A DNA stretch of 51,497 nucleotides from Eubacteriales bacterium (GTDB taxonomy: Bacteria; Bacillota; Clostridia; Lachnospirales; Lachnospiraceae): the NCBI GenBank assembly GCA_030533385.1, contig JAUNJG010000010.1, positions 1 to 51,497 of the forward strand, in the 5' to 3' direction. The notes beneath the pieces were generated by a model. The model was not told the DNA's origin. It was given only the letters and a program-made list of their open reading frames with translations, and did not search any database. A program made the position numbers and the translations under genes. The number at the start of each line of letters is the position of its first letter. Position 1 is the stretch's first letter. Shown in pieces: positions 1 through 51,497 of the stretch.

Positions 1-50
1 TCTCTTCCCTTTATTTTTTTCTTTTTTGCCAATGATAATTATACTCTAAG
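1..50. repeat. Left arm of a 50-bp perfect inverted repeat at the window ends
   Basis: Bases 1-50 are the exact reverse complement of 51447-51496; identity stops at position 51. The arm is AT-rich. It carries a TATACT hexamer at 40-45 pointing into the window and, on the opposite strand, a TATAAT pointing out; neither has a good -35 partner. Because the arm is flush with the window edge, it may be a dispersed repeat that broke an assembly, or one side of an invertible segment. Confidence 0.9.
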
Positions 51-118
51 CCAAACATTTTTGCTCTGCGGAAGGAGGCAGAAGAAAGAGGTGGATTTCT
101 TTTCAATCGGGAAATATG

Positions 119-147
119 TTGACATTTTTGTAGCCTTAGTATATGAT
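119..147 (+). promoter_or_regulatory. Promoter of the ileS T-box transcript
   Basis: A perfect -35 TTGACA (119-124), a 17-base spacer and a -10 TATGAT (142-147) lie just upstream of the T-box leader. Transcription would begin near 154, a few bases before the base of Stem I. Confidence 0.85.
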
Positions 148-160
148 TGTTTGTGTCAAA

Positions 161-388
161 AGCGAAGACGGAGACAGTAAGAGTTCTTGAAAGCTCCAGT
201 GAGACGGAGATAGTGGGAATCCGTTGCCGGTAGAGAATATCCGAACATCACTCCTGAGCTGCGTCGCTGAAAGCCTTCAGTAAGCGGCGACGGATTCTCA
301 CCGTTATTCGAGAGGCATATGGTAGTATGTAAAGGTGGTATAATGAATGCGAGGGCTTTCATCCTGTTACGGATGGAGGCCTTTCTTT
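161..388 (+). promoter_or_regulatory. T-box riboswitch, isoleucine-specific
   Basis: The leader has the T-box architecture. The Stem I base pairs AGCGA (161-165) with TCGCT (about 264-268). An AGTA bulge on the 5' side faces GAAC-ATC-A on the 3' side, which puts the specifier ATC (Ile) at 247-249. The T-box element with its TGGT bulge is at 332-345. TGGT pairs with an acceptor end ACCA, as expected for tRNA-Ile with discriminator A. A terminator hairpin follows. Uncharged tRNA-Ile would stabilise the antiterminator and switch on ileS. Confidence 0.88.
352..388 (+). terminator. T-box-controlled intrinsic terminator
   Basis: The arm at 353-364 pairs, with G-U wobbles, to 371-382 around a short loop and is followed by a T-rich run. 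It is mutually exclusive with the T-box antiterminator at 332-345. Confidence 0.75.
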
Positions 389-434
389 ATTATATTGTGA
401 TTATGTTTGGTTACTAAAATCTGGAGGGAAAACA

Positions 435-3400
435 GTGTACAAAAAAGTTTCAACGAATCTGAATTTTGTAGACAGAGAAAAAGAGACTGTCAAGTTCTGG
501 AATGACAATGACGTGTTCAAAAAAAGTATGGAGCAGAGGGAAGGATGTCCGGTTTACACCTTTTATGACGGGCCGCCGACCGCCAACGGAAAACCGCACA
601 TCGGCCATGTGCTGACGAGGGTAATAAAAGATATGATTCCCCGCTACAAAACCATGAAGGGATATATGGTTCCAAGAAAGGCCGGCTGGGATACCCACGG
701 TTTGCCGGTGGAGCTTGAGGTGGAGAAGATGCTGGGCCTTGACGGCAAGGAACAGATTGAAAGCTACGGCCTGGCACCGTTCATCGACAAATGTAAGGAG
801 TCCGTGTGGAAGTACAAGGGGATGTGGGAAGATTTTTCCGGCACCGTCGGCTTCTGGGCGGATATGGATGACCCGTATGTTACCTACCATGATGATTTCA
901 TCGAGTCCGAATGGTGGGCGCTGAAAAAGATCTGGGATAAGGGACTTCTTTATAAAGGCTTCAAGATTGTTCCTTACTGCCCTCGCTGCGGTACGCCGCT
1001 GTCCTCCCACGAGGTGGCCCAGGGCTACAAGGCAGTGAAGGAGCGCTCCGCCGTCGTTCGTTTTAAGGTGGTGGGCGAGGACTCCTACTTCCTGGCATGG
1101 ACCACCACGCCGTGGACGCTGCCGTCCAACGTGGGTCTTTGCGTGAACCCGGAGGAGACTTACTGTAAAGTCAATGCGGCCGACGGGCGGGTGTACTATC
1201 TGGCAGAGGCTCTTTTGGACAAGGTGCTGGGCAAGCTGGCTGAGGAAGATAAGCCGGCCTATGAGATTGTGGAGACGATGAAGGGAACCGACCTGGAACG
1301 AAAAGAGTACGAACCGCTGTTTGCGGCCGCCGGGGAGGCTGCGGCAAAACAGCACAAAAAGGCGCATTACATTACCTGTGACGGGTATGTTACGATGTCG
1401 GACGGTACGGGTATCGTTCACATTGCCCCTGCCTTCGGTGAGGATGACTCCCGGGTGGGAAAAGAATATGATCTGCCTTTTGTACAGTTTGTAAACGGCA
1501 AGGGAGAGATGACCGAGGAGACCGACTATGCCGGCCTTTTCGTCAAGGATGCGGACCCGCAGATTTTAAAAGACCTGGATGCCCGGGGGCTGTTGTTTGA
1601 CGCTCCGAAATTTGAACATGATTATCCGTTCTGTTGGCGGTGTGACACCCCGCTTATTTATTATGCGAGGGAATCCTGGTTCATCAAGATGACCGCCGTA
1701 AAAGAAGATATGATTCGCAACAACAACACCATCAACTGGATTCCGGATTCCATCGGAAAAGGACGGTTCGGAGACTGGATCAACAACATTCAGGACTGGG
1801 GTATTTCCAGAAACCGTTACTGGGGTACTCCGCTTAACGTGTGGGAATGTGAAGGCTGCGGACGCATGGAAGCCATCGGCAGCCGGGAGGAGCTGGCAAG
1901 GCGCAGTGACAACCCGGACGCTTCCACCGTGGAGCTGCATCGGCCATACATTGATGAGGTGACCTTCACCTGCCCGGACTGCGGAAAGACCATGCGCAGG
2001 GTGCCGGAGGTCATCGACTGCTGGTTTGACTCAGGGGCCATGCCTTTTGCACAGCACCACTATCCGTTTGAAAACAAAGAAAAATTCGAGCAGCAGTTCC
2101 CGGCACAGTTCATCTCCGAGGCGGTAGACCAGACGAGGGGATGGTTCTATTCTCTGCTGGCTGAGTCCACCCTGCTGTTTAACAAGGCGCCGTATGAAAA
2201 TGTTATCGTGCTGGGGCATGTGCAGGATGAAAACGGACAGAAGATGAGCAAGAGCAAGGGAAATGCAGTGGATCCTTTTGAGGCGCTGGAAAGACACGGT
2301 GCCGATGCGATCCGCTGGTATTTCTACTCCAACAGCGCCCCGTGGCTGCCGAATCGATTCCACGCCGACGCCGTCACGGAAGGACAAAGGAAATTCATGG
2401 GTACGCTCTGGAACACCTACGCTTTCTTTGTTCTTTATGCGGACATTGACTCCTTCGACCCGACGAAGTATGAGATGGACTATGAAAAGCTGTCCGTCAT
2501 GGACAAGTGGCTGCTGTCCCGTCTTTATTCCAGCGTGAAGGCGGTGGATGACAACCTGAATCATTACAAGATTCCGGAGACCGCGAAGGTATTGCAGAGC
2601 TTCGTTGATGATATGAGTAACTGGTATGTGCGCCGCTCCAGGAGCCGTTTCTGGGCAAAAGGCATGGAGCAGGATAAAATCAATGCGTACCTGACGTTGT
2701 ACACGGCGCTGGTGACCATCTCCAAGGCGGCTGCGCCGATGATTCCGTTCATGACGGAGGACATTTACCAGAACCTGGTGAGAACCGTGGATAAAAATGC
2801 GCCGGTGAGCATACACTTATGTGATTTCCCTTCGGTGAGAGAGGAAATGATTGACAAAGACCTGGAAAAAGACATGGCGGAGGTGCTGGACATTGTCGTG
2901 CTTGGACGGGCGGCAAGAAATACTTCCGGCATAAAGAACCGTCAGCCAATCGGTACTATGTTTGTGCGGGCGGAAAAGGAACTCAATGCGTTCTACAAGA
3001 CCATCATCGAGGAAGAGCTGAACGTAAAGACGGTCGAGTTCAGAGAGGATGTTTCTGAGTTTACCGCCTATACCTTCAAACCGCAGCTTCGCCTGCTTGG
3101 ACCAAAGTACGGCAAGCAGTTGGGACAAATCAGCAAGGCGCTGGCCCAGGTGGACGGCAGTTTGGCGAAGAAACAGCTGGACGCAGAAGGTGCGATGACA
3201 ATCACGCTGGACGGAGGAGAGGTCATCTCTTTGACCGAGGAGGAACTTCTCATCAGCATCGACCAGAAGGAAGGCTTTGTCTCCCAGGAAGACAGAGGAA
3301 CGGCCGTCGTCCTTGACATCAACCTGACGCCGGCTCTCATTGAGGAAGGCTTTGTGAGAGAGATCATCAGCAAGGTACAGACGATGCGGAAAGAGGCGGG

Positions 3401-3593
3401 CTTTGAGGTGACAGACCACATTTTGGTGTGTGCCGAAGGGAACGAGAAGATTCGTTCCATCATGGAGAAGAATGCAGATGCGATCAAGCATGATGTTCTG
3501 GCAGAAGATCTCATGTTTGAGGAGAAAAAAGGATATTCTAAAGAATGGAATATCAATGGGGAAAAAGTACAGCTTAGTGTTGAAAAAAGATAG
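435..3593 (+). CDS. ileS: Isoleucyl-tRNA synthetase, type 2
   Basis: Cytosolic class I aminoacyl-tRNA synthetase that charges tRNA-Ile. The 1052-residue length and the sequence style match the eukaryal-like IleS2 branch common in Clostridia. The HIGH signature is at residues 55-58 and KMSKS at 603-607. Cys pairs of a zinc-binding type occur in the editing/catalytic region (CPRCG, CWRC, CEGCG, CPDCG). The start is GTG at 435, six bases after GGAGGG. Expression is set by the isoleucine T-box upstream. Family knowledge: IleS2 enzymes are typically poorly inhibited by mupirocin, so intrinsic resistance is possible but not shown. The stop lies 17 bases before glgP, so the two may be co-transcribed. 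Confidence 0.97.
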   Translation: MYKKVSTNLNFVDREKETVKFWNDNDVFKKSMEQREGCPVYTFYDGPPTANGKPHIGHVLTRVIKDMIPRYKTMKGYMVPRKAGWDTHGLPVELEVEKMLGLDGKEQIESYGLAPFIDKCKESVWKYKGMWEDFSGTVGFWADMDDPYVTYHDDFIESEWWALKKIWDKGLLYKGFKIVPYCPRCGTPLSSHEVAQGYKAVKERSAVVRFKVVGEDSYFLAWTTTPWTLPSNVGLCVNPEETYCKVNAADGRVYYLAEALLDKVLGKLAEEDKPAYEIVETMKGTDLERKEYEPLFAAAGEAAAKQHKKAHYITCDGYVTMSDGTGIVHIAPAFGEDDSRVGKEYDLPFVQFVNGKGEMTEETDYAGLFVKDADPQILKDLDARGLLFDAPKFEHDYPFCWRCDTPLIYYARESWFIKMTAVKEDMIRNNNTINWIPDSIGKGRFGDWINNIQDWGISRNRYWGTPLNVWECEGCGRMEAIGSREELARRSDNPDASTVELHRPYIDEVTFTCPDCGKTMRRVPEVIDCWFDSGAMPFAQHHYPFENKEKFEQQFPAQFISEAVDQTRGWFYSLLAESTLLFNKAPYENVIVLGHVQDENGQKMSKSKGNAVDPFEALERHGADAIRWYFYSNSAPWLPNRFHADAVTEGQRKFMGTLWNTYAFFVLYADIDSFDPTKYEMDYEKLSVMDKWLLSRLYSSVKAVDDNLNHYKIPETAKVLQSFVDDMSNWYVRRSRSRFWAKGMEQDKINAYLTLYTALVTISKAAAPMIPFMTEDIYQNLVRTVDKNAPVSIHLCDFPSVREEMIDKDLEKDMAEVLDIVVLGRAARNTSGIKNRQPIGTMFVRAEKELNAFYKTIIEEELNVKTVEFREDVSEFTAYTFKPQLRLLGPKYGKQLGQISKALAQVDGSLAKKQLDAEGAMTITLDGGEVISLTEEELLISIDQKEGFVSQEDRGTAVVLDINLTPALIEEGFVREIISKVQTMRKEAGFEVTDHILVCAEGNEKIRSIMEKNADAIKHDVLAEDLMFEEKKGYSKEWNINGEKVQLSVEKR

Positions 3594-3610
3594 TTTGGGA
3601 GGACAACCAG

Positions 3611-6061
3611 ATGATAACAAAAACAACCTTTAACAAAAAGCAATTCAAAAGCGAAGTCGAGGCCAATGTCCGGACCTTGTTCCGCCGCACCCTGGAGGAT
3701 GCGACGCCTCAGCAGATTTATCAGGCGGTGGCCTATGCGGTCAAAGATGAAATTATTGATAACTGGATTGACACCCACAAAGCTTACGAAAAGCAGGACA
3801 AAAAGATGGTTTACTATATGTCCATGGAGTTTTTGATGGGAAGGGCACTCGGCAACAACATGATCAACCTGACCTGCTATGAAGGTGTGAGGGAAGCTCT
3901 CGAGGAGATGGGGCTGGACTTGAATGTCATTGAAGATCAGGAACCGGACGCAGCGCTGGGCAACGGCGGCCTTGGCCGCCTGGCTGCCTGTTTCCTGGAT
4001 TCCCTTGCGACTCTCGGATATCCGGCGTACGGCTGCGGCATCCGCTACCGTTACGGCATGTTCAAGCAAAAAATTAAGGATGGTTATCAGGTGGAGACGC
4101 CGGATAACTGGTTAAAAGACGGAAATCCTTTTGAAATCAAGAGGGATGAATACGCCGTGGAAGTAAAATTCGGCGGCTATGTGGATGTGGAAAATGGGGC
4201 CGACGGCAAGCCGAAATTCGTACAAAAAGGTTATAAGAGCGTTCGCGCGGTGCCGTATGACATGCCGATTGTCGGTTATGGAAACCGCATTGTCAACACT
4301 CTGCGTATCTGGGATGCGGAGGCAATCAACACCTTTAACCTGGATTCTTTTGACAAGGGAGAGTACCAGAAGGCGGTGGAGCAGGCGAACCTGGCCCGCA
4401 CCATCTGCGAGGTGCTTTATCCGAACGACAATCACATGGCGGGAAAAGAGCTGCGCTTAAAACAGCAGTACTTCTTCATCTCTGCCTCCGTGCAAAGAGC
4501 GGTGCAAAAATACAAAGAGACCCATGATGATATCCGCAAGTTATATGAGAAAGTAGCCTTCCAGTTGAATGACACCCATCCGACGGTGGCAGTGGCAGAG
4601 CTGATGCGTATTCTTGTGGACGAGGAAGGACTGGAGTGGAACGAGGCGTGGGAGATCACGACAAAAACCTGTGCTTACACTAACCACACCATCATGGCCG
4701 AGGCATTGGAAAAGTGGCCGATTGAGCTGTTTTCCAGATTGCTTCCTCGTGTGTATCAGATTATTGAGGAGATCAACCGTCGCTTCGTCATTGAGATTCA
4801 GGCCAACTATCCGAACGATCAGGAGAAGGTGCGCAGCATGGCGATTCTCTATGATGGACAGGTGAGAATGGCCCACCTTGCCATCGCCGGAAGCTACTCT
4901 GTCAACGGCGTTGCCCGCCTGCACACGGAAATCCTCAAAAAGCGGGAGCTGAAAGACTTCTATGATATGATGCCGTACAAGTTCAACAATAAGACTAACG
5001 GCATCACCCAGAGAAGATTCCTGCTCCACGGAAACCCTCTGCTGGCAGGATGGGTGACAGATAAGATTGGCGATGACTGGATTACGGATTTGTCCCATCT
5101 GGCAAAACTGAAAGTGTATGTAGATGATGAGAAATGCCAGCAGGAGTTCATGAACATCAAGTATCAGAACAAAGTGCGCCTTGCAAAATATATCAAAAAA
5201 CACAATGGCATTGATGTGGATCCTCGCTCCATCTTTGACTGTCAGGTGAAACGTCTCCACGAGTACAAGCGTCAGCTTTTGAACATTCTCCATGTGATGC
5301 ATCTGTACAACCAGATCAAGGAGCACCCGGAGATGGATATCGTGCCTCGCACCTTCATTTTTGGCGCAAAGGCAGCGGCTGGATATTATACTGCCAAGCT
5401 GACCATCAAGCTCATCAACGCCGTGGCGGAGCGCATCAACAACGATATGTCCATCAACGGCAAGATTAAGGTGGTGTTCATCGAAGATTACCGTGTGTCC
5501 AACGCAGAGCTGATTTTTGCCGCCGCTGATGTCAGCGAGCAGATCTCCACCGCCTCCAAAGAGGCGTCAGGAACCGGAAACATGAAGTTCATGTTAAACG
5601 GAGCTGTGACCATCGGAACCATGGACGGAGCCAACGTGGAGATCGTGGAAGAAGTCGGTGGGGACAACGCCTTCATCTTCGGTCTGTCCGCCGACGAGGT
5701 TATGGAGTTTGAGAGAAATAAAAATTATTATCCGGCAGACATTTACAACAACAACGAAGATGTCCGCAAGGTGATGACCCAGCTTGTCAATGGCTACTAC
5801 TCCCCGGAAAATCCAGAGCTGTTCCGTGCACTGTATGATGCACTGATGCAAAAAGATATGTACTTTACTCTCCGGGATTTCGACTCCTACAAGGAAGCTC
5901 AGCAGCGGGTAGATGCTGCCTATCGTGATGAGAGGACGTGGGCGCGCATGGCGATGCTTCAGACCGCAAGCTGCGGAAAATTCTCCTCTGACCGTACCAT
6001 CGAGGAGTATGTGAGGGATATCTGGAAGCTGGAAAAAGTGGAACTGCCGCCTCATAAATAA
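3611..6061 (+). CDS. glgP: Glycogen/maltodextrin phosphorylase
   Basis: GT35 enzyme that releases glucose-1-phosphate from the non-reducing ends of alpha-1,4-glucans in the cytosol. The 816 residues are full length for bacterial glycogen phosphorylases. The PLP-binding region with the motif EASGTGNMKF places the Schiff-base lysine at about Lys659. The N-terminal YYMSMEFLMGRAL and the glycine-rich ALGNGGLGRLAACFLDS segment are typical. It starts at ATG 3611 after GGGAGGA. It follows ileS closely and ends in a strong terminator at 6112-6169. No other glycogen gene is adjacent, although a GH13 amylase lies at 34831. Glycogen and maltodextrin phosphorylases cannot be told apart here. Confidence 0.96.
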   Translation: MITKTTFNKKQFKSEVEANVRTLFRRTLEDATPQQIYQAVAYAVKDEIIDNWIDTHKAYEKQDKKMVYYMSMEFLMGRALGNNMINLTCYEGVREALEEMGLDLNVIEDQEPDAALGNGGLGRLAACFLDSLATLGYPAYGCGIRYRYGMFKQKIKDGYQVETPDNWLKDGNPFEIKRDEYAVEVKFGGYVDVENGADGKPKFVQKGYKSVRAVPYDMPIVGYGNRIVNTLRIWDAEAINTFNLDSFDKGEYQKAVEQANLARTICEVLYPNDNHMAGKELRLKQQYFFISASVQRAVQKYKETHDDIRKLYEKVAFQLNDTHPTVAVAELMRILVDEEGLEWNEAWEITTKTCAYTNHTIMAEALEKWPIELFSRLLPRVYQIIEEINRRFVIEIQANYPNDQEKVRSMAILYDGQVRMAHLAIAGSYSVNGVARLHTEILKKRELKDFYDMMPYKFNNKTNGITQRRFLLHGNPLLAGWVTDKIGDDWITDLSHLAKLKVYVDDEKCQQEFMNIKYQNKVRLAKYIKKHNGIDVDPRSIFDCQVKRLHEYKRQLLNILHVMHLYNQIKEHPEMDIVPRTFIFGAKAAAGYYTAKLTIKLINAVAERINNDMSINGKIKVVFIEDYRVSNAELIFAAADVSEQISTASKEASGTGNMKFMLNGAVTIGTMDGANVEIVEEVGGDNAFIFGLSADEVMEFERNKNYYPADIYNNNEDVRKVMTQLVNGYYSPENPELFRALYDALMQKDMYFTLRDFDSYKEAQQRVDAAYRDERTWARMAMLQTASCGKFSSDRTIEEYVRDIWKLEKVELPPHK

Positions 6062-6111
6062 GATGGCTTGTTGCCGTTCTAAAAGAAGAATAAATTGACG
6101 TGAAAAAAGAG

Positions 6112-6169
6112 AACCGTCGTAAAACGTAGAGTGCCTCAGGGCGCTGTACCGTTTTGCGGCGGTTTTTTT
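6112..6169 (+). terminator. Terminator after glgP
   Basis: The arm 6112-6127 (AACCGTCGTAAAACG...) pairs with 6148-6163 with two G-U wobbles, and a run of seven T follows. It separates glgP from the Pdu regulatory cassette. Confidence 0.88.
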
Positions 6170-6370
6170 CGTGCGGCGCAGGGGGCAGTGGAGAGGATGC
6201 CCGGGCAGAAGAATTACTTTTTCCCTGTCGTCTGTTTTTTTATGAGAAGAGTGTAATGGTATATATAAAAGAAAGATGTAATATTGAATAAAAGTTTAAC
6301 GTAATAAGTGTCAAAACTTGTTAATAATTATAATTTAATAAAAGATTTTTGCAAAAAATACGATAAAAAT

Positions 6371-6399
6371 TTGCTTTTTCCGCCAAAAAAGTATAGAAT
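6371..6399 (+). promoter_or_regulatory. Promoter of the Pdu regulatory cassette
   Basis: TTGCTT (6371-6376), 17-base spacer, TAGAAT (6394-6399). It lies in AT-rich DNA between the glgP terminator and the corrinoid protein gene. Its position argues against translation starting upstream at 6308. Confidence 0.65.
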
Positions 6400-6436
6400 A
6401 CAAAAGAAAGAAGGCCTTAGAATTGGGAGGGGAATG

Positions 6437-7099
6437 ATGGGGGCAATTATCGATGAAATTATAGATTCCCTGAAAAAAGGGCAGGGGAAAAGGATAGCGG
6501 AACTGGTAAAGATAGCGCTGGAGGAGGGGGTACCTCCCCAGAAGATTTTGGAGGAGGGATTTTTGGCAGGGATGAACCAGGTGGCGGAGAGATTTCGCCA
6601 GGAAGATGTGGGAGTTCCTGAGATCTTAAGCGTGACGAGGGCGCTGGAACACGGCGTCCAGTCCCTGCGCCGGTACACGGGAAACAGCGCCGTAAAGGAC
6701 GTGGGAACCGTGGTGATTGGCACGGTCAAGGGAGATATGCACGACATCGGAAAAAATCTGGTCAGGATGATGATGGAGAGCCGGAACATCCATGTGGTAG
6801 ATTTGGGGGTGGACGTATCTCCCCGGAAGTTTTTGGAGGAGACCCTTGCAAGCAAGGCACAGATTGTCTGCATGAGCGGTATCCTGTCCCGCTCTGAGCA
6901 GGGGATGAAGGCAGTCATAGAGGAGTTTGAGGCCCGGGGAATCCGGGATGAGGTTTACTTTATGATTGGCGGTTATTTTATGGATGAGGCGCAGGCGAAA
7001 AAAATCGGGGCAGACTGCTACACGGAGGATGCCTGTTCCTGCGCAGAGAAGGCTTATCAATACCTCATAAAAAAAGGAAAGAAAAAGAAAAATTTCTGA
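6437..7099 (+). CDS. Corrinoid (B12)-binding protein, MtaC/MttC-like
   Basis: A 220-residue protein of the methyltransferase-cognate corrinoid protein family. Residues about 1-85 form the helical B12-binding-2 cap (the 'EEGVPPQKILEEGFLAGM...' style). Residues about 90-215 form the Rossmann-like B12-binding domain with a complete DxHxxG signature (Asp100-Met-His102-Asp-Ile-Gly105), so base-off/His-on corrinoid binding is expected. An open frame extends to GTG 6308, but that stretch covers the promoter and is unlike the family. The GGGAGG at 6425 serves ATG 6437 (ATG 6434 is the alternative). No methyltransferase gene is nearby. It sits directly ahead of the PocR kinase and response regulator of the Pdu locus. 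Inference: it reports B12 status to the regulators or handles cobalamin, rather than acting in methanogenic-type methyl transfer. Confidence 0.85.
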   Translation: MGAIIDEIIDSLKKGQGKRIAELVKIALEEGVPPQKILEEGFLAGMNQVAERFRQEDVGVPEILSVTRALEHGVQSLRRYTGNSAVKDVGTVVIGTVKGDMHDIGKNLVRMMMESRNIHVVDLGVDVSPRKFLEETLASKAQIVCMSGILSRSEQGMKAVIEEFEARGIRDEVYFMIGGYFMDEAQAKKIGADCYTEDACSCAEKAYQYLIKKGKKKKNF

Positions 7100-7155
7100 G
7101 AACCTGAGAGGACGATAGTGTCCTGAGGCGGCAACGGGAATGGAGGGACAAAAGG

Positions 7156-8391
7156 TTGGCGGAAAAACAGAAGATTCATATAGAAGATGTAATAGATGTA
7201 AAAGAACTTCAGGCATTGCAGGATAACTGGGCGAAGGCCACGAACCTTGCCTTTGTCAGCGTGGACAGAAACGGTACGCCAATAACGGAGCAGAGCAACT
7301 TTACGCCGTTTTGCAAAAAATTAAGGCAGATGGACGCATTTCGGGAGAAGTGCTATTACTGCGATGCCTGCGGAGGAAGGAAGGCCAGGAGGATTGGCCG
7401 GGCCTACACTTATATTTGCCATGCGGGTCTGATTGACTTTGCCATTCCAATCATGATAAAGGGGCAGTATGTGGGCGCCATTCTCGCCGGCCAGGTCAGA
7501 AGCGAAGATACGGAAAATCTCAGGCAGATTGCCCCCGGCAGCCATGGATGGCAGGAGGAGGAAACGCTGGCGGAACTTTATAACCAGGTGACCGTGATGC
7601 CTGTGGATAAGATTCTTGGCGTGGCACAGATTTTGTGTGACAGCTACAATTATTCTGTGGAAAAACAATATATCAACAAGGTGGATGCCGAGCTTCGAGA
7701 GAAGGATTTAAAACTTATAAAAGAAGAAAAGCTGCGGATTGAGATGGAAAAATCTTTGCGGGAGATTGAATTGAAAGCACTGCATTACCAGATTAACCCG
7801 CATTTTTTGTTTAACGTACTAAATACCATTGGCCGTCTGGCCTTTTTTGAAAACGCAAAGATGACGGAGGACGTGGTTTATGCCTTTGCGGATATGATGC
7901 GGTACATTTTGCGAAAGAGTACCCAGCCACTCAGCTCTCTCGGGGATGAGATCAGCTATGTCGTAAATTATCTTAAAATTCAAAAGATTCGTCTGGGGAG
8001 CAGGCTGCAATACACCATAGAGGTGCCAGAGGAATATTACAGGGTGAAGCTGCCGTTTTTATCGCTGACGACGGTGGTGGAAAATTCCATCAAGCATGCC
8101 GTGGAAAACAAGGCTTCCGGGGGAATGATTCAGGTCAGTGCCAGGAAGGAAAAAGAAGACTTGGTGGTAGATATCGTAGATGACGGAGACGGAATCTCTC
8201 CGGCGAGAATCAGCAGTATCTTGCGGGGGGACGCCTACAGAAATGAGAAGGCGGGCGCCGTTGGCATATACAATGTCAACAAGCGTCTGATTCACCATTT
8301 CGGACACGAGTACGCACTGGATATCCAGAGCAGGAACAAGCCGACGCTGGGGACGAAGGTGACAATCCGGGTTCCTTTGGAAAACGAGTAA
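7156..8391 (+). CDS. Cytosolic PocR-domain sensor histidine kinase
   Basis: A 411-residue kinase without membrane segments. Residues about 12-175 form a PocR ligand-binding domain, which in this family binds small diols or related effectors. It includes the ICHAGLIDFAIPI core and an unusual cysteine cluster (KCYYCDACGG). A short coiled linker (about 180-205) leads to a LytS-type His-kinase domain whose phospho-acceptor is His216 in NPHFLFN. A HATPase domain follows (VVENSIKHA N-box, DDGDGI, GVGIYN-like). The start is TTG 7156 with GGAGGG eight bases upstream; no alternative start fits the domain. It overlaps nothing and is followed 34 bases later by its response regulator. The likely input is 1,2-propanediol, which resembles the role of EutW/PocR in related loci. 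Confidence 0.9.
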   Translation: MAEKQKIHIEDVIDVKELQALQDNWAKATNLAFVSVDRNGTPITEQSNFTPFCKKLRQMDAFREKCYYCDACGGRKARRIGRAYTYICHAGLIDFAIPIMIKGQYVGAILAGQVRSEDTENLRQIAPGSHGWQEEETLAELYNQVTVMPVDKILGVAQILCDSYNYSVEKQYINKVDAELREKDLKLIKEEKLRIEMEKSLREIELKALHYQINPHFLFNVLNTIGRLAFFENAKMTEDVVYAFADMMRYILRKSTQPLSSLGDEISYVVNYLKIQKIRLGSRLQYTIEVPEEYYRVKLPFLSLTTVVENSIKHAVENKASGGMIQVSARKEKEDLVVDIVDDGDGISPARISSILRGDAYRNEKAGAVGIYNVNKRLIHHFGHEYALDIQSRNKPTLGTKVTIRVPLENE

Positions 8392-8425
8392 AAGAGAGAG
8401 CAGAGAATAGAAAGGCGGTGTCGTT

Positions 8426-9493
8426 TTGTACCGTATTTTGATTATCGAGGATGAGGAACTGGAAAGGACTTCCATGAAGATTTTTCTTGAGGAAAACCTT
8501 TCGGAGGTGGACATTGTAGGAGAGGCAAAAAGTGGCTATGAGGCTGTGGAGATGATTGGAAGCCGGGATATCAACATGATTTTGGTGGACATCAACATCC
8601 CGGGCATCGACGGGATGGAGGTCATCAAGTATGCCAGGAAGAAGCTCCCACAGGCGGTCATTATCATCACTACGGCCTACGACGATTTCAACATTGCCCA
8701 CGAGGCGATCAAGCTGAAAGTGGATGACTTTTTGCTAAAGCCGATTCGCAAAGAGGTGCTTCTGGAGTCGGTCAAAGCGTTCTCTGAGAGGCTGGGGGAA
8801 GACCGTCAGACAGATAAGAGTAATAAATTGTTGTCAAAATTAGAGGCAGAGCTAAGAAAATGCTCTTATAAAGCCACTGTAGACATTTTAAGAGAGTACA
8901 TTGACCAGTTATATTTAGAATATCATGATGTGAATGTGATATCCAAAAGACTTCAGGATTTGGCAAAGATGGTTGTGCGGATTGCCGAGGAGTTAAACGT
9001 CAGCGACACTAACGAGCTTGTGATGCAGATGGAGAAATTAAAGATTAAATATCTCCTTTATAATAACAAGCATGATGCCTACAACGAGGTGGTGAAGATG
9101 ATGGACATCCTCTTTGACAAGATGAACATCAAGGGAAAGCTCTCCGACGGTGGAATGAAGTCCGTGATAGATTACATCGAGAGAAACCTGAAAAGAGGAA
9201 TCAGCCTGGAGGATGTCGCCAATCATGTAAATATCAGCACCTACTATCTGAGTAAGATTTTTAAGAAGGAGATGGGGGTGAACTTCATCACCTACGTCAC
9301 GGACCGGAAGATGGATCTGGCGAAGGAGATGCTTGTGAATACCGACATCCCGGTGCTGAACATTGCCTTGGATCTGGCGTACAACGAAGCAAATTATTTC
9401 AGCAAGGCTTTCAAAAAGAAAACCGGGTTGACGCCGTCTGAGTATAGAGAAACATACAGAATAAGAAAGGAGGAGGAAAATGAAACGGTTTAA
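8426..9493 (+). CDS. AraC-family response regulator of the Pdu locus
   Basis: A 355-residue regulator. Residues 1-120 are a receiver domain with acidic residues in IIEDEE, phospho-acceptor Asp55 (MILVDINIPG) and Lys in LLKPI. The middle (about 125-245) is a helical linker. Residues about 250-350 are an AraC/XylS double helix-turn-helix with the ISLEDVA...STYYLSKIFKK and NYFSKAFKKKTG signatures. It starts at TTG 8426 with AGGCGGTG upstream. Its 3' end overlaps pduQ by 14 bases, suggesting translational coupling. It pairs with the PocR kinase and probably activates the promoter region before pduA, where a -10 without a clear -35 is seen. This two-component layout differs from the single PocR activator of Salmonella and Listeria. 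Confidence 0.92.
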   Translation: MYRILIIEDEELERTSMKIFLEENLSEVDIVGEAKSGYEAVEMIGSRDINMILVDINIPGIDGMEVIKYARKKLPQAVIIITTAYDDFNIAHEAIKLKVDDFLLKPIRKEVLLESVKAFSERLGEDRQTDKSNKLLSKLEAELRKCSYKATVDILREYIDQLYLEYHDVNVISKRLQDLAKMVVRIAEELNVSDTNELVMQMEKLKIKYLLYNNKHDAYNEVVKMMDILFDKMNIKGKLSDGGMKSVIDYIERNLKRGISLEDVANHVNISTYYLSKIFKKEMGVNFITYVTDRKMDLAKEMLVNTDIPVLNIALDLAYNEANYFSKAFKKKTGLTPSEYRETYRIRKEEENETV

Positions 9494-10634
9494 GCTTTCC
9501 ACTGAAGTACTTTTCAGTGAGGATGCCATCAATGCGTTGCTTGACATTAAAGACGTGAACGCAGTTCTTATCACGGATAAGTTCATGGTGGATTCGGGGA
9601 TGGCTGATATGATCATCAAAAAGCTGTCGAACTGTAAGCAGGTTTCCGTGTTCAGCGAGGTGATACCCGATCCGCCGATGGATTTGATTGAGAGGGGAGT
9701 TGGATTCCTCGACGATAAAGACTGCGACGTTGTCGTTGCGCTGGGAGGAGGTTCTTCCATCGATGCGGCCAAAGCGATCGTCTACATGGCCAGAAAGATT
9801 GAACTTGCACAAAACCCGAACAGCATGAAGAGAATGAAGCTGATTGCGCTTCCGACTACCAGCGGAACCGGCTCTGAGGTGACCCAGTTTGCGGTGGTGA
9901 CAGATTCTAAGACGGGTGTGAAAATTCCTCTGATTGACGAGAGCCTGATGCCGGACATTGCCATTCTCGACCCGGAGCTGGTAAAATCAGCGCCGCCTTT
10001 TATCACTGCGGACACCGGCATGGACGTCATCACCCACGCCGTGGAGGCCTATGTGTCTGAGACGGCCAGCGACTGTTCTGACTGCCTGGCGGAGAAGGCC
10101 GTGGAGCTTGCCTTTGAGTATCTTCCGAGGGCGTATCGCAACGGGTATGACATCAAGGCGAGGGATAAGATGCACAGGGCATCTTGCCTGGCGGGCATGT
10201 CCTTTAGTCTCGTGAACCTGGGTCTCAACCACGGCATCGCCCACGCCCTTGGCGCAATCTTCCACATTCCTCATGGCAGAGCCAACGCTCTGGTGCTTCC
10301 GCATGTCATCTACTTTAATGCGGATATGGTGAGAGAAGCGGCAAAGCACAGCAATGATTCTGCGAAGAAGTATCAGAAGCTTGCCCGCATCATCGGCCTT
10401 CCGGCGTCCACGCCTAAGGTGGGTGTGTCCAATCTCATCGCGGAGATCAACCGCCTTTTGAAATACATGGATCGCCCGACCTGCATCACGGAATGTGGCG
10501 TCACTTTGGAGGAGTTTGAGGCGAACCGGGAAGAAATTATCCGCAGGGCGCTGGCGGATGCCTGCACCCAGGCCAACCCTAGAAAGGTGGCTGCGGAGGA
10601 TATTAACAAGATTTTGGACCACATTGCAAAATAG
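9480..10634 (+). CDS. pduQ: Iron-containing 1-propanol dehydrogenase
   Basis: Group III iron-dependent alcohol dehydrogenase of 384 residues. In Pdu loci it reduces propionaldehyde to 1-propanol and recycles NADH inside the microcompartment. The nucleotide-binding GGGSSIDAAK motif is near residues 89-98. The metal-site region GLNHGIAHALGAIFHIPHGRANALVLPH carries the conserved histidines. AGGAGG stands just before ATG 9480, inside the end of the response regulator gene. It is placed before the main operon promoter rather than at the 3' end as in Salmonella. Substrate assignment rests on context; the family also covers ethanol and butanol dehydrogenases. Confidence 0.9.
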   Translation: MKRFKLSTEVLFSEDAINALLDIKDVNAVLITDKFMVDSGMADMIIKKLSNCKQVSVFSEVIPDPPMDLIERGVGFLDDKDCDVVVALGGGSSIDAAKAIVYMARKIELAQNPNSMKRMKLIALPTTSGTGSEVTQFAVVTDSKTGVKIPLIDESLMPDIAILDPELVKSAPPFITADTGMDVITHAVEAYVSETASDCSDCLAEKAVELAFEYLPRAYRNGYDIKARDKMHRASCLAGMSFSLVNLGLNHGIAHALGAIFHIPHGRANALVLPHVIYFNADMVREAAKHSNDSAKKYQKLARIIGLPASTPKVGVSNLIAEINRLLKYMDRPTCITECGVTLEEFEANREEIIRRALADACTQANPRKVAAEDINKILDHIAK

Positions 10635-10857
10635 TTGAGGCCACCGGATGAATAGTTTGTCTTTGTCAAAAAAAGATGTCAACAAAGTATCATGTCGAAG
10701 AAAGGCCCGGATATTTGTATGTATTGAAAGCCTAAAATGTATAGTAGAACGCCAAGTAATTTTGTGAATACTGCTATATAATGATACTATCCTGTAAATC
10801 AACCAAAGGTAGTCTGTCCTACCCAGACAGGCAATAATTTTTATGAGGAGGTCAATT
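10635..10857 (+). promoter_or_regulatory. Regulatory region of the main pdu operon
   Basis: 223 non-coding bases precede pduA. A -10 TATAAT is at 10777-10782, but the matching -35 position (about 10754-10759, AAGTAA) is poor; a TTGTGA at 10762 is too close. An imperfect dyad CTTTGT (10661-10666) / ACAAAG (10682-10687) and repeated TGTC and GAAAGG/CC motifs lie upstream. A CTGTC/GACAG hairpin (10814-10830) sits in the leader. The pattern fits an activator-dependent promoter, presumably served by the AraC-type regulator. No cobalamin riboswitch was recognised. Confidence 0.55.
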
Positions 10858-11130
10858 ATGCAGAAAGAAGCTTTAGGAATGATTGAAACCAAAGGTTTGG
10901 TTGGAGCTATCGAAGCAGCCGATTCCATGGTAAAATCAGCGAACGTAACGCTGGTAGGATATGAAAAAATCGGGTCTGGCCTGGTTACCGTGATGGTCAG
11001 AGGAGACGTGGGAGCTGTGAAAGCGTCCGTCGATGCGGGTACGGTTGCTGCTGACAAAGTGGGTACTGTCGTATCCAGCCATGTAATCCCAAGACCACAC
11101 ACAGACGTAGAGAAGATTTTACCACAATAG
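10858..11130 (+). CDS. pduA: Microcompartment hexameric shell protein PduA/PduJ type
   Basis: A 90-residue single BMC domain protein that tiles the shell facets as hexamers. The pore loop KIGSGLVTV matches the PduA pore known to admit 1,2-propanediol. ATG 10858 is preceded by GAGGAGGT; an in-frame upstream ATG (10843) overlaps that ribosome site and is rejected. It is the first gene after the regulatory region. It is the only plain single-domain BMC-H protein in the locus, so PduA and PduJ roles may be shared by this one protein. Confidence 0.96.
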
Positions 11131-11172
11131 TTTAGTCCCAGTCTAATCAATTATTAATGGAGGTATGATTCA

Positions 11173-11985
11173 ATGAAAGATGAAATGATGGCTAAAATCA
11201 TGGACGAAGTTATGAAAAAAATGGGCGGAACGGACGCACCTGCAGAAAGCATGGCTTGTGAGACTTCCAAAGGACTGAATGAGGACCTTTGCGGTTTGAC
11301 AGAATATGTCGGAACGGCGATGGGACATACCATTGGATTAGTGATTGCCAACCTTGATTACACCGTTCATGAATTACTGAAAATCGACCCGAAATATCGC
11401 TCCATCGGTATTATTTCTGACCGTGTTGGTGCAGGCCCACAGATTTTTGCTGCGGACGAGGCAGTGAAAGCGACAAACACGGAAGTAGTTCTCTGCGAGT
11501 GCCCTCGTGATACAGAAGGCGGCGCCGGACACGGATGCCTGATTGTATTTGGTGCTGAGGACGTATCCGATGCAAGAAGAGCCGTTGAAGTTGGCCTCAG
11601 CTTCGTTGAAAAACAGTTCGGTGACGTATACGGAAACTCTGCCGGACATCTGGAGTTCCAGTACACAGCCCGCGCTTCCTACTGCTTAGAAAAAGCATTC
11701 GGCGCTACCGTTGGAAAAGCGTTCGGTATCACCGTAGGCGCTCCTGCCGGTATCGGTATTGTACTTGCAGATACCGCTTCCAAGACTGCAACTATTGATC
11801 CTATTGCCATCGCTACACCAGGTAACGGCGGAACATCCTTCTCCAACGAGGTTAACTTCTTCTTTACCGGAGATTCAGGTGCTGTTAGACAGGCTATTAT
11901 CGGTGCGAGAGAAGTTGGAAAACAGCTGTTGAAAGCTTTAGAGCCGAACGAGCCGCTGGAATCCGCTACCTGCCCATATATCTAA
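11173..11985 (+). CDS. pduB: Microcompartment trimeric shell protein PduB
   Basis: A 270-residue tandem BMC-domain (BMC-T) protein. Residues about 38-145 and 150-260 are the two permuted BMC repeats, with the family segments HTIGLVIANLD and GAGPQIFAADEAVKATNTEV. The N-terminal 20 residues (MKDEMMAKIMDEVMKKMGG) form an amphipathic helix like the cargo-targeting peptides. In Salmonella the PduB N-terminus links shell to enzyme core. GGAGGT precedes ATG 11173. An internal Met27 could give a shorter PduB'-like form, but its ribosome site is weak. Confidence 0.95.
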   Translation: MKDEMMAKIMDEVMKKMGGTDAPAESMACETSKGLNEDLCGLTEYVGTAMGHTIGLVIANLDYTVHELLKIDPKYRSIGIISDRVGAGPQIFAADEAVKATNTEVVLCECPRDTEGGAGHGCLIVFGAEDVSDARRAVEVGLSFVEKQFGDVYGNSAGHLEFQYTARASYCLEKAFGATVGKAFGITVGAPAGIGIVLADTASKTATIDPIAIATPGNGGTSFSNEVNFFFTGDSGAVRQAIIGAREVGKQLLKALEPNEPLESATCPYI

Positions 11986-11991
11986 GAGAAG

Positions 11992-12112
11992 TTTCTGACA
12001 TAGCGCTCTGATTTGTATGGAACTGTCAGGGAAAAAGTTAACCGGATATCTGCACAGTCATAATGTTTGCGTTTAAAATGCAGATATCACGCTTCTGCCC
12101 CCGTGACAGAAG
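11992..12112 (+). other. Hairpin-rich spacer between pduB and pduC
   Basis: The 163-base gap holds three successive inverted repeats. CTGACA (11994-11999) pairs with TGTCAG (12024-12029). A perfect 10-bp stem GATATCTGCA (12045-12054) pairs with its complement at 12079-12088. CTTCTG (12092-12097) pairs with CAGAAG (12107-12112). None is followed by a T-run, so mRNA processing or stability control is likelier than termination. Confidence 0.55.
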
Positions 12113-12148
12113 ACAGATTATATTAAGGATTTGAGAGGTGTTGAGACC

Positions 12149-13813
12149 GTGAGAAGTAAACGTTTTGAATATTTAGATCAAAGACCTGTAAATCAGGATG
12201 GCTACGCTTTGGATTGGCCGGAAGTTGGTTTTATTGCGATGAACAGTCCGTTTGATCCGACTCCTTCCATCAAAATCGTGGATGGCGAAGTGGTGGAGAT
12301 GGATGGAAAATGCAAAGAAGATTTCGATATGCTGGATGCCTTCATCGCAAAATATGCCATTAACCTGGATTTCGCAGAGGAGGCCATGGCAAAAGATTCT
12401 CTGGAAATCGCCCGTATGCTTGTTGATATCAATGTCAACAGGAGCGAGTGCCTGAAATATACGACGGCAGTTACCCCTGCCAAGCTGGTTGAAATCGTTG
12501 GAAACCTGAACGTACTGGAATGTATGATGGGTATTACCAAAATGAGATGTAGATTAAAACCAGCAAACCAGTGTCACGTAACGAACGTAAAAGATAACAT
12601 GATTCAGATTGCAGCAGACGCAGCTGAGGCGGCTGTTCGTGGTTTCGCTGAGATGGAGACGACCGTAGGTATCGTGCGTTACGCTCCTTTCAACGCTTTG
12701 GCTATCATGTTAGGTGCTAACGTTGGACGTCCTGGTATCTTAACACAGTGTGCCGTAGAAGAGGCTACAGAGCTTGACCTTGGTATGAGAGGCTACACCG
12801 CATACGCTGAGACGGTTTCCGTATACGGAACTGAGGACGTATTCATGGATGGTGACGATACTCCATGGTCCAAAGCATTCCTTGCTTCCTGCTACGCTTC
12901 CCGTGGTGTTAAAATGAGATTTACATCCGGTACCGGTTCAGAAGTTCAGATGGGTATGGCAGAAGGAAAATCCATGCTTTATCTTGAGGCAAGATGTCTG
13001 GGTGTTACCCGTGGTGCCGGTGTTCAGGGAACTCAGAACGGTTCCGTATCCTGTATCGGTGTTCCTGCAGCTGTACCTGGCGGTATCCGTGCCGTTGCCT
13101 GCGAGAACTTAATTGCCGGTATGCTTGACCTTGAGAACGCTTCCTCCAATGACCAGACATTTACACATTCTGATCTTCGTAGAGTTGCCCGTTCCATTCC
13201 GCAGTTTATCCCGGGAACTGATTATATCTGCTCCGGATATTCTGCTACCCCTAACTATGACAATATGTTCGCCGGATCCAACTGGGATGCGGATGATTAT
13301 GATGACTGGGTAATCATCCAGCGTGACTTAAAGGTTGACGCAGGTCTTGTCCCAGCCACAGAAGATGAAGTTGTTGCTGCCCGTAACAAAGCGGCGAGAG
13401 CGATTCAGGCTATCTTCCGTGAATTAGGTTTACCTGAAATCACTGACGAAGAAGTCGAAGCCGGCACATACGCCCGCGGTTCCCAGGATATGCCGGACCG
13501 TGACGTTGTTGCCGACTTAAAGGCTGCTACAGAGATGCTTGAGCGCGGAGTGACAGGTCTTGACTTTGTAAAAGCTCTTTATAAGGCAGGATTTGAAGAT
13601 GTTGCAGAGTCCGTCTTCAACATCCAGAAGGCAAAAGTTGTTGGTGACTACTTACATACGGCATCCATGCTGGATGATAAGTTCCACGTAATTTCTGCCG
13701 TAAACAGCCCGAACTGTTACGAAGGACCTATGACCGGCTACCAGATTAGCCCAGAGCTTTGGGACAAACTGAGCAGAATCCGTACGGCTGTTGACCCGTC
13801 AAAGATTAATTAG
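12149..13813 (+). CDS. pduC: B12-dependent propanediol dehydratase, large subunit
   Basis: A 554-residue catalytic alpha subunit of coenzyme-B12-dependent diol dehydratase, converting 1,2-propanediol to propionaldehyde. It aligns by eye with Salmonella PduC over its whole length, beginning RSKRFE..RPVNQDG and including AHVTNVKDN-like, RYAPFNA, GRPG.LTQC, MRFTSG.GSEVQMG, SNDQTFTHSD and NYDNMFAGSN blocks. The start is GTG 12149 (MRSKRFEYL), matching the family start, with GAGAGGTG upstream; an earlier in-frame TTG at 12131 is not supported. Codon choice (GGT, CGT, GCT) looks like a highly expressed gene. Glycerol dehydratase activity cannot be excluded, but the length and context favour propanediol. 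Confidence 0.97.
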   Translation: MRSKRFEYLDQRPVNQDGYALDWPEVGFIAMNSPFDPTPSIKIVDGEVVEMDGKCKEDFDMLDAFIAKYAINLDFAEEAMAKDSLEIARMLVDINVNRSECLKYTTAVTPAKLVEIVGNLNVLECMMGITKMRCRLKPANQCHVTNVKDNMIQIAADAAEAAVRGFAEMETTVGIVRYAPFNALAIMLGANVGRPGILTQCAVEEATELDLGMRGYTAYAETVSVYGTEDVFMDGDDTPWSKAFLASCYASRGVKMRFTSGTGSEVQMGMAEGKSMLYLEARCLGVTRGAGVQGTQNGSVSCIGVPAAVPGGIRAVACENLIAGMLDLENASSNDQTFTHSDLRRVARSIPQFIPGTDYICSGYSATPNYDNMFAGSNWDADDYDDWVIIQRDLKVDAGLVPATEDEVVAARNKAARAIQAIFRELGLPEITDEEVEAGTYARGSQDMPDRDVVADLKAATEMLERGVTGLDFVKALYKAGFEDVAESVFNIQKAKVVGDYLHTASMLDDKFHVISAVNSPNCYEGPMTGYQISPELWDKLSRIRTAVDPSKIN

Positions 13814-13842
13814 TTAGTCTATTTTAAGGAAGGTGAACTATA

Positions 13843-14496
13843 ATGGCAATTGATGAAAAATTATTAAAAAGCGTTATCGCTGAAGTTCTGAAAGAAATGA
13901 ACGCTGCTTCCGACGCCCCAGTGGCAGCCGAAGAAGTTTCTGCATCGGAGGGTATGACCATCGCTGAAGTCGGGGATGCGCAAAAAGGTACGAACCCTAA
14001 CGAAGTGGTTCTTGGCGTAGCGCCTGCTTTCGGTGTTTCCCAGACCAAAAATATCGTTGGAATTCCTCATTCTGCCATCATCAAAGAGATCATGGCGGGT
14101 CTTGAGGAGGAAGGCGTTGCCTGCAGAATCGTAAAAGTTTACAGAACGTCTGACGTATCCTTCGTAGCTCATGATGCGGCAGAGTTATCCGGATCAGGCA
14201 TTGGTATCGGCATTCAGTCCAAAGGTACGACTGTCATTCATCAAAAAGACCTCCCACCGCTGTCCAATCTGGAGCTGTTTCCTCAGTGCCCTCTGATTGA
14301 CCTGGAGACCTACAGGTCCATTGGAAAGAACGCGGCTAAATATGCGAAAGGGGAGTCCCCAAACCCTGTGCCGGTAAGAAATGACCAGATGGCAAGACCG
14401 AAATACCAGGCTTTATCCGCTGTTTTGCACATCAAAGAGACAGAACACGCTGACAGAAATAAAGCTCCTAAAGCTCTCAAAGTAGAATTTAATTAA
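13843..14496 (+). CDS. pduD: Propanediol dehydratase, medium subunit
   Basis: A 217-residue beta subunit that helps bind adenosylcobalamin. The first 20 residues ([19 protein letters not shown]) are an amphipathic helix followed by an Ala/Glu-rich linker, the classic microcompartment targeting signal that also affects solubility. The core contains [40 protein letters not shown] and [17 protein letters not shown] blocks. AAGGAAGGTG precedes ATG 13843, 29 bases after pduC. Confidence 0.96.
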
Positions 14497-14508
14497 ACGG
14501 AGGTGTCA

Positions 14509-15012
14509 ATGGTGGATCAGGAATTATTAGTAAGACAGATTATGCAGGAAGTGCTTAAAAATATGCAGGGTTCTGCAGCTCAGGAAGCTTGTGAATGTGA
14601 AGAAAAAGTGACAGTTGCCGACTATCCTATCGGGGAGAAGAAACCGGAGTTAATCAAGAGTGCGTCGGGGAAATCTCTGGATGAATTGACCCTGGAGGGC
14701 GTCATTGACGGATCTTTGACGGCGAAGGATTTCCGTATCACGAAAGAGACCCTGGAACTTCAGGCTCAGGTTGCTGAATCCGCAGGACGTGGATTCTTCG
14801 CAGTGAATTTAAGAAGAGCCGGGGAGTTGATTCCGGTGCCGGATGAAAGATTGCTGGAGATTTACAATGCGCTTAGACCGTATCGTTCCACGAAGGCTGA
14901 GTTATATGCCATCGGCGATGAGCTGATTAACGAGTACGGCGCAACCGTAAGTGGAAACTTCGTAAAAGAAGCGGCTGACATTTACGAGAAACGTGGACGT
15001 TTAAAAAAATAA
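14509..15012 (+). CDS. pduE: Propanediol dehydratase, small subunit
   Basis: A 167-residue gamma subunit of diol dehydratase. It has an N-terminal helix (MVDQELLVRQIMQEVLKNM) like the PduD signal, then the core with the conserved LTLEGVIDG, RITKETLELQAQVAE.AGR and NL.RA.EL..VPDE.LL.IYNALRPYRS segments. GGAGG at 14499 serves ATG 14509; the in-frame GTG 14503 overlaps that site. It lies 12 bases after pduD. Confidence 0.96.
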   Translation: MVDQELLVRQIMQEVLKNMQGSAAQEACECEEKVTVADYPIGEKKPELIKSASGKSLDELTLEGVIDGSLTAKDFRITKETLELQAQVAESAGRGFFAVNLRRAGELIPVPDERLLEIYNALRPYRSTKAELYAIGDELINEYGATVSGNFVKEAADIYEKRGRLKK

Positions 15013-15042
15013 CAGTTGATTTGCTTCAACGGAGGTATAAAA

Positions 15043-16863
15043 GTGAAATTAGTTGCGGGCGTTGATATTGGCAATGCGACTACTGAGACTGCGGTTGCCA
15101 GAATCGATGGAAAACATGTGACGTTCCTTTCCAGCGGTATCACGGACACCACCGGAATCAAAGGAACGAAACAGAACATTCACGGTGTCTTTCAGTCACT
15201 GAAGACGGCCCTTGATAAGGTAGGACTTGACATCAGTGATTTGGATGAGGTTCGTGTAAACGAGGCGGCTCCCGTGATTGGGGATGTTGCGATGGAGACA
15301 ATCACCGAAACTATTATCACTGAGTCTACTATGATTGGACACAATCCCAATACCCCTGGCGGTATTGGGATTGGTGTTGGAGTATCCCAGATGATAGACC
15401 GTCTGGACAAGGTTGCATCTGGTACCGACGTGATAGTAGTAATTCCATCAAGAATTTCCTTTGAAGCTGCTGCAAAGATAATCAACCGGTATAATAAAAT
15501 ACTGAATATTACAGGTGCCATTGTCCAGCGCGATGATGGCGTTTTAATTAATAACCGTCTGGAGAAAAAGATTCCGATTGTTGATGAGGTCGGCATGGTA
15601 GATAAAGTTCCCCTCGGCATGCAATGTGCCGTGGAGGTGGCGTCCGTGGGCGGCGTGGTAGAAATTCTCTCCAACCCATATGGAATTGCCACTTTGTTTA
15701 AGTTGACTTCCGATGAGACGAAGCAGGTAGTCCCGATTGCCCGCGCGTTGATCGGAAATCGTTCGGCTGTCGTGATTAAGACTCCCGAGGGGGATGTCAA
15801 GGAACGGAGGATTCCTGCCGGCTCCATTGAGATTATCGGAAGAAAGAAAAAAGTGACGGTTGGTGTTGATGAAGGCGCTGAGAAGATGATGGATGCCGTC
15901 AACAATGTTGATGTGATTGAAGATATCAAAGGTGAGCCGGGAACCAATGCCGGCGGTATGCTTGAAAAAGTTCGTCAGGTGATGTCCAATCTTACCAATC
16001 AGCATCCAAGAGACATTAAGATTCAGGATTTGCTGGCGGTGGATACTTACAATCCACAGCAGGTAAAGGGTGGAATTGCCAATGAGTTTTCCATGGAAAG
16101 TGCCGTTGGAATTGCCGCCATGGTGAAGGCGGATCGCCTGCAGATGCAGATGATAGCCGAGGAGCTGACCGACAGATTAAAGATACCTGTCTATGTGGGC
16201 GGCGTGGAAGCCGATATGGCCATCAAGGGTGCTCTTACGACACCTGGAACCAACGTGCCGATCGCCATTGTTGACATGGGTGCGGGTTCGACGGATGCGT
16301 CTATCAAAAACAAACAGGGCGAGGTGAAGCTGGTTCACCTGGCAGGTGCCGGAAACATGGTTACTCTGCTGATTCAGTCAGAGTTGGGTCTGGAAGATTT
16401 CAATACTGCGGAAGAGATTAAGAAATATCCTCTTGCCAAGGTGGAGAGTCTGTTCCACATCCGTCATGAAGATGGAACTGTTCAGTTTTTTGAGGAGCCG
16501 CTGGATCCGAGTGTATTTGCGAAGGTTGTATTGGTAAAGGACGGTGGAGAGTTCGTACCGCTTGAAGGCTTCAGTTCACTTGAAAAAGTAAAATTAGTGC
16601 GGACCAATGCGAAGAAAAAGGTGTTTGTCACCAATGCCATTCGCTCGCTGGCAAAGGTCAGCCCGACGGGCAATGTGAGGGATATCGAGTTCGTAGTGTT
16701 GGTGGGAGGTTCGGCGCTGGATTTTGAAGTGCCAACTCTCGTGACTGATGCGTTATCACAATATAATATAGTAGCTGGCAGAGGAAACATCCGCGGGTGC
16801 GAGGGACCTCGCAACGCAGTGGCAACAGGACTTGCAATGTCGTGTGCGGATATAGGAGATTGA
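15043..16863 (+). CDS. pduG: Diol dehydratase reactivase, large ATPase subunit
   Basis: A 606-residue actin/Hsp70-fold ATPase that exchanges damaged cobalamin out of inactivated diol dehydratase. It opens with VAGVDIGNATTETAVA (phosphate-1 region) and carries IVDMGAGSTDAS and VLVGGSALDFEVP nucleotide-binding motifs in the second half. The start is GTG 15043, eight bases after GGAGGT; the frame is open to TTG 15016, but that would translate the ribosome site. The length is normal for DdrA/PduG. It sits two bases before pduH. Confidence 0.96.
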   Translation: MKLVAGVDIGNATTETAVARIDGKHVTFLSSGITDTTGIKGTKQNIHGVFQSLKTALDKVGLDISDLDEVRVNEAAPVIGDVAMETITETIITESTMIGHNPNTPGGIGIGVGVSQMIDRLDKVASGTDVIVVIPSRISFEAAAKIINRYNKILNITGAIVQRDDGVLINNRLEKKIPIVDEVGMVDKVPLGMQCAVEVASVGGVVEILSNPYGIATLFKLTSDETKQVVPIARALIGNRSAVVIKTPEGDVKERRIPAGSIEIIGRKKKVTVGVDEGAEKMMDAVNNVDVIEDIKGEPGTNAGGMLEKVRQVMSNLTNQHPRDIKIQDLLAVDTYNPQQVKGGIANEFSMESAVGIAAMVKADRLQMQMIAEELTDRLKIPVYVGGVEADMAIKGALTTPGTNVPIAIVDMGAGSTDASIKNKQGEVKLVHLAGAGNMVTLLIQSELGLEDFNTAEEIKKYPLAKVESLFHIRHEDGTVQFFEEPLDPSVFAKVVLVKDGGEFVPLEGFSSLEKVKLVRTNAKKKVFVTNAIRSLAKVSPTGNVRDIEFVVLVGGSALDFEVPTLVTDALSQYNIVAGRGNIRGCEGPRNAVATGLAMSCADIGD

Positions 16864-16865
16864 GT

Positions 16866-17228
16866 ATGGAAGAAAGTAAGGCAGGAGTAAATACAAGACC
16901 TTCAATAAAAGTGTTTTATGACTGTGATCATCTTTCTTTGTCTGATTTTATCGGCGTACTCCTCGGTATCGAGGAGGAAGGAATCCCCTATGACCTTCAG
17001 GCAGAGCATAGTGCAGATGTTTTGAAACTTGCACGCAATGCCAGCTTGGATTCAAGATTAGGGGTGGGCGTTGGAATTAGCAAAGAAGGCATAGTTCTTC
17101 AGTATGAAAAGCTAGATGAGGCGGCCCCTCTTTTTAGGATTAAATTCTATCAGACAGACCAGTTCAGAAATATCGGTTCCAATGCGGCAAGACTTGTCAA
17201 AAAGATGCCGTTCCGTTCTCTGGATTAG
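16866..17228 (+). CDS. pduH: Diol dehydratase reactivase, small subunit
   Basis: A 120-residue partner of PduG with a fold like the dehydratase beta subunit. The conserved run from VLLGIEEEGIPY through LGVGVGI and FR.IGSNAARLVK is visible. ATG 16866 follows the pduG stop by two bases, with AGGAG in the end of pduG. A longer open frame to 16797 lies inside pduG and is not needed. Confidence 0.94.
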   Translation: MEESKAGVNTRPSIKVFYDCDHLSLSDFIGVLLGIEEEGIPYDLQAEHSADVLKLARNASLDSRLGVGVGISKEGIVLQYEKLDEAAPLFRIKFYQTDQFRNIGSNAARLVKKMPFRSLD

Positions 17229-17266
17229 TCAAAAATCATAAATCGAAAAGGTAAGGAGGTGTAAAG

Positions 17267-17977
17267 GTGGCTGACAGAAGTATTGGTTTGATTGAAACCT
17301 TTGGGCTTGCTGCCTGCATAGCGGCGGCAGACGCAGCAGTGAAATCTGCAAACGTAAAGCTGCTCGGCTATGAGTACGCAAAGGGCGACGGCATGTGTAC
17401 TGTCAAAGTAGAGGGAAATGTCGGAGCCTGCAAGGCAGCGATTGCAGCCGGAAAGCGGGCGGCCGAGATGGTCAATGGTTCTTTGAACGGAACAAAAGGC
17501 GTGCTGCTGAAAGCCCGCCCGGCGGACGGCATGAAGGAGCTTCTCATCGAAAACAGAGAAACCGTTGGAGGTGAGATTGCCCTTGCGGAAGGATACCGCC
17601 CGGCAGGGGACAGCAAGAAGCCGGTTCTCGTGAAGAACTGGAAACCAAAGGAAGAACCAAAGGCAGAGACGCCAGCGGAAGTGACACCTGAACCGCCTGT
17701 AGAAGAAAGTCTTGGGGAAGAGACGTCCGGTGCGGAAAAAAAACCTGACTTAGAGGAAAAAGAGGAGGAATCTGAGTCGGAACCGGAGGCGCAGCCGGAA
17801 CCACCGTCTGAATCAGAACCGGAGGCGGAGGCCACGGCAGAAATGCCAAAAGAGGAAGAATCTGATTTGGCAGGAAACGCCGGGGAAGAACCGGGGACAG
17901 ACGCTCCTAAGAGAAAGACATCGACAGGAAATAATAGAAGAAGAAACCGCAAGAAGAAACCGACCCCGGAGAATTAG
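17267..17977 (+). CDS. pduK: PduK-like shell protein with acidic Pro/Glu tail and basic C-terminus
   Basis: A 236-residue protein. Residues 1-88 form a single BMC domain of the PduA/PduK type with pore segment AKGDGMCTVKV. About 95-125 is a linker. Residues about 126-210 form a low-complexity acidic region dominated by Glu, Pro and Ser. The last 25 residues are strongly basic (RRRNRKKK). PduK proteins carry C-terminal extensions, but this acid-then-base layout is longer than in Salmonella. It starts at GTG 17267 after AAGGAGGTG. Position after pduH fits pduK; pduJ, the usual neighbour, is absent. Likely a minor shell protein; the tail may bind cargo, nucleic acid or other cell structures (inference). 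Confidence 0.88.
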   Translation: MADRSIGLIETFGLAACIAAADAAVKSANVKLLGYEYAKGDGMCTVKVEGNVGACKAAIAAGKRAAEMVNGSLNGTKGVLLKARPADGMKELLIENRETVGGEIALAEGYRPAGDSKKPVLVKNWKPKEEPKAETPAEVTPEPPVEESLGEETSGAEKKPDLEEKEEESESEPEAQPEPPSESEPEAEATAEMPKEEESDLAGNAGEEPGTDAPKRKTSTGNNRRRNRKKKPTPEN

Positions 17978-18090
17978 CCCGTGCAGGCTGTCACTGTGGG
18001 GACGGTGCGGAAGGCGGACAAGGCAGATATGTAAGCCGGAGGCGGAGTGTCCGCGCCGGGTTGCATGAGTAAATATGGTGGAGGAACGGC

Positions 18091-18177
18091 ATGTGGATTC
18101 TGATGAGGCGAGTGCCTGTTTCCTTGGCGATGATGTGCAGATACAATCATGCAGAGATAAGGGGATGGCATGAATAA
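18091..18177 (+). CDS. Possible 28-residue ORF overlapping the eutJ start
   Basis: In the 192-base gap after the PduK-like gene, ATG 18091 follows GGAGGAAC at a suitable distance. It reads 28 codons to TAA 18175-18177, overlapping the eutJ start at 18170 in another frame. The product is basic and Met-rich with no recognisable motif. It could couple translation to eutJ or be chance; nothing else was seen in this gap. Confidence 0.2.
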   Translation: MWILMRRVPVSLAMMCRYNHAEIRGWHE

Positions 18178-18988
18178 TTATAATGATATTCTGGTCGGCT
18201 TTTCGGAGCTGATCAAGAACGAAGAATTTCAACCTTACGAAGGAGATTTGAAACTGGGCGTTGACCTTGGAACAGCGAACATCGTTGTCTCCGTGGTGGA
18301 TGCCAACAACACTCCGATTGCAGGGATGTCTTATCCTTCCACCGTAGTCAAAGATGGCATCGTGGTGGACTTCCTTGGAGCATCCAGGGCTGTCAAAGAC
18401 ATGAAGGCCAGGCTGGAAGAGATGATGGGCGTGGAATTTTATGAGGCAGCCACAGCGATTCCTCCGGGAATCATCTCCGGCAACGTGAAGGTGATTTCCA
18501 ACGTGGTGGAGTCCGTGGGACTTGACGTGGTGAAAGTCATTGATGAGCCGACGGCGGCTGCCACCGTCCTCGGTATTACCGACGGGGCGGTGGTGGACGT
18601 GGGAGGCGGAACAACCGGCATCAGCATCTTAAAAGGTGGAGAGGTTGTTTTTACGGCGGATGAACCCACGGGAGGCACGCACATGACGCTGGTACTTGCC
18701 GGCAGTCTGGGCTGTACTTTTGAGGAAGCGGAACGAATCAAAAAAGATCCAAAACAGGAAATGCTGGTATTTCCGGTGGTGAAACCGGTCATCGAAAAGA
18801 TGGCGGCCATCGTGGCCCGATTTATAGAGGGCTATGACGTGGATGTCATCTATGTGGTGGGCGGCGCATGCAGCTTTAAAAAGTTTGAGAGCGTCTTTGA
18901 AAAAGAGACGGGAGTCAAAACGATAAAGCCGAAGGAGCCGCTGTTGGTGACACCACTTGGAATTGCCATGAACTGTGACAAACAATAG
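18170..18988 (+). CDS. eutJ: EutJ/PduJ-class Hsp70-like chaperone ATPase
   Basis: A 272-residue actin-fold ATPase of the EutJ family, found in many ethanolamine and propanediol microcompartment loci of Firmicutes and thought to assist enzyme folding or reactivation. It shows GVDLGTANIVVSVVD (phosphate-1), DEPTAAATVLGI, VVDVGGGTTGISI (phosphate-2) and VIYVVGGACSFKKF (adenosine site). ATG 18170 follows AAGGGG. Note that the shell protein PduJ is a different protein. Confidence 0.93.
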   Translation: MNNYNDILVGFSELIKNEEFQPYEGDLKLGVDLGTANIVVSVVDANNTPIAGMSYPSTVVKDGIVVDFLGASRAVKDMKARLEEMMGVEFYEAATAIPPGIISGNVKVISNVVESVGLDVVKVIDEPTAAATVLGITDGAVVDVGGGTTGISILKGGEVVFTADEPTGGTHMTLVLAGSLGCTFEEAERIKKDPKQEMLVFPVVKPVIEKMAAIVARFIEGYDVDVIYVVGGACSFKKFESVFEKETGVKTIKPKEPLLVTPLGIAMNCDKQ

Positions 18989-18996
18989 GTGGCATA

Positions 18997-19854
18997 ATGA
19001 ATAGAAACGAGTTTGAGAATGCGCTTATGTCAACCATTGTGGAATATATTTCCGACCAGATTGTTTTAAAATATATGGATGCGTGCAGACAGGCAGCGGT
19101 TCTTTTCTCAGGCGCTTTCATTGGTTACGCCGATGCGGTGGAATCCCTGAAAGAACTGAAAAAAGAAGGCTGGAAGCTGACCGTGGTTTTGTCAAGAGCG
19201 GCGTCCGAGGTTCTCACGGAAGAACGTATTAAAAATGATATTGAGCCGGAATCCATTTATGTTGAGGGCGCTCCGATAAATGGAAGACAGATTGTTGACG
19301 ACAATCAGTTTGTAGTGATACCGGAATTGACCGTAAATACTGTGGCCAAGGTGGCAAATTGCATCAGTGATAATCTGCTGACGAACATGATTTTCAGAGC
19401 CATGGCGACGGGAAAACCGGTCATTGCAGCCATCGACGGCTGCTGTCCGGATAATGAGGTCAGAGCAAAGATGGGCTTTAAGGTGACGGAGGCCTACAAG
19501 GCAAAGATGCGCTCCAATCTGGAGGATGTGCAGTCTTACGGCATTCACCTGACGACCGCAGCAAATCTGAGCAGAAAAGTCAACAAAGTATATAGGGCGG
19601 GCTTTGATTTTCCGGCGCCGGATTCGGATTCCAAATCGGCTTCGGCAAAATCGGAGCAGGCAGCAAAAACATCTTGCGGATGCAGAACTTCCGGGACAGA
19701 TGCCAGCGTCAAGCTTGACAAAAAGGTCATCGGGAGAGTAGATATTGCAAAAAACGCAAGATATCAGACCATCATCGTGAGGAGGGACGCTCTTGTCACA
19801 GGCCTTGCGAATGATGAGGCGAGTAACCGTGGAATTGCGATTGTAAGAGAATGA
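18997..19854 (+). CDS. Microcompartment-associated flavoprotein-like protein
   Basis: A 285-residue protein whose residues about 30-165 resemble the flavoprotein (HFCD-type) Rossmann fold: AAVLFSGAFIGYADAVESL, WKLTVVLSRAASEVL, VIPELTVNTVAKVANCISDNLLTNMIFRAMATGKPVIAA. A low-complexity Ser/Ala/Lys stretch (about 205-225) leads to a CGC motif. The C-terminus (VIGRVDIAKNA..IIVRRDALVTGLANDEA..RGI.IV) resembles tail motifs seen in other microcompartment-associated proteins. It occupies the slot between eutJ and pduN that holds an uncharacterised gene in Listeria and pduM in Salmonella. Its reaction is unknown. AGGTGG precedes ATG 18997. Confidence 0.65.
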   Translation: MNRNEFENALMSTIVEYISDQIVLKYMDACRQAAVLFSGAFIGYADAVESLKELKKEGWKLTVVLSRAASEVLTEERIKNDIEPESIYVEGAPINGRQIVDDNQFVVIPELTVNTVAKVANCISDNLLTNMIFRAMATGKPVIAAIDGCCPDNEVRAKMGFKVTEAYKAKMRSNLEDVQSYGIHLTTAANLSRKVNKVYRAGFDFPAPDSDSKSASAKSEQAAKTSCGCRTSGTDASVKLDKKVIGRVDIAKNARYQTIIVRRDALVTGLANDEASNRGIAIVRE

Positions 19855-19867
19855 AGTAGGTGAAGAC

Positions 19868-20149
19868 ATGTATTTAGGTAAAGTAATCGGTACAGTAGTT
19901 TCTACTGTGAAATGCCCCAGTCTGACTGGTTGCAAGTTTTTGATTGTCGAGAAGATTAATCAGGATTTGACAGCAAAAAAACAGACGGAAGTTGCCGTTG
20001 ATACTGTTGGAGCCGGCGATGGCGAAACCGTAATTGTCGTGGGCGGCAGTTCGGCCCGTATGTCAGGTGATGGTGAGAAGAAAACCAATCTTCCCGTTGA
20101 TGCCGCAATTGTCGGTATCGTGGATACAGTAGAAGTGTCCCAGTGTTAA
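19868..20149 (+). CDS. pduN: Microcompartment vertex protein PduN (EutN/CcmL)
   Basis: A 93-residue BMC pentamer protein that caps the vertices of the polyhedral shell. It starts MYLGKVIGTVVST and has the family features LTG.KFLIV, VAVDTVGAGDGETVIVVGGSSAR and DAAIVGIVDTVE. ATG 19868 follows AGGTGA, 13 bases after the flavoprotein-like gene. Confidence 0.96.
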   Translation: MYLGKVIGTVVSTVKCPSLTGCKFLIVEKINQDLTAKKQTEVAVDTVGAGDGETVIVVGGSSARMSGDGEKKTNLPVDAAIVGIVDTVEVSQC

Positions 20150-20161
20150 AGGTGTGAATGT

Positions 20162-21181
20162 ATGGCTAATATTTATACAAGAACAGGTGACAAAGGTACA
20201 ACGGGTTTATACGGAGGTTCCAGAGTGGATAAAGACAGCCTGAATGTCGATGTGTACGGAACTTTGGATGAGGCCATCTCTTCTTTGGGGGTGGCATATG
20301 CTCAGACCCAGTCACCGGATATCAGAAAATACATTAATCATATTCAAAAAAGGATGTTTCAGGCAGGGGCAGAGTTCGCATCAGACGAGAGGGGCATGGA
20401 AATGCTCAAAGATAAAATCAATGAGGCAGATATCAAATATCTGGAAAAAATCATTGACGAATCGACGGAAGTCAACGGACTGATGCGTGAGTTTGTCGTG
20501 CCGGGTGTAAATCCTTCTTCTGCGGCTCTCCACGTTGCCAGAACGGTTGTGCGGAGAGCAGAAAGAAAAATTACGACCCTTGCCAGAGAGATTCCTGTGC
20601 GTGATGAGTTGAGGCAATTCATCAATCGTCTTTCTGATGCGTGTTATGCCCTGGCCCGTCTGGAGGAGGCCAGAGCGCAGCAGGAAGAAGTGGAGGAACT
20701 TAGAGAGACAGTGCGGAAAGTGGTGACGGAAGTCATGGGACGTGCTGTGGATAAAGGAGAATGCAAAATGGACATGTCTTTGGAATCCTTAAAAAAGATG
20801 GCAGAATATGTGGAAGAAAAGGCCAATGAAATCGGCGTGCCGATGGTTTTTTCCGCAGTGGATGAAGGTGGAAACCTTCTCTATTTCCAGAGGATGGAAG
20901 GCGCTCTCTTAATCAGTGTAAAAGTCTCTCAGGATAAGGCATATACCGCCTGTGCCCTGAAGTCTCCGACGGCAGCTCTTGCGGATGTCACAAAGCCTGG
21001 TGACAGTCTGTGGAGCCTCCACGCTTCCGGAGACGGCAGGATTGTCTGCTTCGGCGGAGGATATCCGATAGAGGTGGATGGCAAAGTCATCGGAGCCATC
21101 GGCGTCAGCGGAGGCACTGCCGAGGAAGATATGGCGGTTGCAACATATGCATTAGAAAAAATGCAAGGAGGAAAAGCATAA
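20162..21181 (+). CDS. pduO: PduO: cob(I)alamin adenosyltransferase with GlcG/HbpS domain
   Basis: A 339-residue two-domain protein. Residues 1-about 185 are a PduO-type ATP:cob(I)alamin adenosyltransferase with the N-terminal YTRTGDKGTTGLYGG ATP-binding motif and VVRRAER..T later. Residues about 200-335 are a GlcG/HbpS-like domain (YVEEKANEIGVPMVFSAVDEGGN), which binds heme in the Salmonella protein. It makes coenzyme B12 for PduCDE, using cob(I)alamin that PduS can supply. The stop TAA shares its last base with the ATG of pduP, indicating coupling. Confidence 0.96.
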   Translation: MANIYTRTGDKGTTGLYGGSRVDKDSLNVDVYGTLDEAISSLGVAYAQTQSPDIRKYINHIQKRMFQAGAEFASDERGMEMLKDKINEADIKYLEKIIDESTEVNGLMREFVVPGVNPSSAALHVARTVVRRAERKITTLAREIPVRDELRQFINRLSDACYALARLEEARAQQEEVEELRETVRKVVTEVMGRAVDKGECKMDMSLESLKKMAEYVEEKANEIGVPMVFSAVDEGGNLLYFQRMEGALLISVKVSQDKAYTACALKSPTAALADVTKPGDSLWSLHASGDGRIVCFGGGYPIEVDGKVIGAIGVSGGTAEEDMAVATYALEKMQGGKA

Positions 21182-22590
21182 TGAATATTGATGTTCAATT
21201 AATTGAAAAGGTTGTGAAAAAGGTTTTAAACGATGTGGAATCCGCTTGCCCATCCGAACCGGAGTACTCATATGGTATCTTTGAGACGATGGATGATGCG
21301 ATCGAGGCATCTTTTAAGGCGCAGAAAGAATATATGAATTACTCCATGTCCGACAGGCAGAGATTCGTGGAAGGAATCCGCGAGGTAGTTTGTACAAAAG
21401 AAAATCTGGAGTACATGAGCCAGCTGGCAGTGGAAGAAAGCGGCATGGGCGCTTATGAGTACAAGCTGATCAAAAACAGATTGGCTGCGGAAAAATCTCC
21501 GGGAATCGAAGATTTGACGACGGAGGCGCTGTCCGGAGATGACGGACTGACGCTGGTTGAGTACTGTCCGTTTGGCGTGATCGGTGCCATTGCTCCTACC
21601 ACCAATCCGACCGAGACCGTAATCTGTAACTCTATCGGAATGTTGGCAGGTGGAAATACTGTAGTGTTCAGCCCGCATCCACGCTCCAAAGGAGTTTCCA
21701 TCTGGCTGATTAAAAAATTGAACGAGAAACTGGAAGAGCTGGGTGCTCCTAGAAATCTGATTGTGACTGTTCAGGAACCTTCCATCGAGAATACCAATAT
21801 TATGATGTCTCATCCAAAGGTGCGGATGCTCGTTGCCACAGGCGGACCGGGCATCGTAAAAGCAGTGATGTCCACAGGCAAAAAGGCAATCGGAGCCGGA
21901 GCCGGCAATCCTCCTGTTGTTGTTGACGAGACGGCTGATATCGAAAAGGCAGCGGTTGACATCGTAAATGGATGCTCCTTTGATAACAACCTGCCGTGTA
22001 TCGCAGAAAAAGAAGTGATCGCTGTTGATCAGATTGCAGATTACTTAATCTTCAACATGAAGAACAACGGCGCATACGAAGTAAAAGACCCTGAAATCGT
22101 AGAAAAAATGGTGGAACTGGTAACCAAGGACAGAAAGAAACCGAACGTGAACTTCGTTGGCAAGAGCGCACAGTACATTCTTGACAAAGTGGGAATTACC
22201 GTAGGCCCGGAAGTCAAATGTATCATCATGGAGACGCCGAAGGACCATCCGTTTGTCCAGATTGAGCTGATGATGCCTATCCTCCCTATCGTTCGTGTTG
22301 CAAACGTAGACGAAGCCATTGCATTTGCCGTAGAGGTAGAACATGGCAACAGACATACAGCGATGATGCATTCAAGAAACGTTGATAAACTGACCAAGAT
22401 GGCCAAGGAAATCGAGACGACTATTTTCGTGAAGAACGGCCCGTCCTATGCAGGCATCGGCGTTGGTGGAATGGGATATACCACATTTACCATCGCAGGA
22501 CCTACAGGAGAAGGTTTGACATCAGCGAAATCATTCTGCCGTAAGAGAAGATGCGTATTAAAGGATGGACTCCACATCAGAATGAAATAA
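21181..22590 (+). CDS. pduP: CoA-acylating propionaldehyde dehydrogenase
   Basis: A 469-residue aldehyde dehydrogenase of the PduP/EutE family that converts propionaldehyde, CoA and NAD+ to propionyl-CoA. The first 20 residues (MNIDVQLIEKVVKKVLNDVE) form the known type of encapsulation helix, followed by a short linker. The catalytic cysteine is Cys273 in NLPCIAEKE. Cofactor motifs PFGVIGAIAPTTNPTET and ATGGPGIVKA are present. ATG 21181 overlaps the pduO stop by one base after AAGGAGG; an upstream open extension to 21010 runs inside pduO and is rejected. Confidence 0.97.
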   Translation: MNIDVQLIEKVVKKVLNDVESACPSEPEYSYGIFETMDDAIEASFKAQKEYMNYSMSDRQRFVEGIREVVCTKENLEYMSQLAVEESGMGAYEYKLIKNRLAAEKSPGIEDLTTEALSGDDGLTLVEYCPFGVIGAIAPTTNPTETVICNSIGMLAGGNTVVFSPHPRSKGVSIWLIKKLNEKLEELGAPRNLIVTVQEPSIENTNIMMSHPKVRMLVATGGPGIVKAVMSTGKKAIGAGAGNPPVVVDETADIEKAAVDIVNGCSFDNNLPCIAEKEVIAVDQIADYLIFNMKNNGAYEVKDPEIVEKMVELVTKDRKKPNVNFVGKSAQYILDKVGITVGPEVKCIIMETPKDHPFVQIELMMPILPIVRVANVDEAIAFAVEVEHGNRHTAMMHSRNVDKLTKMAKEIETTIFVKNGPSYAGIGVGGMGYTTFTIAGPTGEGLTSAKSFCRKRRCVLKDGLHIRMK

Positions 22591-22606
22591 TTAAGAGGTG
22601 AGTAAA

Positions 22607-23935
22607 ATGGAAAAAAACCTTATTGATATTATCGCTCAGTCCGGTATTGTAGGTGCCGGTGGTGCAGGTTTTCCTACTCATGTAAAAGTGAATGCAAAAG
22701 CTGAATATGTGATCTTAAACGGTGCGGAATGTGAGCCGTTATTAAGAGTTGACCAGCAGTTGATGGCTGTAGAAGCAAAAAAGATTCTGGAAGGATTGAA
22801 GTTGGTCAAGGAAAATGTTGGCGCTGACAAGGTCGTCATTGCTTTGAAAGACCACTATACCGCAGCAATTAACAGCTTAAAACAGCTAATTGGAGAATAT
22901 GAAGGTTTCAGCCTCCATCTTCTCGAAAACTTTTACCCGGCGGGTGACGAGCAGATTACGGTGTATGAAGTGACGGGAAGGATTGTTCCGGAGGGAGGCA
23001 TCCCCCTGAATGTGGGCGTGGTCGTTGCCAACGTTGAGACGGTTCTTAACATTTACAATGCTTACTATGAAGACCGTCCGGTGACGGATTCCTATGTCAC
23101 CTTCGCCGGCGAAGTGAAAAATCACATCACCTTAAAGCTCCCATTGGGAATGACGGTAAAAGAAGCCCTTGACATGGCAGGCGGTGTGACCGTGAACGGC
23201 CCTTATGTCGTCATCAACGGCGGCCCTATGATGGGAAAACATGTCCCTCTGGACTCCAAGATTACCAAGACGACAAAAGGATTGATCGTACTTCCGGAAA
23301 GCCATCCGTTAATTCAGGATGTGAAGATGGACATTTCCAGAATGCTTCATATTGCGAAAGCTGCCTGCTGTCATTGCAGCCTTTGTACGGAAGTATGTCC
23401 CCGTCATCTGATTGGGCATAGAATTGCTCCGCATAAAACTATCAGATTTGCTAGTTATGGCAGCTTGTGCGATGGTTCTGACACCCCTATGATTGCATTC
23501 CTGTGTTCTGAATGCAGACTTTGTCAGTATGCCTGCGTGATGAACCTCCAGCCGTGGAAGGTCAATCATGAATTAAAAGGAATCATGGCAAAACAGGGCG
23601 TCAGAAATGCATTGAACAATAAGCCTGAATCGGCACATCCAATGAGAGAGTACCAGAAATATCCGATTAAGAAATTGATTGCGAATCTGGGACTTTCCAA
23701 ATACAACGTTGCCGCGCCACTGACAGAATTGCCGGGAGAGGTGGATCATGTGTCTATTCCATGTGGACAGCACATCGGCGCACCGGCCGTTCCGTGTGTA
23801 AATGTCGGTGATACGGTAGCAAAGGGCGATGTGATCGCCAAACCTGCAGAAGGTAAGTTAGGTGCTTGTATTCATGCTAGTATCAGCGGTACGGTGAAAG
23901 CGATCGCTGACGGTTGTATCTCAATCGGAAAATAA
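22607..23935 (+). CDS. pduS: Cobalamin reductase PduS, RnfC-like
   Basis: A 442-residue flavin and iron-sulfur protein that reduces cob(III/II)alamin for PduO or shuttles electrons across the shell. It starts with the RnfC-type GGAGFPTHVK motif. SLBB-like segments follow, then two 4Fe-4S ligand sets (CCHCSLCTEVCP and CSECRLCQYAC), and a C-terminal lipoyl/biotinyl-like barrel (VNVGDTVAKGDVIAKPAEGKLG). ATG 22607 is spaced nine bases from AGAGG; an in-frame GTG at 22598 overlaps that site. It is followed directly by pduT, its known partner. Confidence 0.95.
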   Translation: MEKNLIDIIAQSGIVGAGGAGFPTHVKVNAKAEYVILNGAECEPLLRVDQQLMAVEAKKILEGLKLVKENVGADKVVIALKDHYTAAINSLKQLIGEYEGFSLHLLENFYPAGDEQITVYEVTGRIVPEGGIPLNVGVVVANVETVLNIYNAYYEDRPVTDSYVTFAGEVKNHITLKLPLGMTVKEALDMAGGVTVNGPYVVINGGPMMGKHVPLDSKITKTTKGLIVLPESHPLIQDVKMDISRMLHIAKAACCHCSLCTEVCPRHLIGHRIAPHKTIRFASYGSLCDGSDTPMIAFLCSECRLCQYACVMNLQPWKVNHELKGIMAKQGVRNALNNKPESAHPMREYQKYPIKKLIANLGLSKYNVAAPLTELPGEVDHVSIPCGQHIGAPAVPCVNVGDTVAKGDVIAKPAEGKLGACIHASISGTVKAIADGCISIGK

Positions 23936-23952
23936 AGGATGGTGTTTACGCA

Positions 23953-24504
23953 GTGAGAAAAGCAGTTGGATTTGTGGAAATTAAAAGCATTCCTGTCGGA
24001 ATCCAGACAGCAGATGAGATGGTAAAAGCAGGAAATGTAGAAATATTACTGGCTACACCAATTTGCCCTGGTAAATATGTAATTATTATTGCGGGACAGG
24101 TGGGACCTGTGAAGGCGGCCATGAGCAAAGCAGAGCTTGTGAGCGGCATTTACTTGATTGACACCCATGTTCTTGACAATATCCGTGAGGAAGTGCTTCC
24201 GGCCATCTCCGGGTTCGGAAGCACAGAAAAAATCCAGGCAGTTGGAGCAATTGAAACAATTTCTGCCTTGACGGCAATCATTGCAGCCGATGTTGCGGTG
24301 AAGGCGTCCAAAGTCAGCATTGTTGATTTGAGAATCGCCAGAGGTTTGGGTGGAAAGGGCTATCTGGTTATTACCGGTGAGGTATCTTCCGTGAAGTCTG
24401 CAATTAATGCATGTCTTGCGAAGCTGGGAGTCAGTGGGGAAGTGACATCGACCTCCATTATTCCTCGCCCGCATCCATCAATTGTTGAAAATCTTATAAA
24501 ATAA
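23953..24504 (+). CDS. pduT: Iron-sulfur shell protein PduT
   Basis: A 183-residue tandem BMC-domain trimer. Cys38 in TPICPGKYV, counted from GTG 23953, is the residue that in Salmonella PduT ligates a 4Fe-4S cluster at the three-fold pore. The second domain (about 95-180) resembles PduA and ends IIPRPH. The longer open frame from 23914 lies within pduS; GTG 23953 has AAAGGATGG in the end of pduS and matches the family start exactly. It probably relays electrons between cytosol and PduS. Confidence 0.95.
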   Translation: MRKAVGFVEIKSIPVGIQTADEMVKAGNVEILLATPICPGKYVIIIAGQVGPVKAAMSKAELVSGIYLIDTHVLDNIREEVLPAISGFGSTEKIQAVGAIETISALTAIIAADVAVKASKVSIVDLRIARGLGGKGYLVITGEVSSVKSAINACLAKLGVSGEVTSTSIIPRPHPSIVENLIK

Positions 24505-24845
24505 TCCGAAGAGTTTGTATTGACGGGGGTATGAAGAACTGCACCTGCCAGGCTTGTGCCAGTATGCCTGTATCTTCTGTGAATATGAGAGAAATGAAAA
24601 GGAATCGGATCAAAGAGGAAGCTGTCGTATATAGGCAAGCTGCGGCATTGAGAAGTCGTGTGTCCGTACCCCCTGCCATCGCAGGTAAAATGTAATGCGT
24701 AATGGTGAGGGACGGGGCAGGATATTGATGGGCAGAGGGCGGTTGCGGCAGCTTCTTTTATGGATTGACACCGTGGCGCTGTTTTTTTACAATGGTGAAT
24801 AGGCAGCCATGTTTCACAGAATCAGAACTAGAAAAGGAGAGTATT
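24505..24845 (+). other. 341-base gap after pduT
   Basis: No coding frame with a credible start fills this gap. Only short imperfect dyads were seen, for example around 24520-24585, and a CAGC/GCTG pair before a T7 run near 24784-24791 that could be a weak terminator. No riboswitch consensus was recognised. Confidence 0.4.
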
Positions 24846-25193
24846 ATGTCAGCAACTTATATACCAATCAGCGAGGAAAATAAGAAGCTTATTTTGAATT
24901 TTATCGGGATGTGCCGTCTGAGCGGACTGGAAAATGGAGGAGAGCCGTCTTTTACTTTTAGAGATAACAGAGAGGGCGTTGGCGTCGTGATGTTTGACTT
25001 GTTTTACAGAAGTACGGGCATTGAGGAACCGTGCTGGAATATGACGGTGAAAGTGGATGCTTCCACCCGCTTTCACGATGAGGAACCGGACAAACCGGGT
25101 GAGACGTATTGTTACTTGGACGCCTATAAGATAGCGAAGGATTCTTTGGAGTTAGAACATAAGACTTCCAAGTTTAATATATTCGCATTTTAA
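24846..25193 (+). CDS. Hypothetical 115-residue protein at the end of the pdu operon
   Basis: I do not recognise the family. The protein is small, acidic and soluble (no signal or membrane segment). Two short predicted beta-rich blocks are visible: GGEPSFTFRDNREGVGVVMFDLFYR and a C-terminal YLDAYKIAKDSLELEH...FNIFAF. Only Cys residues at MCRLSG, EEPCW and TYCYL stand out. ATG 24846 follows AAAGGAG; the longer frame to 24765 lacks a site. It is read in the pdu direction after a 341-base gap and ends before a perfect bidirectional terminator, so it closes the locus. A function in the microcompartment is inference from position only. Confidence 0.75.
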   Translation: MSATYIPISEENKKLILNFIGMCRLSGLENGGEPSFTFRDNREGVGVVMFDLFYRSTGIEEPCWNMTVKVDASTRFHDEEPDKPGETYCYLDAYKIAKDSLELEHKTSKFNIFAF

Positions 25194-25237
25194 GTCCTTG
25201 TTTTGGAAAGGCGTCTTGTTCTACATATCGGATAGAT

Positions 25238-25282
25238 AACAGGTGAAGGTTTAGACTATGTCCATTCCTTCACCTGTTTTGT
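25238..25282. terminator. Bidirectional terminator between the pdu locus and the kinase operon
   Basis: A perfect 12-bp stem: AACAGGTGAAGG (25238-25249) with CCTTCACCTGTT (25267-25278), loop of 17 bases, T-rich on + and usable in both directions. It separates two convergent operons. Confidence 0.9.
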
Positions 25283-25288
25283 ATATTA

Positions 25289-26527
25289 CTATTGCTTTGC
25301 TTTCCTCTTCTTCATCAGTACAATCATGTCGTCGAGTGCCTCCTCGATGGTGTGGTAGGAGAACCATTTTCGGAAGAGGAGGGCGTCGATTTCTACAGAG
25401 AGAAACTTTGCCTGGGTTCGCAGCGTATTGTCTTCGATGTGATCAAAGTCCGCTGTCTCCATGGAGCCGCTGACGCGGCAGAAGTTGGCGCAGGCGGCAA
25501 AACCGAGACTTTCCCGGAGAATGTCGAGAGCCAGAGATTCTTTATAGCCGGTGGCCAGCTTGTATTCCAGTTTGGCATCTTTTTCCCAGTATTCAAAGAA
25601 GAATGCAATATAATCGGTATAGAGCAGATTCATCAGTGAAATCAGGTAGGAGAGACAGATTTCCCGCTCCCCCTCCACCTCGAAAGGGCGGAAGGCAGCG
25701 GAGCAGAACTGGCTGATAATGTTGGCAAGAATGAATCCCAAATCGTAGGAGAATGGCGCTCCGAAGGTGTATTCCATGTCGATGACCTTCAGATGGGTGT
25801 CATCGGCGAACAGATTGGAAGTGTGAAAATCCCCGTGAATGAGCGTCTCCGACTTGCTCATGAACAGATGGCGCAGCTTGTATCTTTGAAATGTGATTTC
25901 AGGGTCTTCAAAAAGGCTGCGGCAATATTGTTCATATTCGGGGCCGCAGGATGGGTCAAACGCATCGGAACCGAATATGCCAAGGAAGATACCGTCCTCC
26001 ATGACGTGACGAATCTCCGCATTCATAAAATGAGAGAGGAGGCTGCGAAATTCTTCGGAGCTTAAATAAAACTCAGAAGTGTAAAAGTGGGTGGCAGCCA
26101 GATATTGAGCGCCCTGTCTGGCAAGTTCGGGAAGCCGGTGATTTTGATTCATCTGATAACGAACCAGCTTCAGGTTGGAAACATCTTCCATGATAAAAAT
26201 ATTGTTCTCAAAATCTCCGTGATATAATTTAGGAACGTATTGCGGTACGATTTTGGCGCGAAGCTGCATAATCTCATACTCGTAGCGATTTCGCTTTGGG
26301 GTAATCGGCCTTCCCCGCCTTCTCAGCCGGTCGGTGGACTGTTTGACGATGTAGGAGGAGTGAGCGTCCGCCACGCGGTAGACAAAATTGCAGTAGCCGT
26401 CTCCCTCCACATCTTCGCCCAAATCGCCGTCGCCGATGCTGTTAATCTGCACCGGTTCCTCCAAAGTGATGGAAGGAACGTTTTCTTTGATGTAGGAAAC
26501 CATATTTTCTTTGGTTAAAATAAACAT
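25289..26527 (-). CDS. Methylthioribose-kinase-like phosphotransferase, copy 2
   Basis: A 412-residue kinase of the choline/aminoglycoside phosphotransferase fold, closest by eye to S-methyl-5-thioribose kinase (MtnK). A glycine-rich loop near 31-46, Lys62 in YIVKQS, the MEDVSNLK segment, the catalytic loop LIHGDFHTSN (Asp233) and metal motif VIDMEYTFGAPFSYDLG (Asp250) are all present, so it should be active. MtnK itself normally has DPEF at the last motif. AGGAGGGG precedes the start. It follows the first copy by 15 bases and is the last gene of the pduU-pduV operon. The substrate is unknown; a 5-substituted ribose or a small alcohol is plausible. Confidence 0.82.
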   Translation of the reverse strand: MFILTKENMVSYIKENVPSITLEEPVQINSIGDGDLGEDVEGDGYCNFVYRVADAHSSYIVKQSTDRLRRRGRPITPKRNRYEYEIMQLRAKIVPQYVPKLYHGDFENNIFIMEDVSNLKLVRYQMNQNHRLPELARQGAQYLAATHFYTSEFYLSSEEFRSLLSHFMNAEIRHVMEDGIFLGIFGSDAFDPSCGPEYEQYCRSLFEDPEITFQRYKLRHLFMSKSETLIHGDFHTSNLFADDTHLKVIDMEYTFGAPFSYDLGFILANIISQFCSAAFRPFEVEGEREICLSYLISLMNLLYTDYIAFFFEYWEKDAKLEYKLATGYKESLALDILRESLGFAACANFCRVSGSMETADFDHIEDNTLRTQAKFLSVEIDALLFRKWFSYHTIEEALDDMIVLMKKRKAKQ

Positions 26528-26542
26528 AATGGCAGCCCCCTC

Positions 26543-27790
26543 CTAAAGGTTTTTGATGTTGTCGCAATAAATGTGTTCCACGGTGCGCATATCGCTTAGG
26601 AACTCGTCGATGGACGTGTAGCTCTCCCATTTGACGAGCATCTGTCGGTTGAGGATGATGGAGTAACATTTGGCATTATGGCGCTGAACATAATCCTCGA
26701 TATCGTCATAGTCCGGATAAGGAATCGGGCTGACGATGCGGCCGAGCATGGCGCTGGCAGCAAAGCCTATGAACTCCCGGAGGGTGGTCAGGCAGAAATC
26801 TTCCTGAAGTCCCGGGACATTCTGATAGACGTCCTTGGCATCCTCCCGCCAGTATTGACAAAAATAATGGCAGAACTTATGGTAAGTCTCCCGAATCATG
26901 AACAGACAGTAGTCTTTGAAATTCTTGCGAAGTTGTTCCGAGGCAAAAGGCCGGAACATGGCGGCCGCATACTGGGAGATGAAGTTGGCGAGAAAATATC
27001 CCATATCATAAGAAAAAGGACCGCAGAACGTGTACTCCATGTCAATAATCTTGGCTTCCGTCTGGCTGACAAAAATGTTGGAAGTGTGCAAATCCCCGTG
27101 AATGAGACATTCTCCTTTCGTCATAAATAAATGGCGGAGCTTTTGCCGGGCAAGGCGAACGTCCGGGTCGGCGCAGATGCGCCTGGAAAAAGTCATAAAA
27201 TCCGGGTCGAGGGGGCGTCCCACGGTATCCTCCGGCGTCACGCTGGTGAGGAACATGCCCACATCCATGATTTCCCTCATGGTGGGATTCATAAAGTGAA
27301 CGGACAAATCCCGGAACTCTTTTCCATCAAGATAGTATTCAGAAGTATAAAAATTGTTGGCGGCCATATATCGTCCGACCTGGTCGGCCAGAAGAGGAAA
27401 GGTGACGCCTTTTAAAAGCTGGAACCGACTGATGCGAAGGTGAGAGACGTCCTCCGTGATAAAGATGCGGTTCTCGTCATCGCAGTCATATAAATCGGGA
27501 ATCAAATCCGGGACGATGGCCTTGCGGATTTGCATGGATTCATACTCCAGCTTAAATCGATTCATATCCAGGGTCAAATCAATGTCACGGCGGGGAGTGG
27601 CGGAAGACTGCTTTACGATGAGATGGTATCTGCCGTCAGAGACGCGATATACCATGTTGATGAATCCATCGCCATCTTCCTCGACGGAGCCTTCTCCGAT
27701 GGCGGAGACGGTCACCGGGCCGCCGTCTGTATTAAAGAAATCAAGCCTTGATTTTACATAGTCTGTCACATTTTCTTTCGTTAAGGTCAT
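26543..27790 (-). CDS. Methylthioribose-kinase-like phosphotransferase, copy 1
   Basis: A 415-residue paralogue of the next gene with the same landmarks at the same positions: Lys60 in LIVKQS, TEDVSHLRISR, LIHGDLHTSNIF (Asp233) and IIDMEYTFCGPFSYDMGYFLAN (Asp250). The two differ throughout, so this is an old duplication, not a recent one. The start ATG 27790 (MTLTKEN) matches the sister protein and has GGAGGTG upstream; a longer frame to 27820 lacks support. Placement after pduV makes a microcompartment-linked role likely but unproven. One idea is salvage of 5-deoxyribose derived from the 5'-deoxyadenosine shed by damaged coenzyme B12. Confidence 0.82.
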   Translation of the reverse strand: MTLTKENVTDYVKSRLDFFNTDGGPVTVSAIGEGSVEEDGDGFINMVYRVSDGRYHLIVKQSSATPRRDIDLTLDMNRFKLEYESMQIRKAIVPDLIPDLYDCDDENRIFITEDVSHLRISRFQLLKGVTFPLLADQVGRYMAANNFYTSEYYLDGKEFRDLSVHFMNPTMREIMDVGMFLTSVTPEDTVGRPLDPDFMTFSRRICADPDVRLARQKLRHLFMTKGECLIHGDLHTSNIFVSQTEAKIIDMEYTFCGPFSYDMGYFLANFISQYAAAMFRPFASEQLRKNFKDYCLFMIRETYHKFCHYFCQYWREDAKDVYQNVPGLQEDFCLTTLREFIGFAASAMLGRIVSPIPYPDYDDIEDYVQRHNAKCYSIILNRQMLVKWESYTSIDEFLSDMRTVEHIYCDNIKNL

Positions 27791-27861
27791 CAAGAGCGTC
27801 ACCTCCAGGTAACTTTGCAAAGTGATTTTTGTTTCTAACGTGTCTGTTTGGACACGGTTGT

Positions 27862-28341
27862 CTAATCAAAATAATCGTCCGCATAGCGCCGGGCGTTGTC
27901 TTCTTTGTATTGCTCGATCATCTGATGCAGGCTGGCAAAAAGTTCCTCCACCCCTTCTCCTGTGTAGGAGCTGACAGGAAAAATTTTGGTGCAGCCAGCC
28001 AGTTCCAGGTAGGAGCGGCCCTGCTTTTGGTTGGAATCCTCCCGGTCGATTTTGGTGAGGATGCCGACAACCGGCTTTTGAAATTTGCTGGTCAGTCCGC
28101 CGGAAAACCAGCAGTCCTCGCTGGTGGAATCCTGCACCAGCCCGATGATATCGGCATCGTGGGAGGTGATGGTGAGAGAACCCCAGTAGCCCCGCTGCTG
28201 CATGTACTCTCCCGGTGTGTCGATGAAGTCCCCCACATATTCCACCGTCTGTGTTTTGTCGTATTTGATTTCTTTGTCAATCAACCGCTGGATGAGTGTG
28301 GTTTTTCCGGCGGCGGAAGGTCCGATTAGCATGATTTTCAT
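27862..28341 (-). CDS. pduV: EutP/PduV-family small GTPase
   Basis: A 159-residue P-loop GTPase. It has Walker A GPSAAGKTT (residues about 7-15), a DTPGEY switch II motif, TKIDRE as the base-specificity motif, and SSYTGEGVEEL at the end. PduV is thought to link microcompartments to cytoskeletal movement; EutP may act as an acetate kinase-like enzyme in ethanolamine loci. ATG 28341 is eight bases after GGAGAC; an open extension upstream to 28395 has no ribosome site. It lies between pduU and the kinases. Confidence 0.93.
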   Translation of the reverse strand: MKIMLIGPSAAGKTTLIQRLIDKEIKYDKTQTVEYVGDFIDTPGEYMQQRGYWGSLTITSHDADIIGLVQDSTSEDCWFSGGLTSKFQKPVVGILTKIDREDSNQKQGRSYLELAGCTKIFPVSSYTGEGVEELFASLHQMIEQYKEDNARRYADDYFD

Positions 28342-28444
28342 AACATAGTCTCCAAAAGTAGTCGTATCTTTTGCGGTGTTCCAACAGTTGACCAAAACCT
28401 GGGAGAGAGTGTGCCGGTGACACTGTTCCTCCCCGGAAGGACAA

Positions 28445-28822
28445 TCATGTCTTGGTAATGGTCACGGTGTCAAAGCCCAGCTTATTGTAAAATGTGGTGA
28501 TGACGCTGTTTAAGGCGGCTTCCACGTTGGAGGTGGAGCCGACGATGATGACGGAGCCGGAGAAACGATCTACAAACCCCAGCTTGATGGAGGCAGCTTT
28601 GGTGCAGATGTCTGCGGCGATGATGGTGGCCTCGGATGGGGTGATGGTCAGAATGCCGATGGCGTCATGATAATCATCCGGCAGTCCCAGCTTTTTGTAT
28701 ACAGAAGCTTTTGGGCGGGTGACCATGTGAGCCAGGGTAATCTGCTTGCCGGGAACGTATTCCTGAATCATGCGGGATTTGTCTTCGGCGTTCACTCCGT
28801 TATTTATCATATCTCTTGCCAT
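28445..28822 (-). CDS. pduU: Permuted shell protein PduU/EutS
   Basis: A 125-residue circularly permuted BMC-H protein, whose N-terminal strands form the beta-barrel cap typical of PduU and EutS. Landmarks are [43 protein letters not shown] and [16 protein letters not shown] precedes ATG 28822. It is the first gene of the minus-strand operon; in Salmonella, PduU and PduV interact, and their adjacency here agrees. Confidence 0.95.
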
Positions 28823-28896
28823 GATGTCTCCTTTCCAAATAAAATAGAAAAGCGGTGTTTCCGCCCTGCTTTATGTTCAAAAAATCTATTATGTAT

Positions 28897-28925
28897 ATTA
28901 TATAAATAAGAAAAAAGAAAGTAAA
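28897..28925 (-). promoter_or_regulatory. Candidate promoter of the pduU-pduV-kinase operon
   Basis: Reading the minus strand, TTTACT (28925-28920), 17 bases, TATAAT (28902-28897) lies about 75 bases before pduU. A GCGG/CCGC mini-hairpin follows in the leader. No shared operator with the pduA region was evident by eye. Confidence 0.55.
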
Positions 28926-29035
28926 TGTAAATTAGTCATAAACGACAAGTATTCTTTTGCGCTTCCTCATGGGCGCAGAGGAATTTTATGGGGGAGAAGT
29001 ATCATATTTTTATAAAAAAGAAAATATAATGTAAG

Positions 29036-29953
29036 ATGAAAAAATTAGGGAAGATAATCATGATGTTAAGCCTCGCCTTTTTGCTTCCGGGAATCTGCAC
29101 CATGCTCATAACCGGAAAGACGGGAGGAAACCAAAGAAAAATGGGGATTACCGTGACGTTAAAAGGAGGAGAAAAAATTGACGGAGAACAGTTTGTTGTA
29201 GGAATGGCCGCCTCGGAATTATCCTATGTCAAGGAGGAGGAAGCGTTAAAGGCATGGATGATTGTCTGTAGGACAAATTTTTTGAAGGCGGTGGGCGACG
29301 GTAAAGCGGTCAAAGAAAAAGAACTTGCCCTGGATTACATTTCCGAGGAGGCGTTGGAAAAAAATAACGGAAGAAAGGCGTGGGTGGAAGTACATAACAA
29401 GCTGGAAAAAGCGTCGGAGGAGACCTTTGGGGAGGTGCTGTATTACGGAAAGGAAAAAATAGACGCCCTCTACCATCCGGTCAGCACGGGAAGAACCGTG
29501 TCTGCGGGAGAGATATACGAGGTGGAAGTGCCGTATCTTGTCAGTGTGGACAGCAGCCAGGATGTGGAATCAGAAGAATACATGAGTATGAAAATCATGA
29601 CTTATGAAGAATGCGCGAAAAAATTAAAAAAAGGGGGGTATCAGGAGACGGCAGACAACTGCAAACAGAACTTAAAGGTGGAAGCACAGACGGCGGGAGG
29701 ATTTGTGCAAAAAGTATCCACCGGGAATCATAGCTGGACGGGGGAAGAATGGAAGAAGTTGTTTTCTTTAAACTCGTCTAATTTCTATCTGGAAGACTAC
29801 GGAGGAAGGCTGCGGATTGTGACGATAGGGAAAGGACACGGCATGGGGATGAGTCTGTATGGAGCCAACGGGCTGGCGGAGAAGGGACTGGCGGGGGAGA
29901 CGATTTTGTCCTACTATTATCCGGGGACAGAGCTAAAAAATGAATTTCCATAG
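29036..29953 (+). CDS. spoIID: Stage II sporulation protein D (SpoIID/LytB)
   Basis: A 305-residue membrane-anchored lytic transglycosylase family protein that degrades septal peptidoglycan during engulfment. It has an N-terminal signal anchor (about 7-26), the catalytic-type Glu61 in VVGMAASELSYVKEEEALKAW, and the C-terminal GHGMGMSLYGANGLAEKGL..ILSYYYPGT signature. The start is uncertain: ATG 29036 gives the typical MKK signal but has a poor ribosome site, while ATG 29060 has AGGGA upstream but loses the charged N-terminus. A SigmaE-like box (TCATATTT at 29002-29009 and ATATAATG near 29024) is possible. It is paired with an M23 protein as spoIID and spoIIQ are in Clostridioides. Confidence 0.88.
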   Translation: MKKLGKIIMMLSLAFLLPGICTMLITGKTGGNQRKMGITVTLKGGEKIDGEQFVVGMAASELSYVKEEEALKAWMIVCRTNFLKAVGDGKAVKEKELALDYISEEALEKNNGRKAWVEVHNKLEKASEETFGEVLYYGKEKIDALYHPVSTGRTVSAGEIYEVEVPYLVSVDSSQDVESEEYMSMKIMTYEECAKKLKKGGYQETADNCKQNLKVEAQTAGGFVQKVSTGNHSWTGEEWKKLFSLNSSNFYLEDYGGRLRIVTIGKGHGMGMSLYGANGLAEKGLAGETILSYYYPGTELKNEFP

Positions 29954-30013
29954 AATACCAGAGAAATGTATATTTTTTTCTATTCTGGCAAAGATATAGC
30001 CAGAGGTGATGAT

Positions 30014-30766
30014 ATGAAAAAACCAAATATTCTTTTAGAAAAGAAATATCTGTCAAGTTTGGTAATTGCAGCTTTTTTAATTTTATCTGTTCTGACTGCC
30101 TACAACATCAGGACAAACCCTGAAAATCCCGAGGAATCCAACACGGAAGTGGAGGAGACCATCGGGGACAGGGAAGGCGTGATTCGCACCGGGGAAGAAG
30201 AGCCGGAAATTAAGGCGGAGGGAGCGCAGGAGCAGGCGGACAGGCAGGAGGAGATCCCGGAAAAAAGTCAGGATGAAGCGCTTACATCAGACAGGGAGAG
30301 CGCGGGAGGAAGAACGTCGCAGCAGGCGGCGAAGCAGGACCATCTTCACTATGATGGGAAAAGAAAGTTATCCTGGCCGGTGCTTGGAAATATCATTCTC
30401 CCATACAGCATGGATACGACGATATATTACGCTACTTTAGATCAGTATGCATGTAATGACGGCGTGTTGATTGGGGCGAAAAAAGGGGAGAAAATCACGG
30501 CGGCGTCCGACGGGCGGGTGGTCAACATTTATGATTCTGATAAATACGGAAAAACCGTGACCATTCTTCTTGGAGATTACTATGAGATGTATTATTCTCA
30601 GTTGGAAAATGTAAAATTTGAGGTGGGAGAGGAAGTCAGAGAGGGAGATGTCATAGGGACGGTGGCGGACCCGACCAGAGCCTTCACCCTGGAAGGTCCC
30701 CATCTTTTTTTAAAGATGACCTGGAAAGGAGAGCCTGTAAATCCGACAGATTATCTGGAAGCGTAG
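30014..30766 (+). CDS. Degenerate M23 peptidase-family protein, SpoIIQ-like
   Basis: A 250-residue protein with one N-terminal membrane anchor (about 15-33), an acidic Glu/Ser-rich linker (about 38-105) and a C-terminal LytM/M23 domain (about 115-245). In place of the zinc motif HxxxD it reads CNDGVLIGA, and the HxH motif is HLF, so zinc binding and endopeptidase activity are probably lost. The ADPTRA and GEPVNPTDYL segments keep the fold. Next to spoIID this fits SpoIIQ, the forespore partner of SpoIIIAH in the feeding channel. GAGGTG precedes ATG 30014. Confidence 0.78.
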   Translation: MKKPNILLEKKYLSSLVIAAFLILSVLTAYNIRTNPENPEESNTEVEETIGDREGVIRTGEEEPEIKAEGAQEQADRQEEIPEKSQDEALTSDRESAGGRTSQQAAKQDHLHYDGKRKLSWPVLGNIILPYSMDTTIYYATLDQYACNDGVLIGAKKGEKITAASDGRVVNIYDSDKYGKTVTILLGDYYEMYYSQLENVKFEVGEEVREGDVIGTVADPTRAFTLEGPHLFLKMTWKGEPVNPTDYLEA

Positions 30767-30767
30767 A

Positions 30768-30796
30768 TTCACAAAGAAGAGAAAAAAGCATATAAT
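30768..30796 (+). promoter_or_regulatory. Promoter of a candidate small RNA
   Basis: TTCACA (30768-30773), 17 bases, TATAAT (30791-30796), immediately after the SpoIIQ-like gene. Confidence 0.65.
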
Positions 30797-30802
30797 ACTA
30801 AG

Positions 30803-30931
30803 AAAGGTGAAAACCTGAAAGATACAGCCGGGTTCATGATACCTTTGCACACAGTCTTTGTTGATTCGGTGACAGTTAATTTACCTACCACATCCGGCTG
30901 ATAAGATAGGGGAAGCCTGCGGGCTTCCCCA
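30803..30931 (+). ncRNA. Candidate structured RNA or leader upstream of the GIY-YIG gene
   Basis: About 130 non-coding bases downstream of a good promoter hold three nested or serial helices. AGGT-GAAA-ACCT (30805-30816) has a GNRA loop. A long-range stem pairs CAGCCGG (30825-30831) with CCGGCTG (30894-30900). A perfect 9-bp hairpin GGGGAAGCC/GGCTTCCCC lies at 30909-30930. The last hairpin lacks a T-run and ends three bases before the AAGGAG of the next gene, so it may be a leader rather than a free sRNA. A 6S-like RNA is possible but I cannot confirm it. Confidence 0.45.
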
Positions 30932-30943
30932 AAAGGAGTACAA

Positions 30944-31201
30944 ATGTGTTATACTTACATAGTGGAATGTCGTGACAAAACCTTTTATACAGGATGGACG
31001 ACAGACCTGAAAAAAAGAGTGAAAGCGCACAACGATAAAAAAGGTGCCAAATATACGAAGAGCCGGACTCCTGTTCGTCTTGTATACTATGAAGAGTACG
31101 AGACGAAGCAGGAGGCCATGAAGAGGGAGTATGCCCTGAAACAATTAAGCCGGAAAGAAAAAGAGGCTTTGATTGGATTTACAGAAGATAAAGATACATG
31201 A
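30944..31201 (+). CDS. GIY-YIG nuclease superfamily protein (UPF0213-like)
   Basis: An 85-residue single-domain protein. The family's two motifs appear as TYIVECRDKTFYTGWT near the N-terminus, followed by the conserved DLKKRVKAHN helix and ..KYTKSRTPVRLVYYEEYETKQEAMKREYALKQLSR. Such small proteins occur widely in bacteria with little known function, presumably DNA-structure nucleases. AAGGAG precedes ATG 30944. Its 3' end overlaps the convergent hemolysin III gene by 23 bases. Confidence 0.9.
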   Translation: MCYTYIVECRDKTFYTGWTTDLKKRVKAHNDKKGAKYTKSRTPVRLVYYEEYETKQEAMKREYALKQLSRKEKEALIGFTEDKDT

Positions 31202-31829
31202 AGATAAAGTGGCAGAAGCTTCCTCCCATTACGAACAGGTGGAAAATCTCATGGCTGCCAAAATTTTTCGGGAGCTTTTGAAAGACAGGAAGCTTCAGTC
31301 CGTATAAAATGCCGCCGACGGTGTATACGATGCCGCCGGATAAGAGCCATCCGAAAGCGCCTGCGGGGAGGGAAGCGAGCAGCGGTTTAAAAACGAGAAC
31401 GCAAATCCAGCCCATGGCGATATACATGAGAGAGCTGACCCAATGAGGACAATTGATAATAAATATTTTTAAGCCGATGCCTCCGATGGCGATGCCCCAC
31501 ACTAAAAAGAGCAGCGGGATACCGGAGCTTCTCGGGAGGGCAAGCAGGCATACCGGCGTGTAGGAGCCGGCAATCAGAACAAAGATCATGGCGTGGTCGA
31601 TGCGGCGGAACAAAAGGTTGACCCTGGTGGAAATATCAAGAGAATGATACAGGCTGCTGGCGCCGTAAAGAAGAATCATGCTGCCGATGAAAACCGCCAT
31701 AGAAAAAACGGCGGCTTCCTGATGGCTCTTAACTGCCTTAAAAAGCAGGGGAAAGGCGCAGATGATGGCGCCTCCCATGGCGATGAGATGAGTGATGGCG
31801 CTTCCCGGGTCCTTTAAACGTGTAGTCAT
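31179..31829 (-). CDS. Hemolysin III / PAQR family membrane protein
   Basis: A 216-residue integral membrane protein with about seven hydrophobic segments. PAQR-type motifs are visible: SSLYHSLD, RRIDHAMIFVLIAGSYTP and SHEIFHLFVMGGSFCHF, with the Ser/His/Asp/His residues that bind zinc in adiponectin-receptor relatives. Physiological function in bacteria is unclear; the haemolytic label is historical. ATG 31829 has AAGGAGGT upstream. A TATAAT on the minus strand near 31930 may belong to its promoter. Confidence 0.92.
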   Translation of the reverse strand: MTTRLKDPGSAITHLIAMGGAIICAFPLLFKAVKSHQEAAVFSMAVFIGSMILLYGASSLYHSLDISTRVNLLFRRIDHAMIFVLIAGSYTPVCLLALPRSSGIPLLFLVWGIAIGGIGLKIFIINCPHWVSSLMYIAMGWICVLVFKPLLASLPAGAFGWLLSGGIVYTVGGILYGLKLPVFQKLPKNFGSHEIFHLFVMGGSFCHFIFMYLYLL

Positions 31830-32024
31830 AAAAAATACCTCCTTCAATCGTTCTTTCCATCCCGTCAGAGAAGATGGAAAGGAATCATCAATACATGCTG
31901 GTCTGTAAAAACATAGAACTGTTTATTAATATTATATGATGTAGTTATGAAAACTATGTGTAGAATGGTTAAATACTAGCATAGAAAAAGAAAGAATGCA
32001 ACCCCCAAAGGAGAGGAAAAATAC

Positions 32025-32840
32025 ATGAGGAAAGAAAAAACAAAGGCGAGAATTGGTCTGGCGCAGATGGACATCCTCTGGGAAGACGTGAAACATAACC
32101 AAAAGAAGGCGGAGGATTTTTTCAGGGAGGCGAAGGAAAAAGACGTGGATTTGCTGATTTTTCCGGAGATGAGCCTGACGGGGTTTTCCATGAATATAAA
32201 AAAGACGACAGCCAACTGGAGAGAGCAGACAGACTTTTTTCTGGAAATGAGCAGGAAATATGAGAGCAGTGTCATTTTTGGCTATCCGGCACCGGGAAAG
32301 ATGGGAGAGGGAAAACCCTGCCACAATCATCTTGCCCTGGCGCAAAGGGGAGTCGTAATAATGGATTATATCAAAATACATCCGTTTTCCTACGGTCAGG
32401 AGGGCGATTTCTTTCAGGGGGGAGAGCAGGTGGTCTGCACTGCCTGGGAGGACACGGTGCTGGGAGGCTTTGTCTGTTATGATTTGAGATTCCCGGAGAT
32501 TTTTCAGATGAGTTCAGCAAGAAGCGAACTTATTGCCGTGATAGCCAACTGGCCGGAGAGCCGGGTTGACCAGTGGGACTGCCTTCTGCGGGCTAGGGCA
32601 ATTGAAAACCAGTGTTATGTGGCCGGCGTCAATCGGGTGGGCGAGGGAGGCGGACTGTTTTATGATGGACATTCGGCCTTGTATGCTCCTGACGGAAGGC
32701 AGATCACGAAAAAAAGCCGGAGAGAAGAACTGCTGATTGGAGACTGTGACTGGGAGGAAGTTCGCAGTCTGAGGGAGACATTTCCGGTAAAAAAAGACAG
32801 AAAAGAACAATTATATACAAAGATGTTCCTTTCTGTTTGA
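32025..32840 (+). CDS. Carbon-nitrogen hydrolase (nitrilase superfamily)
   Basis: A 271-residue cytosolic amidase with a complete Glu-Lys-Cys triad: Glu48 (FPEMSLTG), Lys117 (YIKIHPFS) and Cys151 (GGFVCYDLRFPE). The style resembles omega-amidase/Nit2 or YafV-type enzymes that hydrolyse alpha-ketoglutaramate and similar amides. The exact substrate is not decidable. It stands alone, starts at ATG 32025 after GGAGAGG, and ends before a strong terminator at 32896-32928. Confidence 0.93.
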   Translation: MRKEKTKARIGLAQMDILWEDVKHNQKKAEDFFREAKEKDVDLLIFPEMSLTGFSMNIKKTTANWREQTDFFLEMSRKYESSVIFGYPAPGKMGEGKPCHNHLALAQRGVVIMDYIKIHPFSYGQEGDFFQGGEQVVCTAWEDTVLGGFVCYDLRFPEIFQMSSARSELIAVIANWPESRVDQWDCLLRARAIENQCYVAGVNRVGEGGGLFYDGHSALYAPDGRQITKKSRREELLIGDCDWEEVRSLRETFPVKKDRKEQLYTKMFLSV

Positions 32841-32895
32841 CTTTCTTATCTTACTGTGTTATGTTTTATCAGTAGAACCTGCATAAGAACGGATG

Positions 32896-32928
32896 AAGAG
32901 GGTCCGAAGAAATCGGACTCTTTTTTTT
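32896..32928 (+). terminator. Terminator after the carbon-nitrogen hydrolase gene
   Basis: A stem of AGAG..TCCGA with TCGGACTCT (32913-32921), a small bulge, an AGAAA loop and a run of eight T. Confidence 0.85.
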
Positions 32929-33054
32929 GTTGCAATTAGGAAAAGATGGTGTGGGCAATAGAAAAACGGTGCGCCCGGCGAGGGGGATTGAGGCTGCCGC
33001 TGACAGAATGGCCCGTGAAGAATCACAAGCCCGGCAAATTTTTGTATAAAAGAC

Positions 33055-33083
33055 TTTCTCAAAAATAGGCTTTCCGATATAAT
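33055..33083 (+). promoter_or_regulatory. Candidate promoter of the helicase-amylase pair
   Basis: A -10 TATAAT (33078-33083) stands 17 bases after a weak TTTCTC. The leader to the helicase is about 140 bases and holds a GGAAACGA/TCGTTTTCC hairpin near 33159-33176. A long structured leader is common for cold-inducible helicases, but this is inference. Nothing else is seen in 32929-33231. Confidence 0.5.
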
Positions 33084-33231
33084 ATAGAATAGAATGATAT
33101 AAAAGAAAGCGTACCGCAGTGAAGAAGAATGGATTCCTGAGCATGGAGAAGAGCGGAAGGAAACGATTCGTTTTCCGGTGATAACGTTCTTGTGCCCAAA
33201 CAAAAGCGATTGATTAGAAAGAAGGAAATAT

Positions 33232-34818
33232 ATGGAATCAATGCAATTTAAGGAACTCGATATCAGGCCCGAGATTTTGAAGGCGATTGCCAACATGGGA
33301 TTTGAGGAGATGACGCCGATTCAGGCGAGGGCCATTCCTGTGGAGCTGGAAGGAGTTGACGTAGTTGGGCAGGCACAGACCGGAACAGGAAAGACAGCCG
33401 CCTTTGCCATCCCGATTTTACAAAAAATAGACCCGAAATTAAAAAAACCGCAGGCGATGGTGATTTGTCCGACTAGAGAGCTGGCCATTCAGGTGGCAGA
33501 TGAAGTTCGTAAGCTTGCCAAGTATATGCCGTCTGTGAAGGTACTTCCAATTTACGGCGGACAGGAGATCTCCAAGCAGATTCGTTCTTTGAAGGCGGGA
33601 ACGCAGATTATCATCGGCACGCCGGGAAGAGTCATGGATCACATGAGAAGAAAGACGGTAAAGTTTGACGACATTGCCACCGTTGTTTTAGACGAGGCAG
33701 ACGAGATGCTCGACATGGGCTTCCGCGAGGACATTGAGACGATCTTAAGCCAAATCCGGGAAGACAGACAGACCTTGCTGTTCTCCGCCACCATGCCGGC
33801 GCCGATCATGGATCTGACCCGGGAATACCAGCGTGATCCGCAGACCATCCGAGTGGTGAGAAAAGAGCTGACGGTGCCGAATATTACCCAGTACTACTAT
33901 GAGGTGCGCCCGAAAAACAAAGGGGAGGTGCTCTCCCGTCTTCTGGACATTTATGATCCGAAGCTGTCCGTAGTATTTTGCAACACGAAAAAAGGAGTGG
34001 ATGAGCTGGTGCAGGAGCTTCAGGGAAGAGGCTACTTTGCGGAAGGTCTCCACGGGGATATGAAGCAGACGATGCGTGACAGAGTGATGAAAAGTTTCCG
34101 AAACGGAAAGACGGATATCCTGGTGGCGACGGACGTGGCGGCCAGAGGAATTGACGTGGACGACGTGGACGCAGTCTTTAATTATGATTTGCCTCAGGAT
34201 GAGGAATACTATGTTCACCGTATCGGAAGAACGGGCCGGGCAGGAAAAACGGGTATGGCCTTCAGCTTTGTGGTGGGCAGAGAGGTCTACAAGCTGAGAG
34301 ACATCCGCAGATATTGCAAGGCGAAGATTAAGGCTCAGCCAATTCCTTCTCTGAATGACGTGCGGGAGACGAGGGTGGAAAAGATTTTTGACCGTCTGGA
34401 TTCCTACATCGAAGACCAGGATTTAGACCGCTATGTAAAGATGATAGAGGAGCTGGTAAACGAGAAGGACTACACAGCCATGGACGTGGCGGCTGCCTTT
34501 TTGGCGGAGACTCTGGGCAGTGCGGAAGGAAGAGATGCACAGAGGGGCAATGATTTTGGAGACACCGGAGCCGAGGCAGGCATGGTGCGCCTGTTTATGA
34601 ACATTGGAAAGCGGCAGGGAATCCGTCCGGGAGATGTCCTGGGAGCCATTGCGGGAGAGTCCGGCATTTCCGGCAACATGGTGGGAACCATAGATTTGTA
34701 CGATAAATATACGTTTGTGGAAGTTCCAAGAGAGGTGGCTTCTGATGTGCTGGATGCGATGAAGAACGTAAAAATTAAAGGAAAGGCCATTAACGTAGAA
34801 CCGGCGAACAAAAAATAG
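33232..34818 (+). CDS. DEAD-box RNA helicase with DbpA-type RNA-binding domain
   Basis: A 528-residue ATP-dependent RNA helicase. It has the Q motif near Gln31, Walker A AQTGTGKT (48-55), PTRELA, DEAD (154-157), SAT, and HRIGRTGR (329-336). Residues about 445-525 form a DbpA/CsdA RNA-recognition fold (MVRLFMNIGKRQGIRPGDVLGAIAGESGI...), which targets structured RNA such as 23S rRNA. It resembles CshA/DeaD and should act in ribosome assembly, RNA decay or cold adaptation. The GH13 gene follows by 12 bases. Confidence 0.95.
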   Translation: MESMQFKELDIRPEILKAIANMGFEEMTPIQARAIPVELEGVDVVGQAQTGTGKTAAFAIPILQKIDPKLKKPQAMVICPTRELAIQVADEVRKLAKYMPSVKVLPIYGGQEISKQIRSLKAGTQIIIGTPGRVMDHMRRKTVKFDDIATVVLDEADEMLDMGFREDIETILSQIREDRQTLLFSATMPAPIMDLTREYQRDPQTIRVVRKELTVPNITQYYYEVRPKNKGEVLSRLLDIYDPKLSVVFCNTKKGVDELVQELQGRGYFAEGLHGDMKQTMRDRVMKSFRNGKTDILVATDVAARGIDVDDVDAVFNYDLPQDEEYYVHRIGRTGRAGKTGMAFSFVVGREVYKLRDIRRYCKAKIKAQPIPSLNDVRETRVEKIFDRLDSYIEDQDLDRYVKMIEELVNEKDYTAMDVAAAFLAETLGSAEGRDAQRGNDFGDTGAEAGMVRLFMNIGKRQGIRPGDVLGAIAGESGISGNMVGTIDLYDKYTFVEVPREVASDVLDAMKNVKIKGKAINVEPANKK

Positions 34819-34830
34819 AGGGGTGAAACG

Positions 34831-36987
34831 ATGGGAATGCTTCAAAACCTGTCAGTGTCAGAAAAAGTACATTTGCATATACAAAGAACCAGGCCGATTT
34901 TGAATTTGCAGGCGCTGTTTAGCGACGGAGGACCTGATTTCCTGGAGCCGATGGAGGCCAACGCAGGAGATGAGGTTAAAATCAGGTTTCGCACGGCGAG
35001 GGACAATGCAGAGCATGTTTATTTTTGCTCCGGGGAAGATAAACTTGAGATGGGCGTGGTTCGGAGCAATACCCTTTTCGATTTTTATGAGATTAAAATT
35101 CGCCTGGGAGCAGAGCCTCTCTCCTATTATTTTGAGATAGATGCGGGGGGAAATCGCTGTTTCTATAATAGAAAAGGAGTCATTAAAGAGAGGGAAAGCT
35201 TTTTTAACTTTTTGGTGACTCCCGGCTTTTCCACTCCCGACTGGGCGAAGGGAGCCGTGTTTTATCAGATTTATGTGGATCGGTTTGCCAATGGCGACCC
35301 GAGCAACGACGTGTTGGACAGAGAGTATATTTATATCAATGAGCCTGTCACGAAGGTGAAGGACTGGGGGAAATACCCGGCAAAGATGGGCGTGAGAGAA
35401 TTTTACGGCGGGGATTTGCAGGGCGTTTTGGATCATCTGGATTACCTGGAAGACCTGGGCGTGGATGTGCTTTATCTAAATCCAATCTTTGTTTCTCCGT
35501 CTAACCATAAATATGATATTCAGGACTATGACTATGTTGACCCGCATTTTGGAAAAATTGTGGTCGATGAAGGAGAGGTGCTGCCCGAGGGAGCGGAAAA
35601 TAATCTGCAGGCGACGAAGTACATTTCCAGAGTGACCGACAAAAGAAACCTGGAGGCCAGCAATGAGTTTTTCGTTCATTTTGTGGAGGAAGTACACAAA
35701 AGGGGGATGAAAGTCGTGCTGGACGGAGTGTTCAATCACTGCGGTTCCTTCAATAAATGGATGGACGCAGAGCGGCTGTATGAAAAGCAGTATGGCTATG
35801 AAAAGGGAGCCTTCGTGGACAGAAACAGTCCGTATCACCAGTATTTTAAGTTCTATAACCCGGAAGCATGGCCATACAATGAAGAATATGACGGATGGTG
35901 GGGGCATCGGACGCTGCCAAAGCTAAATTACGAGGAATCCCGCCAGTTATATGAATATATTTTGGAGGTGGGGCGCAAGTGGGTGTCCCCGCCCTACAAT
36001 GTAGACGGATGGCGGCTGGACGTGGCTGCGGATTTGGGATACAGTGAGGAGATGAACCATCGCTTCTGGAAGGACTTCCGAAAGGCGGTGAAAAAAGCCA
36101 ATCCCAACGCCATCATTCTGGCGGAGCATTACGGGGATCCGGCGGCATGGCTGCAGGGGGACCAGTGGGACACGGTGATGAATTACAATGCCTTCATGGA
36201 GCCTGTGACATGGTTTTTCACCGGTATGGAAAAGCACAGCGACGAGAGCCGGACAGATTTACTCGGCAATACGAAGGCCTTTGTGGACGGTATGGTGTAC
36301 CATATGTCCCGCTTTCAGTATCCGTCCCTGCTGGTAGCCATGAATGAGCTGTCAAACCATGACCACTCTCGCTTTCTCACGAGAACCAATCAGGTGGTGG
36401 GAAGAACGGAGACAAAGGGAGCGGAGGCAGCAGATCAAAACGTGAACAAAGGCGTGATGCGGGCGGCGGTCATGCTTCAGATGACCTGGCCGGGGGCGCC
36501 TACGGTCTACTACGGCGATGAGGCCGGAGTGACCGGATGGACAGATCCGGACAATAGAAGAACCTACCCGTGGGGCAAAGAAGATAAAGAATTGATTGCC
36601 TATCATAAAGACATGATTCGCATCCACAAAAATCATGAGGCTCTGACCGTCGGTTCCCTCAAATATTTGCAGGGTGCTTACAAAGTCATCTGTTACGGAA
36701 GGTTTACGGAGCATGAGAAGATGGTCGTTCTCATCAACTGTGGATTTGATGCAGCGAGGATGAAAATATCCGCCTGGGAAGTCGGGGTGACGGAGGAAGA
36801 AGATTTACAGCAAGTCATCGTGAGCCGGGAGGAAGGTTACAGCCTCGAATCAGAAGTCTACCCGGTTCAAAGCGGTGTTTTGGAAATTACGATTCCTAAG
36901 ATTTCCGCCCTATTGCTTCGTGCTGTTCCTAAGAGAAAGGCGAAGCAGGAAGAGCTGCGCCGCTCCATGAGAAACCGTTTATACTAA
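34831..36987 (+). CDS. Glycoside hydrolase family 13 (neopullulanase/maltogenic amylase-like)
   Basis: A 718-residue cytosolic alpha-glucan hydrolase (no signal peptide). An N-terminal CBM34-like beta domain (about 25-130) precedes the (beta/alpha)8 barrel. Conserved regions are VLDGVFNHCG, VDGWRLDVA with nucleophile Asp397, ILAEHYGD with acid/base Glu432, and LSNHDHSR with Asp511. A C-terminal beta domain follows, with a basic tail (RKAKQEELRRSMRNRLY). It likely degrades maltodextrins or glycogen-derived oligosaccharides, and may act together with glycogen phosphorylase. GAGGGGTG precedes ATG 34831. It is co-oriented with the helicase gene at 12 bases. Confidence 0.93.
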   Translation: MGMLQNLSVSEKVHLHIQRTRPILNLQALFSDGGPDFLEPMEANAGDEVKIRFRTARDNAEHVYFCSGEDKLEMGVVRSNTLFDFYEIKIRLGAEPLSYYFEIDAGGNRCFYNRKGVIKERESFFNFLVTPGFSTPDWAKGAVFYQIYVDRFANGDPSNDVLDREYIYINEPVTKVKDWGKYPAKMGVREFYGGDLQGVLDHLDYLEDLGVDVLYLNPIFVSPSNHKYDIQDYDYVDPHFGKIVVDEGEVLPEGAENNLQATKYISRVTDKRNLEASNEFFVHFVEEVHKRGMKVVLDGVFNHCGSFNKWMDAERLYEKQYGYEKGAFVDRNSPYHQYFKFYNPEAWPYNEEYDGWWGHRTLPKLNYEESRQLYEYILEVGRKWVSPPYNVDGWRLDVAADLGYSEEMNHRFWKDFRKAVKKANPNAIILAEHYGDPAAWLQGDQWDTVMNYNAFMEPVTWFFTGMEKHSDESRTDLLGNTKAFVDGMVYHMSRFQYPSLLVAMNELSNHDHSRFLTRTNQVVGRTETKGAEAADQNVNKGVMRAAVMLQMTWPGAPTVYYGDEAGVTGWTDPDNRRTYPWGKEDKELIAYHKDMIRIHKNHEALTVGSLKYLQGAYKVICYGRFTEHEKMVVLINCGFDAARMKISAWEVGVTEEEDLQQVIVSREEGYSLESEVYPVQSGVLEITIPKISALLLRAVPKRKAKQEELRRSMRNRLY

Positions 36988-37130
36988 AGAAATGTTTGTT
37001 CAGGCAGACGGGAACGTATGGCCCCTTTGAGGCGCGCCTGCATCTTTTTTCGTCTGTCTGTTTTTTCGTAATTTTTCCGTCATGCATCCGGTCATAGATA
37101 ACGTCCGGCGCAAGATTGTCTGCCAGGGGG

Positions 37131-37162
37131 AATGTATGGTCTGAAAAATGTATGGTCTGAAA
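37131..37162. repeat. Exact 16-bp tandem duplication upstream of tRNA-Tyr
   Basis: AATGTATGGTCTGAAA occurs at 37131-37146 and again at 37147-37162, ending seven bases before the tRNA promoter -35. It may be a replication slip or an upstream promoter element. Confidence 0.85.
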
Positions 37163-37168
37163 AAACAC

Positions 37169-37197
37169 TTGATTTTTGGGATAGAATCCGATATAAT
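37169..37197 (+). promoter_or_regulatory. Promoter of tRNA-Tyr
   Basis: TTGATT (37169-37174), 17 bases, TATAAT (37192-37197), 27 bases before the mature tRNA. Confidence 0.85.
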
Positions 37198-37224
37198 CAA
37201 AAAGTCGAAGCCAGACTTTGATAT

Positions 37225-37306
37225 GGGTGGATTCCCGAGTGGCCAAAGGGGACAGACTGTAAATCTGCTGCAATTTGCTTCGGTGGTTCGAATCCACCTC
37301 CGCCCA
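37225..37306 (+). tRNA. tRNA-Tyr (anticodon GTA)
   Basis: The acceptor stem GGGTGGA pairs with TCCGCCC with one G-T wobble. The D-arm CCCGAGTGGCCAAAGGGG, anticodon loop CT-GTA-AA within CAGA/TCTG, a long type II variable arm (TGCAATTTGCT region) and T-arm GGTGG-TTCGAAT-CCACC are all present. The discriminator is A at 37306. CCA is not encoded. The DNA then runs into T6, which serves as the end signal. Confidence 0.97.
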
Positions 37307-37588
37307 TTTTTTATGACAGCGCTTTGACATTGCCCGGACGTCTGACGGACAGATACCGCCAGAGAGTGGGTATCCGTGGGCAGGTGGACATCCATGGGTG
37401 TCAGAAGGAATGAATAAAATCCTAAAGAAAAGATGATGAAAAGATAATATCGGTTCGGAGAGGGCGATGCCCGCCGGAGACAGAAACTGTAGGACAGAGC
37501 AGGAAAGAAAAATTCCGCTGTCGCTACAGTTTTTTTGTTGTGAGAAGATTGTGGGAAACAGACGGGTGAAAAGATTCGGTGATCCGTT
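37307..37588 (+). terminator. Gap after tRNA-Tyr, with an isolated terminator hairpin
   Basis: No credible gene is seen. A strong hairpin (about 37485-37530; ACTGTAG and GACAG arms pairing back with GTC and CTACAGT) followed by T7 ends near 37538. It could close an unseen short transcript or serve the opposite strand. A TTGACA at about 37333 has no matching -10. Confidence 0.6.
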
Positions 37589-37605
37589 ATGATAAAATTT
37601 ATCAT
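37589..37605. promoter_or_regulatory. Fur-family 7-1-7 palindrome
   Basis: ATGATAAAATTTATCAT is a perfect palindrome whose core TGATAAA-A-TTTATCA has the 7-1-7 form of Fur, PerR and Zur boxes and differs from the Bacillus Fur box by one base per half-site. It abuts a TTAGAC -35-like hexamer, so a repressor bound here would block transcription of the small proteins and P-type ATPase downstream. Confidence 0.65.
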
Positions 37606-37680
37606 TAGACAAAAAAGTATAGAAAAATTATAGATAGAAGTGTAAAATACTAGAAAAACAGAGATGAGGAGGTGTATCCG

Positions 37681-37761
37681 ATGAAAAAACATAAGTTTTG
37701 GGCATGGGCGCTCATTTTTTGTTTGTTTATGACGATGTACACCGGGTATAAGCATAAGTAA
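37681..37761 (+). CDS. 26-residue membrane miniprotein (DUF6219-like)
   Basis: ATG 37681 follows GAGGAGGTG and encodes 26 residues: a short basic start (MKKHKFWAW), a single hydrophobic segment of about 15 residues and the basic end GYKHK. It resembles small Lachnospiraceae proteins found beside P-type ATPases. It probably sits in the membrane and may assist the transporter (inference). The gap to the next gene is 15 bases. Confidence 0.75.
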   Translation: MKKHKFWAWALIFCLFMTMYTGYKHK

Positions 37762-37776
37762 TAGGAGGAATAAAAA

Positions 37777-38103
37777 ATGTTTAAATGTTTGGAATGTATT
37801 TCTAAGGTGAGTCCGAAGTGTGTGGGAAGTTTTGCAGCAGGCGTTCTTTTTGGAACGGCGGGAATCAAGGTGCTTTCCAGCCGGGATGCAAAGAAAGTAT
37901 ACACGAAGGCCACAGCAGCAGTGCTCAGGGCAAAGGAATGTGTGATGAACACAGCAGCCGAGATTCAGGAGAATGCGGAGGACATTTATGCGGAAGCCCA
38001 GCAGATCAATGAGGATCGGGTGTCGGCGGCTGCGCAGGAAGAAGAGGATGCTCCGGCGGCTGTGCAGGAAGAGGAAGATGCTCCGGCGACTGTGCAGGAA
38101 TAA
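37777..38103 (+). CDS. Small helical protein, DUF6110-like
   Basis: A 108-residue protein. Residues 1-30 contain CLEC..VSPKC and a glycine/alanine hydrophobic stretch (CVGSFAAGVLFGTAGIKVL). Residues about 32-80 form a basic-acidic amphipathic helix (DAKKVYTKATAAVLRAKECVM...). The tail has an imperfect triple repeat of EEEDAP-type units. I associate it with DUF6110 proteins that accompany P1B ATPases in gut Clostridia. The five cysteines could bind metal. AGGAGG precedes ATG 37777. Confidence 0.75.
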   Translation: MFKCLECISKVSPKCVGSFAAGVLFGTAGIKVLSSRDAKKVYTKATAAVLRAKECVMNTAAEIQENAEDIYAEAQQINEDRVSAAAQEEEDAPAAVQEEEDAPATVQE

Positions 38104-38130
38104 TAAAAAAGAAACAAAGAGATAGAGAAG

Positions 38131-38175
38131 GGGATTGCTGCACCATACATGTTGACGGAGCCGGCAATCCTTTTT
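38131..38175 (+). terminator. Terminator or attenuator before the P-type ATPase gene
   Basis: GGATTGC (38132-38138) pairs with GCAATCC (38164-38170), extended by two inner pairs, and is followed by T5. It lies 36 bases before the ATPase start, so it could reduce read-through from the small-protein genes. Confidence 0.5.
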
Positions 38176-38211
38176 CTTTCTCGTGTGAGTGAAGAATTGA
38201 GGAGAATGCAT

Positions 38212-40305
38212 ATGAAGTTTGAGATAAAGCACGAAATCAGAGGAAGAATCCGCATTCAGGCAGGAGGAAGATTCACCCCGACTCAGGCGGATGCCCTGCA
38301 ATACTACATGGCTTCTCAGAAGACGGTGCAGTCGGTGAAGGTGAGGGAGAGAACCGGGAGTGTGGTGATTTGTTACGCCGGAGCCAGGGAGAAGATCATT
38401 GAGAGATTGAAGGAGTTTTGCAGCGAGGAAATCAAGGTGCCGGAGGAGTACAGGCAGAGCAGCGGAAGAAGGCTGAATCAGGAGTACGGAGAAAAATTAA
38501 TCCAGAGGACAATTTGCCATTACGGAGGCAGACTCCTTTTGCCCTGGGCAGTCCGGGCGGTGATAACCGCCGTAAAATCCATCAAATATTTAAGAAAAGG
38601 AATCCAGGCGCTGCGCAGGCGGAAGATGGAGGTCTCGGTGCTGGATGCCACGGCCATCGCCATCTCCATGATGCGGGGAAATACGAACACGGCGTCTTCT
38701 ATCATGTTTCTTCTTGAGGTAGGAGAGATTTTAGAAGAATGGACTCACAAAAAATCCATTGATGATCTGGCAAATAGAATGTCTCTCCATATTGAGAAGG
38801 TGTGGATGCTCGCAGAAGACCAGGAAGTTCTGGTTTTAGCCAACACTATACAAAAGGGAGACCGCATCCGAGTACATATGGGGAACGTCATTCCCTTTGA
38901 CGGGGTAGTTGTGGACGGCGAGGCCATGGTCAATCAGGCTTCTATGACCGGAGAGTCCCAGCCCGTAAGAAAGCATGACGGAAGCTATGCATACGCAGGA
39001 ACGGTAGTGGAAGAAGGAGAACTGACCATCCTTGTCAAAGAAGTCAATGGATCGGGACGGTTTGATAAAATCGTGTCTATGATTGAGGAATCGGAGAAAT
39101 TGAAATCTTCTCTGGAGAGTAAGGCGGAACACCTGGCGGACAGGTTGGTATCCTACACATTTCTTGGAACCGGACTGACTTACCTTCTCACGAGAAGCGT
39201 GACGAAAGCGCTCTCCGTTCTCATGGTGGATTTTTCCTGCGCCTTGAAACTTGCCATGCCGATTTCCGTACTCTCGGCTATCCGGGAGGCGAGTATGCAC
39301 CAAATTACGGTGAAAGGTGGAAAATCCATGGAGGCCATGGCGGAGGCCGACACGATTGTTTTTGATAAAACGGGAACGCTGACCAAGGCACAGCCGACGG
39401 TAGTGGACGTGATCGCCTTTAACGGGGAATCTCCGAACGAGCTTTTGCGGATTGCCGCCTGCCTGGAAGAACATTTCCCTCATTCCATGGCGAAGGCGGT
39501 AGTGCAGGCCGCCGTGGAAAAAAATCTGGAACATGAGGAACTTCATTCTAAGGTGGAATATATCATTGCTCACGGAATTGTTTCCACCATTGAGGACAAG
39601 AGGGTGGTGATAGGAAGTTATCATTTTGTCTTTGAGGATGAGAACTGCGAGATTCCGGAGGGGAAGAAGTCATTGTTTGCGCAGCTGCCGGATGAATATT
39701 CCCATCTGTACATGGCCATTGACCACAGACTGGCGGCGGTCATCTGCATTGAGGATCCGCTGAGGGAGGAGGCCGCCTGGGTAGTAAGAGAACTGAAAAA
39801 AACGGGCATATCAAAAATTGTGATGATGACCGGAGACAGTGAGCGCACCGCCAAATCCATTGCAAAGCGAGTGGGCGTCGATGAATTTTATGCCGAGGTT
39901 TTGCCGGAGGAGAAAGCAGAGTTCATTGAGAGGGAGAGGCAGGCCGGTCGCAAGGTCATCATGATTGGGGACGGCATCAACGATTCTCCGGCGCTGTCCT
40001 CAGCGGATGTGGGCATTGCCATCAATGACGGTGCGGAGATTGCAAGAGAGATTGCGGACATCGTCATCGGGGCGGACGACTTAGGACAGCTTCTTGTCCT
40101 GAAAAATCTGAGTGACTTGCTGATGAGGAGAATCCATAGAAATTACCGGGCGATTATAGGATTCAACGCCAGCCTGATTGTCCTCGGTGTGGCGGGAATT
40201 TTACAGCCGACCATGTCTGCTCTCCTCCACAATACCTCCACCCTCTGCATTAGTTTAAATGGTATGCGAAATCTGAGTGGGAACGGTGGCATCGAAGAAA
40301 AATAA
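38212..40305 (+). CDS. P1B-type metal-transporting ATPase with SCA motif
   Basis: A 697-residue membrane ATPase. The N-terminal 70 residues are HMA-like but lack CxxC. Membrane segments are near 115-135, 150-180, 310-350 and 650-690. The actuator TGES is present. The membrane metal motif is FSCALKLAMP rather than CPC. Phosphorylation motif DKTGT has Asp385, followed by a HP-type motif (EEHFPHSMAKA), MMTGDSERTA and GDGINDSPAL. The metal is not decidable; the motif and the Fur-type palindrome upstream suggest iron, manganese or zinc rather than copper. ATG 38212 follows GAGGAG; an earlier frame to 38149 runs through the attenuator hairpin. Confidence 0.9.
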   Translation: MKFEIKHEIRGRIRIQAGGRFTPTQADALQYYMASQKTVQSVKVRERTGSVVICYAGAREKIIERLKEFCSEEIKVPEEYRQSSGRRLNQEYGEKLIQRTICHYGGRLLLPWAVRAVITAVKSIKYLRKGIQALRRRKMEVSVLDATAIAISMMRGNTNTASSIMFLLEVGEILEEWTHKKSIDDLANRMSLHIEKVWMLAEDQEVLVLANTIQKGDRIRVHMGNVIPFDGVVVDGEAMVNQASMTGESQPVRKHDGSYAYAGTVVEEGELTILVKEVNGSGRFDKIVSMIEESEKLKSSLESKAEHLADRLVSYTFLGTGLTYLLTRSVTKALSVLMVDFSCALKLAMPISVLSAIREASMHQITVKGGKSMEAMAEADTIVFDKTGTLTKAQPTVVDVIAFNGESPNELLRIAACLEEHFPHSMAKAVVQAAVEKNLEHEELHSKVEYIIAHGIVSTIEDKRVVIGSYHFVFEDENCEIPEGKKSLFAQLPDEYSHLYMAIDHRLAAVICIEDPLREEAAWVVRELKKTGISKIVMMTGDSERTAKSIAKRVGVDEFYAEVLPEEKAEFIERERQAGRKVIMIGDGINDSPALSSADVGIAINDGAEIAREIADIVIGADDLGQLLVLKNLSDLLMRRIHRNYRAIIGFNASLIVLGVAGILQPTMSALLHNTSTLCISLNGMRNLSGNGGIEEK

Positions 40306-40507
40306 GCGGTTTTCCCGTTGATTCCCACTTTTTCTGCATTTTCTCTTCCTTTTTTTATGGAAATGTACTACAATCGTGACAGACAGTAAAATACATCGGA
40401 TGAAAGGGCGCCGGCTCACCTGACAGACAGCGTTAGGGGTGACTGGGCGGACGGGGTGCCGTTCTGCGGCGTGGCGCCGGATGAACATGAAAAGAGGTTA
40501 AAAGAAA

Positions 40508-42139
40508 ATGAGCAGACGGATGGAAAACCAGCAAAGGGTACGAAAACAGAAAAAAAATAAAAGTCTGCTGCTCGTGGCGGTCATAGTGGTGCTTTGCATC
40601 GGCTATCTGCTCACCTGCTTTATGTCAAAGGAGGGGCAGATTGTCCGGAACACTTCCATCAATGGCACGGATGTCAGCGGTATGACGAAGGAGCAGGCAA
40701 GACAGCAGGCAGAAAAAGATTTTGAGGCGAATTATAAAGATAAAGTGCTGACCGTCAGTGCGAACGGTGCGGAGTATCAGATAAAAATATACGACTGTCT
40801 CGCCATGGATGGGGAAGGCGCCGCTCAAAAGGCGGTGGACTATGCCCACGGCAGTTTTCTCACGAGGGGATGGCAGTTGCTTCGGGCGGAGCTTTTCGGA
40901 TATAAAATCATATGGAATCCTCATATTTCCGAGGAGAATTTGCTGGAGGAAGCCATGGGGGCGTCCGGCTTGATGGATGTCAATACGACTGTGCAGACCA
41001 CCTATGAGACGACGAAGGATTCTCTCATTTTCCACAAGGGGAAAACGGGAGTGTCCGTGGACAGGGAAGGACTGCGAGAGCAGATTCATGAGGCGGTATC
41101 AAAGGCGGACTACGACACTGTCATAGAAAGTCCCCTGATTACGGGAACCGTGGAAGACGTGGACATACAGGAAGTGTATAAGGCGGTACATACGAAGAAG
41201 GCGGAGGCCACGCTGGATCCGAAAAATGACTACAAAATCGTGAAGTCCGTCAGGGGTGTAAGCTTTGACAAAGACAGTGCGGCCGCAGCGTTGGCGGCGG
41301 GTGCGGAAGGGGAGGACGTGATCGTTCCTCTCAAAATCAAAAAGCCGAAAATCACGACAAAGAAGCTGAAAAAACATTTATTTAAAGATACGCTGGGAAG
41401 CTGCACTACCAACGTGGGTGGATCCTCTGCCCGGATATCCAACGTGGCTTTGGCAGCGAAGACCATCAACGGAACCATCTTGCTTCCGGGAGAATCTTTC
41501 TCTTACAACGGAACAGTCGGGGAGAGAACCACTGCAAGAGGATACCGGAGCGCACCAGCCTACTCCAATGGTCAGTCGGTGCAGGAGCTGGGCGGAGGCA
41601 TCTGTCAGGTTTCTTCCACTTTATATAAGGCGACATTGTTATCCAATCTGGAAATTGTGGAGCATCACAACCACTCCTACGTTTCCGCCTATATCGGCAT
41701 CGGCATGGATGCCACCGTCTCCTGGGGCGGACCGGATTACCGGTTCAAAAATAATACGGATTATCCGATTAAAATATCTGCCTCGTATTCCGATGGCCAG
41801 GTGACCTGTAAAATTCTCGGAGCGAAGCTGGATAAGAAGAAGGTGGAGATGACGGCAGATGTGCTGAAGGTCAACGAGAGGGGAACGGTCTATCAGGATG
41901 ACCCGACGATGGAAAAGGGAACCAGCGTGGTAGTTTCCTCCGGACATGACGGCTATGTGGTGCAGACGTATCGAAACATTTATAATGGAAAAGGAAAAAA
42001 GATTTCTTCTGAGAAGGAGGCGTACTGTGTCTATCGAAAGCAGGACAAAGTAGTGCGGGTTGGCACGAAGGAGCCGGAAGTTGTGGAAGATACCGCAGAT
42101 ACTTCGGAGGAGACGACGTCAGAGGTGTCAGAAGAGTGA
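40508..42139 (+). CDS. VanW/YoaR-type peptidoglycan-associated protein with G5 domain
   Basis: A 543-residue extracytoplasmic protein anchored by one N-terminal membrane segment (about 20-38). Two PG_binding_4-type repeats (about 50-160 and 180-280) lead to the VanW domain (about 295-430) with LLPGESFSYN, ELGGGICQVSSTLY and HHNHS..VSAYIGIGMDATVSWGGPDYRFKN. A G5-like domain (about 440-520) and an acidic Thr/Ser/Glu tail follow. It probably acts in cell-wall binding or spore-cortex related biology; it does not by itself imply vancomycin resistance. It ends before a good terminator. Confidence 0.92.
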   Translation: MSRRMENQQRVRKQKKNKSLLLVAVIVVLCIGYLLTCFMSKEGQIVRNTSINGTDVSGMTKEQARQQAEKDFEANYKDKVLTVSANGAEYQIKIYDCLAMDGEGAAQKAVDYAHGSFLTRGWQLLRAELFGYKIIWNPHISEENLLEEAMGASGLMDVNTTVQTTYETTKDSLIFHKGKTGVSVDREGLREQIHEAVSKADYDTVIESPLITGTVEDVDIQEVYKAVHTKKAEATLDPKNDYKIVKSVRGVSFDKDSAAAALAAGAEGEDVIVPLKIKKPKITTKKLKKHLFKDTLGSCTTNVGGSSARISNVALAAKTINGTILLPGESFSYNGTVGERTTARGYRSAPAYSNGQSVQELGGGICQVSSTLYKATLLSNLEIVEHHNHSYVSAYIGIGMDATVSWGGPDYRFKNNTDYPIKISASYSDGQVTCKILGAKLDKKKVEMTADVLKVNERGTVYQDDPTMEKGTSVVVSSGHDGYVVQTYRNIYNGKGKKISSEKEAYCVYRKQDKVVRVGTKEPEVVEDTADTSEETTSEVSEE

Positions 42140-42175
42140 GGGAGACTGCATTTTCTTTTTCCCTTTGATGAGAAT

Positions 42176-42210
42176 AACGGGTATTCGGAAACGGATACCC
42201 GTTTTATTTT
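42176..42210 (+). terminator. Terminator after the VanW-family gene
   Basis: AACGGGTAT (42176-42184) pairs with ATACCCGTT (42195-42203), followed by TTATTTT. Confidence 0.88.
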
Positions 42211-42354
42211 GTTTTTCCAACAAAAATTTATCGCAAGCCCATGTTGAAAAATAAAACATATCCGCATACAATAAAAGAAGGATGATTACACTGGGTTGAT
42301 TTACATTTCATGAAAGTGAAAAACGGGATACAATTTACATGGGAGGTTCGTAGG

Positions 42355-43413
42355 ATGTTAACCAAAATGATTGAAACATTGAAAAAGAATCCCCGCACCA
42401 TCGTCTTTACGGAGGGATGTGACAACAGGATTTTGGATGCCGCGCACAAGCTGACGGCGGAAGGAATTTTGGGCGTTGTTTTGCTCGGCGAAGAAGGGGA
42501 AGTGCGGGAGGCAGCCAAAGCTGGTAATTATAACATTGAAAAATGCTGCATTATCGACCCTGCCACTTATCCGGAGATGGATGCCATGGTTGCGGAGATG
42601 GTGAAGCTTCGCAAAGGCAAAATGACAGAGGAACAGTGCCGTGCCGCTCTGTCAAAGAGCAACTACTTTGGAACAATGCTCGTAAAGATGGGACAGGCGG
42701 ACTGCCTGTTAGGGGGAGCTACCTACTCCACGGCAGACACCGTGCGCCCGGCACTCCAGTTGATTAAGACCAAACCGGGCAATAAGATCGTAAGCTCCTG
42801 CTTCATTCTGGTTCGAGGCGATGAAAAGATTGCCATGGGTGACTGTGCCATCAACATTGACCCGTCGGAAGATGACCTGGTGGAGATTGCCATCGAGTCC
42901 GCAAACACGGCGAAGATTTTCGGAATCGATCCTAAGGTGGCCATGCTGTCCTACTCCACCTTAGGTTCCGGCAAAGGCCCTTCTGTGACCAAGGTGGCCA
43001 ACGCCACGAAGAAAATCAAGGAGGCGGCTCCCGACCTGGCTGTGGAGGGAGAGATTCAGTTTGATGCCTCCGTATCTCCGGAGGTGGCCAGCATCAAATG
43101 CGCCGGCTCTCCGGTGGCCGGACAGGCCAACACCTTTATCTTCCCGGACATCAATGCCGGCAACATCGGTTATAAAATAGCATCTCGTCTGGGAGGCTAT
43201 ACGGCGGTCGGCCCTGTACTTCAGGGTTTGAATGCGCCGATTAACGATTTGAGCCGGGGATGTACCGCAGAGGAAGTCTACAGCATGTCCATCGTCACCG
43301 CAGCATTGAGCGTTCCGCAGGAAGAAGCTGAGGTTGACATGGTGGAACTGGAAACGATTGTGCGTACCGTTGTGGAAACATTCCTCGCGGCCAAGAAATT
43401 GAAAGATAAATAA
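42355..43413 (+). CDS. pta: Phosphate acetyltransferase
   Basis: A 352-residue phosphotransacetylase that interconverts acetyl-CoA and acetyl phosphate; some members also use propionyl-CoA. Landmarks are NPRTIVFTEG, GQADCLLGGATYSTADTVRPALQLI, KVAMLSYSTLGSGKGPSV, EGEIQFDASVSPEVA and NTFIFPDINAGNIGYKIA..LGGY.AVGPVLQGL. GGGAGG at 42341 and a second AGG precede ATG 42355; the frame to 42310 is an unsupported extension. No acetate kinase gene adjoins it, which is unusual because pta and ackA are often paired. It is a candidate for the missing PduL step. Confidence 0.94.
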   Translation: MLTKMIETLKKNPRTIVFTEGCDNRILDAAHKLTAEGILGVVLLGEEGEVREAAKAGNYNIEKCCIIDPATYPEMDAMVAEMVKLRKGKMTEEQCRAALSKSNYFGTMLVKMGQADCLLGGATYSTADTVRPALQLIKTKPGNKIVSSCFILVRGDEKIAMGDCAINIDPSEDDLVEIAIESANTAKIFGIDPKVAMLSYSTLGSGKGPSVTKVANATKKIKEAAPDLAVEGEIQFDASVSPEVASIKCAGSPVAGQANTFIFPDINAGNIGYKIASRLGGYTAVGPVLQGLNAPINDLSRGCTAEEVYSMSIVTAALSVPQEEAEVDMVELETIVRTVVETFLAAKKLKDK

Positions 43414-43424
43414 GGGTAGAAAGT

Positions 43425-43467
43425 AAAAAAAGAGTGTCATTGCAAGAAGCAGTGGCACTCTTTTTTT
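43425..43467 (+). terminator. Terminator after pta
   Basis: AGAGTGTCATTGC (43431-43443) pairs with GCAGTGGCACTCT (43449-43461) with two G-U wobbles, followed by T7; the A-run on the left makes it work both ways. Confidence 0.9.
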
Positions 43468-43784
43468 AGGTATGCCTTGGAGTCCATCGTCACCTTGAAA
43501 AAAATTTAGTGTAATGTATTATTTTTCTGGTATGTTGTGGAATAATTGCAGAAAATAAGAAGGATTAATCCTATATTACAGAAGAATTAGAGATAATTAT
43601 AATATTATAATGAAAATAGTCCAATTGAGCGCCGGAATTGTTGCATTTGATTGGACTTTATTGTGAATGAGAAATTAAATATAATAAGAGTAAGATAAAA
43701 ATTGAACCCAGAATAAATAGCCTGCGTTCGTGATCAAGTAGAGAAGCGGATTGCGAATGTCCGCATTACAAAGGTGGTGAGTAT
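43468..43784 (+). promoter_or_regulatory. AT-rich leader region of the PTS operon
   Basis: A 317-base non-coding stretch. It holds a perfect 8-bp dyad AGTCCAAT/ATTGGACT (43618-43625 and 43650-43657), several TATAAT-like hexamers (for example near 43680) and a GCGGA/TCCGC hairpin (about 43746-43764) close to the regulator start. The dyads could be operator or leader structure; no -35 stands out. Confidence 0.45.
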
Positions 43785-45833
43785 TTGAATCGGCGTGAAA
43801 ATAAAATTCTAAGAGACATTATATTAGAAAACAAATTGAATATAAAAAAATTTATGGATGCGTACGAAGTGAAGGAGAGAACGATCCGAAATGACATTAG
43901 AGAAATCAATGAGAGCCTGAAACAGAAAAAATTTGGAACGATTGAAGTTGATCTAAATGGTAAAGTGTCTATCTCCGAAGAAGATAAGGATTTAAAGAGA
44001 TATGTGGATTTTTTTTCAGGCTTTGATTATTATTCCTACTGCTTATCAAAAGAAGAGCGAACTACTGTCTTGGCAATGCTTCTCTTAAATGCAGATGGGT
44101 ACATTACGGTAGAAGATTTGACGGAGAAGATTGGAGCCAGCAGAAACACCCTGTTAAAAGATTTACAGGAGCTGAAAGATTGGTTTTCGGAAAATGATAT
44201 GGAGTTGAATTCTCAAGTACGACTGGGATATATCGTATATGCCTCTGAAGAGCAAATCAGGAAAGGGATGAAAAAGCTTCTCGAAGTTAATGGCGATGAT
44301 AATGGATATAAGACGGGACATAATCTGAGTATTTTCTGGAACTTGCTTTTAAAAGAGGCGGACAAACTGTGTGTGTATGATACGGTCAAAAACATGATTA
44401 AAGAAGAAGAAGATGCCCTCCAAATTATTTTGTCAGATTATTCATTTTACGAAGCTGCCATGGAGCTAATGATAGCAATAAACCGTGTGGCGCAAAAAAA
44501 GTTGATTCCTGAGACTTATTCCTGGGAAAAGATGAAATTAAAAAAATCTTCCAAATATTTGTTTAGCAATAATTTATTTGATCGTATTTTTGAAATTCTG
44601 GAGATTTCAGTTCCTGAAAGAGAAATTATTTACTATACGGAGTGTATGAAAAGGAAAAGTTATTTAAAAGATATTTCTCACCATGATAATGGAAATGCGA
44701 TTAATATCAATTTGTTGATTGCGGAAACCATTTATAAGATTGCCAATTATTTTAATATTGATTTTTATTTAGATTTCTCATTATATGATTTACTCGTTGC
44801 CCATATGAAATCGGCGGTTTATCGGATTAAAAATAATGAGACGTTAGTGAACCCTTTAAAAGAGACATTGTTCAAGGATTATCCATATATTTTTCATGCC
44901 GTCAGAGAAAATCTGGAACCGTTGGAAAACTTTATCGGGGATTCTTTTTCAGAAGACGAGATGTCTTTTATTGTGTTGTATTTTGCTTCGGTTTTAGAAA
45001 AAGAAAAGGCAGAATCAGAAAAAAATAAGAAGGTCAAAGTGGCATTAATTTGCGAGACTGGACGGGGTACAGCGCAGTTTATGATGGCGAAGTTAAAAAG
45101 GCTGGAAGGTATGATAGATGTTGTGGCGGTAACATCTGTTCACAACATGAATGAGATGGGAAACAGCGAAATTGAGATGATTATTACAACGATTCCTGTT
45201 GAGATGTCAACCATTCCTGTGGTAAAAGTACGATCTGCAATGTTAAGTAAAGAAGATTTGCTGGACATCCAAAGTCAGGCCATTGATATTCTGGATGGAA
45301 ACATAAATCATATAGAAGAAAAAAAGGAGGAAAACGCATTAGATGAAATCAATATTCACGGCGCATTATATGAGCTTTTAGATGAGGACAGAGTTTTGAT
45401 TGATTATCCTGCAAAAGATTGGGAGGATGCGATACGGCAGTCTGGAAAACTTTTGTTTAAAACAGGAGCTGTCAAGGCACAGTACATCGAGGAGATGGTC
45501 AATAATGTGAAAAAGAATGGTGCTTATATTGTCGTTTGTCCGGAAACTGCATTGCCGCACGCAGACCCGGATAAAGGGGTGATTTATGAGGCGGCCTCCA
45601 TAGTAAAACTGGAAAAACCGATTGATTTTCATAGTGAGTTTAATAATCCGGTTCGGTTTGTGATAGGTATGAGCATCAAAAGTGCGGAAAGTATTAATAA
45701 AGCAATTTTCGATTTGATGATAATCTTTGGAAATGAGGATGCGAGAAAATTACTGAACAAAATGCCGGATGGAAAGGCATTGCTCCAGGCAATAAAAAAA
45801 TTTGAGAAAAAAGAAGGAATAAAAGGTGAATAA
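43785..45833 (+). CDS. PRD-containing PTS-dependent transcriptional activator
   Basis: A 682-residue regulator of the MtlR/LicR class. Two N-terminal helix-turn-helix units (about 1-60 and 85-150; ERTIRNDIREIN, GASRNTLLKDLQEL) are followed by two PRD modules (about 190-400), an EIIB-GatB-like domain with Cys423 (VALICETGRGTA), and an EIIA-like domain with His592 (TALPHADPDKG). PTS phosphorylation of these sites should set activity according to sugar flux. The start is TTG 43785 after AAAGGTGGTGAG. It overlaps the EIIA gene by eight bases and heads the PTS operon. Confidence 0.93.
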   Translation: MNRRENKILRDIILENKLNIKKFMDAYEVKERTIRNDIREINESLKQKKFGTIEVDLNGKVSISEEDKDLKRYVDFFSGFDYYSYCLSKEERTTVLAMLLLNADGYITVEDLTEKIGASRNTLLKDLQELKDWFSENDMELNSQVRLGYIVYASEEQIRKGMKKLLEVNGDDNGYKTGHNLSIFWNLLLKEADKLCVYDTVKNMIKEEEDALQIILSDYSFYEAAMELMIAINRVAQKKLIPETYSWEKMKLKKSSKYLFSNNLFDRIFEILEISVPEREIIYYTECMKRKSYLKDISHHDNGNAININLLIAETIYKIANYFNIDFYLDFSLYDLLVAHMKSAVYRIKNNETLVNPLKETLFKDYPYIFHAVRENLEPLENFIGDSFSEDEMSFIVLYFASVLEKEKAESEKNKKVKVALICETGRGTAQFMMAKLKRLEGMIDVVAVTSVHNMNEMGNSEIEMIITTIPVEMSTIPVVKVRSAMLSKEDLLDIQSQAIDILDGNINHIEEKKEENALDEINIHGALYELLDEDRVLIDYPAKDWEDAIRQSGKLLFKTGAVKAQYIEEMVNNVKKNGAYIVVCPETALPHADPDKGVIYEAASIVKLEKPIDFHSEFNNPVRFVIGMSIKSAESINKAIFDLMIIFGNEDARKLLNKMPDGKALLQAIKKFEKKEGIKGE

Positions 45834-46290
45834 ATTAGTAAGTAATTCAGAAAAAAAGTATCTGGCAGTAGAATTGTCCGCTGATACGAAATTTGATGTA
45901 TTAAGGCAAATGGCTGCGTCTTTATATGAAGAAGGATATGTGAAGGAGACATATAGCGAGGCAATTATAAATAGAGAGAAGAAATTTCCGACAGGCCTTC
46001 CGACGGGAAAAATTAATGTAGCGATTCCGCATACGGATCCGGAATATGTGAATCATGCCGCAATCTGCCTGGGAATTTTAGACAAGCCGGTCACGTTTGA
46101 AGTGATGGGGATGGAAGGAGAAGAAGTTGATGTGTCCGTACTGTTCATGTTGTCTATTAAACATAAAGAAGATCAGATGGATACGTTGGCGGAATTGATT
46201 GGTGTTTGTCAAAATCAGGATGTGTTAGAAAAAATTGCGTCCAAGAACATTGAGGCAATCAGTCAGATAATGGACAGTCTTAAAATTTGA
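45826..46290 (+). CDS. PTS EIIA component, galactitol/fructose type
   Basis: A 154-residue cytosolic phosphocarrier that passes phosphate from HPr to EIIB. The active site is His69 in NVAIPHTDPEYV. The frame begins at GTG 45826 inside the last codons of the regulator gene. Similarity to GatA is clear, but the sugar cannot be read from the sequence. Confidence 0.92.
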   Translation: MNKLVSNSEKKYLAVELSADTKFDVLRQMAASLYEEGYVKETYSEAIINREKKFPTGLPTGKINVAIPHTDPEYVNHAAICLGILDKPVTFEVMGMEGEEVDVSVLFMLSIKHKEDQMDTLAELIGVCQNQDVLEKIASKNIEAISQIMDSLKI

Positions 46291-46336
46291 GTATCTATAT
46301 AAATTTTTAATATACATAAAAGAAAAGGAGAGCATT

Positions 46337-46621
46337 ATGAAAACAATTTTAGTAGCGTGTGGTTCGGGAGTTGCAACATCAACGGTGGCAAATCAGAAAA
46401 TTACATCTTTTTTAGATGAGAATGGGTGGAAAGGTCAGTATAAGATTGTGCAGTGCCAGGTATCCGAAGTGTCTGAAAAGTCTAAAAGTGCAGATTTTTG
46501 TGTGGCGACTACTGTAGTCACGGGGGAGGTGAGTTGTCCTGTTATCCCGGGTCTGCCATTATTGACGGGAATTGGAGTGGATGGATTATTTCAATCTGTT
46601 TTGGCGGAGATGCAAAAGTAA
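46337..46621 (+). CDS. PTS EIIB component, galactitol type
   Basis: A 94-residue GatB-like domain with phospho-acceptor Cys8 in LVACGSGVATST. It transfers phosphate from EIIA to the incoming sugar. AAAGGAG precedes ATG 46337. Confidence 0.94.
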   Translation: MKTILVACGSGVATSTVANQKITSFLDENGWKGQYKIVQCQVSEVSEKSKSADFCVATTVVTGEVSCPVIPGLPLLTGIGVDGLFQSVLAEMQK

Positions 46622-46642
46622 ACAATAGAAAGGATAAAAAAT

Positions 46643-48004
46643 ATGCAGGCAATATTGAATTTTTTCAGCTTTATCAATGATATGGGGGCAAGTGTAATGA
46701 TGCCGATTATTTTAACAATTTTCGGTGTCGCTTTGGGAGCTAAGTTTGGAAAAGCCCTTCGTGGCGGCCTGACAGTGGGCGTAGGATTTATTGGCTTGAA
46801 CTTAGTGGTTGGCATGATGGGTGATAGTCTTGCTCCCGCAGTACAGCAGATGGCAGAAAGATTTGGGCTGGCGTTGTCCACGATGGATGTGGGATGGCCT
46901 GCCTGTGCGGCAATTGCCTTTGGTACATCGGTTGGGTTAATTATTATTCCTCTGGGATTGCTCGTAAATATTGTAATGTTATTGACTAACACAACACAGA
47001 CCATTGATGTGGATATATGGAACTACTGGCATTTTGCTTTCACAGGTTCGCTGGTCGCCGTGGTGACGGGGAAAATTAGCTATGGTATTTTGGCAGCGGT
47101 GATAAATATGATAATTGTGTTTGTGTTGGCGGATTTGACGGCGCCTAAAGTGGAGGAGGTGCTGGGGATGCCCGGGGTATCTTTGCCGCACGGATTTACG
47201 GCGGCGTTCGTGCCAATTGCCCTCATCGTAGATAAAATAATAGATGTGATTCCTGGTGTAAAAGATATTGACATTAATATTGATAAGCTGCAAAAACGGT
47301 TTGGAGTATTCGGGGAGCCTATTTTAGTGGGAACGGTGTTGGGTATCATCATATCAGCGCTGGCCGGTTATGATGTAAAAGCAATTTGTAATACGGGAAT
47401 TACTTTAGGAGCAGCTTTGGTGTTGATTCCTAAAATGGCGGCGTTGTTGATGGAAGGATTGATGCCTATTTCTGAGGCGGCACAGGCATTTGTTTCTAAG
47501 AAATTTCAAAACAGAGGTAAAATCTATATTGGACTTGACTCTGCGGTAGGGTGTGGACATGCTACGGTATTAACAGTTGCGTTGATATTAGTTCCGATAT
47601 CCTTATTGCTGGCAGTAATTCTTCCGGGAAATACGGTGCTTCCTATGACGGACTTATCTGTCATTCCGTATATGTTTGTATTGATTGTTCCGCTGGTAAA
47701 CGGAAATGCTTTTCGGGCATTGATTATAGGTGTTTTGTGTCTTGGATGTGGACTTGAAATTTCTACAAACATGGCAGAAGCGACCACTTCCGTCGCCAGG
47801 TCTGTAGGATTTCAGATTCCGGAAGGTGCAACGCTGATTTCTTCTATTTGTGATGGGGCGAATCCATTGTCCTGGATTCTTGTAAAGGCAAATAATTTTG
47901 GGATGATAGGAATGATTGTTGCTGTTGTCGTTGCGGTGGCATTGGCGGTATGGAACAGACAAAGAATATTGAAAGAAGCATCAAAATTACATACTCAGGC
48001 TTAG
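46643..48004 (+). CDS. PTS EIIC component, galactitol (GatC) family
   Basis: A 453-residue permease with about ten to twelve hydrophobic segments. GatC-type landmarks are GGLTVGVGFIGLNLV near 45-60, and SLPHGFTAAFVPIALIVDKIIDVIPGVKDIDINIDKLQKRFGVFGEP, the characteristic cytoplasmic loop, near 175-225. It imports and phosphorylates a hexitol or related polyol. No metabolic enzyme gene for the sugar is included, so the catabolic genes must lie elsewhere. Confidence 0.94.
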   Translation: MQAILNFFSFINDMGASVMMPIILTIFGVALGAKFGKALRGGLTVGVGFIGLNLVVGMMGDSLAPAVQQMAERFGLALSTMDVGWPACAAIAFGTSVGLIIIPLGLLVNIVMLLTNTTQTIDVDIWNYWHFAFTGSLVAVVTGKISYGILAAVINMIIVFVLADLTAPKVEEVLGMPGVSLPHGFTAAFVPIALIVDKIIDVIPGVKDIDINIDKLQKRFGVFGEPILVGTVLGIIISALAGYDVKAICNTGITLGAALVLIPKMAALLMEGLMPISEAAQAFVSKKFQNRGKIYIGLDSAVGCGHATVLTVALILVPISLLLAVILPGNTVLPMTDLSVIPYMFVLIVPLVNGNAFRALIIGVLCLGCGLEISTNMAEATTSVARSVGFQIPEGATLISSICDGANPLSWILVKANNFGMIGMIVAVVVAVALAVWNRQRILKEASKLHTQA

Positions 48005-48021
48005 TTTTGAGGAAATATATT

Positions 48022-48510
48022 ATGAAACACTATGTGTATAAGTCTTCACATTATTTGATTCAGATGATAATTCCGGGTGTTTTTACAATGCTGATTGGAA
48101 TATACTGCTTATTCCAGCTTGTGTTTGGGAGTCATAATGTCTTATTTTTATTTGTATTATTTCTATGTACATACAATGTTTGGAATTTGTTCGTTTCGGC
48201 AAGTAATCCGTCAGAAATATGGGCGGACGATGAGAATTTAGTTTTTATTAGTTTATCGAAAGTTCATAAATACAAGATTGGTGATATTCATCAGTTTGCT
48301 ATGAGGGTTATGTCGGGAAATGGAAGAATTTATATGACAATCAATCACGGTGGATTCACGAAAGGACGATACTGGGTTCGTACAGAAGAATTCAGCGACG
48401 GAAAAGAATTGACAGATTATTTTTATACCCTGGATGCAAAAATCAATCCGAAATCGTTGTTTACCAGAGCCAGAAGCCAGGGGAGAGAACCTGTAGAAAA
48501 GAGAAAATAA
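48022..48510 (+). CDS. Small two-helix membrane protein downstream of the PTS genes
   Basis: A 162-residue protein that I do not recognise as a named family. It has two hydrophobic segments (about 15-35 and 40-60) and then a soluble domain (about 68-140) that reads like a bacterial PH-like fold (ENLVFISLSKVHKYKIGDIHQFAMRV...YMTINHG). The C-terminus is basic. ATG 48022 follows TTGAGGAAA, 17 bases after the EIIC stop, so it belongs to the operon. Roles in membrane association or PTS accessory function are guesses. Confidence 0.7.
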   Translation: MKHYVYKSSHYLIQMIIPGVFTMLIGIYCLFQLVFGSHNVLFLFVLFLCTYNVWNLFVSASNPSEIWADDENLVFISLSKVHKYKIGDIHQFAMRVMSGNGRIYMTINHGGFTKGRYWVRTEEFSDGKELTDYFYTLDAKINPKSLFTRARSQGREPVEKRK

Positions 48511-48604
48511 TTGGGTGTCTTTTCTGGTGAGACAGACGAAGCATCTGTTGCAGCGGAAACAATAAAACAGTAAAAAAACAAAATAAAAACAATCCAACAA
48601 GAGA

Positions 48605-48649
48605 AGCGGGGACGCTGTGGCCATGTCAGTCATAGCGTCCCCGCTGTTT
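48605..48649 (+). terminator. Terminator of the PTS operon
   Basis: A perfect 12-bp stem AGCGGGGACGCT (48605-48616) with its complement at 48634-48645, followed by GTTTT. It stands out as GC-rich within an AT-rich island. Confidence 0.9.
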
Positions 48650-48740
48650 TGTATCCTATTCATAATTGTAAATATCAAAGAATGTTATTGCTTCCCAGAT
48701 AAAACGGAGATACATTCGCAATGTAAAAATGACAAAAAAA

Positions 48741-48749
48741 TGGTATAAT
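48741..48749 (+). promoter_or_regulatory. Extended -10 promoter of the CoA-transferase gene
   Basis: TGG-TATAAT (48741-48749) fits an extended -10; no good -35 is visible upstream. The start codon is 53 bases further. Confidence 0.5.
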
Positions 48750-48802
48750 ATAATAGAAAAAATATAATATTTGCCTAAGAAGAAATTGTGGGAGGATATC
48801 AT

Positions 48803-50143
48803 ATGAAAGACTTTAGAATAGAATACCAGAAAAAACTCAGGACGCCGGAGGAGGCGGTGCAGGTGATTCAGAGCGGAGACTGGGTTGATTACACCAGCTC
48901 CCTGGGGATGCCGGTGCTTTTGGACAGGGCGCTGGCGGCGAGAAAAGAGGAATTATACGACGTGAAGGTGAGAGGCAATCTGATTGCAGGCCCCATTGAG
49001 GTGGCGGAATGTGACGAGAGCCAGGAACATTTCATCTATCATACCTGGCATTGCTCCGCCTATGAAAGAAAACTGTGTGACAGGGGACTTTGCTATTACA
49101 TTCCGATGGTGTTTCATAACAATGCGGCATATTATAAGTACTTTCTCAATGTCAATGTGGTGATGGTCAGCGTGTCACCCATGGACAAGCATGGGTATTT
49201 TAATTTTTCGGTCAACACGGGGGTGGCTGCGCCGATTGCACAAAATGCGGATATCATCATTGTGGAAGTCAATGAGCATATGCCTAAGATTCACGGAGGA
49301 TACGATGAATGTATCCACGTTTCTGAGGTAGACTATATAGTGGAAGGCGAGCATGAGCCTTTTGTGGCAGGGCCGAGGTATGAGCCGACGCAGACGGATC
49401 GGCGTATTGCTCAGAATTTGATTCCTTATATCGTGGACGGTGCCACTTTGCAGCTTGGCGTGGGAAGTATGCCCAATGCCCTGGGCGAGATTATCGCTGA
49501 GTCGGATTTAAAAGATTTGGGGATGCACACGGAACTTTGCACCGACGCCTTTTTGAAGCTGTACAGAGCGGGGAAACTGACCAACAAAAGAAAGACCATA
49601 GATAAAGGAAAGGGAGTCTTTGGCGTGGCCATCGGCAGCCCGGAACTTTACGAATGGCTGGATGACAATCACGGGGTAGCGGCCTATCCCCTGGAATATG
49701 TGAATCGTCCCGATGTCATCGCCCGGATTGACAACATGGTTTCGATTAACAGCTGCGTGTCCGTGGACATTTATGGACAGGTATCTTCAGAAAGCTTTGG
49801 GGCAAGACAGATCAGCGGCACGGGAGGTCAGCTTGATTTTCTGATTGGCGCATCTTCTTCCAGAGGAGGAAAAGCGTTCATCTGTATGAGTTCCACTTAC
49901 CGGGATAAAAACGGGGAGCTTTTTTCCAGGGTGGTTCCTCAGTTCAACGGGGACATTATCACTTCCCCGAGAAGTCAGGTCTATTTTCTGGCGACGGAGT
50001 TTGGTGTCATTAATATGGAGGGACTTTCTACCTGGGAGAGGGCGGAGGGATTGATTTCCATCGCTCACCCTAAGTTCCGAGATGAGCTGATCAGGGAGGC
50101 ACAAAAGAAAAAGATATGGAGGCGCTCCAATCGGAGAGGATAA
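48803..50143 (+). CDS. Butyryl-CoA:acetate CoA-transferase-like enzyme
   Basis: A 446-residue class I CoA-transferase of the acetyl-CoA hydrolase/4-hydroxybutyrate CoA-transferase family. It resembles Roseburia-type But over its length: SGDWVDY, PMDKHGYFNFSV, LQLGVGSMPNALGEIIAESDLKDLGMHTEL, and DIYGQVSSESFGARQISGTGGQLDF with the catalytic Glu at about 330. The N-terminal third and the segment normally reading GGFE differ, so the acyl specificity may not be butyrate. Propionyl-CoA use would complete propanediol fermentation (inference). GGGAGG sets ATG 48803. Confidence 0.88.
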   Translation: MKDFRIEYQKKLRTPEEAVQVIQSGDWVDYTSSLGMPVLLDRALAARKEELYDVKVRGNLIAGPIEVAECDESQEHFIYHTWHCSAYERKLCDRGLCYYIPMVFHNNAAYYKYFLNVNVVMVSVSPMDKHGYFNFSVNTGVAAPIAQNADIIIVEVNEHMPKIHGGYDECIHVSEVDYIVEGEHEPFVAGPRYEPTQTDRRIAQNLIPYIVDGATLQLGVGSMPNALGEIIAESDLKDLGMHTELCTDAFLKLYRAGKLTNKRKTIDKGKGVFGVAIGSPELYEWLDDNHGVAAYPLEYVNRPDVIARIDNMVSINSCVSVDIYGQVSSESFGARQISGTGGQLDFLIGASSSRGGKAFICMSSTYRDKNGELFSRVVPQFNGDIITSPRSQVYFLATEFGVINMEGLSTWERAEGLISIAHPKFRDELIREAQKKKIWRRSNRRG

Positions 50144-50187
50144 AAAATAGATGTTTGCCGAGGTGTCGGCAAATACGAAAAGAACGG

Positions 50188-50223
50188 AAAAGCGGGCGTG
50201 ATATCTATGGCGCCCGCTTTTTG
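50188..50223 (+). terminator. Terminator after the CoA-transferase gene
   Basis: AAAAGCGGGCG (50188-50198) pairs with CGCCCGCTTTT (50211-50221), followed by more T. An additional TTTGCCGA/TCGGCAAA hairpin at 50153-50172 lacks a T-run. Confidence 0.9.
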
Positions 50224-50474
50224 TCGAGGGTGAAAATATAGAGGAGGGCGCTGCGAAATGTTTGCGTGCGAAAATGGAAAGGGGGCTTTTTTTCCCCTGA
50301 TTGATGAAAAAGAATGTCAAAATTAAAGTTCAAACTGCAATAACTAAAAATAAAAAAATATATGGGCTATGGTATAATTTATGTAAACAAAATGCTTCCC
50401 AAATGTTAGATTATTACGTAGATGTGATTTCTTAATAATGATACGGAGGTTAGTAATAGTGGGAGGGATGCGTT
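50224..50474 (+). promoter_or_regulatory. Promoter region of the LytTR regulator
   Basis: An extended -10 TGG-TATAAT lies at 50370-50378, about 95 bases before the start codon. A GGGG/CCCC dyad with a T7 loop is near 50282-50298. No coding frame was seen. Confidence 0.5.
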
Positions 50475-51176
50475 ATGAATATTGGTGTTTTAGAGTATGA
50501 CAAGGAAATAGCGTATCAGTTGACGGGGATTATCAAGGAGAGCTGCCCACATATTCAGGTGAAGTTGTGGGACAACAGCGGCGAACTGAAAGAAGACATC
50601 AGCAATGGAGGAATGTATCGGATTCTTTTTCTGTCTCTTGAAAAAGAGGCGATGGATATTATCGAGTATTCCAGAAGATTGCAGGAGCTTCATACCGGCG
50701 TGAAAGTTATTTATGTGACAGAGCTAAATGAATCTGTTTTTGAGGCATTTCATTCCACTCCGACCTATATTTTGGCTCGACCATTGAATGTCAGCCATGT
50801 GAAAAAAGCATTGGAGAAAGCACTTTTTGAGCTGAATCAGTCAAAAGAGAAGAATTTTACGATTATCAACAAACAGGGCATTTTTACCATCCCATATACA
50901 AAGATATTTTATGTGGAAAGTGATAAAAGGAAGTTGAACATTTACGGGGAAGAAGGGTTGGTAAAAACCATTAATTTAAAAATATCGGATTTTCTTCGGT
51001 ATGAGCATGGGATGTTTTTCCTGCAATGCCATAAAAGTTATGCGGTAAATTTGATGCATATTTCTCAGCTTGAAAAGTACGAGATTGTGCTGGAAAATGG
51101 AATGAAGCTGCCCATCAGTCAGTCAAGGTACATGGAGACAAAGTCCAGATATATGACTTATCTGGAAAATGAGTAA
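50475..51176 (+). CDS. Orphan LytTR-family regulator with degenerate receiver domain
   Basis: A 233-residue regulator. Residues 1-115 have the receiver fold, but the key residues are replaced: the phospho-acceptor position reads LFLSLEKE (Ser for Asp), the acidic pair is LEYDKE, and the conserved Lys is Arg in ILARPLN. It is therefore unlikely to be phosphorylated. Residues about 125-230 are a LytTR DNA-binding domain (IFYVESDKRKLNIY, FFLQCHKSYAVNL, LPISQSRY). No histidine kinase lies next to it. ATG 50475 follows GGGAGGG. Confidence 0.9.
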   Translation: MNIGVLEYDKEIAYQLTGIIKESCPHIQVKLWDNSGELKEDISNGGMYRILFLSLEKEAMDIIEYSRRLQELHTGVKVIYVTELNESVFEAFHSTPTYILARPLNVSHVKKALEKALFELNQSKEKNFTIINKQGIFTIPYTKIFYVESDKRKLNIYGEEGLVKTINLKISDFLRYEHGMFFLQCHKSYAVNLMHISQLEKYEIVLENGMKLPISQSRYMETKSRYMTYLENE

Positions 51177-51252
51177 AAATAGCATAATGTAGTGATATTT
51201 CTTCATTGTGTTTTCCGCATTGGCCGGTCGTCCAGATGCACAGTGATGAGAT

Positions 51253-51287
51253 AAAGAGGCGGAGGTTCTTCCGCCTCTTTGTTGTTT
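51253..51287. terminator. Bidirectional terminator after the LytTR gene
   Basis: AAAGAGGCGGA (51253-51263) pairs with TCCGCCTCTTT (51270-51280); GTTGTTTTT follows. Confidence 0.88.
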
Positions 51288-51446
51288 TTGGGCAAAAAGA
51301 TCGCCTTGTCAGAGAGGATTGACAGTCTGGATAGTTCCGACTGTCCGACAGAGTGTTAGAAGACGGGCATCTTCGCAGGGCGAACTCTCCCGGCTGGAGA
51401 GCAGAGCATTGGTGCAGGCAGGGCGGAGCGGGTGCAGCCCTGGGAA
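51288..51446. other. Structured GC-rich stretch beside the right repeat arm
   Basis: About 160 non-coding bases with many complementary blocks. GACAGTC (51321-51327) pairs with GACTGTC (51339-51345). A competing CTGTC/GACAG pair lies at 51341-51351. CTCTC pairs with GAGAG near 51387-51403. CAGG and GGGC blocks pair near 51417-51442. On the minus strand it follows directly after the TATACT of the repeat. It could be a small RNA, with the strand undecided, or chance structure. Confidence 0.35.
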
Positions 51447-51496
51447 CTTAGAGTATAATTATCATTGGCAAAAAAGAAAAAAATAAAGGGAAGAGA
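51447..51496. repeat. Right arm of the 50-bp perfect inverted repeat
   Basis: The exact reverse complement of bases 1-50, followed by a single T at the window end. Outside identity ends sharply: base 51446 is A where the palindrome would need G. Confidence 0.9.
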
Positions 51497-51497
51497 T

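Follow-up and report, generated by a model that had tools for sequence, protein, structure and literature searches.

The window analysed here, a stretch of 51,497 nucleotides from a bacterium of the Lachnospiraceae (contig JAUNJG010000010.1), contains a minus-strand operon in which two kinase genes follow the microcompartment genes pduU and pduV. The first gene, pduU (28445..28822), encodes an EutS/PduU-type BMC shell protein of 125 aa (PF00936, 42.6 bits), which scores 109.4 bits against the EutS subfamily model NF012012, below its cut-off of 123. After 103 bases follows pduV/eutP (27862..28341), coding for a P-loop protein of 159 aa (PF10662, 165.3 bits; TIGR02528 for EutP/PduV, 142.5 bits at a cut-off of 138.35), and after another 71 bases K1 (26543-27790, 415 aa), whose ATG at 27790 stands behind a GGAGGT site. 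K2 (25289-26527, 412 aa) starts 15 bases further on and has its own ribosome-site sequence, AGGAGGGGG. The two proteins are 44% identical (177/402) and both carry the HGD(L/F)H loop with Asp233 and the IDMEYTF motif with Asp250, at positions that match the numbering of B. subtilis MtnK. Both open reading frames are in place and their coordinates confirm the first-pass annotation in its description of tandem paralogous kinases with intact catalytic motifs, sharing an operon with pduU and pduV.

The main pdu operon lies on the plus strand (10843..24504; assigned by family matches, PF02286 and PF00936 among them) and comprises genes for a BMC shell protein, pduB, pduCDE, pduG, a pduH-like gene, eutJ, pduN, pduO, pduP, a pduS/RnfC-like gene and pduT. 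It converges on K2, with the kinase operon on the opposite strand. Among the portion of window ORFs run against the families, none was named pduX or pduW. A divergent 302-aa membrane protein gave no Pfam match. The source genome has a third kinase paralogue, scoring 266.7 bits against the MTR kinase model TIGR01767 (cut-off 275).

Upstream of pduU we predict a sigma-70-like promoter, TTTACT-17-TATAAT (28897..28925, minus strand), which matches the consensus at 10 of 12 positions; the promoter scan of the region gave 10 such sites, compared with 6.0 on average (sd 2.0) in shuffled sequence. The element AAAAGAATACTTGT (28945..28958, minus strand) is a candidate activator site from by-eye comparison with relatives, being found upstream of pduU in 4/10 relatives displayed (L035, L037, L040, L046). 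It has one exact match in the window, and its 11 matches with up to three mismatches (mean 6.4) are not clearly above chance. No significant match to it occurs upstream of pduA, and a site common to the pduU and pduA upstream regions was rejected, the best candidate sharing 13/16 bases at a shuffled maximum of 14. At gathering thresholds, Rfam yielded a single tRNA and no other known RNA element.

The closest solved relatives of K1 and K2 are the methylthioribose (MTR) kinases 2olc from B. subtilis and 2pyw from A. thaliana, with homology over nearly the full length, the HxDxH loop and the DXE metal motif in common. We aligned K1, K2 and 100 relatives (102 rows of the K1/K2-type family, KIN) and compared them with 16 MtnK rows; a second comparison set 20 MtnK rows against 69 rows of KIN and a second subfamily, KIN-II. 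Asp233 as well as Asp250 and Glu252 of the DXE motif are kept in all 102 KIN rows. In contrast, the first arginine of the RR motif, Arg340, is present in 16/16 MtnK and 0/102 KIN rows, and the same holds for Asn42 of the G-loop GXGNXN and for Glu337, three residues before RR, where lysine never occurs in KIN either. The second arginine, Arg341, is retained in 92/102 KIN rows (16/16 in MtnK). The larger comparison gave the same picture for Arg340 and Asn42 (20/20 versus 0/69) and for Glu337 (19/20 versus 0/69), while asparagine at position 238 was found in 0/20 MtnK and 69/69 KIN and KIN-II rows. In KIN, Arg340 is replaced by uncharged residues (the RR motif reads GR in K1 and CR in K2), Asn42 by Tyr, Phe or Leu, HTGS by HTSN and IDPEF mostly by IDMEY/F. 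K1 and K2 also differ from each other at pocket positions. According to the structural study (PMC2194712), Arg340 binds O2 and O3 of the ribose, the RR motif is strictly conserved in MtnK, and MtnK is further characterised by the G-loop and by Glu or Lys at the third position before RR. Since the same text describes a contact of Asn42 with MTR in the plant structure only (it lies >10 Å away in B. subtilis), the loss of Arg340 carries more weight than the loss of Asn42.

Among NCBIfam models, the kinases match TIGR01767 best, with 250.6 bits for K1 and 246.4 bits for K2, both below the cut-off of 275. Its threshold alone does not separate KIN from MtnK, because some relatives pass it: 3/9 KIN and KIN-II proteins run scored above it (L083, 305.8; L101, 279.2; L170, 309.9), L185, L186 and L099 being among those that failed. 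The model would thus over-annotate, as the three that pass do so without the RR motif. In a quick tree, which left out nine ORFs of repeated loci and three fragments (L055, L073, L094), KIN and MtnK rows separate with an SH-aLRT of 100. An assignment of K1 and K2 as true MtnK was rejected on the motifs, the TIGR01767 scores and the mtnA context. A comparable case is PsiK, the 4-hydroxytryptamine kinase, which is likewise MTRK-like, lacks the twin arginines and acts on another substrate; however, both arginines are replaced in PsiK and one is kept in KIN. PsiK matches K1 with an E value of 0.016 and gives no match to K2.

The genome scan for kinase relatives covered the best 79 loci of 116 relatives. 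Among the 80 loci with a kinase placed by script (window included; several come from one genome), pduU or pduV lies within 2 kb of the kinase in 25, and 50 have no shell-linked gene within this distance; L102, L105, L110 and L112 were counted as being without a kinase yet hold one by HMM, and L027 was counted as unlinked though its locus is identical to L008. In the K1 clade of the quick tree, 23/24 loci are linked to shell genes, the exception being L047; a further K1-like fragment, L094, also has no shell-gene linkage. The order pduU-pduV-kinase(s) recurs within the Lachnospiraceae, and in another family (f56) a KIN-II gene directly follows pduU-pduV in 7/7 kinase genomes; the first-pass annotation had proposed to check the conservation of this order across Lachnospiraceae. 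One genome with a KIN-II kinase at this position (G484) is presumably Acetobacterium woodii. Other arrangements comprise kinase, AraC and BMC shell gene in three loci and, in Flavonifractor, a kinase followed by a PocR-domain histidine kinase and then by BMC and pduB genes. Second kinases beside pduU-pduV come from different branches, and a single clade of all pduUV-linked kinases was rejected (p-AU 1.35e-5 on the quick tree, the group having been set by linkage after the tree was seen). One genome encodes six paralogues (SVDY01 contigs; L054, L057, L065, L074). Inspection by eye of the genes around unlinked copies revealed no recurring clue to a substrate.

The arrangement, which the first-pass annotation did not know as characterised, has been noted before: a study on A. 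woodii (PMC7593272) describes a pduU-pduV2-'methylthioribose kinase' cluster and deems it unrelated to BMC function. This cluster 2 has the identical gene order, but its kinase (Awo_c26590) is a single copy, 24% identical to K1 and located away from the main pdu cluster. On the substrates used in that study, pduU transcripts of this cluster were 20-30 fold below those of the main pdu cluster. In the portions of open-licence PMC text seen, we found no description of the kinase module beyond this remark.

Kinase carriage goes along with B12-dependent diol dehydratase. In a sample of the class, the dehydratase is present in 8/8 kinase genomes and in 28/391 genomes overall (hypergeometric 2.5e-10, a figure inflated by kinship, which the test ignores; 7/8 of these kinase genomes belong to one family), compared with just 2/13 genomes with a true MtnK. 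We also considered 20 selected kinase genomes, namely all those of the earlier samples and eight reached via chosen loci. A dehydratase is found in 19/20 of them, or 18/19 if G780, whose coordinates are those of G175, is counted once, and the match in G331 is a fragment at a contig end; BMC shell genes are present in 20/20. The exception without diol dehydratase is G351, whose BMC locus includes genes for a glycyl radical enzyme, a radical SAM protein and a PF00596 aldolase. The co-occurrence holds even for kinases that are unlinked. The kinase appears dispensable for diol use, because 20/28 dehydratase genomes show none among the candidates scored per genome.

The first-pass annotation had suggested that K1 and K2 are 5-deoxyribose or MTR kinases salvaging 5'-deoxyadenosine set free when coenzyme B12 is damaged in PduCDE, and had asked for mtnA and aldolase genes in the genome. 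The solved MTR kinase structures as nearest relatives and TIGR01767 as best family match are consistent with this idea, as are a PF01048 phosphorylase/nucleosidase-family gene in 19/19 and an mtnA gene above cut-off in 15/19 kinase genomes searched. Other clostridia have a true MtnK-mtnA-aldolase operon beside cobalamin-type genes, and such DHAP-shunt kinases are homologous to KIN and share with them a plausible B12 link. We nevertheless consider salvage very unlikely, because the ribose-binding arginine is missing from every KIN row, mtnA never adjoins these kinases, and G319, a single-contig genome of the same genus, has three of them and, when searched, neither mtnA nor a PF00596 class II aldolase. 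The source genome (92% complete) gave a 27.2-bit partial match to mtnA and two PF00596 matches whose role is unassigned. A general absence of mtnA from kinase genomes was dismissed as an argument, being true of G000, G319, G331 (68% complete) and G779 only. As the other 15/19 carry the gene, we examined its neighbours: no KIN stands beside mtnA in any of the 15, and within the fetched stretch it adjoins MtnP in seven, a deaminase-type amidohydrolase and PNP in two, a true MtnK in two and none of these in four. True MtnK, on the other hand, adjoins mtnA in 13/14 genomes, with a PF00596 gene within 5 kb in 9/14; in Geosporobacter and Anaerosolibacter, a separate KIN is present in addition to a true MtnK that adjoins mtnA. 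KIN thus differ from DHAP-shunt kinases in having neither isomerase nor aldolase alongside.

Three further explanations do without ribose salvage. The kinases might act on threonine or on an amino alcohol such as 1-amino-2-propanol or ethanolamine, either as a second compartment input or for the cobalamin side chain in place of PduX, a gene for which, like pduW, is not among the window ORFs named. PMC6620236 mentions a possible APH-family phosphotransferase in the 1-amino-2-propanol microcompartment of Rhodococcus; this Rhodococcus/Mycobacterium system resembles ours in having an APH-superfamily kinase of unproven substrate in a BMC locus, but is of another locus type and is likened here by description, not by sequence. 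K1 has a weak match to choline/ethanolamine kinase (PF01633, E 0.0038, below cut-off), and in PMC11808438 the equivalent aspartate of PsiK is proposed to bind an amine. However, a kinase of this type comes next in only 8/98 of the PduV/EutP loci counted in the class sample and therefore does not track ethanolamine-type loci in general, and we rate this explanation as rather improbable. Modification of PduV, PduU or another shell protein by K1 and K2 as protein kinases seems slightly more doubtful still. It would fit the shared operon, PduU and PduV interacting in Salmonella (PMC4315436), the protein-kinase-like fold, the asparagine at 238 as in other kinases (role given in PMC2194712) and a linkage that a single clade does not explain; small molecules are nevertheless a better fit to the presence of six paralogues in one genome, the variation among pocket residues and the many copies that are unlinked. 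Finally, the linkage to pduU-pduV could be historical and the kinases unconnected with the compartment, as the 50/80 unlinked loci, the main pdu operon on the other strand and the low transcription of the A. woodii cluster (PMC7593272) would allow. This is also unlikely, given that two kinase subfamilies are linked in two families, that second kinases were drawn from separate branches and that the dehydratase accompanies even unlinked copies.

What stands of the first-pass reading is the MTRK-like nature of the kinases, their intact catalytic motifs and the tie to the microcompartment, by operon and by dehydratase co-occurrence; its alternative of another substrate tied to the compartment survives, and 5-deoxyribose or MTR salvage is not supported. 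We favour, at about an even chance of being right, the reading that K1 and K2 are catalytically active on small molecules and belong to a family, homologous to MtnK but separate from it, that serves bacteria with diol-dehydrating microcompartments. On sequence grounds, the pair probably performs an as yet undescribed function connected with the organelle, since the key sugar-binding residue of MtnK is missing. The kinases would transfer phosphate from ATP to a hydroxyl of a non-ribose compound, with Asp233 acting as base and the metals bound by Asn238 and the acidic residues of the DXE motif; the substrate would not be held as ribose is, because the arginine gripping the ribose has become uncharged and Asn42 is Tyr, Phe or Leu. 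K1 and K2 would be produced together with the PduU-PduV pair. Since in Salmonella these two proteins contact each other at the shell exterior, the reaction would most likely be cytosolic and take place along this outer surface, possibly with PduV docking the kinases. The two enzymes probably differ in substrate, each using a compound that is formed during diol or glycerol breakdown or supplies it.

More tentatively, such loci may be plug-in satellite modules of diol-metabolosome bacteria that give the compartment an extra phosphorylated input or outlet. Each would combine one to three dedicated MTRK-like kinases with either PduU and PduV or a single BMC-domain shell protein that has its own AraC sensor, and the modules would have come together on several occasions, drawing on separate branches of the same kinase family. 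If the favoured reading is true, a step in the propanediol/glycerol organelle metabolism of gut bacteria (Anaerobutyricum, Flavonifractor) and acetogens would have been overlooked because the enzyme resembles methylthioribose kinase, and the kinases would be candidate partners of PduU and PduV, a pair so far unexplained. Carriers of the kinases include gut bacteria related to Anaerobutyricum, where they lie beside propanediol-organelle genes.

In the window, the kinase operon lies on the minus strand and begins with pduU (28445-28822), followed after a gap of 103 bases by pduV (27862-28341), after 71 bases by the first kinase, K1 (26543-27790), and after only 15 bases by the second, K2 (25289-26527). 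These coordinates bear out the tandem arrangement described in the first-pass annotation. The main pdu operon runs on the plus strand, convergent towards K2. Contig C41, which makes up the window, comes from a 2.70 Mb genome (G000, 92% complete), and the closest named relatives of K1 belong to Anaerobutyricum and its kin. The methylthioribose (MTR) kinase model MTRK covers K1 and K2 almost end to end, with scores of 250.6 and 246.4 bits below its cut-off of 275, and the top matches among solved structures are the MTR kinases of B. subtilis and of a plant.

Relatives were collected from 84,980 species, of which the best 79 loci of 116 relatives were kept. In a tree including the true MTR kinase MtnK, as proposed in the first-pass annotation, a fully supported split separates MtnK from K1, K2 and their relatives (KIN). 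We aligned 16 MtnK rows (B. subtilis and 15 sequences from 14 genomes of the same family as the window) with 102 KIN rows, using B. subtilis numbering. Asp233, Asp250 and Glu252 are kept in 118/118 rows, confirming the intact catalytic aspartates noted earlier in K1 and K2. While MtnK shares these catalytic acids, Arg340, Asn42 and Glu337 are each present in 16/16 MtnK but 0/102 KIN rows, and KIN carry no Lys at position 337 either; Arg341 is found in 16/16 and 92/102 rows, respectively. KIN also carry HTSN where MtnK has HTGS, with a single exception at each of two positions. As described for the plant enzyme, the ribose O2 and O3 are bound by the leading Arg of an RR motif that is strictly conserved (numbered R340/R341 in PMC11808438), a G-loop Asn lies near O4, and the residue three ahead of RR is always Glu or Lys; the B. 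subtilis counterpart of that Asn, N42, is >10 Å from O4 (PMC2194712). Judged by these residues, KIN appear to have retained the catalytic chemistry and lost the ribose grip. A second subfamily (KIN-II), recovered by searching the 391 genomes of the class sample and fetched regions, carries mostly HTDLHSSN and D-G/T-EF motifs and, like KIN, lacks residues 42, 337 and 340 of MtnK (9/9 rows). Three KIN without the RR motif (L083, L101 and L170) score 305.8, 279.2 and 309.9 bits and would be named S-methyl-5-thioribose kinase by the NCBIfam MTRK cut-off.

Of the 80 loci in which our script placed a kinase, 25 have pduU or pduV no more than 2 kb away; three show the order kinase, AraC, BMC (bacterial microcompartment) shell gene, one kinase-AraC and one pduT alone (L047), and 50 have none of these within 2 kb. 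One locus (L054) has pduU-pduV followed by three tandem kinases. All seven class-sample genomes of family f56 have KIN-II behind pduU-pduV, with two tandem copies in G770 and G653. The gene order highlighted in the first-pass annotation recurs in related genomes, though not in most kinase loci. A single clade of all pduUV-linked kinases was rejected by a constrained-tree test (p-AU 1.35e-5), at least four changes of linkage state are required on the kinase tree, and the later kinase of L052-L054 comes from a different branch than K2; linkage was therefore acquired, or retained, in several branches. Acetobacterium woodii cluster 2 (pduU, pduV2, methylthioribose kinase) has the same order as the window, but its authors call it "unrelated to BMC function" (PMC7593272). 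PduV/EutP itself is common beyond kinase loci: a kinase of this kind comes next in eight of the 98 loci counted at ≥62 bits in the class sample. In L063 (= L167), L065 and L069, the row of kinase, AraC-type regulator and single BMC shell gene may be a satellite of the main compartment. In three f56 genomes (L169-L171), KIN comes after genes for an ABC ATPase and a UPF0014 membrane protein, all on one strand (Pfam run on L170).

The large subunit of B12-dependent diol dehydratase (PF02286) was found in 28/391 class-sample genomes, 21/299 family-sample genomes (20 above cut-off) and 0/14 control genomes. All eight class-sample kinase genomes carry it (G000 and seven of f56, hence mostly one family), as do 2/13 true-MtnK genomes, and 20/28 dehydratase genomes had no detected kinase, with few candidates scored per genome. 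Of 20 kinase genomes searched individually, 19 have PF02286 (in G331 as a fragment at a contig end) and all have BMC shell genes; as G780 repeats G175, fairer counts are 18/19 and 19/19. PF02286 is missing from G351 alone; this genome is 87% complete, and its BMC locus encodes a glycyl radical enzyme, a class II aldolase and a radical SAM protein.

The first-pass annotation suggested that K1 and K2 salvage 5-deoxyribose from damaged B12, a pathway in which the isomerase gene mtnA and a class II aldolase (PF00596) would be expected. In the family sample, true MtnK adjoins mtnA in 13/14 genomes (exception G021), with PF00596 within 5 kb in 9/14. G000 has no mtnA above cut-off (one partial match, 27.2 bits), and the single-contig genome G319 of the same genus, which holds three KIN, gave no match to mtnA or PF00596. 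Absence of mtnA as a simple argument was undone by 13/14 further kinase genomes that have it (15/19 overall). In none of these 15 does KIN lie beside mtnA, which adjoins the phosphorylase MtnP in 7/7 f56 genomes (tblastn; HMM also found it in three, once below the MTAP cut-off), PNP and a deaminase-type amidohydrolase below every curated cut-off in G175 and G781, and true MtnK in Geosporobacter and Anaerosolibacter (516 and 461 bits); the fetched stretches of G778, G782, G783 and G351 include none of these neighbours. The visible suppliers of the sugar phosphate to mtnA are never KIN and, with Arg340 in 0/102 rows, salvage of 5-deoxyribose or MTR by K1 and K2 is not supported. In three f29 loci (L179-L181), a run of cobalamin-type genes (CobB/CobQ-like, and an aminotransferase read as CobD; Pfam on L179) leads straight into true MtnK, an mtnA-type gene and a class II aldolase, a natural candidate for B12-tied 5'-deoxyadenosine salvage.

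Alongside the observed residues, linkage and co-occurrence, the best-supported account of KIN is a small-molecule kinase family acting outside the shell. K1 and K2 would be co-produced with PduU and PduV, which in Salmonella interact, with the outer face of the shell thought to be their meeting place (PMC4315436). The kinases, predicted to be active, may be docked by PduV and would act outside the shell on a non-ribose substrate. They may also take different substrates: positions 339-341 read Leu-Gly-Arg in K1 and Phe-Cys-Arg in K2, and position 348 is Tyr and Thr, respectively. One BMC catalogue does not use the word "kinase" in its main text (PMC8217296); another has it in six places and "phosphotransferase" in one, at the RMM1 locus, all on other proteins (PMC4207490). 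A possible APH phosphotransferase has been described for the Rhodococcus aminopropanol compartment (PMC6620236). In open-licence PMC text, the A. woodii paper was the only one found to combine "bacterial microcompartment" and "methylthioribose kinase". KIN are of interest as a testable family whose resemblance to a known enzyme hides it.

Between pduT and K2, a plus-strand ORF of 142 aa (24765-25193) without match in Pfam or NCBIfam has relatives near kinases in ten other loci. Divergent SpoIID-like and peptidase M23 genes (29036-30766, plus strand) lie upstream of pduU and occur in relatives too. On C108 (L242), G000 has another pduU-pduV pair, this one lacking a kinase, and on C15 (L031, C15:947-2194) a third KIN paralogue with the motif HADMHTSN. 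The latter adjoins a divergent 314-aa membrane protein, which, with its relatives (the L075 member had no Pfam match), is found near kinases in seven loci.
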